Below are positions 1-64,000 of a stretch of DNA of 64,000 nt, one piece after another. The DNA is from Medicago truncatula. Lineage: Eukaryota > Streptophyta > Magnoliopsida > Fabales > Fabaceae. Under the pieces are notes generated by a model. It was not told where the DNA came from and ran no database searches. It was given only the letters and a program-made list of their open reading frames with translations. The DNA lies in NCBI RefSeq assembly GCF_003473485.1, contig NC_053048.1, positions 28,144,755 through 28,208,754 of the forward strand, written 5' to 3'. Position 1 is the first letter of the stretch; every line of letters begins with the position of its first letter. Both the position numbers and the translations under genes were made by a program.

Positions 1-255
1 GATCCTGTTTCCGAGAATTTTACTTTTCTTGTACATTGAGTAAAGTGATGGACATTATATATTTGTTCTGAGGACAAGTTACTTTAGTAACAAAGAGGAC
101 AGGTATAAAAAATATATTAAGCAAGCATATTTAGTTATCTTGTTCATTAGGTAAAGGTTTGAGAATGAAAAACTAAAGCACTACGCTGAGCCCATATTAT
201 ATAATACTATATAAAACGCATTTTGATTTATATTCCTCAACCATTATTATATTGA
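1..255 (+). promoter_or_regulatory. Upstream region of DUF247 unit 1
   Basis: This stretch is shared, with small changes, by units 3 (9535-9795) and 5 (48575-48808) and by the promoter at the right end of the window (63655-64000). Shared landmarks include TTTTACTTTTCTTG, a GAGTAAAG(T/C)GGTGGAC or GAGTAAAGTGATGGACATTATAT motif block, GGACAAGTTACTTTAG, and a TATATAA-rich stretch followed by CCTCAACCATTA just before the start codon. The conservation marks it as the common promoter and 5' leader of the family. The window opens inside it, so its upstream limit is unknown. Confidence 0.6.
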
Positions 256-282
256 ATGAATGATGGCATCCCAAACTATTAA
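256..282 (+). other. Conserved overlapping upstream mini-ORF, unit 1
   Basis: An ATG at 256 opens an 8-codon frame (MNDGIPNY) that overlaps the DUF247 start in another frame and ends at TAA 280-282. Equivalent frames lie at 9796-9822, 39589-39615 and 48809-48835. The upstream ATG has a weak context (T at -3, A at +4). The ATG at 263 has A at -3 and G at +4, so ribosomes could reach it by leaky scanning. Conservation may simply reflect recent duplication. Confidence 0.5.
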
Positions 283-1830
283 AGAAAAATTTGTCGAGTT
301 AAAAAATTCAAAGCAAACACCTCCAAATGCACGACCAAAGATACAAAGGGTGCAAGAGTATCTCAGAAGTAGAAAAAACTTTGAGCAGCATTACTCACCC
401 AAGTTAGTGTCGATAGGTCCTATCCATCATGACAATCCAACTCTGAAGTTAGGAGAGAAGTACAAGCTTATGTGGGCAGCAAAATACATAGAAAACACCG
501 GACTTATTCCAGAGGAACTACACAAAAAGATTGCAGATAACATTGATGAACTGAAGGGTCGTTTTAGCGATGATGTTTTAACTCTAACCGGAAACTCTCT
601 TCAAGGCTTTGAGTGCCTTGATGAAAAGCTGTCGTGGATATTGTTCATGGATGGATGTTCTTTGCTCCATATCTTGGATAACATTATGTACCTACTGCCG
701 ATGAATATTAAGGTTGATCAACTGGCTCTTGTGAGGGAGGATGTGCTTTTGTTGGAGAATCAACTGCCTTATGAAGTACTCAAGCTTTTGTGGAAAGATG
801 AAGATGAGAGTGGATTAATAAAAAGCATGAGGAGTTTTCACAACTGTATTTATTTTGTAGGGTCAGAGGCAGAGAAAGAGAAGGAGGGAAATGGAGAACA
901 TAGTGTATCAATACCAAATGAGTCACAGTCAGAAACACCCACACATCTTCTTGATCTTCAACGTAAAATCATCCTCACCACATCTAATTCCAAGGTACAT
1001 TAGAATTAACAATAAAATGTACTAAAATAAATTGAAATAACAAAAGAAATTAGAGACAAAAAATATTTGGTTACACAATTAGAAAGGGAGTTTGTCTTTG
1101 TTCGGTTTCTAAATAATCTTTCCTTTGCAAAATATATTTATTATTGTATAGAGGAAGTATAATTTTGAATTTTTTTTATCATCATATGATCCAATCCATT
1201 TCTGATTAAACATAGAAAAAAATCAATGAAGCTAAAATCAGAGAATGGAGATGGAAGAATTCCGAGGAAAACATCCCGATTACATACAGGGGCATAGAAG
1301 ATCTAAGAGCAGTAGGAATAAGACTTAAGGCAAGCGCAACAGGGAGGCCAACAGACGTAGATTTCACTGCAGGATGGTTTACTGCAAAACTGACTATTCC
1401 TGTAATCTATGTGAACAACCTTGCAGCCTCTACTTTACTCAACCTGATAGCATATGAGATGTGTCCAGATTTTGACAACGACTGTGGGATCTGTTCTTAT
1501 GTAGCTTTGATGGACTCACTCATCGACCATCCGGAAGATGTGAAGGTATTGAGATCAAAAGGGATTTTGTGCACGGTTTGGAGTGATGAGGAAGTTGCCA
1601 GTCTTTTCAATATCATAGGTACTGACTTGGTAGCTAACATAGACAAATATTTTTATGTCCAACTGAAATTACGTGAGCATTACTTTAATAAATACAAGAC
1701 TTGGATAGCGCTGGGTTTTCGTACTTACTTAAACAATCCTTGGGCCGTTATTGCCTTCCTTGCTGCTTTTACTGCCCTTGCTCTTACTTTCATTCAGACA
1801 TGGTTTACAGTTCACCCGGCTAACAAATAA
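260..1830 (+). CDS. DUF247 (UPF0481) membrane protein, unit 1, intact
   Basis: Two exons, 260-994 and 1216-1830, are joined in phase 0 by a 221-base intron (donor CCAAG/GTACAT, acceptor AACATAG/AAAAAA). They encode 449 residues, the usual size for DUF247. Family hallmarks are visible: KIQRV near residue 28, YSPKLVSIGPIHHDN near 50-65, EKLSWILFMDGCSLLHIL, the LLLENQLPYEVLKLLW box, then in exon 2 DIDF-like (TDVDF), LNLIAYEMCP and SDEEVASLFNIIGTDL. The C-terminus has one hydrophobic helix (about 420-441) and a short tail. DUF247 proteins are plant-specific and usually have one C-terminal membrane anchor; some grass members act at the S and Z self-incompatibility loci, but most have no known role. 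Translation could start at 260 or at 263, and the latter has the better context. This is one of the two fully intact units here. Confidence 0.9.
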
Positions 1831-2277
1831 AGGTGCTTCGTTATGACAATGTTGTTTTCGTTATGGCATTCATCACTTCTCTGTGGATTTTTAATAGGTT
1901 GAGTTTTTTATATGAATAAATTTTAGGTTAAGTTTGTGTGTACGTCGCCATGACTATGAGTACTAATAAATAAATAGTGACTTTTTCTTTGTGCTGAGCG
2001 TTTCAATTGAAAACATGAATAAATTAATATTCTCATTGATGATCTACTGTTACTCTATTGGTGCGATTATTTTGATTTTGTTAGATGAGTTATTTAATAT
2101 TGTGTTTATCGACATTGCAATAAGTGACTAGACCAAATGAGTTAATAAGACAATTATATATTATAGGGTATTCATAGACATGACAACACACAAAGTATAC
2201 TCGTTTAGGAAATAAGCTAACAACAAAATTCAACTCAAATCTAATCACTACAAGTTATAAAAATGATAATATTTTTA
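1831..2277. other. 3' flank of DUF247 unit 1
   Basis: No gene is visible. The stretch is a tandem-array flank: the segment around GTTATTTAATATTGTGTTTATCGACATTGCAATAAG recurs after units 3, 4 and 5. It supplies the uninterrupted version of the site that the 41737-45455 MULE entered after unit 4. Confidence 0.6.
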
Positions 2278-2437
2278 GGTTAAATATGTTTTTGGTCCGT
2301 ATAAATATATAAACTATTCTGCAAAATTTTGTTAAAATATAAATTCTATGGATTCAGAGTCGAAGAATTATTTTACAGAGACTAAAACGAAAAGTTTGTA
2401 TATTTACAAGAAACAAAAACATATATATTTAAGCATT
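2278..2437. mobile_element. Short MITE with GGTTAAATATG-type ends
   Basis: The ends are inverted: GGTTAAATATGTTTTTGGTCC on the left and ACAAAAACATATATATTTAAGC on the right, with ACTAAAACGAAAAGTTTGTATATTTA inside the right arm. These ends resemble the 2472-2953 and 31957-32556 elements. No clean target duplication could be read. The flank it entered is continuous in the copies near 7330 and 13650. Confidence 0.5.
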
Positions 2438-2471
2438 TCATTATCAACTTCCGCAAAGAGGTTTTTTTTTT

Positions 2472-2953
2472 GTTAAATATGTTTTTGATTCCTATAAAAA
2501 TACCAACTTTTTTACTTTGGTCCCTCTAAAATTTTCCTTCGACATTTAGTCATTATAAAATTTTCAATCACACCTTTTGGTCCCTATTTTAAAATCAACT
2601 CATGTTTTTTTAATGAAATTGTGCAAAAATGTGTAAAATATTGTAAAAATCTCTTCCAATTATTTTTTTAACAAAACATGAAACAAATATGAATTTTAAA
2701 CCATAAAAAATTCATATTTAATTCATGTTTTGTTAAAAAATTATAACTTTTTTTTAGAGAAATGCTTATAATATTATAAACTTTTATGCAAAATTTCATT
2801 CAAAAATATGAATTATACATACGAGTTTACTTAAAATGAGGGATAAAAAATGAAGATGGAAAACTTTTGGGAGACTATAAAGATCGACGAAAAGTTTTAG
2901 AGAGACTAAAACGAAAAGTTGATATATTTATTGGGACCAAAAATATATTTAAC
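2472..2953. mobile_element. Inverted-repeat MITE, GTTAAATATG family
   Basis: The left end (GTTAAATATGTTTTTGATTCC) and right end (GGGACCAAAAATATATTTAAC) are inverted. A palindromic centre near 2680-2740 is built from AAAACATGAA... and TTCATGTTTTG. It belongs to the same family as 31957-32556. It sits in a T-run, so its target duplication cannot be told apart from simple sequence. Confidence 0.55.
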
Positions 2954-4712
2954 CCTTTTTTTTTTTACCGAAACTTTGGCACAAGCTTCTTCACTGTATG
3001 ATTATATAATTCTAGACTCACACATATACTTAATGACACGTCATCTTACGTTATTCTTAGCATATTTTTCAATCATTTTTAGTAGGTTTTACCAGTATAA
3101 CAGAAGAGTATTTAGAACAATTGCCTATGAGTTCGAGACATTTGTAATGTTTTCTATATTTGAATCTGTAATTCTATTCTTCCTGAAACATAGCAATTCT
3201 AGGGTGTTTTCTATATCAAATGCAATGACAACTCCAAATCTTCTTTTGGTTTGGTCGTTGCAAAATCTCAAAGTTGATGATCACGCTAAATTCTCTTTTA
3301 GTTTGATCATCGCAAATTTAAATATGAATACAATCAAACTCCCGTAATAAGTTTTTGCACAATCAATTTATTTTTGCTCGCATTTATCACAACAAAACAT
3401 TTACCTTAAATTCAACAAAAAATCATTTTATGACCCAAAACTGCGTAGCTGTGAATTTTCAATCGCACTCATAGACACGTCCAAGCAATATACCACTTTT
3501 GTCAAGCACAATAATAACAAAAATATTCCCTCAGTTTAAAACCAAACCATTTTCATTTAAAAATCATATTTTAATTCGCATTTAATGATAAGAAGAAATA
3601 AATATTTTTGAAGTTAACAAAATCATGCACAAGCGATTCTCCATTAGGCTTATTTAACTTCTTAGAAACAAACAATTTTTTTGTTTTAAAGTATTTTTCC
3701 AACGTTTTCCCTATTTTAATAAACATCGCTTGCAACTTCATTGTACTTCATGCAATCCTCGAATTTTTAGACCGCTACACCTACTTATACTAATCCATGA
3801 GACTACTTTTTAACCTTTATGTTACCCTGTTAAGGGAATTACTATTACGAGTAATCATAACTCATTCATAAAATATACAAGACTATATAATAAAAGAGTC
3901 TTATTAATCAAAGTCCCCGGGACACTAGTTAAGAAAACAAAAAAGTAAATATTTACATTGAAAACATCATTCTTTACACTTCTTAAACTTTGATTATACA
4001 AATTCAAAGCATATACTATATTTGGTTCAGTTAACATTTTCCATTATAAAATTGCAACACATATTATTATCTTATTCATTTTACTTGCTATAGAAACTTG
4101 AGTGTACAGTCTAGAGTAACCCCTCTTCTGACATAGCAAGCCAGAAACACTTACAAATGCATGTCTTGTTACCAACAGGTCCGTCCAGAGTATACCGTTT
4201 GCATCTATCACACACAACTACATGTTGAATACAAGCAATTTTAAGACTCCATCAGCCAACAACTTAGGGGTAATTGTTTTGGACTAAGCCAAGCCAAGGC
4301 CCATATACCCTTGCGGACTGGGTCCACCCCCTCCCTTGCTTAACGCGTGAACGAACCATAATGTACACCTTCCCAAACTCTACTAAATCAGAGTCGGGTA
4401 GGCCAATCTAGATCTTCCAAATTTGATCTAAGGCTAACTCGTCATAATCAGCTCACAGGTGTCCACTAAGGACAATTTTCCGGGTAAAGGCTTGAGTGCT
4501 AGAACCCCTAGTTTCTTAATATAAAGGCTAACTCATAAGTGTCTCTTAACCACAACACTTGCTGACTTGACCATGGAATGTTTGTAGGTACACCACCTCC
4601 CTCCATAGAAAAAGGAAGTTACTGATTGAAAGAAGGAAGTACACACCATCTACCCCAAATGCCCCTCAACCACAGTGCTCTCAAACAATAGATCTCAAGT
4701 CTGGTAAACAAT
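2954..4712. repeat. Intergenic DNA with a duplicated repeat block
   Basis: No credible gene is visible. From about 3670 to 4600 the sequence matches 27280-27500 followed by 28858-29370, including the CGAATTTTTAGACCGCT, TCCATGAGACTACTTTTT, CAGAGTCGGGTAGGCCAA and CTAAGGACAATTTT segments. In the second copy this block is split by the TTM3-carrying Pack-MULE. The block ends abruptly at the remnant of DUF247 exon 1 near 4713. Open frames at 2919-3347 and elsewhere lack family features. Confidence 0.6.
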
Positions 4713-7113
4713 TAATGAGTTAGAGATACCTGCTCATCTTTTTGATCTTCAGCATAATATCCTCCTCACTACTTCTAATTCCAAGGTACAATAGAAATTA
4801 GAGATAAAAGTAAAAATTATATTGTTACTAAATTTGTCTTATTAAAATTTAGGCTTAATTGCTATTTTCGTCCCTTAACTAATTTTTTAGTATCGCTTTG
4901 GTCCCATAATTAATAAAAAGTCCGTTTAAGTCCTTTAAATATGTCTTCGTTACATAAATTGGTCCCTTCCGTTAATTTTATTAAAAAAAACGTTAACTCA
5001 AGCACACGTGTCATTTTTGCATTGGTTAGAATTTATATTCATCTTCTTCCAACTCACCTTCATCTTTTTCAACAAATCTTTTTTTTACCCAGAAGAATTT
5101 TTTTTTTTTTTACCTTTATCATATGAAATCCAAATCTAAACACTTTATTTTTTTCTCTTTTTCTTCATCTTCTTCCATCATCTTTTCATCATCATCAATA
5201 AAATTTCCAAGAAACACAGAAAATCAAAATAAAATAAAATTAAGTCTTATTCTTTAATTACTACACCATCAACACACACTTTTTCTTTATTGTATTTTCC
5301 CATCAAAACCATTTTGTAACAATAGGTAAACTTTCTCAATCACAACCATGCAATCTCATCATCAAGGTTATGAACACCAATTATATGTTTTGTTGTTGTT
5401 CTTGTCTTGAACCCCAATTTTCATTATTTGTTGATTTTTAACACAAACATGCAAACACAAAGCCAACATTAGCGTGCATCACAAAATCAACACACATCAC
5501 ACACAAATCTTCATTAACATTTTTTTCTTCAAATTTCAACCTTCTTCCATTCTTTATTTGTTGTTCCTCTTCTTTCTTCCTCTTTGTTCCTGTTCTCTTC
5601 TTCCAATCTTTCATAAAAAAACTCATTTTCGAATGCCAATCATTCATCATCAATAGCAATCCTTTCAAATTCCAATCTAAACCCATTTTTGGATCTAATC
5701 TAAATTCTTCCAAATCCCAATCTAAACCCATTTTGTTGTTGTTGTTGCTGTTGTGTTTTTGTTGGGGAGCAAATTTGGACCAGATTTATTGTGTTGTGTT
5801 GTTATTGCAACTTGATTTTCTTTTCCACAGATTGAACCAAAAAGAAGGAAATTTTCTGCAGATTTTTATTTCTGCAGATTTGAATGAACAACAAAACACA
5901 TCAAAAAAACTTTACATTTATCATATGAAATCCAAATCTAAACCCTTTATCATGGTGATGGGTTTAGATCAGAAAATGAGTTTTTGTGAAGATTGATGAT
6001 GATGATGAAGGGTTTAGATTGAATTTGAAAATGAATTTTTTTTTCTCCATTTTCTATTTCCATGCTTAAGAATCAATTTGTTTTCTTCCAATTTCAATTT
6101 CAAGGTTCGATTTTTTTTCTTCAGTTTTTTGTTTTGCTGGGTTTTTTTCATGAAGGTTGATGAGGAAGAAGATGAAGAAGTTGAATGAAGGTGATGACTT
6201 GTACAAACCCTAACAGTTTTTTAATAAAATTGACGGAAGGGACCAATTTATGTAACGGAGACATATTTAAAGGACTCAAACGGACTTTTTATTAATTATG
6301 GGACCAAAGCGATACCAAAAAATAAGTTAAGGGACAAAAATATCAATTCAGCCTAAAACTTAACAACAAAATTAGAAACAGATTTTTTGCCTTTTCCCGT
6401 TTCTAAATTTGCTACCATGTGGAGGATAGTAATTAGAGAGGGTTGCCATTAAAAGAAAAAGGTAATTAGAGAGGGTTAAACTAAAATAAATTAATTAATA
6501 CTAGGTAGAAAGATAAAATAACACTAGTTTTAAAATAATTTTTCTTTGCAAAATGTAATGTTTATTATTGTAAGAGGAAATAAATTTTTAAATTTTATTG
6601 TTCTAATCCAATCCATTTCTGTTTAAAACATAGAATAAAACCAATGAAGCTAACAAAAAGAAATGGAGAAATAAGAGTTTAGATGTAAACGTCAAGATGA
6701 TGACATACAGGAGCATAAAAGATCTAAGAAAAATAGGAATAAGACTTAAGTCTAGCAAGACACAAAGTCCAAGAGACATGGATTTCTCCGAAGGATGATT
6801 GGTTGCAAAACTGACATTACCTGAGATCGTTGTGGACGACACATCAGCTGCTACTTTCCTCAACTTAATAGCGTATGAGATGTGTCCAGATTTTAAGAAC
6901 GACTATGGATTTTGTTCTTTTGCAGCTTTCATGGACTCACTCATTGAGCATCCTGAAGAAGTGAAGCTATTGAGATCAAAAGGGATTTTGCTCAATTCCC
7001 TTGGGAGTGATGAGGAAATTGCCGATCTTTTCAAAATCATAGGTACTGACTTGATACCTAATACTGAAACATACTTTGAAGTAAGAGCCAAAATAGATGA
7101 ACATTACATGTGA
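4713..7113 (+). pseudogene. DUF247 unit 2, truncated pseudogene
   Basis: Only the last ~73 bases of exon 1 survive (4713-4785, ending CCAAG/GTACAA). The rest is replaced by an unrelated repeat block. The intron (4786-6633) carries a 1.5-kb MULE. Exon 2 starts at 6634 after AACATAG and is open until TGA at 6796-6798, where the intact units have TGG in SEGW. It then reads on in the same frame as a clear DUF247 segment (LNLIAYEMCPDF, LGSDEEIADLFKIIGTDL) and stops at 7111-7113 after the HYM residues. The C-terminal membrane helix is missing. A missing exon 1, an internal stop and a lost anchor make it non-functional. Conservation is otherwise high, so decay looks recent. Confidence 0.88.
4852..6353. 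mobile_element. Non-autonomous MULE in the intron of unit 2
   Basis: The termini are long inverted repeats beginning GGCTTAATTGCTATTTTCG on the left, with a matching right end finishing in CAATTCAGCC. The arms share GGTCCC and the ACTTTTTATTAATTATGGGACC block. The flanks are TAAAATTTA and TAAAACTTA, a 9-bp target duplication with one mismatch, as expected for Mutator-like elements. The inside is poor in sequence complexity, has no transposase, and contains only short open frames without recognisable domains. Confidence 0.85.
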
Positions 7114-7773
7114 ATTCGAAGCATTTGAAACACGAGAATTTCAAGCATTTGAAACTTCAATTCCAAGCTTTATCTAATAAGACAAGTATATATTATAGGG
7201 TGGGTATTCATAGACATGATAACGCACAAAGTATTTTTTTTCAAAAATAAAAAGCACAAAAGTATTTATTTACGAAATAACTTAACAACAAAATTCAACT
7301 CAAATCTAATCACTAGCTATGAAAATGACAGACTTGATGATGATGAATAATTTCTTTATCAACTTCAGCACAAGCATTTTTTATTTTTTTAAGGAAACTT
7401 CAGCACAAGCTTCACTTAGTTTTTTTCCGGTCTTTTCCTCGATCACTGAAGAAGAAAAATGATTATATAATTGGAATATGGTTTCAATAATTCATGAATG
7501 GAACAAATGACTTATTTATCAAAATTATTTAAGTGTGGTACATGTTAAAAATTTATAATCAAATGCAATAAAATAGAGATGCGATTAAGTGCAATAGAAA
7601 AGCGGAGAAACGGGACTTCCCATCTTCCACTAGTAGAGCTTAAAAAAAAACTCAATTATTTTAAGGCTCCAATGGTTAGAAGTAGTAAGGTAACAATGAC
7701 ATATTTATAGATTTGATGAAATTAAGCGACTTCGTATATTTTACGAGAGCCAAAACTCTATATAGGTTGATAT
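7114..7773. other. 3' flank of unit 2, no gene seen
   Basis: Bases 7170-7370 match the 3' flank of unit 1 (AATTCAACTCAAATCTAATCACTA, CAACTTCAGCACAAGC), which supports duplication of whole units. The remainder is AT-rich and leads into the Helitron helicase remnant. No open frame here has coding character. Confidence 0.5.
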
Positions 7774-9276
7774 ATGAGCTATAACAGATGTTCTTTGGCA
7801 AATGAGCACCTTCGATTGATGTCGACGATGATTGTGGAACAAAAAAAAATGACACAATCATGTAAAGGGATAATGCAAATTGACCTGGTGTATTCTTTAT
7901 ATTTGAGTATGGTGGAACATGAAAAAAAAAATTATTTGGAGAGCTCTATCATTTGCAATGTGCTCAAGAGGGAATATTATGTTGACCGTTGCTTCAAGCG
8001 GTATTGTAGCATTGCTCATACTTGGGGAAGAACAACACATTTGAGGTTTAATCTTACAATAATTGTTGATAAATTTTTAACTTGCGGCATACATCCCAAA
8101 AGTCCATTAGCCGAGCTGATTGTTAATACAAAGCTTATCATATGGGATGATGCACACATTTTTTTGAAGCTCTTGATCGTAGTTTAAGGGATATTCTTAG
8201 ACATAAAAAACAACTATAGGTTGGAATTCCTTTTGGTGGAAAAGTTGTTGTGCTAGGTGGAGATTTTCGACAAATTCTTCCAGTTATACCCAAAGGAACA
8301 AGACAAGAAGTTGTTCATGCAAGCATTAATTCTTCGTATCTTTGGCATTATTATGAACTTTTAACACTAACAACTAATATGAGGCTCTTACATGATTATT
8401 CAAGTCATGACCTTCGTAAAAGAAAAGAATTAGGCGAGTGGGTCCTCAAAATTGGTGATGGGAGTATTGGGGAAGTGAATGATGAAGATATAAAGCTTCA
8501 AATTCCAGGTGATTTGCCTATTCACAACACAGGAGATCATATTGCATCTATTGTTGACTGCATATATCCATCTCTTTTACGTAACATGCATGATCCCTCG
8601 TTTTTCTAAGATAGAGTTATTTTGACACCTAAAATTGTCACTGTTGATGAGATTAATGATTATAATTTGTCTCTCATTCTTGGTGAAGAAAAGACATATT
8701 TGAGTTGTGATTCTTCTTGCTTAAGCCCATCAACGGTCAATAGGCCAGATGATATCCATACACCATAATTTTTTAACTCAATTAATTCTTCTAATCTCCA
8801 AAATAAAAAAGTAAATTTAAAGTTGGAGTTTATGTGATGTTATTGATAAATTTGAACCAAACGGCAGGCCTATGGAATAGAACTAGGATGATAAAAGATG
8901 GGAGATGTGTTCTTGAAGGAAAGGTGATAACATGAAGCAACATTGGCGATAAGGTATGGATGCCTAGGTTATCATTGACACCTTCTGATACATGAATTCC
9001 TTTTAAATTTTAACGTAGACAATTTCTTATATATAGGTGTATGTTATGCAATGACTATTAACAAAAATCAAGGACAATCACTCAAACAAATTGGCGTATA
9101 TCTTCCACAACTCGTATTCTTGCATGGTAAACTGTGTATGTTGCAATATCATGAGTTACAATATTGGTCCGAAAATTTTGCTAATAGATGAAGGTGTTTG
9201 CATTTATAGTACTTTGAATGTAGTGTATAAAGAAATTTTTCGAAGAATGTGTAAACATGGGAAACTTCAAATATAA
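7774..9276 (+). pseudogene. Helitron-type PIF1-like helicase remnant
   Basis: Pieces of the helicase part of a plant Helitron Rep/helicase protein follow one another on the plus strand. They are IHPKSPLAELIVNTKLIIWDDAH (Walker B region) near 8090-8160, [20 protein letters not shown] with [20 protein letters not shown] at 8247-8390, DRVILTPKIVTVDEIND at 8610-8660, and AMTINKNQGQSLKQIGVYLP near 9050-9110. They are separated by a frameshift near 8180-8240, a TAA at 8607-8609, and further stops. The Walker A segment and the Rep domain are absent. It encodes no working protein. The parent element's ends were not found. Confidence 0.85.
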
Positions 9277-9534
9277 TATTGTATTTATTATTATAACATT
9301 AAAATTATAAAATTGGTATGTACTATATAATTTTGCTTTTATCTACTACATCTACGGTGTATATGACCCATGCGGTAGCACGCACATGTCGATGATCTAG
9401 TTAGGTTTCTAATCCCAAGGAGTTAAAAGGCAAGCAAGAAGTACCAAACAAACAAAAAAAAAGTAAGAAATAGAAGAAGAAGAAGCTGCATGTGCATGGA
9501 TTTAAATTCTAGAACAGTAAAAGCAAAGATCTTT
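9277..9534. other. Intergenic, upstream of unit 3
   Basis: AT-rich sequence without a gene. From about 9390 (TAGTTAGGTTTCTAATCCCAAGGAGTTAAAAGGCAAGCAAG) it matches the distal upstream regions of unit 5 (from 48450) and of the sixth unit (from 63570), so the shared upstream block extends at least this far. Confidence 0.5.
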
Positions 9535-9795
9535 TTTCCATGAATTTTACTTTTCTTGTCCATTGAGTAAAGCGGTGGACATATAGTTCGTTCCGAGGAC
9601 AAGTTACTTTAGCAGTGAAGAGGACAAGTATAAAAATTTATTAAAGTCGAAATTTAAGATAGTTTTTTTAAGAAAGCAGATTTACTTAACTTGTTCATTA
9701 GGTAAAGGTTTGAGAGCATGAAAATTTAAAGCACTACACTGATCCCTTATAATCGTTAATTTTGAAAGATCAATATCCCTCAAATATTATATTGA
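9535..9795 (+). promoter_or_regulatory. Upstream region of DUF247 unit 3
   Basis: This is a homologue of the unit 1 leader: CATGAATTTTACTTTTCTTG, the GAGTAAAG block, GAGGACAAGTTACTTTAG and TTGTTCATTAGGTAAAGGTTTGAGA are all present. It ends at the conserved mini-ORF at 9796-9822. Confidence 0.55.
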
Positions 9796-9822
9796 ATGAA
9801 GGATGGCATCCCAAACTATTAA
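9796..9822 (+). other. Conserved overlapping upstream mini-ORF, unit 3
   Basis: Eight codons (MKDGIPNY) and a TAA overlap the main ATG at 9803 in another frame. The geometry is as in units 1, 4 and 5, with one substitution (AAT to AAG) in codon 2. Confidence 0.5.
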
Positions 9823-12800
9823 AGAAAAATTTGTGGAGCTACAAAAATCAATGCAAACACCCCAAAATTCACGACCGAAGATACAAAGGGTGGTTGACCG
9901 TTTCAGAAATAGAACAAATTTTGAGAAGCATTACTCACCCAAGTTTGTGTCATTAGGTCCTATCCATCATGACAATCCAAATCTGAAGAAAGGAGAGAAG
10001 TACAAACTTATGTGGGCAGCAAAATACATAGAAAACACCAGACACATTCCAGAGGATCTACACAAAAAGATTGCAGATAACATTGATGAACTGAAGGGTC
10101 ATTTTGACAACGATGTTTTAGCTTCAACCAGTTGGTCTCTTGAAGGCTTTGGTAGCCTTGAAGAAAAGCTATCGTGGATGTTGTTCGTGGATGGATGTTC
10201 TTTGCTTCATATCTTGGAGAGAGCCAAGCTTGATGAACCAGGGCAAATGAATATCAAGGTTGATCAACTTGTTCTTGTAATGATGGATGTGCTTTTGTTG
10301 GAGAATCAACTTCCTTATCAAGTACTCAAGCTATTGTGGAAAGATGAAGACCAGAGTGGATTGATAAAAAGCATGATGAATTTCCTCGCCTGTCATCATT
10401 GGGCCACACCAGATGAGTCACAGTCAGAGAAGAAGAAGGACATGGTTCCAAAAAGAAAAGCAGAAAGAGAGCATAGTTTATCAATACGAAATGAGTCACA
10501 GTTAGAGACACCCTTTCATCTTCTTGATCTTCAACGTAATATCATCCTCATTACATCTACAACCAAGGTACAACAGAAATATTAGAGAAAAAAATTAAAA
10601 TTTGTCACTAAATTATTTGTCTTTAAAACTTAATGCAAAATTAATAAAATATTTTTCCTTTTTCCGTTTCTAAATTTCATCACTATTTCAACTTTTTTTG
10701 TATTAGTTAAAGTTTAACTATCATTAATTTTCAACTTTTTGAGAAATAAACTGACATAATTTTTAGGCTTAAATATGTAAATCGTCCCTGTAATTTGGCG
10801 TGTTTTTGATTTTCGTCCCTGTATCTTTTTTTGTTTTAAAACAATCCCTATAAGTTAATAACTTTTTGATTTTCGTCCCTCCCGTCAACTTCCGTTACAA
10901 AAACGCACATGTGGCAAACGGACGATGACGTGGTAGTGCCTGACGTGGCAGACGATGCTGACGTGGAAAACTTATTGATGAGTCACACAGTGAGAGGGAC
11001 CAAAATCAAAAAACGAAATTTGTCGAAGGACCAAAGCCAAAAAAACAAAATTCGTGAAGGGACCAAAACCAAAACCAAAAAACGAAATTTGTAGATGAAC
11101 TTGACTATTTCCAGGACCAAAACCAAAAAACGAAATTTGTAGAGGGACCAAAACCAAAAAACGAGGAGACGAAAAATTCAAATTTAATTACATTTCTTCA
11201 TCTTTTTCCCACATCTTCTTCTTTATTACTATATATCATTGTCTTCATAAACTTCATCATCATCATCAACCAAACACAGAAATTCATCACTTCAAAATCC
11301 AAAAATCCATCAACTCAAAACAACAACAAACTCAATCCAACACATTCAATTATAACTTCTCTTTTATTTCTTCTCACAAACAACAAAATCAAATTAAACC
11401 AATATACCCACTGTTCAACGTGCAATCTAATTTCACACACTTTAAAATAAAACTTATCTCAATTCAACATTCCAACATATTTTTCAATTCTATTTATTAT
11501 CCCTCTAGAACTTCAAATGAAAAGAATATTCATATCAAACTTGAACCTTTCTCTTACAATCCAATTTCACACAACAATCTTCCAAATCAATCGGAAATAA
11601 AGAACACGACCCAAATGTTCGAAACAAAAATGATGATATTAGAGTTCAAAGAATTGACGAAGAAAGCATTTGGAGTGACCAAGAAACAGCAGAGATGCGA
11701 GATCAATGATGAGACGAGAGTTGGTAATGAAAAAAAATCATTCTTTAGGTTTTTCAATTTGAGAATTTTGTGAATTTTTTCAATATTGGGAATTCGAGCA
11801 TTCACAATGAGGATTTTGTTGTTATAATTTGATTTCGATATTATCAATAAAAGTTTAGTTGTGGATTTTAGTGTTGAGATGTCAATCTGACCATTGTCAA
11901 TGGGAATTTTGTTTGGGTTTGTGAGAAGTTGTCTATTGAGAGTGAGATGATGATTTTGAGTTTTTTTTTAATCTCTTTTCTGAGTATTTTTTCCTGGGTT
12001 TTTTGATGAATTTATGAAGACAATGATGAAGATGTTAAAGAGGTGGAAGGAAGAAGATGAAGAAAGCTATTTTTTCTCGCTTTTTGGTTTTGGTCCCTTT
12101 ACGAATTTTGTTTTTTTGGCTTTGGTCCCTCTACAAATTTCGTTTTTTGGTTTTGGTCCCTCTCACTGTGTGACTCATCAATAAGTTTGCCACGTCAGGC
12201 ACTGCCACGTCATCCTCCGTTTGCCACATGTGCGTTTTTGTAACGGAAGTTGACGGGAGGGACGAAAATCAAAAAGTTATTAACTTACAGGGATTGTTTT
12301 AAAACAAAAAAAGATACAGGGACGAAAACCAAAAACACGCCAAATTACAGGAACGATTTACATATTTAAGCCTAATTTTTATATTTGGTATATTATGAAC
12401 ATGTGCCCTTAGTGCGCATGTTATTATTTTCCATATTTTAATTACAAAGTGGAGATAGTGATTAGAGAGGGGTGTGCATAATAGTGATTAGAGGGTTAAA
12501 CTAAACTAAAATATTTAATACTAAGTATAAAGGATGAAATAACAACTGTTTTAAAATGTTTTTCTTTGCAAAATGTGATATTTTATTATTGCACGAGGAA
12601 TGAAATTTTGAAATTTTAATGTTATGATCCAATTCGTTTCTGTTTGAAACATAGATTAAAAACAATGAAGCTAACAAAGAGAATATAAGTAAGAAGAGTC
12701 GAGATATTGAAAAGGTCAAGATGATATACACGAACATAAAAGATCTAAAAGCATTAGGAATAAGACTTAAGTCAAGCAAGACACGAAGGCCAAGAGACAT

Positions 12801-13257
12801 AGATTTCTCCGAAGGATGGTTCACTGCTGAACTGACTCTTCCTGAGATCGTTGTGGACGACACTTCAGCCGCTACTTTCCTCAACCTGATTGCATATGAG
12901 ATGTGTCCAGATTTTAACAACGACTATGGGTTTTGTTCTTTTGCAGCTTTTATGTGCTCGCTTATCAACCATCCTGAAGATGTGAAGGTACTGAGATCAA
13001 AAGGGATTTTGCTCAATTCCCTTGGGAGTGATGAGGAAGTTGCCGAACTTTTCAATATCATAGGTTCTGACTTGGTACCGAACTCAGAAACATATTTTGA
13101 AGTTAAAGCCAAAATGAATGATCATTACAATAAATACAAGACTTGGATAGTGCAGGGTTATTACAGTTACTTCAGCATCGCTGCATTTATAGCCCTTGCT
13201 CTTACTTTCATTCAGACAGTGTTTACAGTTTACCCGGCTTTCAAAAAAGATGGTTAG
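9803..13257 (+). CDS. DUF247 (UPF0481) membrane protein, unit 3, intact
   Basis: The exons are 9803-10567 and 12655-13257, both phase 0 at the junction (donor ACCAAG/GTACAA, acceptor AACATAG/ATTAAA). They encode 455 residues. The N-terminal half carries KFVSLGPIHHDN, EKLSWMLFVDGCSLLHIL and VLLLENQLPYQVLKLLW. Exon 2 carries RDIDFSEGWF, LNLIAYEMCPDF, LGSDEEVAELFNIIGSDL and one C-terminal hydrophobic helix (about 430-447). The ATG at 9803 has A at -3 and G at +4. The intron is 2087 bases because a 1607-base MULE sits inside it; both splice sites still match the family. Function is unknown, as for most of the family. Antisense open frames over exon 2 (for example at 12501-12920) are shadows. Confidence 0.9.
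10766..12372. mobile_element. 1.6-kb non-autonomous MULE in the intron of unit 3
   Basis: It starts GGCTTAAATATGTAAATCG and ends CGATTTACATATTTAAGCC. A perfect 9-bp target duplication, TAATTTTTA, lies at 10757-10765 and 12373-12381. The arms are about 400 bases and contain CACGTGGCA-like motifs and tandem copies of a ~30-base unit (GGGACCAAAACCAAAAAACG). The middle (11290-12000) is unique, AT-rich and has no recognisable protein. The matching intron of unit 5 (near 49690) lacks the element and supplies the empty site. Confidence 0.92.
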
Positions 13258-13737
13258 TTATGACAATGTTGTTTTTATTATGGCACTTCTCTATGGATTG
13301 TATACCTTCTTGAGTCTTAACAATGAGTATTTAAAAAATGAGGAGCGTCTTTTTCTTTGTGCTATGTTTAAGAATTGAAACATGAATTTTCATATATTAA
13401 GTTAATTTATTCAAATTATTATTCTTACAGACGATCTACGTATTTCTATATTGTTGAGATTATGTTGATTTTGTTTAGATGAGTTATTTAATCTTGTGTT
13501 TTATCGACATTGCAATAAGTGAATACACGAAATGAGTTAATAAGACAAGTATATCATAGGGTATTCATTCATAAACATGGCAACACACAAAGTATTTGTT
13601 ACAAAATAAATAACCTAACAATAAAATACAATTATCACTATTTATGATAATGACAGACATGATGAATTATTTCTTCATCAACTTCAGCATTGTCTTTTCA
13701 CATTTTATGTATGTAGTTGCACGTTTTTGTTTGTTTA
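13258..13737. repeat. 3' flank of unit 3, duplicated after unit 5
   Basis: The segment from exon 2 through about 14720 is paralogous to 50658-52535 after unit 5, at high identity. No separate gene is visible. The short open frame at 13196-13378 overlaps the DUF247 stop region and has no family features. Confidence 0.65.
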
Positions 13738-14018
13738 TTTGTTTTTTTTTTTTTGGGTGGTGATCGGGGTTTTAACCCCAGACCTTGTATATTTTATACA
13801 TTATTCTTACGGTTTTTTCTAAATTACCTTTGAATAACGGTGGGTAATTTACCCATCAACCAATGAAAATGAGCAATTTATTTGTGGGGTCAAGATAGTT
13901 CATGAATATGTGCTTATGTGGCTAATGTGTATTGGTTGAGGTAAATTACCCATTATTTTTCATGGGTAGCCTAGTTGTCACCTATTCTTACCAACTGAGT
14001 TATGCTCACGAAAACTTA
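13738..14018 (-). mobile_element. tRNA-derived SINE, split by a MITE
   Basis: On the minus strand the element begins GAGCATAACTCAGTTGGTAAG, a tRNA-like A box. It continues to GGTCTGGGGTTAAAACCCCGATCACCACC, a degenerate B box, and ends in a poly(A) seen here as a T-run at 13742-13754. A paralogous copy lies at 51742-51828, and another SINE of the same type at 32129-32222. The element is interrupted at 13811-13982 by a small insertion. Confidence 0.7.
13811..13982. mobile_element. 172-bp MITE with 9-bp target duplication
   Basis: The insert is flanked by perfect TATTCTTAC direct repeats (13802-13810 and 13983-13991). The same SINE at 51799-51808 has the empty site. Inside are inverted GGGTAATTTACC and GGTAAATTACCC blocks. 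The 9-bp duplication suggests a Mutator-type MITE. Confidence 0.85.
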
Positions 14019-14880
14019 TGGTTATTTGCTTATGTACATTTTAGAAGTGCACGTAGATAGTAAAACCCAAGGAAAATTATCAATAATTTTAGAGGTAAAT
14101 TAAAATAATATTAGTATTTGTGTAATTTGTAATATGTTTATTGAAAATTCATATAACTTAGAGGTAATAAAAAAAGAAATTGCTCATATTATAACCCGAT
14201 TTTCTTTTGTTGTGATGATATAACCCGTAAATTATAAAATAAACTATTAATATATATCTACAATATAAAATAAATAAATCATAAGAACCTTTTAAGTTGA
14301 AAAATTATCAAGAGCGCGTGTTTAGAATTAAAAGGTTTAACACCCTAAATTGATTTTCTAGAATATCATTTAGAGTGTTATATCTAATATCGGAAAACTG
14401 GAATTTTTTTGGTCGAAATACAAGGAAAATTAAAATTTGTCTTAATTACACAAGACAAGATGCAAATTATAGGGGATTATATGAAACAAATTCCATCAAT
14501 AATCAAAAGAAACTAAATAAACTACTGCTTTAGTCCTCAACCTATAAGCTACTACAATCTTTATCTTCCTCACCTATTTATGTGTAACCTTAAATACAAA
14601 TAGTGTCAGGTGAGACTAACTTGTCTCAAGAATTTCTACTACACCATAAGTGGCCTCTAATCATGTTAAGCCTAAAATATACTTTTTTTTTTCTTCACAA
14701 AGTAACATGCATGTTCAATAAACAATTCACATAAAGTATAGACGACGTTCAAGATAGAATGATTTAGGAATAATTAAGGTTGAACAAACAATTATTATCT
14801 TGTCAATTTTACATATGATATTGGATGTGAGACGCATCCAATGTTACCTTCTATATCCGAAATGCGTTAGGTATAGTAAA
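14019..14880. repeat. Segmental duplication block, no gene
   Basis: This block matches 51830-52535 and, from 14465, also 60503-60890 (GGGGATTATATGAAACAAATTCC, CAGGTGAGACTAACTTGTCTCAAG, GCATGCATGTTCAATAAA). Three copies in the window show that array duplication carried non-coding flanks along. No coding sequence is seen. Confidence 0.65.
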
Positions 14881-16094
14881 TCAACTAGGGAGACAACCCG
14901 TGCGTTGCACGGGTTTGCTTAAATTTTGTAACATAAATGAAAAGAAAATGTTGGTAATTTTTTATTTTTAAAATAAGATTATTTTTGCAAAGGTTTATTT
15001 ATTTATTTTGGAGTTGGGTTTGATGAAGCAAAAGCGCATTTGCATGCTATTAGATGTAAATTTGCCTTGATTTTAAGTAGTTAAGAATTAGAGATTATAT
15101 GTTAAAGTTGTTTTATGTCATGATTTCAAGTAAAACGTGATTTACAGGCCGCCTATCTAAAGAGACACTAACCATATTTAAAAATTATTGTGTCTGAGTG
15201 GATAGAAATGAAAAGAATGAAAGTGTACTTGACAATAAAAAAATTAAATAAAGATTTAAGGTAAAAACTTAGATTTTACCTTGTAGGCCTATATTTTAAA
15301 GGTAAAACATTCAAAATTACCAATAGCATATGTTCTATCCTAAAAAGTTAGCATATATTCTATCAAAATTAAATAGTGACTTTTTTAAAATAAAAAAATA
15401 AAAAAATACGAACACATAAAAAGACAGTTTTTCACATTAAAAAAATTATAAAAGGAATTGAAAAAAAAAAAAAAAAAACACAACTCAAACCCTAAAAACA
15501 TTAAAAATTTTAAATCATAAAATCCTTCTACCCAATCTGAACTCTGCATGTTATGATTGACAGTTTCCAAGGCTAAATCAATCCTTGATCCGTATTCACC
15601 ATCATAAACGATGTCGGCGGTGTTATTGTCGTAGATTGCTCTCTGTTGATGTCGAGTGAACGAACCATGGTTCCACTACATAATTGTTGAGCACCGAGAA
15701 GAAGGTGATCTCAACATGTAATCATTGGTAAGAGCGAGAAATCCATCCCTTTTTTTATGAATCATTTCCCTCTTCTTTCTCTTTTGTTCTTCATTTGTGG
15801 GTTATTTTTCGTTGAGCTCTCACTTGAATCCATTACTGAGTTCGGCAACAATTGTCCTCCCACTATTGTTGTACACATGTTGTTCCTTGTAGCTCAATGA
15901 AGCTAGGCATATAACCCGTGCGTTGTAGAGATTTCAATAGAGTTATGTAACTTTTTTTAGAAGTTAAACATTATGTCAGTGTTTTTTCAAGAAGAATTTT
16001 AATTAGTTTACAATGAAGTTAGCTAAATATTAATAAGGAAAAATATGTCATTTATATTGGTCTTGATATGAGAGCAATAAGCACAAAGAGGCTT
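14881..16094. other. Repeat-like intergenic DNA with a hairpin motif
   Basis: No gene. At 14896-14914 there is ACCCGTGCGTTGCACGGGT, a near-perfect inverted repeat; a degenerate copy, ACCCGTGCGTTGTAGAG, lies near 15918. This motif marks the edge of some plant dispersed repeats, whose class I cannot name with confidence. Bases 16020-16085 (TTGGTCTTGATATGAGAGCAATAAGC) recur at 22235-22262. Confidence 0.4.
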
Positions 16095-19000
16095 TGTCAT
16101 ACCCCAAATTTTGACCTAAGGTCCCACTGACACACGTCTCTGAACTCGGACCAGACTCACATTTCAGTGAAAAACTCGGCAGGGAGGTATTTTGAAATAC
16201 CTCATAAAGTTCCGAATCGGACCTGTTATACCCTGTTTTTGGACCTAAAAATACTGGGCCCAATTTCATTTCAAACTTTGTCAATTATCAAATTTCAACT
16301 GCACAGTTCAAATTGTCTCTGCCTCGCAGTATTTTCAATCACAATTTTACCTATGTTTTTCTTGCATAAAATCTTTCGAAATGTCTTTACTTGTCTTGTA
16401 AGTCATTCAAAAGTGTCTCTGAATCATTACATTGCTTTTTCTACAGTTTATTTCAAAATTTGCAAAAAGTCATACAGAAGGGTATTTTGGTCATTTCCTG
16501 CAGTGGGACCCATTTTCATCCTTGTGACTGTCTCTGAGCCTTTTCAGATTGATTTTTAACGTTTCATCAGTAAGCCTTGTTAAATTCATTTCAAACTTGC
16601 ATCTGAGTCAGTGTCAAGTCAATTTGAATCTGTTTAGGTCAATTTTAGCCCTAGGGGCATTTTGGTCATTTCACACAAAATTTTGGCATAGAGAGGTTAC
16701 TTTGAAGTACCTCATTTAAGCCATTGGTTCGTTTTAGTCCGTTTTGTCAATTTTATTTTTGTTTCGCTTTACGTTTTGTCAAGTTACCAATTTTATTTCA
16801 ATTTTATTTTTATTTTTGCATTTTGGTCCTCGAAGAGGTCCAAAATTGCATTCCAGTCCAGTTTTCTTTCCAATTTACATTTCAGTCCTTTTTGGTTAAT
16901 TGCAGTTTAGTCCTTAAAGTTCTTATTTTTGCAGAAAGGTCCAAATTTCATTTTTTGTCCAAAGCCGTGCCATTTTTTTTTTCAAGTCCAGGTGTCCTTT
17001 TCTCATTGGTTCAGAAGCACACATGTCAAGCTATAAAAGGTGTACAGTGTCACGCAGAGCCATCAATCACACGCCAACTCATAAACACAAATCCAATTTT
17101 CTCTCTCTGGGCTATTGAATCAAAACAGAAAATCTCTCAAAATTTCTCAAGAACACCAAGAACAAAAACCCTAACCGTTTTCCAGAAACTCAAAAAGTTC
17201 ATCAGAATCAATAATTTTTGGATCAATTCTCAGAGATTCTGTGGAATCTTCATCATCGAATTGATCATTTCTCTGCAATTCAAAACGCGAGCTCGCATTG
17301 AAGCAAGCTCAAGCGTTGATCACAGAGGGGAGATCAGAAGAGGGAAAGAAGCAAGGTTTACACCGGCGAAGAAGATGAAGAAGCAGAATCAGTGAAATCA
17401 CCGGTTTATTTTCGGTCCAGCAACCAAATCAACAACACAGAAAACGAAGAATCGAGTGTTTCCGAAGAAATTCAACAGAATCTCCAATCAAAAACTTCAG
17501 GTAAAACTCAGAACAGAATTTCTTTTCAAAAAATAATATCATAGCTTAAACCTGTAAAAATCACGCAAGCAAACAGATCTAAAATTTCCAGAATTCAAAG
17601 ATAAAACCGTAACCGTAAACACAAAACCTAGATCCATAAGGATCTAAGTTTTGAAAGCAAGAACAAGCATCAAAGAAGTAATAAACGACGAAACGATGTA
17701 GATCTTCAAGGATCTAAACGCTTTATTTCAAAAAGATCAAAAAAGATCAATTTCAAAACCGTACGAAATTTTCAGATCTACGTCGTTTCAAGCTGTGTTT
17801 GAGAAAATAATTGCTGGATTCGTGTTTAGGGTTAAAGGACGAATCAAAAGATGTGAAAATCTTTAAGTTCTGGAAATTTCAGGTCACCGGAGGTGCTAGG
17901 TCTCGCCGGAGAAGATGAAGTTTTCGGCGGACCTTCAAGGTCTCCGCCGTAGCTTCATCCTCACCGGCGGTGAGGTTCTAGAGAGAGGTGAGAGATGAGA
18001 GAAGAGAGAAGAGTTTAGAGAGAGAAAGGAGTGTAAAGAATGAAAAAACCGGTGCTGATGTACTTATATAGCCAGTGAACCGGACCGGTCCAGGACCGGT
18101 CCAATCTCCTTCATCCCTGGCCGTTGGATCTAGGGTTTCCTACCCTGGATCAATCCAACGTCTCCTGTGCAATCTGAGTTTTGTGTGTTGGGCTTTGGGT
18201 TGGGCTTAGGTTTCTTTTACGTTTTTGTTTATTTTCCTGCTATTTGCACCATATTTCTTTGCTGTTTGAACCCCTGCATGCTTAAATTTTCTCTAAAAAA
18301 TCTCCAAAAATTATCACATGTTTCTTGATATATTTTCATGTCTTTTTTATATTTCTCAATGGTTTAAAAATGGTAAAAAAAAGCATGTGATATTTCTTGG
18401 TTAATTAGTGTGTTTAGACATAAACTTGTGCATTTTTTAGTAGCATATCCCTCATGAATTGTTGGCATGTGATTTGAACTTTTGGAATGCAATTTTGTGA
18501 TAAATTTGTTGCTGATTACATGTTTGATTCGCTGCTTGTATGTCTCAATTTCATCTCCCTTCTTGGCTTGCAATTAGTATGCATTTTTGCTAGTAAATAA
18601 AGTGCCACAATATTTTGAAAGTGTGCTATAAACTTTAGCATCAAATATGTCCCATTTTTTTTCACATTATGGCACAAAACAAGACTTCTAAAAATGCCAT
18701 AATGAAGGGATTATGGGTCATATCTATGCTAGAGCCTTATGACCATTCTCATGCACATTTTGTCACTTTATTAGTTTCTTTTATGTCTTTCCTCTTAATA
18801 ATTTTTTTTTTGTGCACTTCTTTTATTCTATGCTTTATTTTACTAACTATTTCATCTCATGTGACACACATTTCATAGCATTTCACTACCTCCTCCACTT
18901 CCTTTAGCTTAGCATTTATTTTTGCAAGTTTTAATCCATTTGGTGATGTAATTTGTTATCATTGGTTTGTAGCTTGGCAAAGGGGCCGTAGAATGTATTT

Positions 19001-21807
19001 AGGCAATTTTTGTAATATGGACTATGGACACTATGGCGCACCGGCACGCACACACTCACCCTAGATGTATGCCTAGGATTGCATGTGTAGATGTATGGCT
19101 AGGATTGCATGGTTAGATGAATGCTTAGGTTTAAACACTTAGAGAAAATCCAACTTTTTTCCAAAAAATATGCAAACAAACTCGCTTCAAATATTTTTCA
19201 TAAAAATGGAGTCAAAACTCCAACAACTTTTCACCTTTTATTTTCTTAATAAAATTCTCAAATAAATCTAATCATTTAGACTTTTTTGCAAAATCACTAA
19301 ACAAACCCCCACTTTTTCATACTCTAATGCTCATGAAGCCTCTCAATCCCCTTCTTCAAAATCATTTTCAAAATTTAAAATCAAACAATTAAAACAAAAA
19401 AACAACAAGTCTTTTTAGCAAGAACTACGCCGGTTTTGATCCCGTAAAACGGTACGTAGGCAAGGGACTTTAACCCCTCCAAGCCGAAATAAAATCAAAT
19501 CCTACTTCTTCTCACCCCCATTCTTCACTCAAATAAAACTTCTTTTCTTTCAATAAGTAGGCAATAAAAATAAAGCGTAGAAATCAACTTAGGAGAGCGG
19601 CTCTTATGGAGTACCATAATCGCTCCGGGTGCCTAACACCTTCCCGTAGCGAAAACGACCCCCGAACTTAGAATCTAAGGGTTTTTCTCAATTTTGCCCT
19701 TCCCAAGAAAAAAGAGAGATATCAACGGTCAAAAGGTTCAAGTCCAATTAATGGCTTGGCACCCAAAAACCATGATAACAGGACCTCCTTCTCTTAGTCC
19801 TCAATCATTTATTTCCATCTTTTATTTTCTTTTTTTTATTTTTTATTAATTAACTTTAATTTCGTTTTAAATCTTTTTTATTTTATCTAATCATTTAGTC
19901 CCCATCTTTTTATTTTATTGTTTATTTATTTTTTTCTTTTGTCCATAAGTCGGTCCAAGTTCACACGCATCGATCCAAACTCCCTGTCTCACGCGTTTCA
20001 ATCAGGCTTTTCAATCCAAAGAACATAAAGCTTCTCATCATCCAAATCCTATTCCAACCCAATCCAGCTTTCACCAACTGCAGAAACTCAGGAACAGAAT
20101 CACACTCCTCTCTCCATCCCAATCACCTAAATTCTGCGGATTTTTAACAAACCCTAGCCTCAGCCCAGCACTATAAATATAGAGCCTGCACAACGCAAGA
20201 ATCACACAACAGAAGGAGGGGAAACGCACAGAGAAAGCAAACGCGTACAAGAAAGCAGAATCACACATCAAGTAGCCGGAGTCCAACCGACCGCGCCTTA
20301 CAACATCAAAACCGTGACACAACAGCACCGGCAGCCGTTTCCAACATCAAGGAGACCGTGAAACGCTTCAATACAGGCCGATTCAACACCGTTCAAAAAA
20401 ATCCGAATTAAAAAGGTATAAAAAATTTCTTCCCTTTTTAGATCTAGGTTGAACCGTGCCTGTTTTGAAAGTTTCAGACATAAAATTGGAACCAGAAGAA
20501 GGAATAGAGTAGGTTTAGAGAAAAAAAAAATAAAAAAATATAAGTTTAGGGTTCTGGCACGGTGGCGCCGCCGCACCGGCCGGCCAACCGCCGCCGGAAC
20601 CCACCTTACCTCCGTCGGTGAAGATGAAGTTCCACCGGAAACTTCATAAGCAACCCAGAATTGAAGAACATTCATGAGGGAGAGATGAGAGAAATCTAGA
20701 GAGAAGAGAGAGGTTTTGAATGCTAGAGAGAGAAACAACATGTTAAAATGAAAAAACCAGCCACTGCCTATATATATCTAGGCTGAACCGTTTCAGCCAT
20801 TGAACCGAACCGGACCAAAACCGTTTCCCTTTAAGCCCATGCGCCCGCTGCACCCAGTAGGCCCAATTCTCTTTCTGCTTGCTATTCTGCACACCCTTGA
20901 ATACTGCTGCACCCCACCTTGTGATTGAACCCATTTTATTTTAAATTCTGCATGCATTTTAGAATTAATTATGTCATTTATTTCACAGCAAGGATATGAG
21001 AATGTATATATAGGTTTAATGTAAATTATTTATTTTTTCGTCATTTACTTTTCGCAGACCATAGCATGTATCTAGGTTTTAATGTAAATCATGCATGTGT
21101 GCGTGTGTGGGTGAATGCTCTACTTTTCTGCTTAGGTTATTACGTTTTATTTTCTTGCTCCGTTAGTTTAGCAATTATTCAAAAACAACGAAAACATGCA
21201 AATAACAAAAATCACAAAAAAAACATTTTTCATAATAAACCTTGATCCAAATCAAGTGATCGTCTTTTATTTTATTTCTTTCATAAATCAAAATTGCAAT
21301 CAACTTTAAATCTACTTTAAGTCATTTTCTTTTAAACCTAAAAAATACAAACCAATTCTTATTTGCCACTTGGCTTTTCAATTTAAAACCTTTTTCAAAA
21401 CTAATAAAAAACACACCACCAATCAAACGTCAATTTCTATCCCGAACTACGAGGTTTTGATCCTTCACGGGTACGTAGGCAGAGGACACTCGTCCTTCCA
21501 AACAATAAAAAATGTAGATAATTAGGTCTTTATATTTCCACTTTAATTCCTTCTTTTCAAAATAAGCAAGCAAGTTATAGCACAAAAAAGTAAATAAAAC
21601 CAAGAGGTTCCCGTAGAGTACTACGGACATAAAAGGTGCTAATACCTTCCCTTTGTGTAACTAACCCCCGAACCCTAAATCTTTTCAAATAGGGGTAGTT
21701 TGAACTTTTTTCCCCTTTTTTTAAAAAAAATTAAATGTTCAGTCGTGAAATAATTAGTGAGTCAAAAGCTAATCAAATAGCCTTGATCTCCAAAAAATGA
21801 CGCGACA
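16095..21807. mobile_element. Outer solo LTR, Ty3/gypsy-like, holding a second solo LTR
   Basis: The element begins TGTCATACCCCAAATTTTG and ends GACGCGACA, flanked by the perfect 5-bp duplication GGCTT (16090-16094 and 21808-21812). With the inner insert removed it is about 2.15 kb. A TATA box (CTATAAATATAG) lies at 20171-20182. A conserved module, GAACTACGAGGTTTTGATCC followed by GGGTACGTAGGC, lies near 21444-21481. No internal retrotransposon genes are present, so this is a solo LTR. Open frames inside it, such as the minus-strand frame at 20298-20741, are not genes. The strand cannot be fixed by coding sequence, but the TATA box suggests plus. Confidence 0.8.
16224..19780 (+). mobile_element. 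Inner solo LTR, Ty3/gypsy-like
   Basis: It begins TGTTATACCCTGTTTTTGG and ends ACCATGATAACA, with a perfect 5-bp duplication GGACC (16219-16223 and 19781-19785). Its length is 3557 bases. A TATA box (CTATAAAAGG) at 17031-17040 is followed by a transcribed-looking leader. Near 19425-19462 is GAACTACGCCGGTTTTGATCC...GGTACGTAGGC, the same module as in the outer LTR, so the two belong to related families. The 223-codon open frame at 16724-17395 is rich in Phe and Lys and matches no protein family I know. The ends and size resemble LTRs of the Tat/Ogre group, which is an inference. Confidence 0.8.
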
Positions 21808-21812
21808 GGCTT

Positions 21813-23155
21813 GAATATTATTTATTTTTTAGTACAAAGGATGGCCATTGCCCAATTATTTTTTTAATCTTTCTTATTTAACTAATTTTGTAAAGGATAA
21901 AACATATTAAGAAGTGTTACTTGAAATTACTTTTGTTATTATAGTTATTAGATAGAATAAGAAAGAGTGAGAGGTTATAAGATATGAGAAGATTTTTTTA
22001 TATGTGAGAATGTTTTTTGAAAAAGGAATTACACTTGATGATCATTAAAACCCACTTTCAAATTCATCCAAGAGTTGTATTAGGTAATAGAGTTTTTGTT
22101 GGCTACTATATTAGATAGAATAATAGTCGTGAAACTTGTTTAGATCTTACACATTATGACAATATTTTCTGAAGAACAACCAAATTTAGTTTACAAAGAA
22201 TTTAGCTAAATACTAATAAAAAAATGTGCAACATATATTGGTCTTGATATGAGAACGATAAGCTCAAAAAACCTTCGATATTAATTTTTTTAATCTTTTT
22301 TTTATATCCTTTTTTTAATCTATTCATTTACTCTTATTAAATTAATTTAATGAATGGTAAATAATAACAACAAATTTATTAAAAAAGGATGATAAGTTTT
22401 GTCACTTAAAATTGCTTTCATTCTCATAATTATTAGATAGATATATTAGATAGAATAAGAAAGGGTGAGAAGTTATACTATATTTTAAGAATATATTTTT
22501 AGAGGTGACACATATGCATAATTATAACTTCAGAATAATGAATGACTCAAGTTTAGTTTATGGGAAGGTCTTAGAGGTGCCACATCAACATCATCACAAT
22601 TTTGCACCCAAATTTACTCTCAATTTTAAGAAACTCAATTGATGGAAAGTATGAATGTCAATCAATTCCATGGTCAAGGGTTAAATTTCCATGTTGCCGC
22701 GTTCAAATCATCAAAACATGACTTTGTCTCTCTAATTTCAGAAAGATCAAGAGCGTTCCATTAGAGTTTGAGTAGATATGTGCTTCTACGGTTAGTTACC
22801 GAGGCATTGATGCTTATTTTTTTTTGAAAGAATGCATTCATGCTAATAACTCTTTTAAGAAACTATTCAATTAAAAACATAACACACGGGCTTGGAATGA
22901 AAATGAATAAAAAATATTACTTTTTTAATGCATTTTTAATATGTTCCCTTTCACTTCTTTATTAGACTCTTGATCTTATAACAATGTTAAATAAAAAATA
23001 AAAACTTTAATTTCAATGAAAACAGCCACCTTTTCATATATGAAGTGCACTCTCAACAAAACCCTCCATTTTCTCAAAACTTACGTATGTGAAATCAAAG
23101 AAAGGATATTCATTAGAGAAAACAAAAAATTATAGAAATATACTGTTGGAACATG
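21813..23155. other. AT-rich intergenic DNA, no gene
   Basis: Nothing coding is seen. A segment with TTAGATAGAATAAGAAAGAGTGAGAGGTTAT at 21945-21980 recurs at 22440-22475, and the 22195-22262 stretch repeats 16010-16085. The outer solo LTR therefore landed in an older dispersed or locally duplicated repeat. Confidence 0.4.
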
Positions 23156-24385
23156 TGTGGAAATTGAGTTAAAAAGACTAAACACAAATTCCCATGTTGG
23201 GTAGAACTAGTGTTGTGTGAATTGAAAAAAGTGGAAATCCCACATCGGATGGAACACACACATTAGTAGTGTTTATATAGTGGGGGTGTACCTCTAAGAG
23301 GTACATAGTTATGTGAACGAAGTAAGCACTAGAGAAAAAATATATTGTTATATATTTTATTATATGGAAATGATAAATTAAATAATTAATTTAATCATTA
23401 TTAGAAAGTGTTTTCTTAGTCCCCAAGTTTTGCTAAAAATATTTTGGAACGCAATCTAGAATATTTTTGGAATACAATCTGAAATATTTTGGTAAGCAAT
23501 CTAATATATTTTAGTGCATAATCTGAAATATATTTTGATAGTCAATAATATATTTCTGTAGTCAATAATATATTCATGTATTGAATAATATAATTTGAGA
23601 CTCAATTTGAGATATTTTTGTACTAGATCTAATATGAGAATTACTTGCTCCTAAAGTTTCTCACTTATTAGTTGTGAACTTTCTCTATAAATAGAGAGCT
23701 CACACAGTGCATTCCACACACCGAAATTCACAGTTGATGCTTCCTGTGTTTTTTCCTCTCTTCTCCCTCCTTCGACTTGTGTTGACAAGTTCTTCTCCTT
23801 TTTCTACTCCTTTCTGTCCCTTCGGAATTAAGAGTGTTCTTAAGACCATAGTCCCTTTTCGGTTTAATGTCCATTCGGAATTAAGAATGGTCTTAAGAGC
23901 ATAGTCCCTTCGATAATTCATTCTCTTTGGAATAAATAATGTTTTAAGATCATAGTCCCTTTTCGGTATAATAAGAATGATCTTAAACATATATATTCTT
24001 CTTCAACTCATGGAGAAGTTAGATGTTAGAATGGTCGTAGCACCATATTTGAGTGGTTGAAATGCCTATTGATATTTGGAGAAGTTAAAAAATTAGAATG
24101 GTGGTAACACCATATTTGAGTGGTCTCAACACCATAACAGAGTGGTAACAATACCATATTAAAGTGGTTTCAGTATTATAGAGTGGTCTTAGTACCATAT
24201 TTGGAGGTGTAATTCTCGAACGGTTTTCTACAGTGCAGTAGTTAATCGAACAGTTGTAGCTGGGCTTGTTTTATCCTGGAGGCGGCGTGGTTGATAGTCT
24301 GCCTTGCACAATTTTGGGCAGTGCCACGAAACGTCTTAAAGAGAGCGACCTGGTCGTGACTCAACCTAGTAACAACTTCGGTAGA
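23156..24385 (+). mobile_element. LTR-retrotransposon-like remnant
   Basis: It opens TGTTGGAACATGTGTGG and includes GAAATCCCACATCGGATGG, a phrase common in plant LTRs. It then has a TATA box (CTCTATAAATAGAGAG, 23682-23698) and a leader. The stretch with repeated ACCATATTTGAGTGGT units (24035-24200) leads into CTGGAGGCGGCGTGGTTGATAG and ends near GACCTGGTCGTGACTC at 24360. No gag or pol frame follows and no target duplication was found. It may be a solo LTR or a truncated element; Copia-like is only a guess. Confidence 0.45.
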
Positions 24386-25950
24386 TAATAGAATTTGGAA
24401 ATCCAAATACAACTGTTTGGAAATCCAAAAACAACATATACATATACGAAGCTTGAACAGAAAATCAGAACTATCAAAAAATGAAATGGAAGAAGAAAAT
24501 GAGAAGCTTTGTAGTAAACTTGTGTGTGTAAGAGGATAGAATAAAAATATATTATAATGCATTCATTGCACAACTTGCATGAAGTGAAGTAAATGCAGTG
24601 CTTTTGCAAAAAGAAAATAAATATAGACATAAGCAATTATCATTACATTTCATAACGTTTCATTAACTAATCAAAATAACTTTTTAGTTTTTTTAATTTT
24701 TTCTTCTTCAGAAATATAAACTATTTGGTCAACCTAAAAGTAACTTGAGTCTCTATTAAGTCATAAAACCAATGAATAGCCAAGAGATGATAAGTAAGAA
24801 ATAGAAAAGAAATATAATACCAAATTGAAAGGTACCATCCAATATTTTCTTAGAAAAATTAATGATGAACAACCATTTTTTATAAACTTCTTCATGAGTA
24901 ACAATAGTGCAACAAAATAAAAAATAGAATAATTATCTATCCTATTTTTCTAATGCACATAAAAATTTTCCACATACACATTAAGGAATAAAAGAAAATA
25001 TAAAAGAAAGTCGGAAAAATAGACTAACAAACATCATATAAAAAAAATAGAGCTTAAATATTTGACCAATCTAAAAGTAATTTGACTCCCTATCATGCCA
25101 AAGAAAAAATTAATAGTCAAGAGATGAAAAGTTAAAATGAGTGGAAAAAACAGTAAGACAATATTGAAGATGAACTAACCAATTGTTGCTTGAATGTGGT
25201 GATGAACAAAACCCAAAATTTGGTGCACAAAATCACATATTTATATACACAATGTTTCTCAATGACATGATAGTAAAAAACATGATATAAGATTAGAACA
25301 TTTAGATAGCATGGTAGAGGAAAAGTGTAGAAAGATGGTTTGGTGTTATTGACATCAATAGTAGACATGGTGGAATGGTTTGGTGTTATTGACATCAATA
25401 GTAGACATGGTGGAAAAGTAAGAAAAAATGAGGTAAATGATAAAATTGATCATCAAATATTACAGAATGAGCAGAAAAGGAATGAGCAGAAAAGGAAAAG
25501 GAATATTTGTTATCATATAGGTGAAAGGGAAAAAGGGAAATATGGATGAGCTAAAATGTAACATCTTTTTAACCTTTATGTGGAAGAATGTAAACAGACA
25601 AATTCAATGGTGATGGTGTAAATATTATAACAAATAATCAATGTTTTTAAAAAATAGTAGTTGAAGGGGTTATAAGAATGAAGGATGTAAAAGTTCTGTT
25701 TTTTTTTTTAATTAAAATAATAATGTTCAGTTACATTTGGTTAACATTAATGTGTATATTCCTATTAAAAATAATAATGTTCTTTCTTATTAAGATTGCA
25801 ATTGATTATTGTAACTCTTTTTATTTTTATCAAAACTATGATGTATAATGGATTGAGGAAGTGACACATAAGCAAAGTAGAAGAATGATCAAGAATAAAA
25901 GTTAAAAAGAGGGTCATTGGTGAGGTGACATGTAATCAAAATGTAGCTTA
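24386..25950. other. AT-rich intergenic DNA, no gene
   Basis: No credible gene. Two local duplications are visible. Sequence around 24721-24810 resembles 25055-25140 (CAACCTAAAAGTAACTTGAG and CAATCTAAAAGTAATTTGAC). A 40-base unit is repeated in tandem at 25336-25415. The short open frames have low-complexity products. Confidence 0.45.
25336..25415. repeat. Two perfect 40-bp tandem copies
   Basis: The unit begins TGGTTTGGTGTTATTGACAT and ends GTAGACATGGTGGAA. It occurs at 25336-25375 and 25376-25415 without a difference, so the duplication is young. Confidence 0.85.
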
Positions 25951-25952
25951 GA

Positions 25953-25955
<3 letters not shown>

Positions 25956-26007
<52 letters not shown>

Positions 26008-26036
26008 TAGATAGATATAGATATAGATATAGATAC
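25956..26036. repeat. Compound microsatellite (AT)n-(GATA)n-(GATATA)n
   Basis: About 24 AT dinucleotides are followed by GATA units and then by GATATA units. It is a likely length-variable locus. Confidence 0.9.
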
Positions 26037-26427
26037 CCACCAACCCTAATCTCACATCTAATTATTAAGCTTTGGATCTTGTTTTTTAAAGATATTAAGC
26101 TTTGGATCTTAACTATCGGTTATATTGCATCTTAATTAATTTGAGACCACAACCGTTAATTAACCTTTACAAATATACATAATGACTATCTAACGATCAT
26201 GATGCCCTTCATGAACTTGTCATCATCATATCTTTCAAATAAACATTTTTATTCATCCAAATATGGATATAATTTCAGTTTCAAGTGCTTATGTTCAACA
26301 AGGTTAAACCATTGTTCATTTATCAATGTCAATACTTGTCAAACTGTCTGGACAAACAACATATTCAAGAAAATAAATAATATATAATTCAATATTCGTC
26401 TATTTTGCAATATAATTTATTATTGGT

Positions 26428-26526
26428 TTAATTGCACTTTTGGACCTCTATCTTTTCAAAAGTTGCGGTTATGGACCCCTAATTAATTTAAATACAAAAT
26501 AGTCCCCCTATGTTTTGATTCTTTGG
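26428..26526. mobile_element. Single MULE terminal repeat, partner missing
   Basis: This matches the left end of the 34978-35287 MITE almost throughout (AATTGCACTTTTGGACC, AAAAGTTGCGGTTATG, CCCCTATGTTTTGATTCTTTGGCAG). It stops exactly where LINE-derived sequence begins. No matching right end was found before 27500, so this is a broken element or one arm of a larger one. Confidence 0.6.
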
Positions 26527-27213
26527 CAGCGAGACTGTCCAGTGCTGGAACTGCCCACACCTGCTGCTACATCCGTGGGAATAGCAGAATTCCTTCCCTG
26601 CTCCAAGCTAACTGTCATACCTGAACTGTTATGAGTAGAAATTTTTGCCTGCGGGTTCCTCACAGCTGGGGAGTAGTTGTTAGCTAGCTGCCAATCTTCT
26701 AGCATCCGCACCGCACGCTCCGCCACTTGAGCCACTGTTTCTGAAACGTCTTGCGACAACTTTTGATTGCGGTACTTCCAAATACTCCAAATGGTAACAG
26801 CCAAGCGTTGTGAATCAGCAATTGATAAATCCTGCAGCAACTAGAAAACAATTTCACTTGCTGAATCCGTATGAAGCATCGCCCGGTTGACAAAATTCCA
26901 CAAACCACTACGCTGCCAGACCTGCACAGCAAGAGAGCATTCGAAAAATACATGTTTCGAGTCCTCGTATAAACTCTCACAAGAAACACAGTTCGTCGGA
27001 CAGTGTACCCCTTTGTCCTAGAGCCTTACACGCGTAGGAAAACAATCTCGACAAATACGCCAACATAAAGGTTTAACCTTCGGAAGACACTTCAGACGAC
27101 AGATACCACTCCAATAACCTGGTTGTTGAAGATGTGACGTATCCACTAAGTCTGTCACACACAAACGATAAGAACTCTTCACCGAGTACAAATTTATTCA
27201 ACTCACATTTAAC
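26527..27213 (-). pseudogene. Antisense LINE fragment, zf-RVT region
   Basis: Read on the minus strand from about 27195, the frame gives a typical plant LINE zinc-binding reverse-transcriptase end: GYWSGICRLKCLPKVKPLCWRICRDC, then GVHCPTNCVSC, then KHVFFECSLAVQVWQRSGLW. A further stretch, LAVTIWSIWKYRNQKL, leads toward the RNase H part. Two in-frame TAG codons interrupt it (after PTRVRL and after SEIVF). The upstream endonuclease and polymerase domains and any poly(A) tail are absent. It is a dead 3' fragment. Confidence 0.8.
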
Positions 27214-27511
27214 TGTATACAAAGTATAGATGAGTGTTTTACGCGCCCTTCATCCTTTTTTTTTTTGGTCTAGCCCTTCATCCATTTTTGTTTTAAAGTA
27301 TTTTTCCGAAATTTTCCCTATTTTAATAAATATTGGTGGCGACTTCATTGTACTTCAAAAAATCCTCGAATTTTTAGACCGCTCCACCTACTTATAATAA
27401 TCCATGAGACTACTTTTTTCTTATTTAACCTTTGTGTTACCCCGGTTAAGGGAATTACTATTACGAGTAATTAATCATAATTCATAAAATATGCAACACT
27501 AATATAATAAA
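27214..27511. repeat. Repeat block, left half, split by the Pack-MULE
   Basis: Bases 27280-27500 match 3675-3870 (TTTTAAAGTATTTTTCC, CCTATTTTAATAAA, CGAATTTTTAGACCGCT). The block resumes after the element at 28858. Confidence 0.65.
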
Positions 27512-28857
27512 GGCTTAAATATGCTTTTCATCCCTGTAAATATAGACCATTTGATTTTTCATCTCTGAGTTTAGTAATCCTCCCATTTTGCCCCTGCAAT
27601 TACTAATCATTTGAAAATTCGTCCTAATTAAAAAAAATTGCTGAGGTGGAGGGTAATTAGATACGTGGCATCTGGCGAATGGTTTTTTTTCAGGACACGT
27701 CAGCAGAAGGGGAGGGCAATGACATTTTTGCCCTTAATGAATCTGGACTCATGCGCAATGACCATTTTACCCCCTGCCTCCATCTTTTCTTCCCAATGAA
27801 CCATGAGTTGACCAAATATCCAAAGCTCGTGACAACGCTACCGCCGCCGTTTCTCTCCTCTGTCAGTTTAATCGCACCGAAATGGAAGTGGAAGTCACCG
27901 CTTTGCTCTCTCCCTTCCACGTCATCACCCATCATCAACACAACCACTTCTTCGACGGCGCCGCCTCCGAACTCTCTTCTCGTCGAGCCACATTTCGTTT
28001 TCGATTCTACAATGATGATGAACGGTGTGTCGTTTCACTTAAAGCAAAAGGGGTTCTAGTCAACGGCGTGCGTCGTGTAGAGGAAGACGAGGAAGATTTG
28101 GATCCGAAGATTGGTCGAGATTCCGTTGATGAACTGGGGAAGTTGGGTTTTGTGGATTCGAGGATTATGGGGAGAGTGAAGGAGGAATTTGGGGTGGTGG
28201 GTAAAAATGGGTTTGTGGGATTAGGGAAGTTTAGGAATGTGAGGAATGTTTATGAATGGAAAGGTTTGAAATTGGAAGTTGATGAAACTGGTTTTGATTT
28301 TGGGACTTTGTTTGAGATTGAGTGTGAAAGCTCTGATCCTGAAGAAGCTAAACAGATTCTGGAGGAGTTTTTGAAGGAGAATGAAATTGATTATTCATAC
28401 TCTGTTGCTTCTAAATTCTCAATTTTTCGATCTGGGAAATTGCCATAGTGTGTCAATTTTCTATCATTTTTTGAGTTGAGTTGAATTAGTTTATAAGTTA
28501 TGCTTTTGTTGTTGATAATATATGAGTGTAAGATTTTCTGTTTGTTGTGTTGCCATATTGTGCAAGTTACTGTTAATCTCATGTTCCTACTTATATTGTT
28601 AATATATGAGTGTAAGATTTATTAATGGCAAAAATGTCATTGCCCCCCCCCCCCCCCCCCCTTCTGCTGACGTGTCCTGACAAAAAACCATTCGTCAGAT
28701 GCCACATATCTAATTACCCTCCACCTCAGCATTTTTTTTAATTAGGATGAATTTTCAAATGATTAGTAATTGCAGGGGTAAAATGGGAGGATTAGTAAGC
28801 TCAGGGATGAAAAATCAAATGGCCTATAATTACAGGGGTGAAAAGCATATTTAAGCC
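27512..28857. mobile_element. Pack-MULE carrying a TTM3-type gene
   Basis: It starts GGCTTAAATATGCTTTTC and ends GAAAAGCATATTTAAGCC. The perfect 9-bp duplication TATAATAAA lies at 27503-27511 and 28858-28866. The inverted arms are about 230 bases (27512-27744 and 28627-28857) and include ACACGTCAGCAGAAGG against CTTCTGCTGACGTGTCC. Between the arms is a host-gene copy with its own start and stop codon. The element has no transposase and would depend on one in trans, possibly from elements of the 41737-45455 type, though the end sequences differ. A C-run of about 22 bases at 28645-28662 marks the inner edge of the right arm. Confidence 0.93.
27882..28448 (+). CDS. TTM3-like: TTM3-like CYTH-domain protein, captured copy
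   Basis: One uninterrupted frame of 188 residues matches plant triphosphate tunnel metalloenzyme 3, a CYTH-superfamily enzyme that hydrolyses tripolyphosphate with a divalent metal. Visible landmarks are MEVEV at the start, FFD, SRRATFRFRF (tunnel arginines), CVVSLKAK, RRVEEDEE, RVKEEF, NVRNVYEW, KLEVDET, FEIECE and the family C-terminus SKFSIFRSGKLP. The usual length is about 205-215 residues. The missing residues lie immediately after MEVEV, where the family continues with the lysine of EXEXK and a helix. Here EVEV is followed directly by TALLSPFH. The metal/phosphate-binding lysine is therefore lost. Everything downstream stays in frame, so the frame may have been kept by selection or the copy may be young. 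No intron is seen. It lies wholly between the MULE arms, so any promoter is within the element. Confidence 0.88.
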   Translation: MEVEVTALLSPFHVITHHQHNHFFDGAASELSSRRATFRFRFYNDDERCVVSLKAKGVLVNGVRRVEEDEEDLDPKIGRDSVDELGKLGFVDSRIMGRVKEEFGVVGKNGFVGLGKFRNVRNVYEWKGLKLEVDETGFDFGTLFEIECESSDPEEAKQILEEFLKENEIDYSYSVASKFSIFRSGKLP

Positions 28858-29385
28858 TATAATAAAATTGCAACACATGTTATTATCTTATTCATTTTAC
28901 TTGCTCTAGAAACTTGAGTGTAAATAGTCTCAGAGTAACAAGTCCGTCTAGAGTATACCGTTTGCACCCATCACAAACAACTACATGTTGAATACAAGCA
29001 ATTTTCAGACTCCATCAGCCAACAACTTAGGGGCAAGGCTCCTATCCCTTTGCAGACTAGGTTCACCCCCCCCCCCCCCCCCCCCACAACCACACACACA
29101 CTTAATGCGTGAACATACCATAATTTACACCTTCCCATACTCTACTGAATCAGAGTCGGGTAGGCCAAATCTTAATCGTCCAAATTTGATCCAAGGCTAA
29201 TTGATCATGATTTTCACTCAGGCGTCCACTAAGGACAATTTTTCAGGTAAAGGCTTGAGAGCTAGAACCCAATTCCTCAATTTAAAAGTTTATACTCTCC
29301 TAACAAGTACACACAATTTCTAATCTTAAGTGTCGCTCAAGTCTTAACCACAACGCTTACTGGCTTGACCATAAAATAATTTCAA
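28858..29385. repeat. Repeat block, right half
   Basis: This continues the block shared with 4045-4600 (AATAAAATTGCAACACAT, GAGTATACCGTTTGCA, CAGAGTCGGGTAGGCCAA, CTAAGGACAATTTT). A run of about 19 C residues at 29067-29085 is a likely unstable tract. No gene is seen. Confidence 0.6.
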
Positions 29386-29393
29386 TAGTATTG

Positions 29394-29432
<39 letters not shown>

Positions 29433-29797
29433 CTTGTAACTTACTTTCACCTAAAAATATGAAAGAGTGAGTTAGTTAGCCTACTTCCACTTTGGAGTAA
29501 GTTAACAACCTTGTTAACTTACTTTTAAATTAAAAATAAAAAAAAAAACATCTATAATTTAAACCAATTGTAAATGTAATGGTTTTATGCACGTGCATGT
29601 AACATATTTATTATTTATGAACTAATTACATGAGAAATGTAAATATTTTTCAACGATGTATAAAAAATACAGGATTAATTAACGTCATCTTTATCATTAA
29701 TGAGAATTTTATTATTCAATAATATTTTGACATATTTCCAATCTACCATTTTATAATATTTAATAACAACTTTTTCTTTGTTTTTATCGTTAACATC
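29386..29797. repeat. Duplicated flank of a CACTA element, with (TA)n
   Basis: It matches 60892-61344 nearly base for base: CAATAGTATTGTTATATATA, GAGCTTGTAACTTACTTTCAC, CCACTTTGGAGTAAGTTAACAACC, TTTTATCGTTAACATC. It includes a (TA)n tract at 29395-29430. Both copies run straight into a CACTA left end, so they share one ancestral insertion. Confidence 0.7.
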
Positions 29798-30617
29798 CAC
29801 TACTACAAAATACCCTCTTTAATAGCATTCATTTTAGCGTTTAATAACGCTTTTGAAACGCTAAGAAAGCCCCTGATATTATAGGTCTGAACCCCTATAA
29901 TAGCGCTATCAAATATCAGTGTTTCAATAGCACTTTCAAAAAAGTGCTAACATAGCCTTATTTTGCATGCACTTGAGTTATTTTAAACTGTTGGCTATGC
30001 TGAAAATTGAATGATACTTGATTAATTTTTCTTTCCATATGACACATGAGAATATGCTCGGGGTAGATCTATTGAGTAAACGTTGGATTGATTGTCATGA
30101 GTCCTCTCAATGTTTGGTTTTTTTTTTTTTTTGTGTGCCTGCTTTTCATATATATGTATTGTGCATGACCTTTTCATTTTTATATAATTATATATTAGAT
30201 GTCATTTAGGATTGATTAATATTATAACATTTGTAATTAAGTTTCTGATCAACACAAAACTAGTGTTTATTTCTACCAATGGATTACTAGTGTTTCTAAC
30301 TAGTATCTTTTTTTTATTGTCTCATCAGCATTTTATTATAATGCTTTTGGTTGTAGATTTAATTAAAAAAAATAAAAATAGGGACTTTTGTTAGCGCTTT
30401 CCGTAAAATGCTGAGAAACACCAGTTTAAAAATAGCACAAAATTAAGGTTGTATTAACGCTTTTCTGAAAGCTCTATTGAAATGTTGCTATTTAATAGCA
30501 CTTAGAAAACGATATTATAGCGTTTTGACTTTTAATAGCAGGGGCTTTCCTAGCGCTTCACAAATATTATTAAAATGCTCAAATGAGCGCTATTAAAGAG
30601 ATTATTTTGTAGTAGTG
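29798..30617. mobile_element. Small CACTA element, 820 bp
   Basis: The termini are CACTACTACAAAATA and TATTTTGTAGTAGTG, a perfect 15-base inverted repeat of the En/Spm class. Subterminal copies of AGCGCT and AATAGC-type motifs in both orientations fill the ends (29820-29960 and 30390-30600), as CACTA transposase binding sites do. No transposase is present. The left flank is ATC but the right flank is AGA, so the target duplication is not intact; the right end may have been remodelled. Confidence 0.8.
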
Positions 30618-30959
30618 AGATTTGAGGTCTGATGTTGTTGCTTTTCTTTTTGCCATATTAGTGTTGCGAAGTCATTTTTCTTTTTTGTGATAAGGCTGGG
30701 AAGAAGTCGTATGCTTCTTACCATTCTTTACAAGTTTATTTTTCTGCATAATATGTATGCTTTTTTGTTACTTTTCTAATTATTGTTCTTCTCTGCCTTT
30801 TGGTATTTAAGTCCTAAAGCATTCGGTGTACTCATGCTTAATTTCGAGATACAAGTGTGGTTATTTGTTTTGTTGACACATACAATACAACAGGAGGAGT
30901 TGTAATTTTGTAGGCCAAAGTTTTAGTTTATTGGGTCGAATGGGTTCTTAAGTAATACG
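30618..30959. other. Intergenic, no gene seen
   Basis: AT-rich sequence between a CACTA and a hAT element. No repeats shared with other parts of the window and no coding frame were found. Confidence 0.4.
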
Positions 30960-31515
30960 TAGGCATGGCAACGGGATGGGATGGGGACAGGTTTTGCCTT
31001 CCTCATCCTCATTTTTACTCTCATATATTTACATGTTACCTACTCGTATCCAACATGGATGAGAAATTGAATTTCATCCCGCCCCCAATGGGTTCGGGTA
31101 TTTCCGTCCCCGCATTGAATCAATTTTTTTTAATAAAAAAAAAAAGTTTTTTTAAGCTTCAATGACAATGTTGTAATGCATTGTCCAACAATTTGTGTTC
31201 ATTTTAACATTTTTTTATCAAATAATTCGGTTGGTCTTTTAACTATCAATGAAAGTTCTTATATCATGATAATTATCAAACCAAATAACATGGCATATCA
31301 TTATCAATCCCCTCAATAAAAAAAAAAAATGACCTTTCTAGATTCGGGTATGGTTTGGATATGAGTTCGGGGTGGGTACATATATCCCCGTCACCCGTCC
31401 CATACACGTATTTTGAAATCGGGAAAAGCTCAATCCAATCAAATCGGAAAAAATCCGTCAAATCAAAGTTGGTTTGGGCGGGTGCCCTTAGACACGGGTT
31501 TTATTGTCATGCCTA
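30960..31515. mobile_element. Non-autonomous hAT element, 556 bp
   Basis: The ends are TAGGCATGGCAACGGG and GTCATGCCTA. They are flanked by the perfect 8-bp duplication GTAATACG (30952-30959 and 31516-31523), the hAT signature. The subterminal GGGTTCGGGTATTTCCGTCCCCGC and GATTCGGGTATGGTTTGG segments are typical of plant hAT MITEs. No transposase is present. Confidence 0.88.
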
Positions 31516-31523
31516 GTAATACG

Positions 31524-31956
31524 GGGTCATAGGGTTTTTAAGCAGTATGGTTTTTGAAATTTACAAATCTTTATCATATTAGTCTGTTGTATACCTTTCA
31601 GTTTGTTCCTGATCATATGTAATTGATTTTTGTTTTTGTTTTTGTTTTTTTTTTTTAAGGTTCATTTTACCACCCATGAAATAGTCCGGTGGAGGTTGTC
31701 TTCTCTATTTTTTTGAGCATATCGAATTGCTATTCTGATGGATGATCAACGAACAAAATTGTAAAGATGCAAAATAATTATTCAAATTGCACATGAAATT
31801 TTAATCCTTTTGGATGCTATGTGCTTTGATTATTAAACATTATTTAAGATATAGCATGAAGATTACAAATCGTATTATCATCTTATGTTCGTTTTTCGCG
31901 TTAAATTTTTGCGTCAATTTTAAAATTTGAAGTTTAAATATTTATTTTTAATTCAA
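31524..31956. other. Intergenic, no gene seen
   Basis: AT-rich sequence with a poly(T)/(TTTTTG) stretch near 31630. No coding or repeat structure was recognised. Confidence 0.4.
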
Positions 31957-32556
31957 GGGTTAAATATGTTTTGATCCCTATAAATATGTCAGCTTTTCGT
32001 TTTAACCCCTATAAAAAATTTCTTCAATTTTTAGTCATCAAAAAAAATTTCATCTTCACTTTTGGTTTCTTCATTGAGGTAAACTCATATATAGAATTCA
32101 TATTTTTGAATAAATTTTTGCAGAATTTTTTTTTTTTTTTTTTGTGGTTGTCGAAGTTTGAAACTCAAACCTTGCATATATTATGCATTTTCCCTACCAA
32201 CTAAGTTAAGTTCAGGAGAACTGCAGAAAAATGTATTGTAATATAAGGATCTCTCCCAAAAAAATTTATAATTTTTTTAACCAAAACATGAATTAAATAT
32301 CAATTTTTATATTTTTTATGGTAAAAAATTCATATTTAATTTATGTTTTGTTAAAAAATTCTTATTTTTTGGAGTGATTTTTACAATATTCTATACATTT
32401 ATGCTCAATTAGATTAAGAAATACAAAAATTTACATAAAAATAGGGACCAAAATTGTTGGTTGAAAATTTTACGGGGACTAAAAGTTGAAGGAAAATTAA
32501 GAGCTACTGAAATAAAAAGTTGATATATTTATAGGGACCAAAAACATATTTAACCC
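31957..32556. mobile_element. MULE-type MITE, GGGTTAAATATG family
   Basis: The ends are GGGTTAAATATGTTTTGATCC and GGGACCAAAAACATATTTAACCC. The flanks TTAATTCAA and TTAATTTAA form a 9-bp target duplication with one mismatch. The palindromic centre matches that of 2472-2953. A SINE has inserted near the middle. Confidence 0.8.
32129..32222 (-). mobile_element. tRNA-derived SINE inside a MITE
   Basis: On the minus strand it reads GAACTTAACTTAGTTGGTAGG (A box) and GCAAGGTTTGAGTTTCAAACTTCGAC (degraded B box), then a poly(A) tail that appears here as a T-run at 32129-32143. It belongs to the same group as 13738-14018 and 51742-51828. Confidence 0.6.
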
Positions 32557-32565
32557 TTAATTTAA

Positions 32566-33191
32566 TTCAAAATAAATTCTCCCGGTGCTCTGCACTAGTA
32601 TACACACTAGTTAAATAAAAGAAAGAAAAATGTTATTTTATCAAATTATTTTAATCAACTATTGGTTTGTTTTTCATTAAAGATAAAATAATACTTTGAA
32701 AATAGTGTATATAATGTTAATTGAAGGGTACAATTGAAAAGAAAAAGTTATTATTGCATTGGAAACTGAAAATGACATTCATTTTGAACCAATTTTTTTT
32801 TACTAAAACGACACTTATTTTGAAACGGATAAAGTAGTTTATTGGCCTTACCAAATAGAGTCATAGTATTTATAGTTGATTGACGAAAAAGATACAAAAT
32901 AAATAAGGGTATGTTAGTAAAAAAATAATTAATGTAATTCAAAATATCGAAAGGGTCTTATAAAAAAGGACAAAAAAAATTCTTAAAATGTCTTTATAAT
33001 CAAGGACGGTAGTTAATTTACTCCCTTCGTCCCTGCTTGTAAACGGCTAAACGCCCTTAATTTGTTAATGCAATTAATTCTTAAAAAAAGTTGTTAATGC
33101 AATTAATTTGTTTATTTTGTGGGTTAATATTACCAAATTGTCATTTGTTTCTATGTGTTTTAAATTTGACTTTTCTTTCAAAACAGTAAAT
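32566..33191. other. Intergenic, no gene seen
   Basis: AT-rich. The phrase TTTTGAAACGGATAAAGTAG and the TACTCCCTTCGTCCC sequence near 33020 look like edges of dispersed repeats, but no element could be closed. Confidence 0.4.
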
Positions 33192-33200
33192 AGTATTAAG

Positions 33201-33997
33201 GGAAAATTGCATTCACCTCCCTTAAGATTTGTTAAAATGTCACATACATCCCCTCTATTTTATAAACCAACACTTAACACCCTTGTTTAATTTTACATCC
33301 ATTCAAAGATAACTCTGTTAGACTATATGCGATGAAAACAAAATTCAATTTGTCTTTGTCCATCACCCCATCGTTCTAGACTTCCACTGCAAAGCTTCTA
33401 CAAATTTGTTGTTTCGAAATTGGATAGTGTATGCGGTTTCTTGAAATATGACTATATCCAAGAACAAATTGGAATGATAGAACGAATTCTTAGAGAAAGT
33501 AAAAATTGTGAATGATTCGAGAGAACATATTTTTCCAAAACTTTGTAGGGAATCAACACGTAGTTTATCATTGAATGAATTGGTATCTCGTCGAATTACC
33601 AATTGGTTATTCAAAACAAGAAAATAGATAATCCATAATATATGAATTTGTGATTGAATCAATTGGTTATGCTTGAATTGAAAAGGTGTAAATCTTATAC
33701 GAAATTAAACAACCATGTATGAGTGACCTTGATGTTAATATATCTTAGTTTCAAAGCTACGTGATTCAACAATGTTGGAGTAGAAAGGGCTTGAGTATAG
33801 TATTTGGCGTTGTTCAGTAAAAGGAAACAAAGAGCTTCACAATGTTTGTTAGGTTTTCAGAGTTTTAACGTGTTAACCTTCAAGGGAGGTACGTGTCATT
33901 TATAGAATAAAATAAGGGAGATCAGGTCAGTTTATAAGATAGATGGGGTGTATGTGACATTTTAACAAAACTTATGGGAGGTTAATGTAATTTACTC
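33201..33997. mobile_element. MULE-like element with unrecognised cargo
   Basis: The ends GGGAAAATTGCATTCACC and the complement of its right end AATGTAATTTACTC are inverted. The arms share TTGTTAAAATGTCACATACA and TGTATGTGACATTTTAACAA. The 9-bp flanks are TAGTATTAA and TAGTATTAT, with one mismatch. The ~540 bases between the arms (33345-33890) are of higher complexity than the flanks and could be captured DNA. The longest frame there, 99 codons on the minus strand at 33363-33662, matches nothing I recognise. Confidence 0.75.
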
Positions 33998-34040
33998 TAG
34001 TATTATTTAGGGGTATGTTTAAGAGAATTAATAATAAACA

Positions 34041-34675
34041 GGGTCTTGTTAACGAGTGCCCTTAGGGCACTCTTTAAGGATTTCAAAAAAGGTTAAATTA
34101 CCTTTTTGGTCCTCTAACTATTTAGTTGGTATTGGATTAGTCCTCTAACTAAAAATTGATTTATTTCGGTCCTCTAAGTTTCTTACCGTTACTACATTTA
34201 GTCATTTCTGTTAGTTTTATTCAAATAAACGTTAGAGTTTGTATTATGTGGGTCCTCTAACTTTATTTATTAGCATCATTTTGGTCATATTCCTTGTTAA
34301 GGTTTTATGATTAAATAGTGACGGATATTATTGATAACTGTTATGGTTCATATGTATGTGTGAAATAGGAGGTCAGGTACCCATATAACACAAACCCTAA
34401 CGTTTATTTGAATAAAACTAACAGAAATGACTAAATGTAGTAACGGTGAGAAACTTAGAGGACAAAAAATAATCAATTTTTAGTTAGAGGACCAATCCGA
34501 TACCAACTAAATAGTTAGAGGACCAAAAATGTAATTAAAAGAAAAATTTCTCAAATGTATTTATTTAAAAAGTTAAACATTTCAATTTCAAATGCATTGA
34601 ATGCACACATTTTCATAAAATATTACTATTTTAAACCCATAAAGAGTGCCCTAAGGGCACTCGTTAAAATTTTCC
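34041..34675. mobile_element. MITE with GTTAACGAGTGCC ends, containing a second MITE
   Basis: The termini GGGTCTTGTTAACGAGTGCC and GGGCACTCGTTAAAATTTTCC are inverted. They match those of the 175-bp element in unit 5's intron (50364-50538). A second inverted-repeat element occupies about 34091-34540, with arms GGTTAAATTACCTTTTTGG and CCAACTAAATAGTTAGAGG. A clean duplication was not readable for either, possibly because of age. Confidence 0.65.
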
Positions 34676-34977
34676 TAAATGTGTCTAGTACTCCCTCCAT
34701 CTCTAAATAATAGTACTTTAAGGGTTGTGCAAGATTATTAATTAAATGATTAATTGTGTTGATTTTGATTGTAAAATTAGTATCATTTAGTAAAATACCC
34801 TTATTAATTGCAGTTAGTGAAGTAGTTAAGTTGGATGAAATTCAATAAATGAGGGTATAATAAAGGAAAAAAATTAATAAATGTTCCATTGATAATGCAA
34901 GGTGACAATTAATTTTAGAAAAAGAAAAAATGGTAAAGAGACAAAAGGAGTAATTTAAAAAAAAAGTTTATATTTAA

Positions 34978-35287
34978 GGCTTAATTGCACTTTTGGACCC
35001 CTATCTTTTCAAAAGTTGCGGTTATGAACCCCTAACTAATTTAAATACAAAACAGCCCCCTATGTTTTGATTCTTTGGCAGTTTTGGACCCCCAGTCCAT
35101 TGTTGACTCGGTCAACGCTGACGTGGCACCCTAAGTGAGGTGCCACGTGTCAATTTTTTTTTTTTTTGCCTTGGGGGTCCAAAACTGCCAAAGAATCAAA
35201 ACATAGGGGCTGTTTTGTATTTAAATTAGTTAAGGGTCCATAACCGCAACTTTTGGAAAGATAGGGGTCCAAAAGTGCAAATAAGCC
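34978..35287. mobile_element. 310-bp MULE-type MITE
   Basis: The ends are GGCTTAATTGCACTTTTGG and CCAAAAGTGCAAATAAGCC. A perfect 9-bp duplication, TATATTTAA, lies at 34969-34977 and 35288-35296. The arms cover nearly the whole element, and a TGACGTGGCACC/GGTGCCACGTG palindrome lies near the middle. Confidence 0.92.
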
Positions 35288-35526
35288 TATATTTAAAAAC
35301 AAATTTCTAATAAAAATGTATTGACACGAAAGGACTAACTTTTATATAATGTTGCATTGGTATTCTAAAGACAATTATTTTGAGAAAGGAAAATGATAAA
35401 GAGACAAAATTGTGAGACAGAAGGAGTAATTTAAAAAAAAAAGTTTATATGTAAAGACAAATTTCTAATAAAAATGTATTGACATGAAAGGACTAACTTT
35501 TATACATGAAGTTCCAAAACAAAAAG

Positions 35527-35916
35527 GCTTAATTGCAGTTTTGACCCCTATGTTTCAAGAAATTGTAATTTTGGTCTCCTAACTAAATAAACTACAAAAT
35601 TGCCCCTTAAGTATTGACTTTTTTTGCAGTTTTGACCCCAGACTAATTTTGACAAAGTCAATGCACACATGGACGCCACTTATGTATTTTTTAAATTAAT
35701 TTTTTTAATATTTTTAATTAATAAATAAAAAATTATATATATTTTTATTTTTTAATAAAAAATAAATAAATAAATACATATGTGGCGTCCACGTCAACTT
35801 TGACTTGATCAAAATTGACATGGGGCCAAAACTGCAAAAAATCAATACTTAGAGGACAGTTTTATAATTTATTTAATTAAAGGACTAAAATCGCAACTTT
35901 TTAAAACATAAGCAGC
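35527..35916. mobile_element. MULE-type MITE, diverged ends
   Basis: The left end is GGCTTAATTGCAGTTTTGACC. The right arm contains GGGGCCAAAACTGCAAAAAATC and ends in a decayed ACATAAGCAGC. The central palindrome has GGACGCCAC and GTGGCGTCC. The target duplication was not recovered. Confidence 0.6.
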
Positions 35917-36551
35917 AAAAATATTTGGGTGCCGACAAAAATCTTTCCTGACCTCATCATATGATGTGATCCAAAAAAAAATTCTGACCTCATATGTGAT
36001 CCAAAAGATAAAAAAAAAAGAAGCTGGTGGCCGAATTCAATGGCATTTAAAACGCGAGACAAAGGTGATTATTGTGCATTTATACCTAGGACCCCTCTTA
36101 TCAGCCTATTCAACGTTTAGAGAAAATTGTTGTTCACAAATAAATAGTATACGGCTTAAAAAGAGACACTAGTAAAATATCGAAATATCTCCTTGACAGT
36201 AAGTTAACCGACGGTAGTTAACTTTTGTAGAACTTCGACAGTTAATTACACGGAACTTCGGCAATTAACTGTTGCGGAATTTCAAACCTCATTTTTTTTC
36301 AAAATGAAATTAAATACAAATTAATTGTTTCTTCCTCTCATTTTCTCCATAACAAATAATCAATGAAATTAAATGCAAATTAAGTACTCCCTCCGTCCCT
36401 TAATGTAGGCACATATTGTCTTTTTCACATTTGAAATGTTATCAGTGTAATTAATGTGTTTGTTTTGTGTATTAATATTACCATATTGTCCTTTGTTTGT
36501 ATGTATATTAAATTTAACTTTTCATATTTGAAGACAAGTTAGTATTATTAA
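35917..36551. other. Intergenic, no gene seen
   Basis: AT-rich. A short run of TTAACCGACGGTAGTTAAC and AACTTCGGCAATTAACTGT near 36207-36270 is internally repetitive. TACTCCCTCCGTCCC near 36387 is typical of the edge of a plant MITE. No coding frame is convincing. Confidence 0.4.
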
Positions 36552-36910
36552 GGCCAAGTATCTCCCTGGGTCCTTTAAGTTTCATATTTGTTTCAGATAG
36601 ATCCTTTAAGTTTCTAAGTCTTCAGATAGTTCCTTTAAGTATGGAGTTTGTTTCGGATAGGTCCTTTAAGTTTCGAGTTTCTTTCAGATAAGTCATTTCT
36701 ACCAACCTCCGTTAAGCCAAAGTTGATTTGATAGAAATGACCTATCTGAAACAAACTCGTAACTTAAAAAACATATCTGAAACCTTAGAAATTTAAAGGA
36801 CATATTCGAAACAAACTCGAAACTTAAAGAATCTATCTGAAACTTTAGAAATTTAAAGGACCTATCTGAAACAAACGTTAAACTTAAAAGACCCAGAGAG
36901 GTATTTGGCC
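36552..36910. mobile_element. 359-bp MULE-type MITE
   Basis: The ends are GGCCAAGTATCTCCCTGGG and CCCAGAGAGGTATTTGGCC. A perfect 9-bp duplication, TATTATTAA, lies at 36543-36551 and 36911-36919. The inside is made of repeats of TCCTTTAAGTTT in one arm and its complement in the other. Confidence 0.92.
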
Positions 36911-37758
36911 TATTATTAATTAGGGGTATGTTTAGGAAAAAAATTAATAAATGCATCTAGTAATTTGAAAGTGTGTTTACATGTAGAGACAAAAATAAAG
37001 TCAAATGGAGGACTTAGATATATAGACGGATGGAGTATAAAAAAAGTAAATATGATTTTTTTTTGCATATTTGATTGATTTTTTGAAATAACATAATTAA
37101 GTATAACAAAAGTTTGTCTTTTTTGCTTATAATTTGAGACAGAAAATAAGATTTGTTGCTTATAATTTAAAACGGAAGGAGTTTATACGTAAAAATAATC
37201 GAACTATATATTAATAAAATTATAATATTAATTAATTTTATTTAATTTTTTGAAGAAAAATAAATTAAACTTTAATTATCAAACTACTGATCAATCTAAT
37301 AGAGTCTATATTAAACACCCTATCAATTAATTTTGAGCATTACTTTTCCAATGTCTTTCTTCGCGCGCCCTATTTTTTTTTCTTTCAAAATTACCCTCGG
37401 AGTATTCCAGATTATATAATCCGTAATTATGTTTTCTTTTGTTGAAGGGTGAAAAATGAGTAACGGATTTTTCCGAATTTTATAATCCGGAAACTTCAAA
37501 AAATAGGGTGCATTACATGATGTTTCCGGATTATATAATCCGGAAACCCCCTAAACACCTTTTTTCAAAATAAAACAGTTAGGATTACACAAATTCGAAA
37601 CATGTTTGTAACATGGATAGTCATTTTAGGGACAATATTAATCTTCCTAACTCTCATCCTTCTTACGGGACTCCGCCCCTCAAAATCCAAAATTCCATCG
37701 TTTAGACCCATTTTTCATTTTTTTTAATTTTTCATATTCTTAGAAAAATCCGAAAAAG

Positions 37759-37871
37759 GACCTATCCGAAACAAACTCCAAACTTAAAGGACCTATCTGA
37801 AATCTTAGAAACTTAAAGGATCTATTTGAAACAAACTCGAAACTTAAAGGACCCGGGGAGGTATTTGACCT
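37759..37871. mobile_element. Right-end fragment of the 36552-36910 MITE family
   Basis: It contains GGACCTATCCGAAACAAACTCC, AACTTAAAGGATCTAT and ends GGACCCGGGGAGGTATTTGACC, matching the right arm of the 36552-36910 element. The left arm is missing. Confidence 0.65.
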
Positions 37872-39588
37872 AAATTATATAAATATATGAATTTTCCTTT
37901 AAAGAAAAAAAAAACTAAATATATGGCTTTTATGCGGTGGTGAAAGCACCGACAATTTATGTGGTTATTACTGTATCGTATTTTGTATAAATATATGTCT
38001 CCAGTTAATCAACAATTTATTTTATCTTTAATTTAGTTTTATTATGATATTTGCTCTTGTATCTACTTTTTTCTAGTGAATCATGTCTCAGGATGAAAAA
38101 GTTGAAACCCATGTCTGATACTCCAACTTTAAGAGGACGATTAATGTTTTTTTTATTTATTGATGTGAATATGTTGGCGAAAATCCGTAATGTTGCACTT
38201 TTATTGAATTTCATTTTTGATGTATTGTGAAGGTAATGTCAAATTCTTGAATAATTTAGTTCAATTATGAATGATTATCAGGACCGTTCCTACGAATTTG
38301 GAGGCTCGGTTCTCTAAGTGAAAAGAGGCTCATAATAAAAAATAAAATTTTTAAAGAACAATATTCTATTTAAATTTTTTAAAAGATAAATACAAGGTGT
38401 CGTATATATGCGGTACACCCAAAAGTGAAAATCATTACCGTATGCATAAGGAATCTCAAACCACCCTCCCAAAAAACATCCACCTAACACTTAGTAGTAC
38501 TGTTGGGCTATAATTTTTTTTAAGCTCATACCTTAAGGAGGCCGAGCTCCCATTGTTATCAAAAACACGACTTAAGTCTCAAAATCCTGGTTCTTGCGAC
38601 TTTGCGTAACTTCAATGACTCAAATCCATAGCAAAGTCCCAAAAACAAACAAAATCCTATCAAAATCGCACAAAATCGTGAAATCCATTCAAAATCACAG
38701 GATTTTAATGGATTTTGTTCAATTTTTTTATAAGGGTTAATTTTTTACCCGGTTCATAAATTGACCCGCTTTGAATCCATGACCCGTTCTATAAATACTC
38801 GAAAGGCCAAAAAATTTCATTCCTTCACTTCCCCCACATTTATGTATATGTATTTTGTGGACTTTGAACTTCAGTCATTTAATGTTAAATATATGCAATT
38901 TATAACATATATTTAACATTATTTTTTTTTTGGTAGAATCTTCGATTTTGATTGCGATTTTATGAGTCTCGACTTTGCTATCCTACATCGATTCTACAAA
39001 AAAATTTGAGTAAAATCTTTTGATTTTGATTACAATTTTACGAGTCCCGATTTTGCTACTCCCTTTCGACTTGAAGTAAAGTTTTGATTTTGATATGGCC
39101 TATGCGACAGGCCCATTGAACTGTTTGCACACCCTAAGGTCCGGCTCTAATGATTATGTAATGATATGGCTTATGATTGAGTTTTAATTTGTCGTCGAAC
39201 CTGTTGTATGTTGATGCAAATTGTGTTTATAAATTACAGGTCATTTGTGTCCTTTGTATAGAGGTAATAAATACTACCTGCATGCATATCAGAACTCAAA
39301 GGTAATTGCCGTTGGAAGCGAGCGGGGTATCAATGAACAATTTCTTAAGTTAAAAGAGTAATTACTCTGCCAAAAAAAAAAAAAAAAGAGTAATTTTCTC
39401 TTGTTCTTATCCCTTTCACATGTGGTTCTCCTTTTCACCAAAGAGCCGTACCCTTCACTTATTAGATAAATGTGTGAGTGAGTGCATTGAAAAAACTACA
39501 GCACTATCACCGAGTCCATAATATATAATCCGCATTTTGATTTTCGTAACTTTGCAAGATCAATATCCCTCAACCATTAGTGTATTGA
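37872..39588. other. Upstream of unit 4: decayed repeats, no gene
   Basis: No gene. GGACCGTTCCTACGAATTTGGAGGC at 38281 and AAGGTCCGGCTCTAATG near 39135 are roughly inverted and may bound an old DNA element with further inserts (38561-39090 has inverted AAAATC.../...GATTTT segments). Only about the last 110 bases before the unit 4 start match the other DUF247 leaders; the distal promoter block shared by units 1, 3 and 5 is absent. Confidence 0.4.
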
Positions 39589-39615
39589 ATGAATGATGGC
39601 AGCCCAAACTCTTAA
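39589..39615 (+). other. Conserved overlapping upstream mini-ORF, unit 4
   Basis: Eight codons (MNDGSPNS) and a TAA overlap the main ATG at 39593. The geometry matches the other units, although this unit's promoter has diverged. Confidence 0.5.
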
Positions 39616-41466
39616 AGAAAAAATTGAGGAGCTACAAAAATCAAAGCAAACACCCCAAAATTCACCACCCAAGATACAAAGGGTGGCATATTACCGCAGA
39701 AAGATACCAAATTTGAGGAAGTACTACAAACCCAAGTTGGTGTCAATAGGTCCTATCCATCATGACAATAAAAATCTGAAGTTAGGAGAGAAGTACAAGC
39801 TTAAGTGGGCAGCAGAATACATAGAAAACACTCCACTTAATCCAGAAAACACTGCACTTCATGCAGAAAACACTGCACTTAATGCAGAAAACTTTGCACT
39901 TAAAGCAGAGAAACTATACAAAAAGATTGATGAAGACATCAATAATTTGAAGGGTCATTTTAGCGAGGATGTTTTAACTTTAACTAAAAAGTCTCTTGAA
40001 GGCTTTGGTACCCTTGAAGAAAAGCTGTCGTTGATGTTGTTCGTGGATGGATGTTCTTTGCTACATATCTTGGAGAATGCCAGACGTAATAACCCAGGGA
40101 AAATGAATATTAAGGTTGATCAACTTTTTCTTGTGATGGTGGATGTGGTTTTGTTGGAAAATCAACTTCCTTATGAAGTACTCAAGCTATTGTGGAAAAA
40201 CGAGAATGAGAGTGAATTGATACAAAGCATGACGGATTTCTTCAAATATAATCATTGGGCACAGTCAGAGAAGGAGAAGGACATGGGTCCAAAGAAAAAC
40301 GGAGAAGGAGAATATAGTGTATCAATACCATTACCAAATGAGTCACCCACTCATCTTCTTGATCATCTGCGTAAACTCAACCTCACTACACCCAAGTCCA
40401 AGGTACAAGTTAACAATAAAAAGCACTAGAAAAGATTGAAACAACAATAGCAATTACAGACAAAAAAATATTTGATCACTAAATTTTGTCTCTAACACTT
40501 AAGGGCAGAATTTGAAACAGTGATTATCTTGTTCCGTTTTTATATTTTCATCATAATTTCAACTTTTTTTTTTATTAGTTTAAGTCTATCTACTGTTATC
40601 ATAAGTAGTTCAACTTTTTATTAGAAAATTTGTGTATTCAATAAATTTGAAATTAAAATATTTTTGGAATAATTTCTTAATTTCTTAATTTTGGAACGGG
40701 TCTCTTCTAGCTTAACCAAGGTCCTGGGTTCGAATCCAGCCTTGGGCATGCAGCAGTGTTAAAACTCTTAGGGAGAGCCTGCCGCCCATTTGGGTCCCAC
40801 AATGTTCGAGAGATTAGTCTCCGCAGTTGCGCGCGGAGGATACCCGGTTTACACCAAAAAAGCAATGAAGCTAAATCCAAAGAATGCAGTCAGAAGAAAA
40901 ATGAGTCCAAGCCGATTACATACAGGGGCATAGAAGATCTAAGAGCAGTAGGAATAAGTCTTAAGGCAAGCTTTACACCAAAGCCAACAGACATAGATTT
41001 CTCTGCAGGATGGTTTTCTGCGAAACTGACTATTCCTAGGATCCCAGTGAACAACTTTACAGCCGCTATTTTCCTCAACCTGGTGGCATATGAGATGTGT
41101 CCAGATTTTGACAACGACTATCAGATTTGTTCTTATGTAGCTCTCATGGACTCGCTCATCGACCATCCTGAAGATGTGAAGGTACTGAGATCAAAAAGGA
41201 TTTTGTCCACCTTATGGAGTGATGAGGAAGTTGCCAACCTTTTCAATATCATAGGTACCGACCTGGTAGCTAACATCGACAAATATTTTTATGTCCAAGA
41301 TAAATTATGTGAGCATTACTTTAATAAATACAAGAGTTGGATAGCGTTGGGTTTTCGCACTTACTTCAACAATCCTTGGACCGTTATTGCATTCCTTGTT
41401 GCATTTACTGCCCTTGCTCTTACTTTCATTCAGACATGGTTTACGGTTCACCCGGCTAGCAAATAA
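39593..41466 (+). CDS. DUF247 (UPF0481) membrane protein, unit 4, SINE at exon 2 acceptor
   Basis: Exon 1 is 39593-40402 (270 codons, donor TCCAAG/GTACAA). Exon 2 ends at 41466. DUF247 motifs are complete: KLVSIGPIHHDN, LMLFVDGCSLLHIL, VVLLENQLPYEVLKLLW, LNLVAYEMCPDF, SDEEVANLFNIIGTDL and a C-terminal hydrophobic helix. Two features set it apart. First, 39824-39907 is four copies of a 21-base unit, giving heptads of the form ENTALxA between YI and EKLYKKI. Second, a SINE has replaced the usual AACATAG acceptor. The best phase-0 acceptor left is TCTCTTCTAG/CTT (exon from 40711), which would read through the SINE without a stop and give about 521 residues. Another acceptor, before 40813, would give about 487. 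Without one of these the gene is broken. The coding sequence is otherwise intact. Confidence 0.8.
39824..39907 (+). repeat. Four 21-bp coding repeats in unit 4
   Basis: The unit is GAAAACACTGCACTTAATGCA with small changes, in frame, giving ENTPLNP, ENTALHA, ENTALNA and ENFALKA. Other units have a single ENTGLIP-type segment here. Confidence 0.9.
40690..40862 (+). mobile_element. tRNA-derived SINE at the intron/exon 2 junction of unit 4
   Basis: A TAGCTTAACCAAGG stretch resembles an A box and GGGTTCGAATCCAGCC is a clear B box. The body has GGGAGAGCCTGCCGCCCATT, GTCTCCGCAGTTGCGCGCGG and ATACCCGGTTTACACC, then AAAAAA. GC content is far above the surroundings. Family membership (Au-like) is suspected but unproven. 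It ends two bases before the AATGAAGCTAAA start of conserved exon 2 sequence. Confidence 0.8.
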
Positions 41467-41727
41467 AGGTTGTTCGTTATGACAATGTTGTTTTTGTTAT
41501 GGCTTTCATCACTTCTCTCGATTCTTAATAGGTTGAATTTTTTTAATGAATAAATATTAGGTTAAGTTTTCATCGACGTCTTGATTATGAGTATGTATTT
41601 CAAAGATAAAGAGTGTCTTTTTCTTGATTCTGTGTGTTTCAATTGAAACATGAATAAATTAATATTCTCATTGATGATCTACATGTTACTATATTGGTGT
41701 GATTATGTTGATTTTGTTTAGACGAGT
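41467..41727. other. 3' flank of unit 4
   Basis: It matches the 3' flank of unit 1 (TTATGACAATGTTGTTTT, GAAACATGAATAAATTAATATTCTCATTGATGATCTAC). It is interrupted by the MULE at 41737 and would resume at 45456. Confidence 0.65.
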
Positions 41728-41736
41728 TATTCAATA

Positions 41737-44700
41737 GAGCACTGCTAGCATCAGTCGCTTCCTCAGTTGCTTTTCAACACTTTCCCGTACAAATCGCCAC
41801 GTCATCTTATTTTTCAACGCCTTTACTTGTTACCGGATGAATAGGTTGAGTTGCTAACTGCTTCAATTGCATTTATTTTTTTTATTTTATTTCACTACTT
41901 TTTTTTTGTTTTTTTCCGTTGAAGAATTCAACACCACTTTTCACCTCATATAAAGACAAAAAAATCATTTTAATTCTTTCCCACCTTAACGAGGAAAAAT
42001 CTGAAACACCTAGCTACCATTTTATTTTCTCCACACTCATAATCAATACCCAAAAAAAATTAAAACCAACCACTTTTTAGTGGTCCACGTCATACACAGT
42101 CTAATACTGTTAAAATAAGATTTAACAGGGTACTCTATTCTTGTTAAAAAAAAACAGGGTACTCAATCATAAACACACACCTTCTATCATATATTACATG
42201 CATATAACAGTATACCTCACGAACAAAAATTGGAGCCACTCTAGTAGATTTTGATTGACCATCATCTGCTACAGCAGAATTAAAAAATCCAACAAGAGTT
42301 CAAAGGATGATAAATATGTTTTCCATTTTATTTTAACGAGATAAATATGCACAGCCAAAATAGTCATAAATCATAATAGGATAACAAATGTAATATAGGA
42401 TCCAATCCTTTAACACAACAAAACTATAAAGTTAAACCAATGAAAACATCTTTTAGTCTAAAATGAAACATAAACAAGCTTATATAAACTTAGGAGAGTA
42501 TTGTTGAGTAAAACTAAAAATTTAAAATAAATATCTTAAAGATTCTTCAACTCCTTGAACTCTACTGTTTTGCCTGACAAATGAGCAGAAAATGGGAGAT
42601 AATTAACAGGGTACTCAAAGTGCAGCCACTTAATATGAAATCTATAAAGTCACCTACATAATATGAACTTTTATATCATTGATGTTGATGCAGCCACAAC
42701 TTCATCAGTGACAAATATTGCTTCTTTTTCAACGATTGCAGCCTTCATTTCACATAATCACAGAACAAAAATCACAACAATCAGAAATCATGTTAAATAA
42801 TAATATGTTAAGAAGTTTGATAAAATAATAAATTCCAACCTTTTTCACGCTACCAGTAGATTTTCTCTTTCGACCTCTTTCAATGCCGCTCTTTATTCTT
42901 TTCGGTGCCCCTTTTGTTTTTGAATCTTGAGGATCAAGTAGTTTCTTGTCAAGCAAAGTGCTCTTCCTGCTATTTTCTTGGCTATTTTTTAAGGATCGGT
43001 TAAGGAATGCACATTGTTTCAAGGCCTCTTCCAGTGCATGACATGCAAAGTTATAACTCTCATTGGTTAATGATCCTTCCTCCAACAATTGAGAGGCCTT
43101 TGGATACAAACGATCATATCTCTCCTTCTTCGAACAAATATCTTCATTAACTTTTCTTTTATGATGCCGACTTCTGATATCCTTTGTCCATCTTTTCAAT
43201 ATGTAGTGTGATGGGACAGCAAAGATACCACTATATTGGAGGGCCATCAATGAATGTCTACAAAGATACCCATTATACTCAAACAAACGACATATGCAAG
43301 AAATTTTCTCTTTCGATGCATCCCACTCTACAACAAATTCTTCCCTATTTCCAAAGTCGAATATTGTAAAAGAGGTGAGCTGACTATCTTCATTCCTTTT
43401 CTTGACATGACATCCAGATAATCCCATAATTTCAACTTGGAACTTTTTGAATACTTCATGCGTATAAATCATTGACATTTGCTTCTCAAAAGGTGATGGA
43501 GTTTTAAGAACTGGTTGTTTATGCCATGTATTAAAATCAGCATGCATTTCTGCTTCTTCCCTATCTTGCAAAGCAACTTCATATTTTTCAACAAATTCTT
43601 TCAATGTAGTTTTCTTGCCTACATATTTGTCAAAAAAAGAGTTGATGCTCTCTAATCTTTGAGTTGTTGACATGCCAGCGAAAAAGGTATCTTTCATGTA
43701 AACAGGAACCCAATGTTTACGTTCTTCATATAAAGACTGAATCCACCCATCCTCTGAGTTTGATAGTTGAAATTTCTCTACCATTTCTGCCCAATTAACT
43801 TCAAACTGTTGTATTGACAGAGACTTGTATATGCATGCGTCAAAATATCCCATGAAATCTTCATTATTTCTTATTACATGACCAAGCTTCTCAGGCACCT
43901 TTCTAAGTATATGCCAAAGACAAAAACGATGTCGGGTATTTGGAAATACCTCTTCAATAGCCACTTTCATTGCTCTGTCTTGGTAAGTTATCATTGGATT
44001 TGGAGGTTTCCCACATATTGCCTTAAGCCATGTTTTCATCAACCATTCGAAACTCTCAGAGGTCTCATTTGCTAGTAATGCACAACCGATTAATCTTGAC
44101 TGAAAGTGATTATTCACACCAATGAATGGAGCAAATGGTATTTTATATTTGTTTGTGATATATGTAGTATCAAAGGAAATCACATCTCCAAACACTTTAT
44201 AATCATCTCTACCCTTTCCATCCACCCAAAATACATTTTTTACATGACCATCATCATCCAAATCAAATGCATAAAAGAATCTTGAATTTTCTTCTTGCAT
44301 ACGCATAAAATACTCCAGCATTGCATTTGCATCTCCTGATTCTAAATTCAAACAACGGTCCTTATCTAAATAATTTCTAACATCTTTCTCCAAGCAACCA
44401 ACTTTCTCATATCCTCCGTGTTGTTTGGCCATTGTGGCAAAGATTTTGCTTGTTCTCACTCCAACATGTTGCAAAGTTTCAATACAATTCTGTTGAGCTT
44501 TATTGATTGTTCTATGGCAAGGAAAATAATGTGCATATGTTGGAAAAAGTTCATGATTGTGATCTTTGATCAAGCCATGGACCACCCATTTTCCATCACA
44601 TCTTCTTCTAATATGTAAGCCAGCCTCACATTCCACCTTCAAACAAGGACGTGGATTTTGTGCGGTCGACTCTCGTTTTTTCCCATATCTTGTGCAAGCA

Positions 44701-45455
44701 TATTTCACATCAATAAATTGTCTAGAAATTTTTGAACGGCGATTGCTTTTAATGGATACACCAAATCCGACACATTTAGCATATCGAACATAGAAAGAAT
44801 AAGCATCTTCCTGTGACTCAAATTCCATTCCAAGAGAAGGTTGTTGAAAATTGTTAGCATCTAAATCACCAACATATGAATCACTATTGACGGTCTCATT
44901 TATAACATGCTCTTCGTTTTCATCAATGGGTTCCATTAATTCCTAATATATGTATAAAAATAGTTACAACTAATTATCAATACATGTTGAACAAACATAA
45001 AAAACTCAATAAAATATTTTCAAAGACAAAGTGATAGTACCAAATTCATGTTTTTTAATACAGGGGAATCACATGCATTGACAATGAGGAGAACAAAAGT
45101 GTACCTTAAAAAGTGAAATACTCTTACTCTTTTGTTGGAATTGTGAGAGAAAAACACCAAGAAGTGACAGAGTGGTGGTGCTTATCCTTTGGGGACTTTC
45201 TGCATGAAACAGTGGCAGAATGGCAGAGCTTCTGATAGTTGAAACAACGATGTGCTCGATAAGGAAAGAGATATTCTTAGGCGCGGGAAAATGCCTTGTT
45301 GTTTGGGATATCCATTAAAAAAATAAAAACAATTAAACGTGTTGATTTTGGTGAACCGGTAACCAAGTCAAAAGTTAAAAGAATAGTATGACGTGGACCA
45401 CTAAAAGAGGGAGTGCTTAACGAGAGTGTCAAAGCGCCTGATGCTAGCATTACTC
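41737..45455. mobile_element. Complete MULE encoding a FAR1/MURA-type transposase
   Basis: The ends GAGCACTGCTAGCATCAGTC and GAGTAATGCTAGCATCAGGC (right end read inward) are inverted. The 9-bp duplication TATTCAATA is perfect (41728-41736 and 45456-45464). The uninterrupted target is visible in the 3' flank of unit 1 (GTTATTTAATATTGTG). The arms also share TTTTTAGTGGTCCACGTCAT near 42075 and its complement near 45390. The element is 3719 bases and holds one long intact gene on the minus strand. Intact ends, a perfect duplication and an open transposase frame point to recent movement. Confidence 0.93.
42671..44936 (-). CDS. FAR1-related (MURA-type) transposase, intact
   Basis: The main frame runs 44936 to 42750 (728 codons). 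A better gene model splices after K699 (AAAAAG/GTTGGA, 42840) to ATGAAG/GCTGCA at 42742 and ends at 42671, giving 722 residues. Parts in order: an acidic N-terminus; a FAR1 DNA-binding domain (about 40-130, with YACTRYGKK and HNHEL); a MULE transposase core with D256 in ISFDTTY, D320 in TYQDRAMK and E429 in RLESINSFF; CLWHI near 339-343; a SWIM zinc finger, CICR...YLCRH (547-561); and a basic C-terminus with RGRKRK. FAR1/FHY3 light-signalling factors descend from such transposases. Here the gene lies inside intact terminal repeats, so it is more likely an active transposase than a domesticated factor. Its 5' region to 45455 should hold its promoter. Confidence 0.88.
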
Positions 45456-45464
45456 TATTCAATA

Positions 45465-45984
45465 TTGTGTTTATCGATTGGACCGTCAATATCTTTCTCA
45501 GGATCTAGAAGTCCTCCCAAAGAGTCTAGAGACCCTCCTAGAGGCCTCAACACCCTTCTAAAGGGATCCAGGGCCCAGGGCGCGCCCTCCCCAAGGCGCC
45601 GACTCAGCCAACTTCTTACTTGTAGAAGCCTCTAGAGCTCGGCATAAAGACCTAAGTACCCTTCAGAGCCTTCTCGAGGCATAACCAATACAATGCTAAA
45701 TCCTAATTACGATTAGTGTACTTTTTTTATAAGTACAATTGGCGTAGTCTGTGGGAACCAGTAAAACTGACCCAGACCACACTCATAAACCTAAAATCTT
45801 ATTGGTGACCTCGAAGAGATGGTGGCCGACGAATACCAAACCAGATTTAGTTTTCCATGAAGCTATCAAATGATCAACGCCAAACTGCCTCGGAGCGATC
45901 AATTTTTCCAACAACCAGGTGCTATCGATTTCAATTCTCATGAATTCAGTTTCAGTTATTCTTATGTCATTATTATTATATATT
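45465..45984 (+). mobile_element. LTR/leader fragment of a gypsy-type retrotransposon
   Basis: Just after the MULE target duplication the sequence turns GC-rich with CTAGAAGTCCTCCCAAAG-type repeats. It runs to a likely LTR end near AAGTACA (about 45735), followed by ATTGGCGTAGTCTGTGGGAACC. That phrase follows the LTR in many plant gypsy elements as primer-binding site and leader. ATGGTGGCCGACG near 45819 may be a gag start, but the frame soon ends. No pol follows. Confidence 0.55.
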
Positions 45985-46490
45985 GACTTTAATATGTGTT
46001 TAGTCCCTACAAATAGAAGTCATTTAAACAATGGTCATGTATTCGTTAATCCTTACAATTTGCCCTCCCAAAATTTAATCACTTAAAAATTGGTCTCTCA
46101 ACCCAGTTAATCAATGCCACGTCACTGATTAGCTGACGTGTCACATATGATTTATCAGAGTTGGTATGAACGGACAAAAACACCCTTGAGCTTCCCAGAC
46201 AAATGCAAAAAGACCATTATACCCTCTATATTCATCTTCTGAAAATCTTCATCCATTACTTTTCCTTCCAATTCCTTTTCTGATTCCAATTCCTTCTCTT
46301 AAAAGTGAGTTTACTAATGTCACTAATTTGCATCAGCCTTCCATTGATAAAATCGAACCAGATCTTTAAATTTGCAATGTATCAAAGCTTCAACTTTGTG
46401 TTTGAATTGGAGAAGGTTGCATCGGGTTCGTGGTGGTGATGACAACGGAGATATGTTTGTTCTTCGACGTGGTGTTGGGGGAAACAGAGA

Positions 46491-46575
46491 GAGAGGGACG
46501 AAGTTGATTATCAAACTAGTAACGACCGTCGAGATCTCCGTTCTCGTTACCGCGCCGTCCAGAACATGATTCACG
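46491..46575 (+). pseudogene. Exon fragment, possibly from an NSE4-type SMC5/6 subunit
   Basis: The frame gives ERDEVDYQTSNDRRDLRSRY followed by RAVQNMIH, then a donor-like ACG/GTAGGA. The RRxLRSRYxAVxNMI pattern resembles the N-terminal region of plant NSE4 kleisin subunits, judged from memory. Only one exon is present and no continuation was found downstream, so it is not a working gene. Its left edge is uncertain. Confidence 0.4.
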
Positions 46576-46794
46576 GTAGGAATTCAATTTTATTCAACGC
46601 TCATTCTGTTTTCTAATTCTGTTTCGAGTTTCATATTATTTATTTTTTTGCATGTTTTTACTTCTGTAGAGAATCCAGAAATGAGAAAACGACTTCAAAT
46701 TTTGTGTTATTTGTGTCTTTGGTGGTGGTGAAATGGAAAGAGAGGGAGAGGAAGAAGAATGAATTGGAATTTCATGGGTGGGTGTGTGGTGGGT

Positions 46795-46927
46795 TTAGAA
46801 TTCCAAAAAGATTGAAAGTGAATAAAAGAATGGGATTGGATTGGAAGAAGAAAATTGAAGATGAAAATGGTTGTTGAAGTTGACGATATGCAGCAGAGAA
46901 AGAACCTCCTTCCATTGGTGTAGTAGG

Positions 46928-46995
<68 letters not shown>

Positions 46996-47155
46996 ATGGT
47001 CCAGCTGGTATGCGATGTGGTTGGGGTGTTGAAAATGTACCCCTTGGTGCTGCTGCTTGCATAGAATACCCATAATAATATGGTGAACCCATAGTTGAAG
47101 ATAATGGTCCATAAAGTTGTTGATATTATTGTGCTTGCTGAATCTGTGGGTTATG
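46795..47155 (-). pseudogene. C-terminal fragment of an RRM (RBM24/38-like) protein
   Basis: Read on the minus strand, the sequence after an acceptor-like TTTCAG gives QIQQAQ, a TAA, then YQQLYGPLSSTMGSPYYYGY, SMQAAAPRGTFSTPQPHRIP and AGPSY. A (TA)n tract then interrupts before YYPTTPMEGGSFSAAY. Gly/Tyr/Pro-rich tails with PHRIPAGPSY are known from plant single-RRM proteins of the RBM24/38 type. The RRM itself is absent. The stop and the expanded microsatellite show decay. Confidence 0.55.
46931..46993. repeat. (TA)n microsatellite
   Basis: About 31 TA units interrupt the captured RRM-protein fragment and create artificial Tyr-Ile open frames on the minus strand. Confidence 0.95.
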
Positions 47156-47730
47156 ATTTCAGTTTACTGATTCAATTTGATTTCAGTAACTGGATTTAAT
47201 TTCAGAAATGTTTTGCTTGAAGCTTTTGTTTGTCATGACAATTGATTGGGATTTGGTGAGTTTGCAATTTGTTTCTCTGGATATTTAGAAACTATGGTAA
47301 AGTTGTGTTGCTGGGAGAATAACAAGGGGGAGTTGCAGGTGAATCTGCAAGGAAACGAAGATGAAGCCATGGGTATTTTGGTCTTTTCAAAAGTTATATC
47401 AGCTAATCAGTGACGTGGCACTGATTAATTGGATTGAGGGACTAATTTTTAAGTGATTAAATTTTGGGAGGGCAAATTGCTAGGATTAACAACGAATACA
47501 TGGACCATTTTTTAAATAACTTCTATTTGCAGGGAGGGATTAAACACATATTAAAACCTTATATATTTGTTCGATTCAATTTGATCGACGGAGGATGTGT
47601 ATGTTCATTTTTTCCAATCACCAGTTCCATATTGATGTTAATATTTAAGATTATTTTTGGTTACATAATATTTAAAATTTAATAACATCAACTACCACTG
47701 CTTCATACTAATTCATTTTATCATGAATTT

Positions 47731-48187
47731 GAAAAAAAAGATCCTAATAAGCTGTTTTGCATAAATAAGTTATTTTGAATAAGTTGTTTTGAAAAAAGAG
47801 ATTCTAATAAGTTGTTTAGCTTAAATAAGCTATTTTGAATAAGTTATTTTGAAAAAAGAGATCCTAATAAGCTGTTTTGCATAAATAAGCTATTTTGAAT
47901 ATAAAAAAGAGATCCTAATAAGTTTTTTTTGCATAAATAAGCAGGTTTGAATAAGTTATTTTGAAAAAAGAGATCTTAATAAGCTATTTTGCATAAATAA
48001 GTTGTTTTGAATAAAGTTATTTTGAAAAAAGAGATCCTAATAAGCCGTTTTGCATAAATAAGCTGTTTTGAATAAGTAGTTTTTTAAAAAGAGATCTTGA
48101 TAAGCTGTTTTGTATAAATAAGTTGTTTTTTAAAAAGAGATCCTAATAAGCCGTTTTGCATAAATAAGTTGTTTTGAATAAGTAGTG
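47731..48187. repeat. Minisatellite of eight ~60-bp units
   Basis: Units begin at about 47741, 47801, 47861, 47912, 47973, 48034, 48094 and 48140, so spacings are 60, 60, 51, 61, 61, 60 and 46. The core is GATCCTAATAAGCTGTTTTG followed by CATAAATAAGCTATTTTGAA and TAAGTTATTTTGAAAAAAGA. Each unit contains AATAAG(C/T)(T/C)(A/G)TTTT-type subrepeats. It lies upstream of unit 5. Confidence 0.9.
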
Positions 48188-48429
48188 CTCACATGTTTGA
48201 TCAAATGACCTATCGTATAATTTTAAAAATAATATAATCTTTCTTCTCATGGGTAATTACTTTTCAAAAATTCTCTTATTCGAAATCTCTTCTTATTGTG
48301 GCTCCCTTGCACATGTTTCATTCTTATTTCATTACTCCAATTAGCCCTTATTTGTGTGGCTCTTCCAAAACCTAATTGTCGTTTTGTTTTTCCTATATAC
48401 CAGTATATTGTGTGTTATATACTAAAACG

Positions 48430-48808
48430 TGATGCTTAGCCTGTCGAAAAACATGAATTAGGTATCTAATCCTAAGAAATTAGTAAACGCCAAGCAAGGA
48501 ATGAATAAAAGGAGAAGCCGCATGGAAACAAAGGAAGAGACATACAGTTAAATTAAAGAACAGTAAAAGCAAATATCCTTTTTCTGTGAATTTTACTTTT
48601 CTTGTCCAATGAGTAAAGTGATGGACATTATATGGTAGTGAAGATTGGGGATAAAACTAGATTAAAGTGAAGGTGTAATATTTTTTTAAGCACGCATATT
48701 TACTTATCTTGTTCATTAGGTAAAGTATTTTCTATATATAATACGCATTTTGATTTGTATTTTCATCAAGTTTGACAGATCAATTTCCCTCAACCATTAT
48801 CATATTGA
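48430..48808 (+). promoter_or_regulatory. Upstream region of DUF247 unit 5
   Basis: From GTGATGCTTAGCCTGTCG at about 48430 the block matches the sixth unit's upstream region from 63547. It includes GAACAGTAAAAGCAA, TTTTACTTTTCTTGTCC, the GAGTAAAGTGATGGACATTATAT block and CTTGTTCATTAGGTAAAG. A GAGGACAAG segment present in the other units is reduced here. Confidence 0.55.
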
Positions 48809-48835
48809 ATGAATGATGGCATCCGAAACTATTAA
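48809..48835 (+). other. Conserved overlapping upstream mini-ORF, unit 5
   Basis: Eight codons (MNDGIRNY) and a TAA overlap the main start at 48813/48816, as in the other units. Confidence 0.5.
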
Positions 48836-49594
48836 AGAAAAATTTGTGGAACTACAAAAATCAAAGCAAATATCCCAAAATTCAAGACCGAAGATACAAA
48901 GGGTGCTAAAGTCTCTCAGAAATAGAAAAAACTTTGAGAAGCATTACTCACCCAAGTGTGTGTCAATAGGTCCTATTCATCATCAGAACACAAATCTGAT
49001 ATTAGCAGAGTAGTACAAACTTATGTGGGCAGCAAAATACATAGAAAACACCGGACACATTCCAGAGGATCTACACAAAAAGATTGCTGATAACATTGAT
49101 GAACTGAAGGGTCATTTTGACGACGATGTTTTAGCTTCAACCAGATGGTCTCTTGCAGGCTTTCGTAGCCTTGAAGAAAAGCTGTCGTGGATGTTGTTCG
49201 TGGATGGATGTTCTTTGCTGTATATCTTGGAGAAAGCGGATCTTAATAAACCATGGCACATGAATATTAGGGTTGATCAACTGGTTCTTGTGATGATGGA
49301 TGTGCTTTTGTTGGAGAATCAACTTCCTTATCAAGTACTCAAGCTATTGTGGACAGATGAAGACGAGAGTGGATTGATAGAAAGCATGATGAATTTCGTC
49401 GACGGTCATCATTGGGCCACACCAGATGAGTCCCAGTCAAAGACACCCTTTCATCTTCTTGATCGTCGGCGTAATATCATCCTCATTACATCTACAACCA
49501 AGGTACAACAGAAATATTAGAGAAAAAATTAAAATTTGTCACTAAATTATTTGTCTTTAAAACTTAATGCAAAATTAATAAAATATTTTTCCTT

Positions 49595-50105
49595 TTTCCG
49601 TTTCTAAATTTCATCACTATTTCAACTTTTTTTGTATTAGTTAAAGTTTAACTATTATTAATTTTCAACTTTTTGAGAAATAAACTGACATAATTTCTAT
49701 TTTTGGTATATTATGAACATGTGCCCTTAGTGCACATGTTAGTATTTTTCATATTTTAATTACAAAGTGGAGGATAGTGATTAGAGAGGGGTGTGCATAT
49801 ATAATAGTGATTAGAGGGTTAAACTGAAATAAAATAATTAATACTACGTAGAAAAGATAAAATAACAATTGTTTTAAATTATTTTTTTCTTTGCAAAATG
49901 TGGTATTTTATTACTGTAAGACGAATGAAATTTTAAAATTTTATTGTTATAATCCAATCCATTTCTGTTTAAAACATAGATTAAAAACTATGAAGCTAAC
50001 AAAGAGAATTGGAGAATGAAGACGATATACATGAACATAAAAGATCTAAAAGCACTAGGAATAAGACTTAAGTCAAGCAAGATACGAAGGCCAAGAGACA
50101 TAAAT
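49595..50105 (+). repeat. Internal duplication of intron plus start of exon 2, unit 5
   Basis: The intron segment from TTTCCGTTTCTAAATTTCATCAC (49595) and the first ~127 bases of exon 2 (from AACATAG/ATTAAAAACTATGAAGC, 49980) are repeated in the following 50104-50800. The join falls inside RDI(D/N)F at AATTTCCGTTTC. There exon GATTTCTCCG and intron TTTTTCCGTTTC share short identity, suggesting unequal exchange. Confidence 0.75.
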
Positions 50106-50363
50106 TTCCGTTTCTAAATTTCATTACTATTTCAACCGTTCATTTTTTAGTTTAAGTTTACGTATCATTAATTTTCAACTTTTTGAGAAATAAATTGGCA
50201 TAATTTCTATTTTTGGTATTCTAACACGCGCCCTTAGCGTACATGTTAGTATTTTTCATATTTTAATTACAAAGTGGAGGATAGTGATTAGAGAGGGGTG
50301 TGCATAATATTGATGAGAGGGTTAAACTAAAATAAAATAATTAAGATTAAGTAGAAAAGATAA

Positions 50364-50538
50364 GGGAAATGTTAACGAGTGCCTTTGGGGCACTCTTTAA
50401 GCACTTCAAATGATAAGTTTTTAATAAATATTTGTGTATTGAATGTATTGGAAATTGTAATAGTTGACTTTTTAAAAGAATAATTACTAAATTGGAGATG
50501 CTTAAAGAATGCCCCGGAGGTATTCGTTAACAAGACTC
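50364..50538. mobile_element. 175-bp MITE in the intron of unit 5
   Basis: The ends GGGAAATGTTAACGAGTGCC and GGTATTCGTTAACAAGACTC are inverted. A perfect 9-bp duplication, AAAAGATAA, lies at 50355-50363 and 50539-50547. It belongs to the 34041-34675 family. Confidence 0.9.
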
Positions 50539-51257
50539 AAAAGATAAAATAACAATTGTTTTAAAATAATTTTTATTTGCAAAATGTGATATTTTTTTAC
50601 TGTAAGAGGAATGAAATTTTATTTTTTTGATCCAATCCGTTATTGTTTAAAACATAGATTAAAAACAATAAAGCTTACAAAGAGAAATGGAGTAAGAAGC
50701 GTTCAGATGAAAAGCTCAAGATGATATACTCGAACATAAAAGATCTAAAAGCATTAGGAATAAGACTTAAGTCAAGCAAGAGACGAAGGCCAAGAGACAT
50801 AGATTTCTCCGAAGGATGGTTCACTGCAGAACTAACTCTTCCCGAGATCGTTGTGGACAACATATCAGCCGCTACTTTCCTCAACCTGATAGCATATGAG
50901 ATGTGTCCAGATTTTGACAACGATTACGGAATTTGTTCTTTTGTATCTTTTATGGACTCACTTATCGACCATCCTGAAGATGTGAAGGAAATGAGATCAA
51001 AAGGGATTTCGCTCAATTCCCTTGGGAGTGATGAGGAAGTGGTTGAACTTTTCAATATCATAAGTACTGACTTGGTACCTAACACAGAAACATATTTTGA
51101 AGTTAAAGACAAAATGCTTGATCATTACTATAAATACAGGACTTGGATAGTGCGGGGTTATTACACTTACTTCAGGATTGCTGCATTTATCGCCCTTGCT
51201 CTTACTTTCATTCGGACAGTGTTTACAATTTACCCGGCTTTCAAAAAAGATGGTTAG

Positions 51258-52535
51258 TTATGACAATGTTGTTTTCGTTATGGAACTTCTCTATGGATTG
51301 TATACCTTCTTGAGTCTTGACAATGAGTATTTAAAAAATGCGGAGCATTTTATTTTTATTTTTTTGTGCTATGTATAAGAATTGAAACATGAACTTTCAT
51401 ATTTCAAGTTAATTTATTCAAATTATTATTCTCATAAACGATCTACGTGTTTCTATATTCTTGAGATTTTGTTGATTTTGTTTAGATGAGTTATTTAATC
51501 TTGTGTTTTATCGACATTGCAATAAGTGAATCCACGAAATGAGTTAATAAGACAAGTATATTATAGGGTATTCATTCATAAACATGGCAACACACAAAGT
51601 ATTCGTTACAAAATAAATAACCTAACAATAAAATACAATTATCACTATTTATGATAATGACAGACATGATGAATTATTTCTTCATCAACTTCAGCACTGT
51701 CTTTTCACATTTCATGTATGAAGTTGCACGTTTTTGTTTATTTGTTTTTTTTGTGGTGGTCGGGGTTTAAACCCGAAACTTTGTATATTTTATACATTAT
51801 CCTTATCAATTGAGTTATGCTCAAGAGAACTTATGTTTATTTGTTTATGTATTTTAGAAGTGCACGTAGATAGTAAAACCCAAGGAAAATTATCAATAAT
51901 TTTAGAGGTAAATTAAAAGAATATTAGTATTTGTGTAATTTGTAATATGTTTATTGAAAATTCATATAACTTAGAGGTAATAAAAAAGGAAATTGCTCAT
52001 ATTATAACCGGATTTTCTTTTGTTGTGATGATATAACCCGTAAATTATAAAATAAACTATTAATATATGTCTACAATATAAGATAAATAAATCCTAATAA
52101 TCTTTTAAGTTGAAAAATTATCAAGAGTGCGTGTTTAAAATGAAAAGGTTTAACACCCTAAATTGATTTTCTAGAATATCATTTAGAGTGTTATATCTAA
52201 TACCGGAAAACTGGAAATTTTTTGGTCGAAATACAAGGAAAATTAAAATTTGTCTTAATTACACAAGACAAGATGCAAATTATAGGGGATTATATGAAAC
52301 AAATTTCATCAATAATCAAAAGAAACTAAATAAACTACTACTTTAGTCCTCAACCTATAAGCTACTACAATCTTTATCTTCCTCACCTATTTATGTGTAA
52401 CCTTAAATACAAATAGTGTCAGGTGAGACTAACTTGTCTCAAGAATTTCTACTACACCATAAGTGGCCTCTAATCATGTTAAGCCTAAAATATACATTTT
52501 TTTTCCTTCACATAGTAGCATGCATGTTCAATAAA
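51258..52535. repeat. Segmental duplication after unit 5
   Basis: It is paralogous to 13258-14725 after unit 3 at high identity. It lacks the 172-bp MITE and contains a SINE at 51742-51828 (minus strand; T-run, GGTCGGGGTTTAAACCCG, TCAATTGAGTTATGCTCAAG). The homology stops abruptly at TTCAATAAA (52535), where the foldback nest begins. No gene is seen. Confidence 0.7.
51742..51828 (-). mobile_element. tRNA-derived SINE, uninterrupted copy
   Basis: The minus strand reads GAGCATAACTCAATTGATAAGG, then GTTTCGGGTTTAAACCCCGACC, then an A-run. It is the ortholog-like copy of the SINE split by the MITE at 13811-13982. Confidence 0.7.
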
Positions 52536-54664
52536 ATAAAAAGAGTTATCCTCTCTTGTTTAAGGGGTAATTACCCTATATGGTCACCATTTAAGTATAA
52601 TAATAGACAACATTAAATGTCATGATATCTATCAATCAAAATTTAATATACATAGATAACAGTAAATGTCAAATAAATGAATCAATTTTTTCTAAAAATA
52701 AAAGAGTTAATCTTAATCATTAGGCAACTTTTAATACTTTTAATTTTTATTTAATTATTTTAAGGTGTTCAATCTTAATTAATCTACACTACATGACTAT
52801 AACAAATAAAATTTTACATCAATTTTTTTTTATCTGGATGTCCTTAAATTCATCAATTACATTCATAAAATTTCTTCCATTCCAAAACCCCGAACTTGAG
52901 AAAAAAAAACATATCCTTCATTCAAACTTCTTCTTCTTTATTCTTCCCTATTGATCAATTCTTGTTTCTTTTTCATTCTTCTTTCCATTTTGATTGTTCA
53001 ATTTTGTCGTTCTAAACTGTCGTCGTTTCCAATTATAGTGAGAATTGTCGTTGTTTCTAGAACCGGTCTGTTATCGTGAGTTATTTTTTTATTTAAGCAG
53101 CCAATCAAATAAAATATACTAAAACGCATAGACCTGCCTCACTATCAACCAAAGCCTTAAAGTCCAAACAAAAGAACAAAAGCCTCGTGACATAACCATT
53201 TCAGCAGCAACTGAAAAAAAGAGCTAGTAAACTCCCACAACATCACAGCGGCAACACTTGCTAGCAGTCCTCAAAGTACAACGGATGACTTACTCAATTG
53301 TTATAATTAACTACTTCACAACCAAGAAAAATCAAATAAAAAAGAAAAATTAAGTCACCATACCTGACGTGGTTCTGGAAATAACGACAATTCTCACGAT
53401 ATTTAAAATCAAACGAACGATGATGATATTTCTCACGAAAATTAAAAAATGCTGTTGTAACGCCGTTATTTAATTATTTCTGATTTATTTAGAGTCTTTT
53501 ATATGATTTTAAATAACTATTGTTGATGTTGTGGTGTGATGTATTTTATTAAATGATTTATTTGATTATTTAATAGAATTATTTTAGAGTGATGGGGCTG
53601 TTTTAGAATTAAGGAGAATTAGAGGGAGTTAATGAATAAGTGGGAGGTTATGTTTTACTGAGTTATTAGAAAATAGAAACAAGAGTCAGAGAAACAGTTT
53701 TTCACGTAGAAAAAGAGTTTTGGGAGAAAAGCCAAGAGAAGCTAAAGAGCCAAGAAGAGGAGTCCGATTTCTGTCACTACAAGAAAACAACGTTTTAGAT
53801 TCGGCCAGAAACCCACTCTAACAACGCAAAATCCGACGCTAACACTGAATTAGCGTCGGTGTCGGAGGCAGGCTAAAAAATTCGAAGTTACTGGATAGAG
53901 TCGGCTTTTTTTGATCCGAGGCTACCATAGAGTCGGCTTAGCCGAGTTCAAAACCGACTATTCACTAGGCTGAGGCTATTAAATTCAAAATAAAAAAGTC
54001 AACAAAATCATTTAGAGTTAGCCCGTCCGACGCTATTTTTACAATTTAGAGTCGGCTACACTAACTCTAAAGTCAACTTTAAGTCAGTCCACCAATTTGG
54101 ATAGAGTTGGCCATCCGACTCTAGAGTCAACCAAAAGTCAACAAAATCTTAGAGTCAGTTGGGCTGACTCTAAGGTCAAATACAAAAAGTCAAGGTTATT
54201 TAGTAGAGTCCGTCTAACGGATGCTAAAGTTGAAATCATAAAATAGTCAAATAAACTTTTAGAGTCGGTTTCACCGACACTAGTTTTTTTTTTTTTTTTT
54301 TAAACATGTTCAGCAAAACATTTCATTATATAGTCTCTTTTGAAGAACAATACAGCAAATCTGCTAAATATTTCACTTTATATAATGTCTGCCAAATATT
54401 TCACTTTATATAATGTTTGCCTGTAATGTCGATAAACTAGTTAGCACATCAAGTGAACTACAAAAAGTAATATTGTGCTAACATAAGAAACACATTCAGT
54501 TTAACACTTAAACCACTGTTGCGATACTGCAAAAGAGCCTAAAACTACAAAATATCAAAGTTACGACCACAATAGCATGCTCATGTCATAACATATTACC
54601 AAAAAAATAAGCACGTTCAAAAAAAGTCGTTCTAGTACTAAAAACTAGTCTAAAACAACCAAAG

Positions 54665-55165
54665 TCAAGAGTCACTATGCAATGAATGGTCGTCCAAGTT
54701 GTCATCATAATGAGGATGTGAAGGAGGCTGGGTGGCACTACATGATCCGTTACCCGAACGACGGTCGCGCTCCATAACAAATTTTTTAAATTCAGCTATT
54801 ACAATCATCATTTGCTTGTTTAGGTCTATAGTCACTTGAGATTGAGCTAATGCATCATTAGCCTACTTCTCAGCTATAGCAGCCTTCTCGTCAGCTCTAA
54901 CTCTAGCTGCCCTCTCCGCCTCCAAAGACATCTCATACATGGAACCATGATGATCTTGAGATTTTTGAGTAAATGACGTGCACCCACGCCGAAGGTTGAC
55001 AGACAAGTCTGTTGTACCATAAACTCGACCACGAGTACGACCCCCTGCAGACTCGATCCACAACCTAAGCTTTGTTCCTCCATCAACCTCTTGCACACCA
55101 TCTCCAGCTGTTTCATCAATCTGAGCTTGTATTGTACTCAATAAACAAGTCAAACAAACAAACAA
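54665..55165 (-). pseudogene. C-terminal fragment of a CACTA (Ptta/En/Spm) transposase
   Basis: The minus-strand frame gives TIQAQIDETAGDGVQEVDGG, LRLWIESAGGRTRGRVYG, SMYEMSLEAERAARVRAD and a coiled-coil-like end. After a TAG it continues in frame with ALAQSQVTIDLNKQM to a TGA at 54667-54665. This matches the C-terminal end of plant En/Spm ORF proteins (Transposase_24 type). The catalytic part is missing. Confidence 0.7.
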
Positions 55166-56061
55166 ATAAACAAAGCAGCGTGATAGTGTTATTGTTCTTT
55201 GATTTTATTGTGTTATTGTTCATTTCATTCCATTAAAAGCATCCATTTGAAGAATATCATATTCAATAGTTAAACCAATATCTCATGAATATTCAAAACA
55301 AATAATGGTTTTAGATGATTTAAAACCAAATCAAAAACTCTTTTGGAATGTAAAATCACGTTTCTCTAATTCACATGTATCAATCTTTTGATATCTACTA
55401 AACAGACATGTATCAATTTTCTAATTCCTAACTTCTAGATCTAAAAGGAATCGCTACTTTCTAAAAGAAAAACACCACTTTTCATTCCAAATACATATGT
55501 ATCACATTTATAATCCCTAAATTCCAGATCAAAAATAACATGATAAAATAAACAAATAAATATGAAATTAAATTCATAAATACATAGAGAAGTTAAAAAA
55601 AAGTGAATTGGAGGTACAAAGAAAATAAAAAAAAAAAAGGTATTTTGTAAAAAAAAAAGGTATAAAATGACGAAGAAGATGAAGAGAGCAGAACTTACAG
55701 AGCTGATGAGAAGCTACGGAGCTAGTGAGAAGCTAGTTATGGAGGAGCTGGTTGACAAATGAAGGGCATGGTGACTTAATCGATGAAGAGCATGGAGAGA
55801 AGCTAGTTAAGGAGGAGCTGTGAAAAATGAAGTGTTTTTTCTCTTTTTTGGTGGTGAGTGAAAAGTGAATATAGGAAGAGATAGATGAATCTGTGATAGG
55901 GTTAGATAGATGAGTGGTAGAGATATTTTGGTAAATGATTTAGTATAATTTTTTAGTGAGTAAGTGTTAAAAAAAAGAAGAGGGAAAAGATTTTGGGGGA
56001 AATTTTACTAAGTAAAAGGAGGGAGAAAAGTATGGGAAAAAATTTAGGGTAATAATTTTGT

Positions 56062-56376
56062 GGCAAAATTACACTATTAGTCCCTTAACTTAATTTCAGG
56101 TAACAGTTTGGTCTTTTATCTTTTTTTCATTTCAATTTGGTCCTTTTTGTCCATTTTCATATACATTTTCAAGCTTAAAATATAATATTCTTATGCAAAC
56201 ATAGACGAGAATCATACATTTGAAGACTGAAAGACCATAAGAAAATAAAATCATGAATTTTAAACTTAAAATTTCATATGAAAATGGACAAAAATGACCA
56301 AATTGAAATGAAAAAAAGATAAAGGACGAAATTGTTACCTGAAATTAAGTTAAGAGACTATAAATGTAATTTTGCC
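56062..56376. mobile_element. 315-bp MULE-type MITE inside the CACTA
   Basis: The ends GGCAAAATTACACTATTAGTC and AAATGTAATTTTGCC are inverted. A perfect 9-bp duplication, TAATTTTGT, lies at 56053-56061 and 56377-56385. The arms contain AATTTCAGGTAACAGTTTGG and AATTGTTACCTGAAATT. Confidence 0.93.
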
Positions 56377-56454
56377 TAATTTTGTTGACTTGAATAAAAA
56401 AAGCATTATAATTATTTATATATAAAATAGGTAATAATAATTTTTTTTGACAAA

Positions 56455-56592
56455 GGTAATAATAATTTTATTGAATTAAATTTATACGTGGGACCTACTT
56501 GAGAAAAAATAGGTAATAATAATTTTATTGAATTAAATTTATACGTGGGACCTACTTGAGAAAAAATAGGTAATAATAATTTTATTAAATTA
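56455..56592. repeat. 57-bp tandem repeat, 2.4 copies
   Basis: The unit begins GGTAATAATAATTTTATTG and ends CCTACTTGAGAAAAAATA. Copies lie at 56455-56511 and 56512-56568, with a partial copy to about 56592. The copies are identical. Confidence 0.85.
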
Positions 56593-56701
56593 AATTTTTA
56601 TGAATAAAAATAACAGAGTCAGACGTGCCAACTCTAAATATGCTGGCAAAAGTTATTTGTGGGCCCCCTATCCTTTAGCCTCGGCTAGACCGACTCTAAA
56701 T

Positions 56702-57820
56702 TTATTAAAAAATAAAAGGAAATAAGATATTGTGTAGAGTGGGTTAGGCCGACTCTAAGCAGACGCTATTAGCGTCGGTGTCGGGGGCTGATGCTAAATT
56801 TCAACTCTAAAACCCAATTTTCTTGTAGTGTGTAGAGTTGTTCGTCGAAATTAAGGTAAGGGTGAGGCTAACATTCAGTAATCATAGTGTATAAATTCTG
56901 AATTTGTGATTTAACATGTTGTGGTTCTTAGTTTGGATAATTGGGAATTAGGTTTTGAGAATTGTAATTAGTTGTTAATTAAATAGAAAATCCATAGTAT
57001 TTGTGTACAGATGGTGTTCTGATTATAGGTTATTCATAGTCTAATGTTCCAATCAGTTTTGGGGTTGGGTTAATGAAAATTGGGATTTTATGTTTGAAAA
57101 GTTGGTGTCCAACGTTTTGCAAATAAGAGATCATGTGAGTTTTGGGAAATCGATTTTGGTTGGTTGAAACTTGAATTTTTTTTCGGTAGATTATGATAGA
57201 GCTAAGTCTCAGGAGCGTTTAGGCGAAAACGGCATCGAAAACGGGTTAACGGTTTGGTTTTTATTAAAAAATAAAAGGAAATAAGATATTGTGTAGAGTG
57301 GGTTAGGCCGACTCTAAGCAGACGCTATTAGCGTCGGTGTCGGGGGCCGATGCTAAATTTCAACTCTAAAACCCAATTTTCTTGTAGTGTGTAGAGTTGT
57401 TCGTCGAAATTAAGGTAAGGGTGAGGCTAACATTCAGTAATCATAGTGTATAAATTCTGAATTTGTGATTTAACATGTTGTGGTTCTTAGTTTGGATAAT
57501 TGGGAATTAGGTTTTGAGAATTGTAATTAGTTGTTAATTAAATAGAAAATCCATAGTATTTGTGTACAGATGGTGTTCTGATTATAGGTTATTCATAGTC
57601 TAATGTTCCAATCAGTTTTGGGGTTGGGTTAATGAAAATTGGGATTTTATGTTTGAAAAGTTGGTGTCCAACGTTTTGCAAATAAGAGATCATGTGAGTT
57701 TTGGGAAATCGATTTTGGTTGGTTGAAACTTGAATTTTTTTTTCGGTAGATTATGATAGAGCTAAGTCTCAGGAGCGTTTAGGCGAAAACGGCATCGAAA
57801 ACGGGTTAACGGTTTGGTTT
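56702..57820. repeat. Recent ~560-bp tandem duplication across a CACTA/LTR junction
   Basis: 56702-57260 is repeated at 57261-57820 with only about two differences (GGGGGCTGATG against GGGGGCCGATG, and one T in a T-run). Each copy contains the last ~128 bases of the CACTA element, the TGT junction and the adjoining LTR sequence up to GGGTTAACGGTTTGG. Confidence 0.93.
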
Positions 57821-59400
57821 TTATGCGTGAAAACGAGAAGGTCGAAAATCTGATGCTGTCTGTCAAACCATGATCGTGCCACGATTCGGGACCAACGTGC
57901 CACGATTTGGATCAGAATTTTAGTTCGTCTGACACTGGAAAAATCGTGACACGATGGGAGACCAACGTGCCACGATGTAGTCATCCAATAAACCTTAAAA
58001 ATGCAATATTCTTCACTCCAAATGCTTCCAAACTTATTCCTAAGTGTAGGGACTTTATCCTAACCATCTAGAGATGTTTTTAGCTATGAAATAACCTTGT
58101 ATAAAGGGGCTAATGAGTTCATGAGTTGGTCTTTGTGGTAGGAATGGAAGTTGTTTATAAAGGTATAGCCTTTCAGTGAATCTAAACTAATAAAATTGAT
58201 GTTGTTGGTTAACTTAAGCTATTTATATAATATGTGGAAAATGTATGAGATAGAAAATATCGTTGTTATTATCATTCAAGTTGTTATTATTAATATTGCT
58301 ATGTTGCAAGTTGTTTATGTTGCTGAGTCGTATGTTGAAATACACAAATGTCGAGTCCATTTGCATACTCATAATCCGTTGGGGGCTCATGCCATGTAGT
58401 GCTTTGTCATTCACCACGTTGATATAAACGAATGCTTTAACCATTCAATTGTTGGGGGCTCATGTCCTGGAATGCTTGTCATTCACCACATTGTGATATA
58501 CCGTTTGGGGACTTATGTCCTGGAATGCTTTAACCATTCAAATCGTTGGGGGCTCATGCCCTGGAATGCTCAGTCATTCAACACGTTGAAAATGGAACCA
58601 CATGCATAATGCATTTGTTGTTTGTTGTCGGTTGCATTTGTAGTCATTGTTGGTTGAGTCGTTGGTGTTGTTGTTGTTGTGGAGGTTGATGTTTGTTATT
58701 GTTGTTGCTGTAAATGAAGCATGAATATTATTGTTGATTAAATTGTTGTATTCGATATTGATAAATGCTAACGATGATTTATATACCTATATTTATTGTT
58801 GTGAATCTCACCCCTTCTGCTTGGAAATGTTGTCTTCTTATGGTAAATTGCAGGTGATGAAGCTTAGTAGAAGTGATGGCTCATGTGTCTAGGTGCTCTG
58901 ATATGTAACAGGATGGAAATTATGTAGTTGTATATTCATTCCTTTATGTATCAAATTGTGAACCTATAGTTGGAGTTTCATGTTGATGTTGGTTTAAGTT
59001 TTAAAAATATTACGTTGAGGCCTTTGTGCCAGATTTTATGAAGTTTGTTGATATTGAATAATTTGAAAATATTCCGCTGCGAAGTATTGACATTTTATAA
59101 AATTCGTTGAATAAATAGCATTTTATCTATTTATGAAATTGTGAAATAGCAGTGTAGCAGGCCCGTTTTGGTGATAAACTTTGATTTATTAATATATTTA
59201 TGATGTTGGGTTAACGGGGTGTTACAGCGGCAGTTTGGAACGACAAAAGTGAACAATCAAAATGGGAATAAGAAATTTTATGAATGTAAATGATAAACTT
59301 AAGGACATTTAGATGACAGAAATTTGATGTGAAATTTTAATTGTTCTAAGTCATTCATGTAGTCTAAATTAATTAAGATTGAACACCTAAATATAATTAA

Positions 59401-59880
59401 GGCAAAATTACATTAGGGGTTCATTATCTTATTTATTTGTAACACTTTGGTCCTTTATCTAATTTATCCTTTTCTGCTTAGGTCTTTTATCTCTCTTAAA
59501 AGCACATGTACATCTTTTTTCTCATTTTTTTTTTAAAATACATAATTTTATTTTTAAAAATATTTTTTTATTAAAAATGAAAAAAATTTAGAAATATGAT
59601 GAAGATGTTCATCATCTTCTTTAAATAAAAAAAATTCTACTAAAATATATCTCAAAATATCGTGAATTAATGTTATATTCACCTCAAATCTTCTTTTAAA
59701 CACAAAAATCAAAACCTTAATTTCACAAATGTTGCAAGGCGGATGGTGGAGGCTTTGTCACTGGCGGTAGGGTTAGACTTTACGAAAGTTAAGATTGTTC
59801 TGGAAACAACAAAATTGATGTGCAAAGCTGCTCTTAATTTTGGGGTTATTTTTATGTTGAGTTTGAATATTGAGTTAGAA

Positions 59881-59914
<34 letters not shown>

Positions 59915-60328
59915 TACGGTTTGACAATTTATATAACTAATTTTTTTTTTTTTTGTGATGAAACTAAATCTCTTTCTCCATAGGGTTTTGATTTTTGTGT
60001 TTAAAGGAAGATTTGAGGTGATTTTAACATTAATTCGTGATATTTGTAGATATATTTTGAAGAAATTTTTTTGATTCAATGAAGATGATGAAGATTCAAA
60101 GGAAGAAGATGAAGATGATGAACATCTTCATCTTATTTCTGGATTTTTTTTTTAATAAAAATATATTAAAAAAAAATAAAATTATGTATTTTTTTAATAA
60201 AAAAATGAGAAAAAGGATGTATATGTGCTTTTATGAGACTTAAAAGACCTTAAGGAAAAGAAAAATAAAGATAAAGGACCAAAGTGTTACAAATAAATAA
60301 GATAAATGAGCTCTAATGTAATAATGTC
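59401..60328. mobile_element. 928-bp non-autonomous MULE in the foldback's right arm
   Basis: It starts GGCAAAATTACATTAGGGG and ends CTAATGTAATAATGTC. A perfect 9-bp duplication, TATAATTAA, lies at 59392-59400 and 60329-60337. The arms share TTTGTAACACTTTGGTCC and GGACCAAAGTGTTACAAA. An (AAT)n tract at 59881-59913 lies near the middle. The short frames within (59743-59940 plus, 59852-60079 minus) are driven by this tract. Confidence 0.92.
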
Positions 60329-60502
60329 TATAATTAAATAAAAATTAAAAGTATTAAAAGTTACCTTTTGATTAAAATTGATTTTTTTAAGAAAAAATTG
60401 ACTCATTTATTGACATTTAATGTTGCCAATGTATATTACATTTTGATTGGTTGATATCATGAGAGGGTAAATACACCTAAATAAGAGAGGGTAATTAAAA
60501 AC

Positions 60503-60891
60503 AATCAATTATAGGGGATTATATGAAACAAATTCCATCAATAATCAAAAGAAACTAAATAAACTACTACTTTAGTCCTCAACCTATAAGCTACTACAAT
60601 CTTTATCTTCCTCGCCTATTTATGTGTAACCTTAATACAAATAGTGTCAGGTGAGACTATCTTGTCTCAAGAATTTCTACTACATCATAAGTGGCCTCTA
60701 ATCATGTTAAGCCTAAAATATACATTTTTTTTTCCTTCACATAGTAGCATGCATGTTCAATAAACAATTCACATAAAGTATAGACGACGTTCAAGATAGA
60801 ATGATTTAGGAATAATTAAGGTTGAACAAACAATTATTATCTTGTCAATTTTACAGATAATATTGGATGTGAGACGTATCCAATGTTACCT
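60503..60891. repeat. Third copy of the array flank segment
   Basis: It matches 14465-14870 through GGATGTGAGACG(T/C)ATCCAATGTTACCTTC, and its first part matches 52275-52535. It is probably the flank of a DUF247 unit whose gene is gone or lies elsewhere. Confidence 0.7.
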
Positions 60892-60903
60892 TCAATAGTA
60901 TTG

Positions 60904-60966
<63 letters not shown>

Positions 60967-61344
60967 CTTGTAACTTACTTTCACTTAAAAAAAATATGAA
61001 AGAGTGAGTTAGCTAGCCTACTTCCACTTTGGAGTAAGTTAACAACCTTGTTAACTTACTTTTAAATTAAAAAAAAATAAATAAATAAAACTTCTATAAT
61101 TTAAACCATTTGTAAATGTAATGGTTGTACAAAGTTATGCACGTGTAACATATTTATTATTTATGAACTAATTACATGAAAAATGTAAATATTTTTCAAC
61201 GATGTATAAAAAATACAGGATTAATTAACGTCATCTTTATCATTAATTAGAATTTTAGTATTCAATAATATTTTGACATATTTCCAATCTACCATTTTAT
61301 AATATTTAATAACAAATTTTTTTTTTGTTTTTATCGTTAACATC
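60892..61344. repeat. Duplicated CACTA flank with (TA)n
   Basis: It is paralogous to 29386-29797. The (TA)n tract at 60906-60962 is longer than the other copy's. Confidence 0.75.
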
Positions 61345-63431
61345 CACTACTACAAAATACCCTCTTTAATAGCATTCATTTTAACGTTTAATAGTGCTTT
61401 TGAAGCGCTAAGAAAGCCCCTGCTATTATAGGTCCGAACCCCTATAATAGCTCTTTCAAAGCGCTGTCAAATATCAGTGTTTCAATAGCACTTTTAGAAA
61501 AGCGCTAACATGACCTTATTTTGGTGCTATTTTTAAATAGATGTTTCTTAGCGATTTTCAGAAAGCGCTATCTTAACTATCCCCTTTATTAGCACCTTCA
61601 AAAAAGTGTAATAAAGGCATGCTATTATAAGTTTTTTTTTTAAATCCTTCATTCGAAAGATCAATATTGTAGCAAATTAGCAAATCAGTCAAACATTATC
61701 TCATTGCATCAATTGATAAAAAATAAACACTAGTAAGGCCACTGTCATATGTTCATCTCATTGCACAAACTAATATGTTCATCGAAAACTTGGCTACAAA
61801 ATAAATCTCATATATTAATCAATCCTAGAGAAGGACATCTAATTTACAAAACTAAAAGTAAGGCCACTGCACATATAGCAAAAGTAGTCGCAACCAACAA
61901 AAAAACACCCAACTGCAAAGTTACTCATGACAAGCGATCCAATGTCTAGTGCTTAAAGCTACCTCTAACAAATGATTTCCTGTGTCATATGGAAGGAAAT
62001 TTTAATTATGTATATTGTTCGATTTCCAGCACAGAACCCATATGCCCAAGATTTTATCTCTTTGCCTTAATAAAAACGACATAGTGAACTAACCTGATTC
62101 ACGAGAGATGAGGATAGTCAACGCAAATGCTTAGTGCAAAATCTGCAGAAAAAATCAGAAGCACGAGATTAGTGCAAACCAAAATAATAGCGTTTGTGAA
62201 AAGAGCTATCTATACCCCCTCCAACAATAGCGTTTACAAAAAGGCGATATTAGTGCAAACCAAAATAATAGCGTTTATAGAAAAGCGCTATCTAACCCAG
62301 TTTTTAGCTCTGTTTGGTAAAAATAGCGGATAGCTGATAACTGATGACTAATAACTTATAGCTGATGACTGATAGCTTATAAGCTAATTGAGGTGTTTGG
62401 TAAAATGAGCGGTTCAACTAACTGATAAATGTAAAATGACATAAAAAGGTATTATCAATTCATAATATAGTTTATATAAATTGATATGTAACTCTAAAAT
62501 AAAAATTCATATTAAAGTATTAAGGAATTCTTAGTTTAACTTTTTTTTTTTAAATTTATAAATTTAGAAAAATACTTAGCTACAATGCCTATCTAATATA
62601 CTTTACCCAACAATTAAAAAACAATTGAAGGTTATCACAAGTCTTAAAAAAAAAAAAATTGACAGTTATCATAATGTATTATTAATAACACAAAAAAAAG
62701 TATTATTAACAATAATTGATAGATATAATGAATAATATCTTCTTGATTTTTTTTACGGGACCTTCATGAAATTTATTTTACTGAATTATTAAATGCATTA
62801 TCAATCAAGGAAGGTATAAATAGACATAAAACTATTTTTTTTTTCACAAAAGACTTGAAACAATTTTATACGGTTCAAAACTAGGAAAACAATTTTATAC
62901 AGTTCAAAAAAAAATTATAGTTCAAAACAAGGAGAAAAAACACAAGTGAGGTATATTATCATTTAGAAAGAAAAAAAAACACACAGCGGGGAGGTATATA
63001 TATGTCAATGAAATGTCCTAAAGGTAAAGATATTCGTCAAAACAAAATATATAAATGTAACTAACATTAAATAAATTATAAAGGGGTATAAATTGATTTT
63101 AGATAAATTAATAAGTAAAACTGGAATTAAAAGTGAGACACTATAAGCTATAAGTCAAACGCTATTTCAAGTAGTTTCTGAAAAATAGCTTATAAACTTC
63201 TGAAATAAGCTATAAGCTTGTTGTAAAAAAGCGTTACCAAACAGAGCTTTTTTTATCAGATGAACTTATAAGCTATAAGTTCTTTTTTGGGTGTTATCAA
63301 ACAGATCCTTTAACATGTTTTTCTTAACGCTTTCTGAAAAGTGCTATAACAGGTCTATAAATTGCATTTTTAATAGCAGTTATTCAAAAATGCTATTAAA
63401 ATTGCTATTAAAAGCCAAAATTGTGATAGTG
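61345..63431. mobile_element. CACTA element, 2.09 kb, with a nested hAT-like insert
   Basis: It starts CACTACTACAAAATA and ends AAAATTGTGATAGTG, with the 3-bp duplication ATC on both sides (61342-61344 and 63432-63434). Subterminal AGCGCT, AAAGCGCTA and AATAGC motifs recur at both ends, as in 29798-30617. It has no transposase; the short open frames at 61749-61949 and 62127-62333 are not recognisable. A hAT-like MITE lies at 62307-63248. Confidence 0.85.
62307..63248. mobile_element. hAT-like MITE, GTTTGGTAA family
   Basis: The termini AGCTCTGTTTGGTAA and TTACCAAACAGAGCT are inverted. The inner arms are rich in AGCTTATAAGCTAA-type motifs. A partial copy of the end (TTATCAAACAGATCC) follows at 63293-63307. 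The target duplication was not readable in the T-rich flank. Confidence 0.65.
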
Positions 63432-63540
63432 ATCATTTTTAACATAAATTTTTTCTTATTTTTCAATATAAATAACATTGCACATAACTTTATAATTTTT
63501 TCTTTTATTACACATAACGTGTCTGTTGCGAGTTATATAT

Positions 63541-64000
63541 TAAGACGTGATGCTTAGCCCGTGGAAAAACGTTTATTAGGTTTCTAATCCTAAGGAGTTA
63601 AAATCCAAGGAAGAAATAAAAGAAGAAGCTTGCGTTGTTACATTAAATTCTAGAACAGTAAAAGCAATGATCCTTTTTCCATGAATTTTACTTTTCTTGT
63701 CCATTGAGTAAAGTGATGGACATTATATAGTTTGTTATGAGGACAAGTTACTTTAGTAACAAAGAGGACATATATGTCCTCGTGAAGTTACTTTATATAG
63801 AAGATTTGGAGTTCGAATCTCGGCCATAAAAAAAATAAGATAGATATAAAAAATTATTAAAGTGAAGTGTAAGAATTTTTTTTAGCAAGCATATTTACTT
63901 ATCTTCTTCAATAGGTAAAGCACTACAATGAGCCCATATTATATAACACACATTTTAATTTATATTTTCGTTAAGTTTGAAGGATCAATATTCCTCAACC
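63541..64000 (+). promoter_or_regulatory. Promoter of a sixth DUF247 unit, cut by the window end
   Basis: From AAGACGTGATGCTTAGCCCGTGG onward the sequence matches the upstream regions of units 5 and 1, including GAACAGTAAAAGCAA, TTTTACTTTTCTTGTCCATTG, GAGGACAAGTTACTTTAGTAACAAAGAGGACA and ATATTCCTCAACC, which in unit 1 lies about 20 bases before the start codon. A ~50-base insert at 63780-63835 contains GGAGTTCGAATCTCGGCC, a tRNA-like B box, followed by A-rich sequence, probably a truncated SINE. Confidence 0.75.

Follow-up and report, generated by a model that had tools for sequence, protein, structure and literature searches.

Does the nearly whole gene that lies inside a short DNA transposon of Medicago truncatula represent a new working gene, or a passenger that has started to decay? 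This question is raised by a CYTH-domain reading frame at positions 27882-28448 (plus strand) of the window, a term used here for the whole stretch of 64,000 nucleotides that was analysed. In an earlier note on this DNA, the frame had been described as the nearly full-length TTM3 cargo of a Pack-MULE. The reading preferred here, to which a probability of roughly 0.8 is assigned, is that a Pack-MULE carries a copy of a gene of a lineage named TTM3-B, that this copy lost 39 bp in frame, and that it most likely evolves by neutral drift, as a decaying passenger rather than as a new working gene.

Structure and classification of the element

The element occupies positions 27512-28857 (1,346 bp) with exact boundaries, and GGCTTAAATATGCT is read inwards from each of its ends (27512 and 28857). 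Directly outside both ends stands a perfect 9-bp target-site duplication, TATAATAAA, with the left copy at 27503-27511 and an identical right copy at 28858-28866; a shared 9-mer at the spacing of this element occurs at only 2 of the 62,636 positions of the window, the TATAATAAA pair included. The left terminal inverted repeat (233 bp, 27512-27744, plus strand) and the right one (243 bp, 28615-28857, minus strand, containing 19 consecutive C at 28643-28661) share 89.3% identity in an alignment of 243 columns. Its 232 ungapped columns show 14 substitutions, of which 10 are transitions and 4 are transversions (K2P 0.063); gaps occur in 12 columns, 11 of which fall within a C/G run. These values bear out the MULE arms of about 230 bp and the perfect duplication that had been claimed for this locus. 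Between the arms, a captured 5' segment of 137 bp (27745-27881, plus strand, 50% GC) precedes the CYTH frame, and a captured 3' segment of 166 bp (28449-28614, plus strand, 27% GC) extends from the stop codon of the cargo to the right arm; in this 3' segment and at the edge of the right arm, a stretch of 25 nt occurs twice in direct orientation (28512-28536 and 28596-28620). Since one inverted pair of arms and one perfect 9-bp duplication enclose the cargo, the element was inserted as a single piece.

A Pfam scan of all six frames of at least 40 aa that overlap the element detected CYTH in one of them and a transposase in none; on the reverse strand of the 3' segment, a sub-threshold match to a Pfam virus family (19.3 bits against a cut-off of 30) is taken as a chance match in AT-rich sequence. 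The duplication is of the length, about 9 bp, that is typical of MULEs. Long terminal inverted repeats, such a duplication, the lack of a transposase match and a cargo derived from a host gene and not from a transposon are thus all found together, and the element is a Pack-MULE, that is, a non-autonomous element of MULE type with a TTM3 cargo, as the earlier note had proposed. With regard to a parental locus, an intact TTM3 protein named M. truncatula (P0002) exists, but the lineage nearest to the cargo is TTM3-B.

Pack-MULEs of rice and other plants are described as sharing inverted repeats, a short duplication, the lack of a transposase and a cargo of host-gene origin (passages of PMC8903248 and PMC13317346), and the present element differs from them in that its cargo is one near-complete gene in a single frame. 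According to the latter text, captured fragments are mostly non-functional, yet many are expressed and bear signs of selection (PMC13317346). A hAT element with a captured histone H3 gene in Pseudocercospora fijiensis is likewise a DNA transposon that carries a housekeeping gene, although it belongs to another superfamily and kingdom; as reported in the available text, the H3 copies there are inactive while the original was retained, inactivation proceeds via RIP, and of 784 H3-like copies only 11 approach full length (PMC6710886). In the literature searched, no description of a Pack-MULE with CYTH cargo was found, and the titles listed for triphosphate tunnel metalloenzymes together with Medicago concern other subjects; this instance may be undescribed, though its kind is known. 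It leaves the general picture of Pack-MULEs unchanged, and it offers a clean, well-bounded case in which a short DNA transposon holds a host gene almost entire and in a single frame.

Identity and lineage of the cargo

The cargo frame encodes 188 aa from ATG to TAG, contains no internal stop and matches the CYTH family PF01928 (E 1.6e-15, 57.9 bits against a cut-off of 23.2), so that the earlier claim of a CYTH gene with its own start and stop codon holds. Its residues 4-188 align with AtTTM3 (5a5y) at E 2.7e-59, placing it in the family of the plant TTM3 tripolyphosphatases (PDB 5a5y, 3v85), while a scan against NCBIfam gave only cyaB, far below the cut-off. Of 589 candidates in a search with the cargo, 480 proteins reached E<=1e-3, and the best 120 of these were considered. 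Among these 120, the nearest is a protein of 201 aa from a jgi/ena source (P0001), with 93% identity; the intact P0002, also of 201 aa, shows 87%, and a second protein named M. truncatula, P0032 (173 aa), shows 94% over its aligned part. The latter two presumably match two different M. truncatula chromosomes. In assembled genome and viral contigs, 591 and 102 stretches, respectively, matched a sequence pattern, and none of them encoded a relative. It had been cautioned that, if this locus were the single TTM3 gene of the genome, the arms would flank a native gene rather than a capture; for this Medicago window the answer goes against such a single native TTM3, which is rejected because the intact P0002 exists, besides P0032.

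A tree of 26 proteins resolves two lineages, for which the names A and B are coined here. The window protein pairs with P0032 (98/88), P0001 joins both (100/99), and the three fall together with a further protein and two from Trifolium (94/95), whereas P0002 stands apart with P0003, P0007 and P0008 (97/95) in lineage A. Judged from these protein sequences, the cargo belongs to the second lineage, TTM3-B, together with P0032 and P0001, and an origin from the canonical TTM3-A was rejected on the same grouping. Raw distances, at 24 differences in 188 residues from the canonical P0002 and 27 in 188 from Trifolium, do not by themselves separate A from Trifolium. The sister protein P0001 shares derived residues exclusively with the Trifolium-type set at 11 sites, 8 of which lie in residues 1-90, and exclusively with the Medicago A set at four sites, all in residues 91-201; this mosaic, based on small counts, would fit an ancient duplication after which the two lineages exchanged sequence. 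Both P0001 (B) and P0003 (A) are reported from five contigs, the longest of 73,870 bases for each, and these shared contig figures suggest that both genes lie side by side in one plant, possibly in tandem.

In Arabidopsis, AtTTM3 shares one mRNA with CDC26, an essential cell-cycle gene (as stated in PMC6973038). Upstream of the window copy a CDC26 frame is not recognised: in the three frames overlapping the 137-bp segment, Pfam yielded no family besides that of the cargo, a scan that a start-less fragment could escape. By analogy with Arabidopsis, capture may have parted TTM3 from CDC26.

Damage at the active site and the question of constraint

The cargo differs from the intact TTM3 proteins at its N-terminus. 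In an alignment of the window frame with 60 relatives, 59 of which have letters at the site concerned (P0032 was left out), 13 residues are missing from the frame where MEVE meets VTALL (188 against 201 aa), which amounts to an in-frame deletion of 39 bp with its junction at 27891-27899 (plus strand). The deleted columns are highly conserved in the relatives, namely K6 and L9 in 59/59, L7 in 58/59 and R8 in 55/59. Consequently the frame reads MEVEVT instead of MEVEVK, ExExT in place of the ExExK that is described as the hallmark of CYTH enzymes (PMC8233210), and strand beta-1 is absent from the structural model. The description as nearly full-length is accordingly accurate in terms of length, but with the 13 residues went the lysine of ExExK and strand beta-1, both of which AtTTM3 has. 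Glu-2 and Glu-4 of AtTTM3 are reported to belong to a metal-coordinating acidic patch, and mutating either strongly reduces hydrolysis (PMC4641920); the letters of both survive in the window frame, and in the predicted structure the strand that positions them is lost despite these retained letters. The equivalents of AtTTM3 Arg-52, Lys-76, Glu-90, Glu-169 and Glu-171 are all retained, as read by eye from the alignment.

AlphaFold2 (AF2) modelled the window frame with a pLDDT of 84.0 and a pTM of 0.73, beginning with a short helix and ending with residues 177-188 below 50, and modelled the intact sister P0001 with a pLDDT of 94.6, a pTM of 0.87 and beta-1 at residues 2-9. Foldseek ranked AtTTM3 entries first for both models; against four such entries, the window model reached a TMq of 0.70-0.72 with an rmsd of 4.5-5.1 A and the P0001 model a TMq of 0.95-0.97 with an rmsd of 1.5-1.7 A. 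Because the alignment behind the model of the deleted form consisted of intact proteins, the drop in confidence reflects the missing strand and is no gauge of real stability.

Beyond the deletion, the window protein differs from P0001 at 12 of 188 aligned residues. At four positions (L38F, C81S, P85L and G116K) the window residue is found in none of the 59 other aligned proteins, and P0001 likewise has two such residues; L38F and C81S are common to the window and to P0032, which stands outside the 59. At columns conserved under equal thresholds, averaged changes amount to 3.2 in 67.6 columns for the window (3 missing), 7.1 in 61.4 for P0032 (9 missing), 1.1 in 70.6 for P0001 and 1.2 in 70.5 for a background of 60 proteins. 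Counts of 6/79 for the window, 8/69 for P0032 and 3/82 for P0001 were obtained at a threshold laxer than that of the background, so they are not on the same footing as its mean of 1.2. Three or more changes occur in 9 of the 60 background proteins, with a maximum of 6, and the 27 rows taken as legume range from 0 to 4. Since the window value of about three is reached by these nine proteins, the substitutions lend weak support to relaxed constraint. P0032 is more deviant than the window, and its 28-residue gap may reflect a faulty gene model.

The open frame itself was set against a neutral simulation, in which, under settings of the author's choice, the frame stayed open in 27% of runs at 0.02 substitutions per site, in 15% at 0.03 and in 4% at 0.05. 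An open frame is thus unsurprising in a young neutral copy and, taken alone, is weak evidence of function. The sequence of events that would best account for the locus begins with the acquisition, by a non-autonomous Mutator-like element, of a TTM3-B copy comprising 5' flank, coding frame and 3' flank. This unit would have been inserted by a transposase acting in trans, with creation of the 9-bp duplication, and either before or after insertion the 39-bp loss would have deprived the phosphate tunnel of the ExExK lysine and beta-1. Any protein made from the copy would have little or no tripolyphosphatase activity, and the copy would since have drifted neutrally, being young enough that no stop has arisen. 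With the damage readable directly at the active site, the locus provides a tidy case for the rate at which captured genes decay.

Competing explanations and the surrounding sequence

The strongest rival to a decaying passenger, though an unlikely one, is a young new gene whose transcribed copy yields a shorter CYTH protein that has taken on a different role, such as binding polyphosphate without hydrolysing it. Several of the features given above count against decay and would suit such a gene, namely the open frame of 188 aa, a deletion that keeps the frame, the other active-site residues that are retained, and few changes at conserved columns under equal thresholds, that is, a weak substitution signal; in addition, the CYTH ATG has purines at -3 and +4. 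It is also reported that AtTTM1 and TTM2 are without ExExK, yet AtTTM2 has pyrophosphatase activity (a statement in PMC8233210). Against this stand the missing beta-1, the lower model confidence with its C-terminus below 50, and the fair share of young neutral copies that is expected to keep an open frame. Moreover, an out-of-frame reading frame of 126 aa without Pfam match (27679-28059, plus strand) starts in the left arm, contains several upstream ATGs and overlaps the CYTH start, so that translation of the CYTH frame from a transcript begun in the left arm would probably be inefficient. The earlier suggestion of a possible expression of the cargo as a new gene thus finds no backing, given this overlap and the loss of the ExExK lysine and beta-1.

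It is more doubtful still that TTM3-B as a whole is a transposon-borne family of the Trifolieae, captured before the split of Medicago and Trifolium and freed from its CDC26 partner, and that it stayed intact in some species (P0001 and the Trifolium TTM3-like proteins) and in Medicago was moved and trimmed to a non-catalytic form that retains some role. Highly improbable, too, is an action of siRNAs on TTM3, and on CDC26 as its mRNA partner in Arabidopsis (PMC6973038), arising from the inverted arms or from read-through transcripts. Maize genes captured by transposable elements, Pack-MULEs included, are reported as reservoirs of siRNAs that act on donor genes (PMC13317346), but Rfam gave no match at E<=0.1 in 27400-28960, and long perfect matches to the canonical P0002 are unlikely given the 24 residue differences in 188. 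Just as slight is the chance that a native TTM3-B gene came to lie between two MULE ends by accident: no intact TTM3-B protein named M. truncatula is present in either of two listings of 120 matches (rows that are clusters showing one name each), which favours it weakly, but an intact B-lineage protein exists elsewhere (P0001), and two independent MULE insertions were rejected, as each would bring its own duplication and one shared, perfect 9-bp pair brackets arms that are 89% alike.

Apart from the TTM3 Pack-MULE, the window contains further mobile and repeated sequences. Among nine elements compared within the window, only that at 31957-32556 (600 bp) has ends resembling those of the TTM3 element, at 85-88% over 32-33 columns; its flanks TTAATTCAA and TTAATTTAA match at 8 of 9 positions, and on these sequence likenesses it is probably a related short MULE without cargo. 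At 10766-12372 lies a second MULE-like element (1,607 bp), whose arms, each about 300 bp long, are identical at 282 of 309 aligned columns. It is flanked by a perfect 9-bp duplication, TAATTTTTA, contains a long open stretch of low complexity, and separates the N-terminal half of a DUF247 gene (9803-10585) from the C-terminal half (12721-13257). This gene is part of a DUF247 cluster (260-1003, 9803-13257, 39593-41466 and 49023-51257), in which the four first-half frames all end near profile position 212-215 and a second-half frame follows in three of the four.

At E<=1e-3, blastn found no similarity between the TTM3 element and three inverted-repeat pairs (4834-6371, 36543-37879 and 46045-47490), whose arms of 92-155 nt lie 1.09-1.26 kb apart. 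A further inverted repeat, at 34977-35288, encloses a match to the precursor of MIR2619, presumably a Medicago family, at 35050-35215 on both strands (177.5 and 122.8 bits); this match and the pairing of the cargo with P0032 indicate Medicago as the host. Finally, an open frame of 728 aa on the minus strand (42750-44936), whose identities of 94% to a jgi protein and 74% to Trifolium are compatible with a Medicago origin, combines FAR1, MULE and SWIM domains in the manner of FAR1-related-sequence genes.
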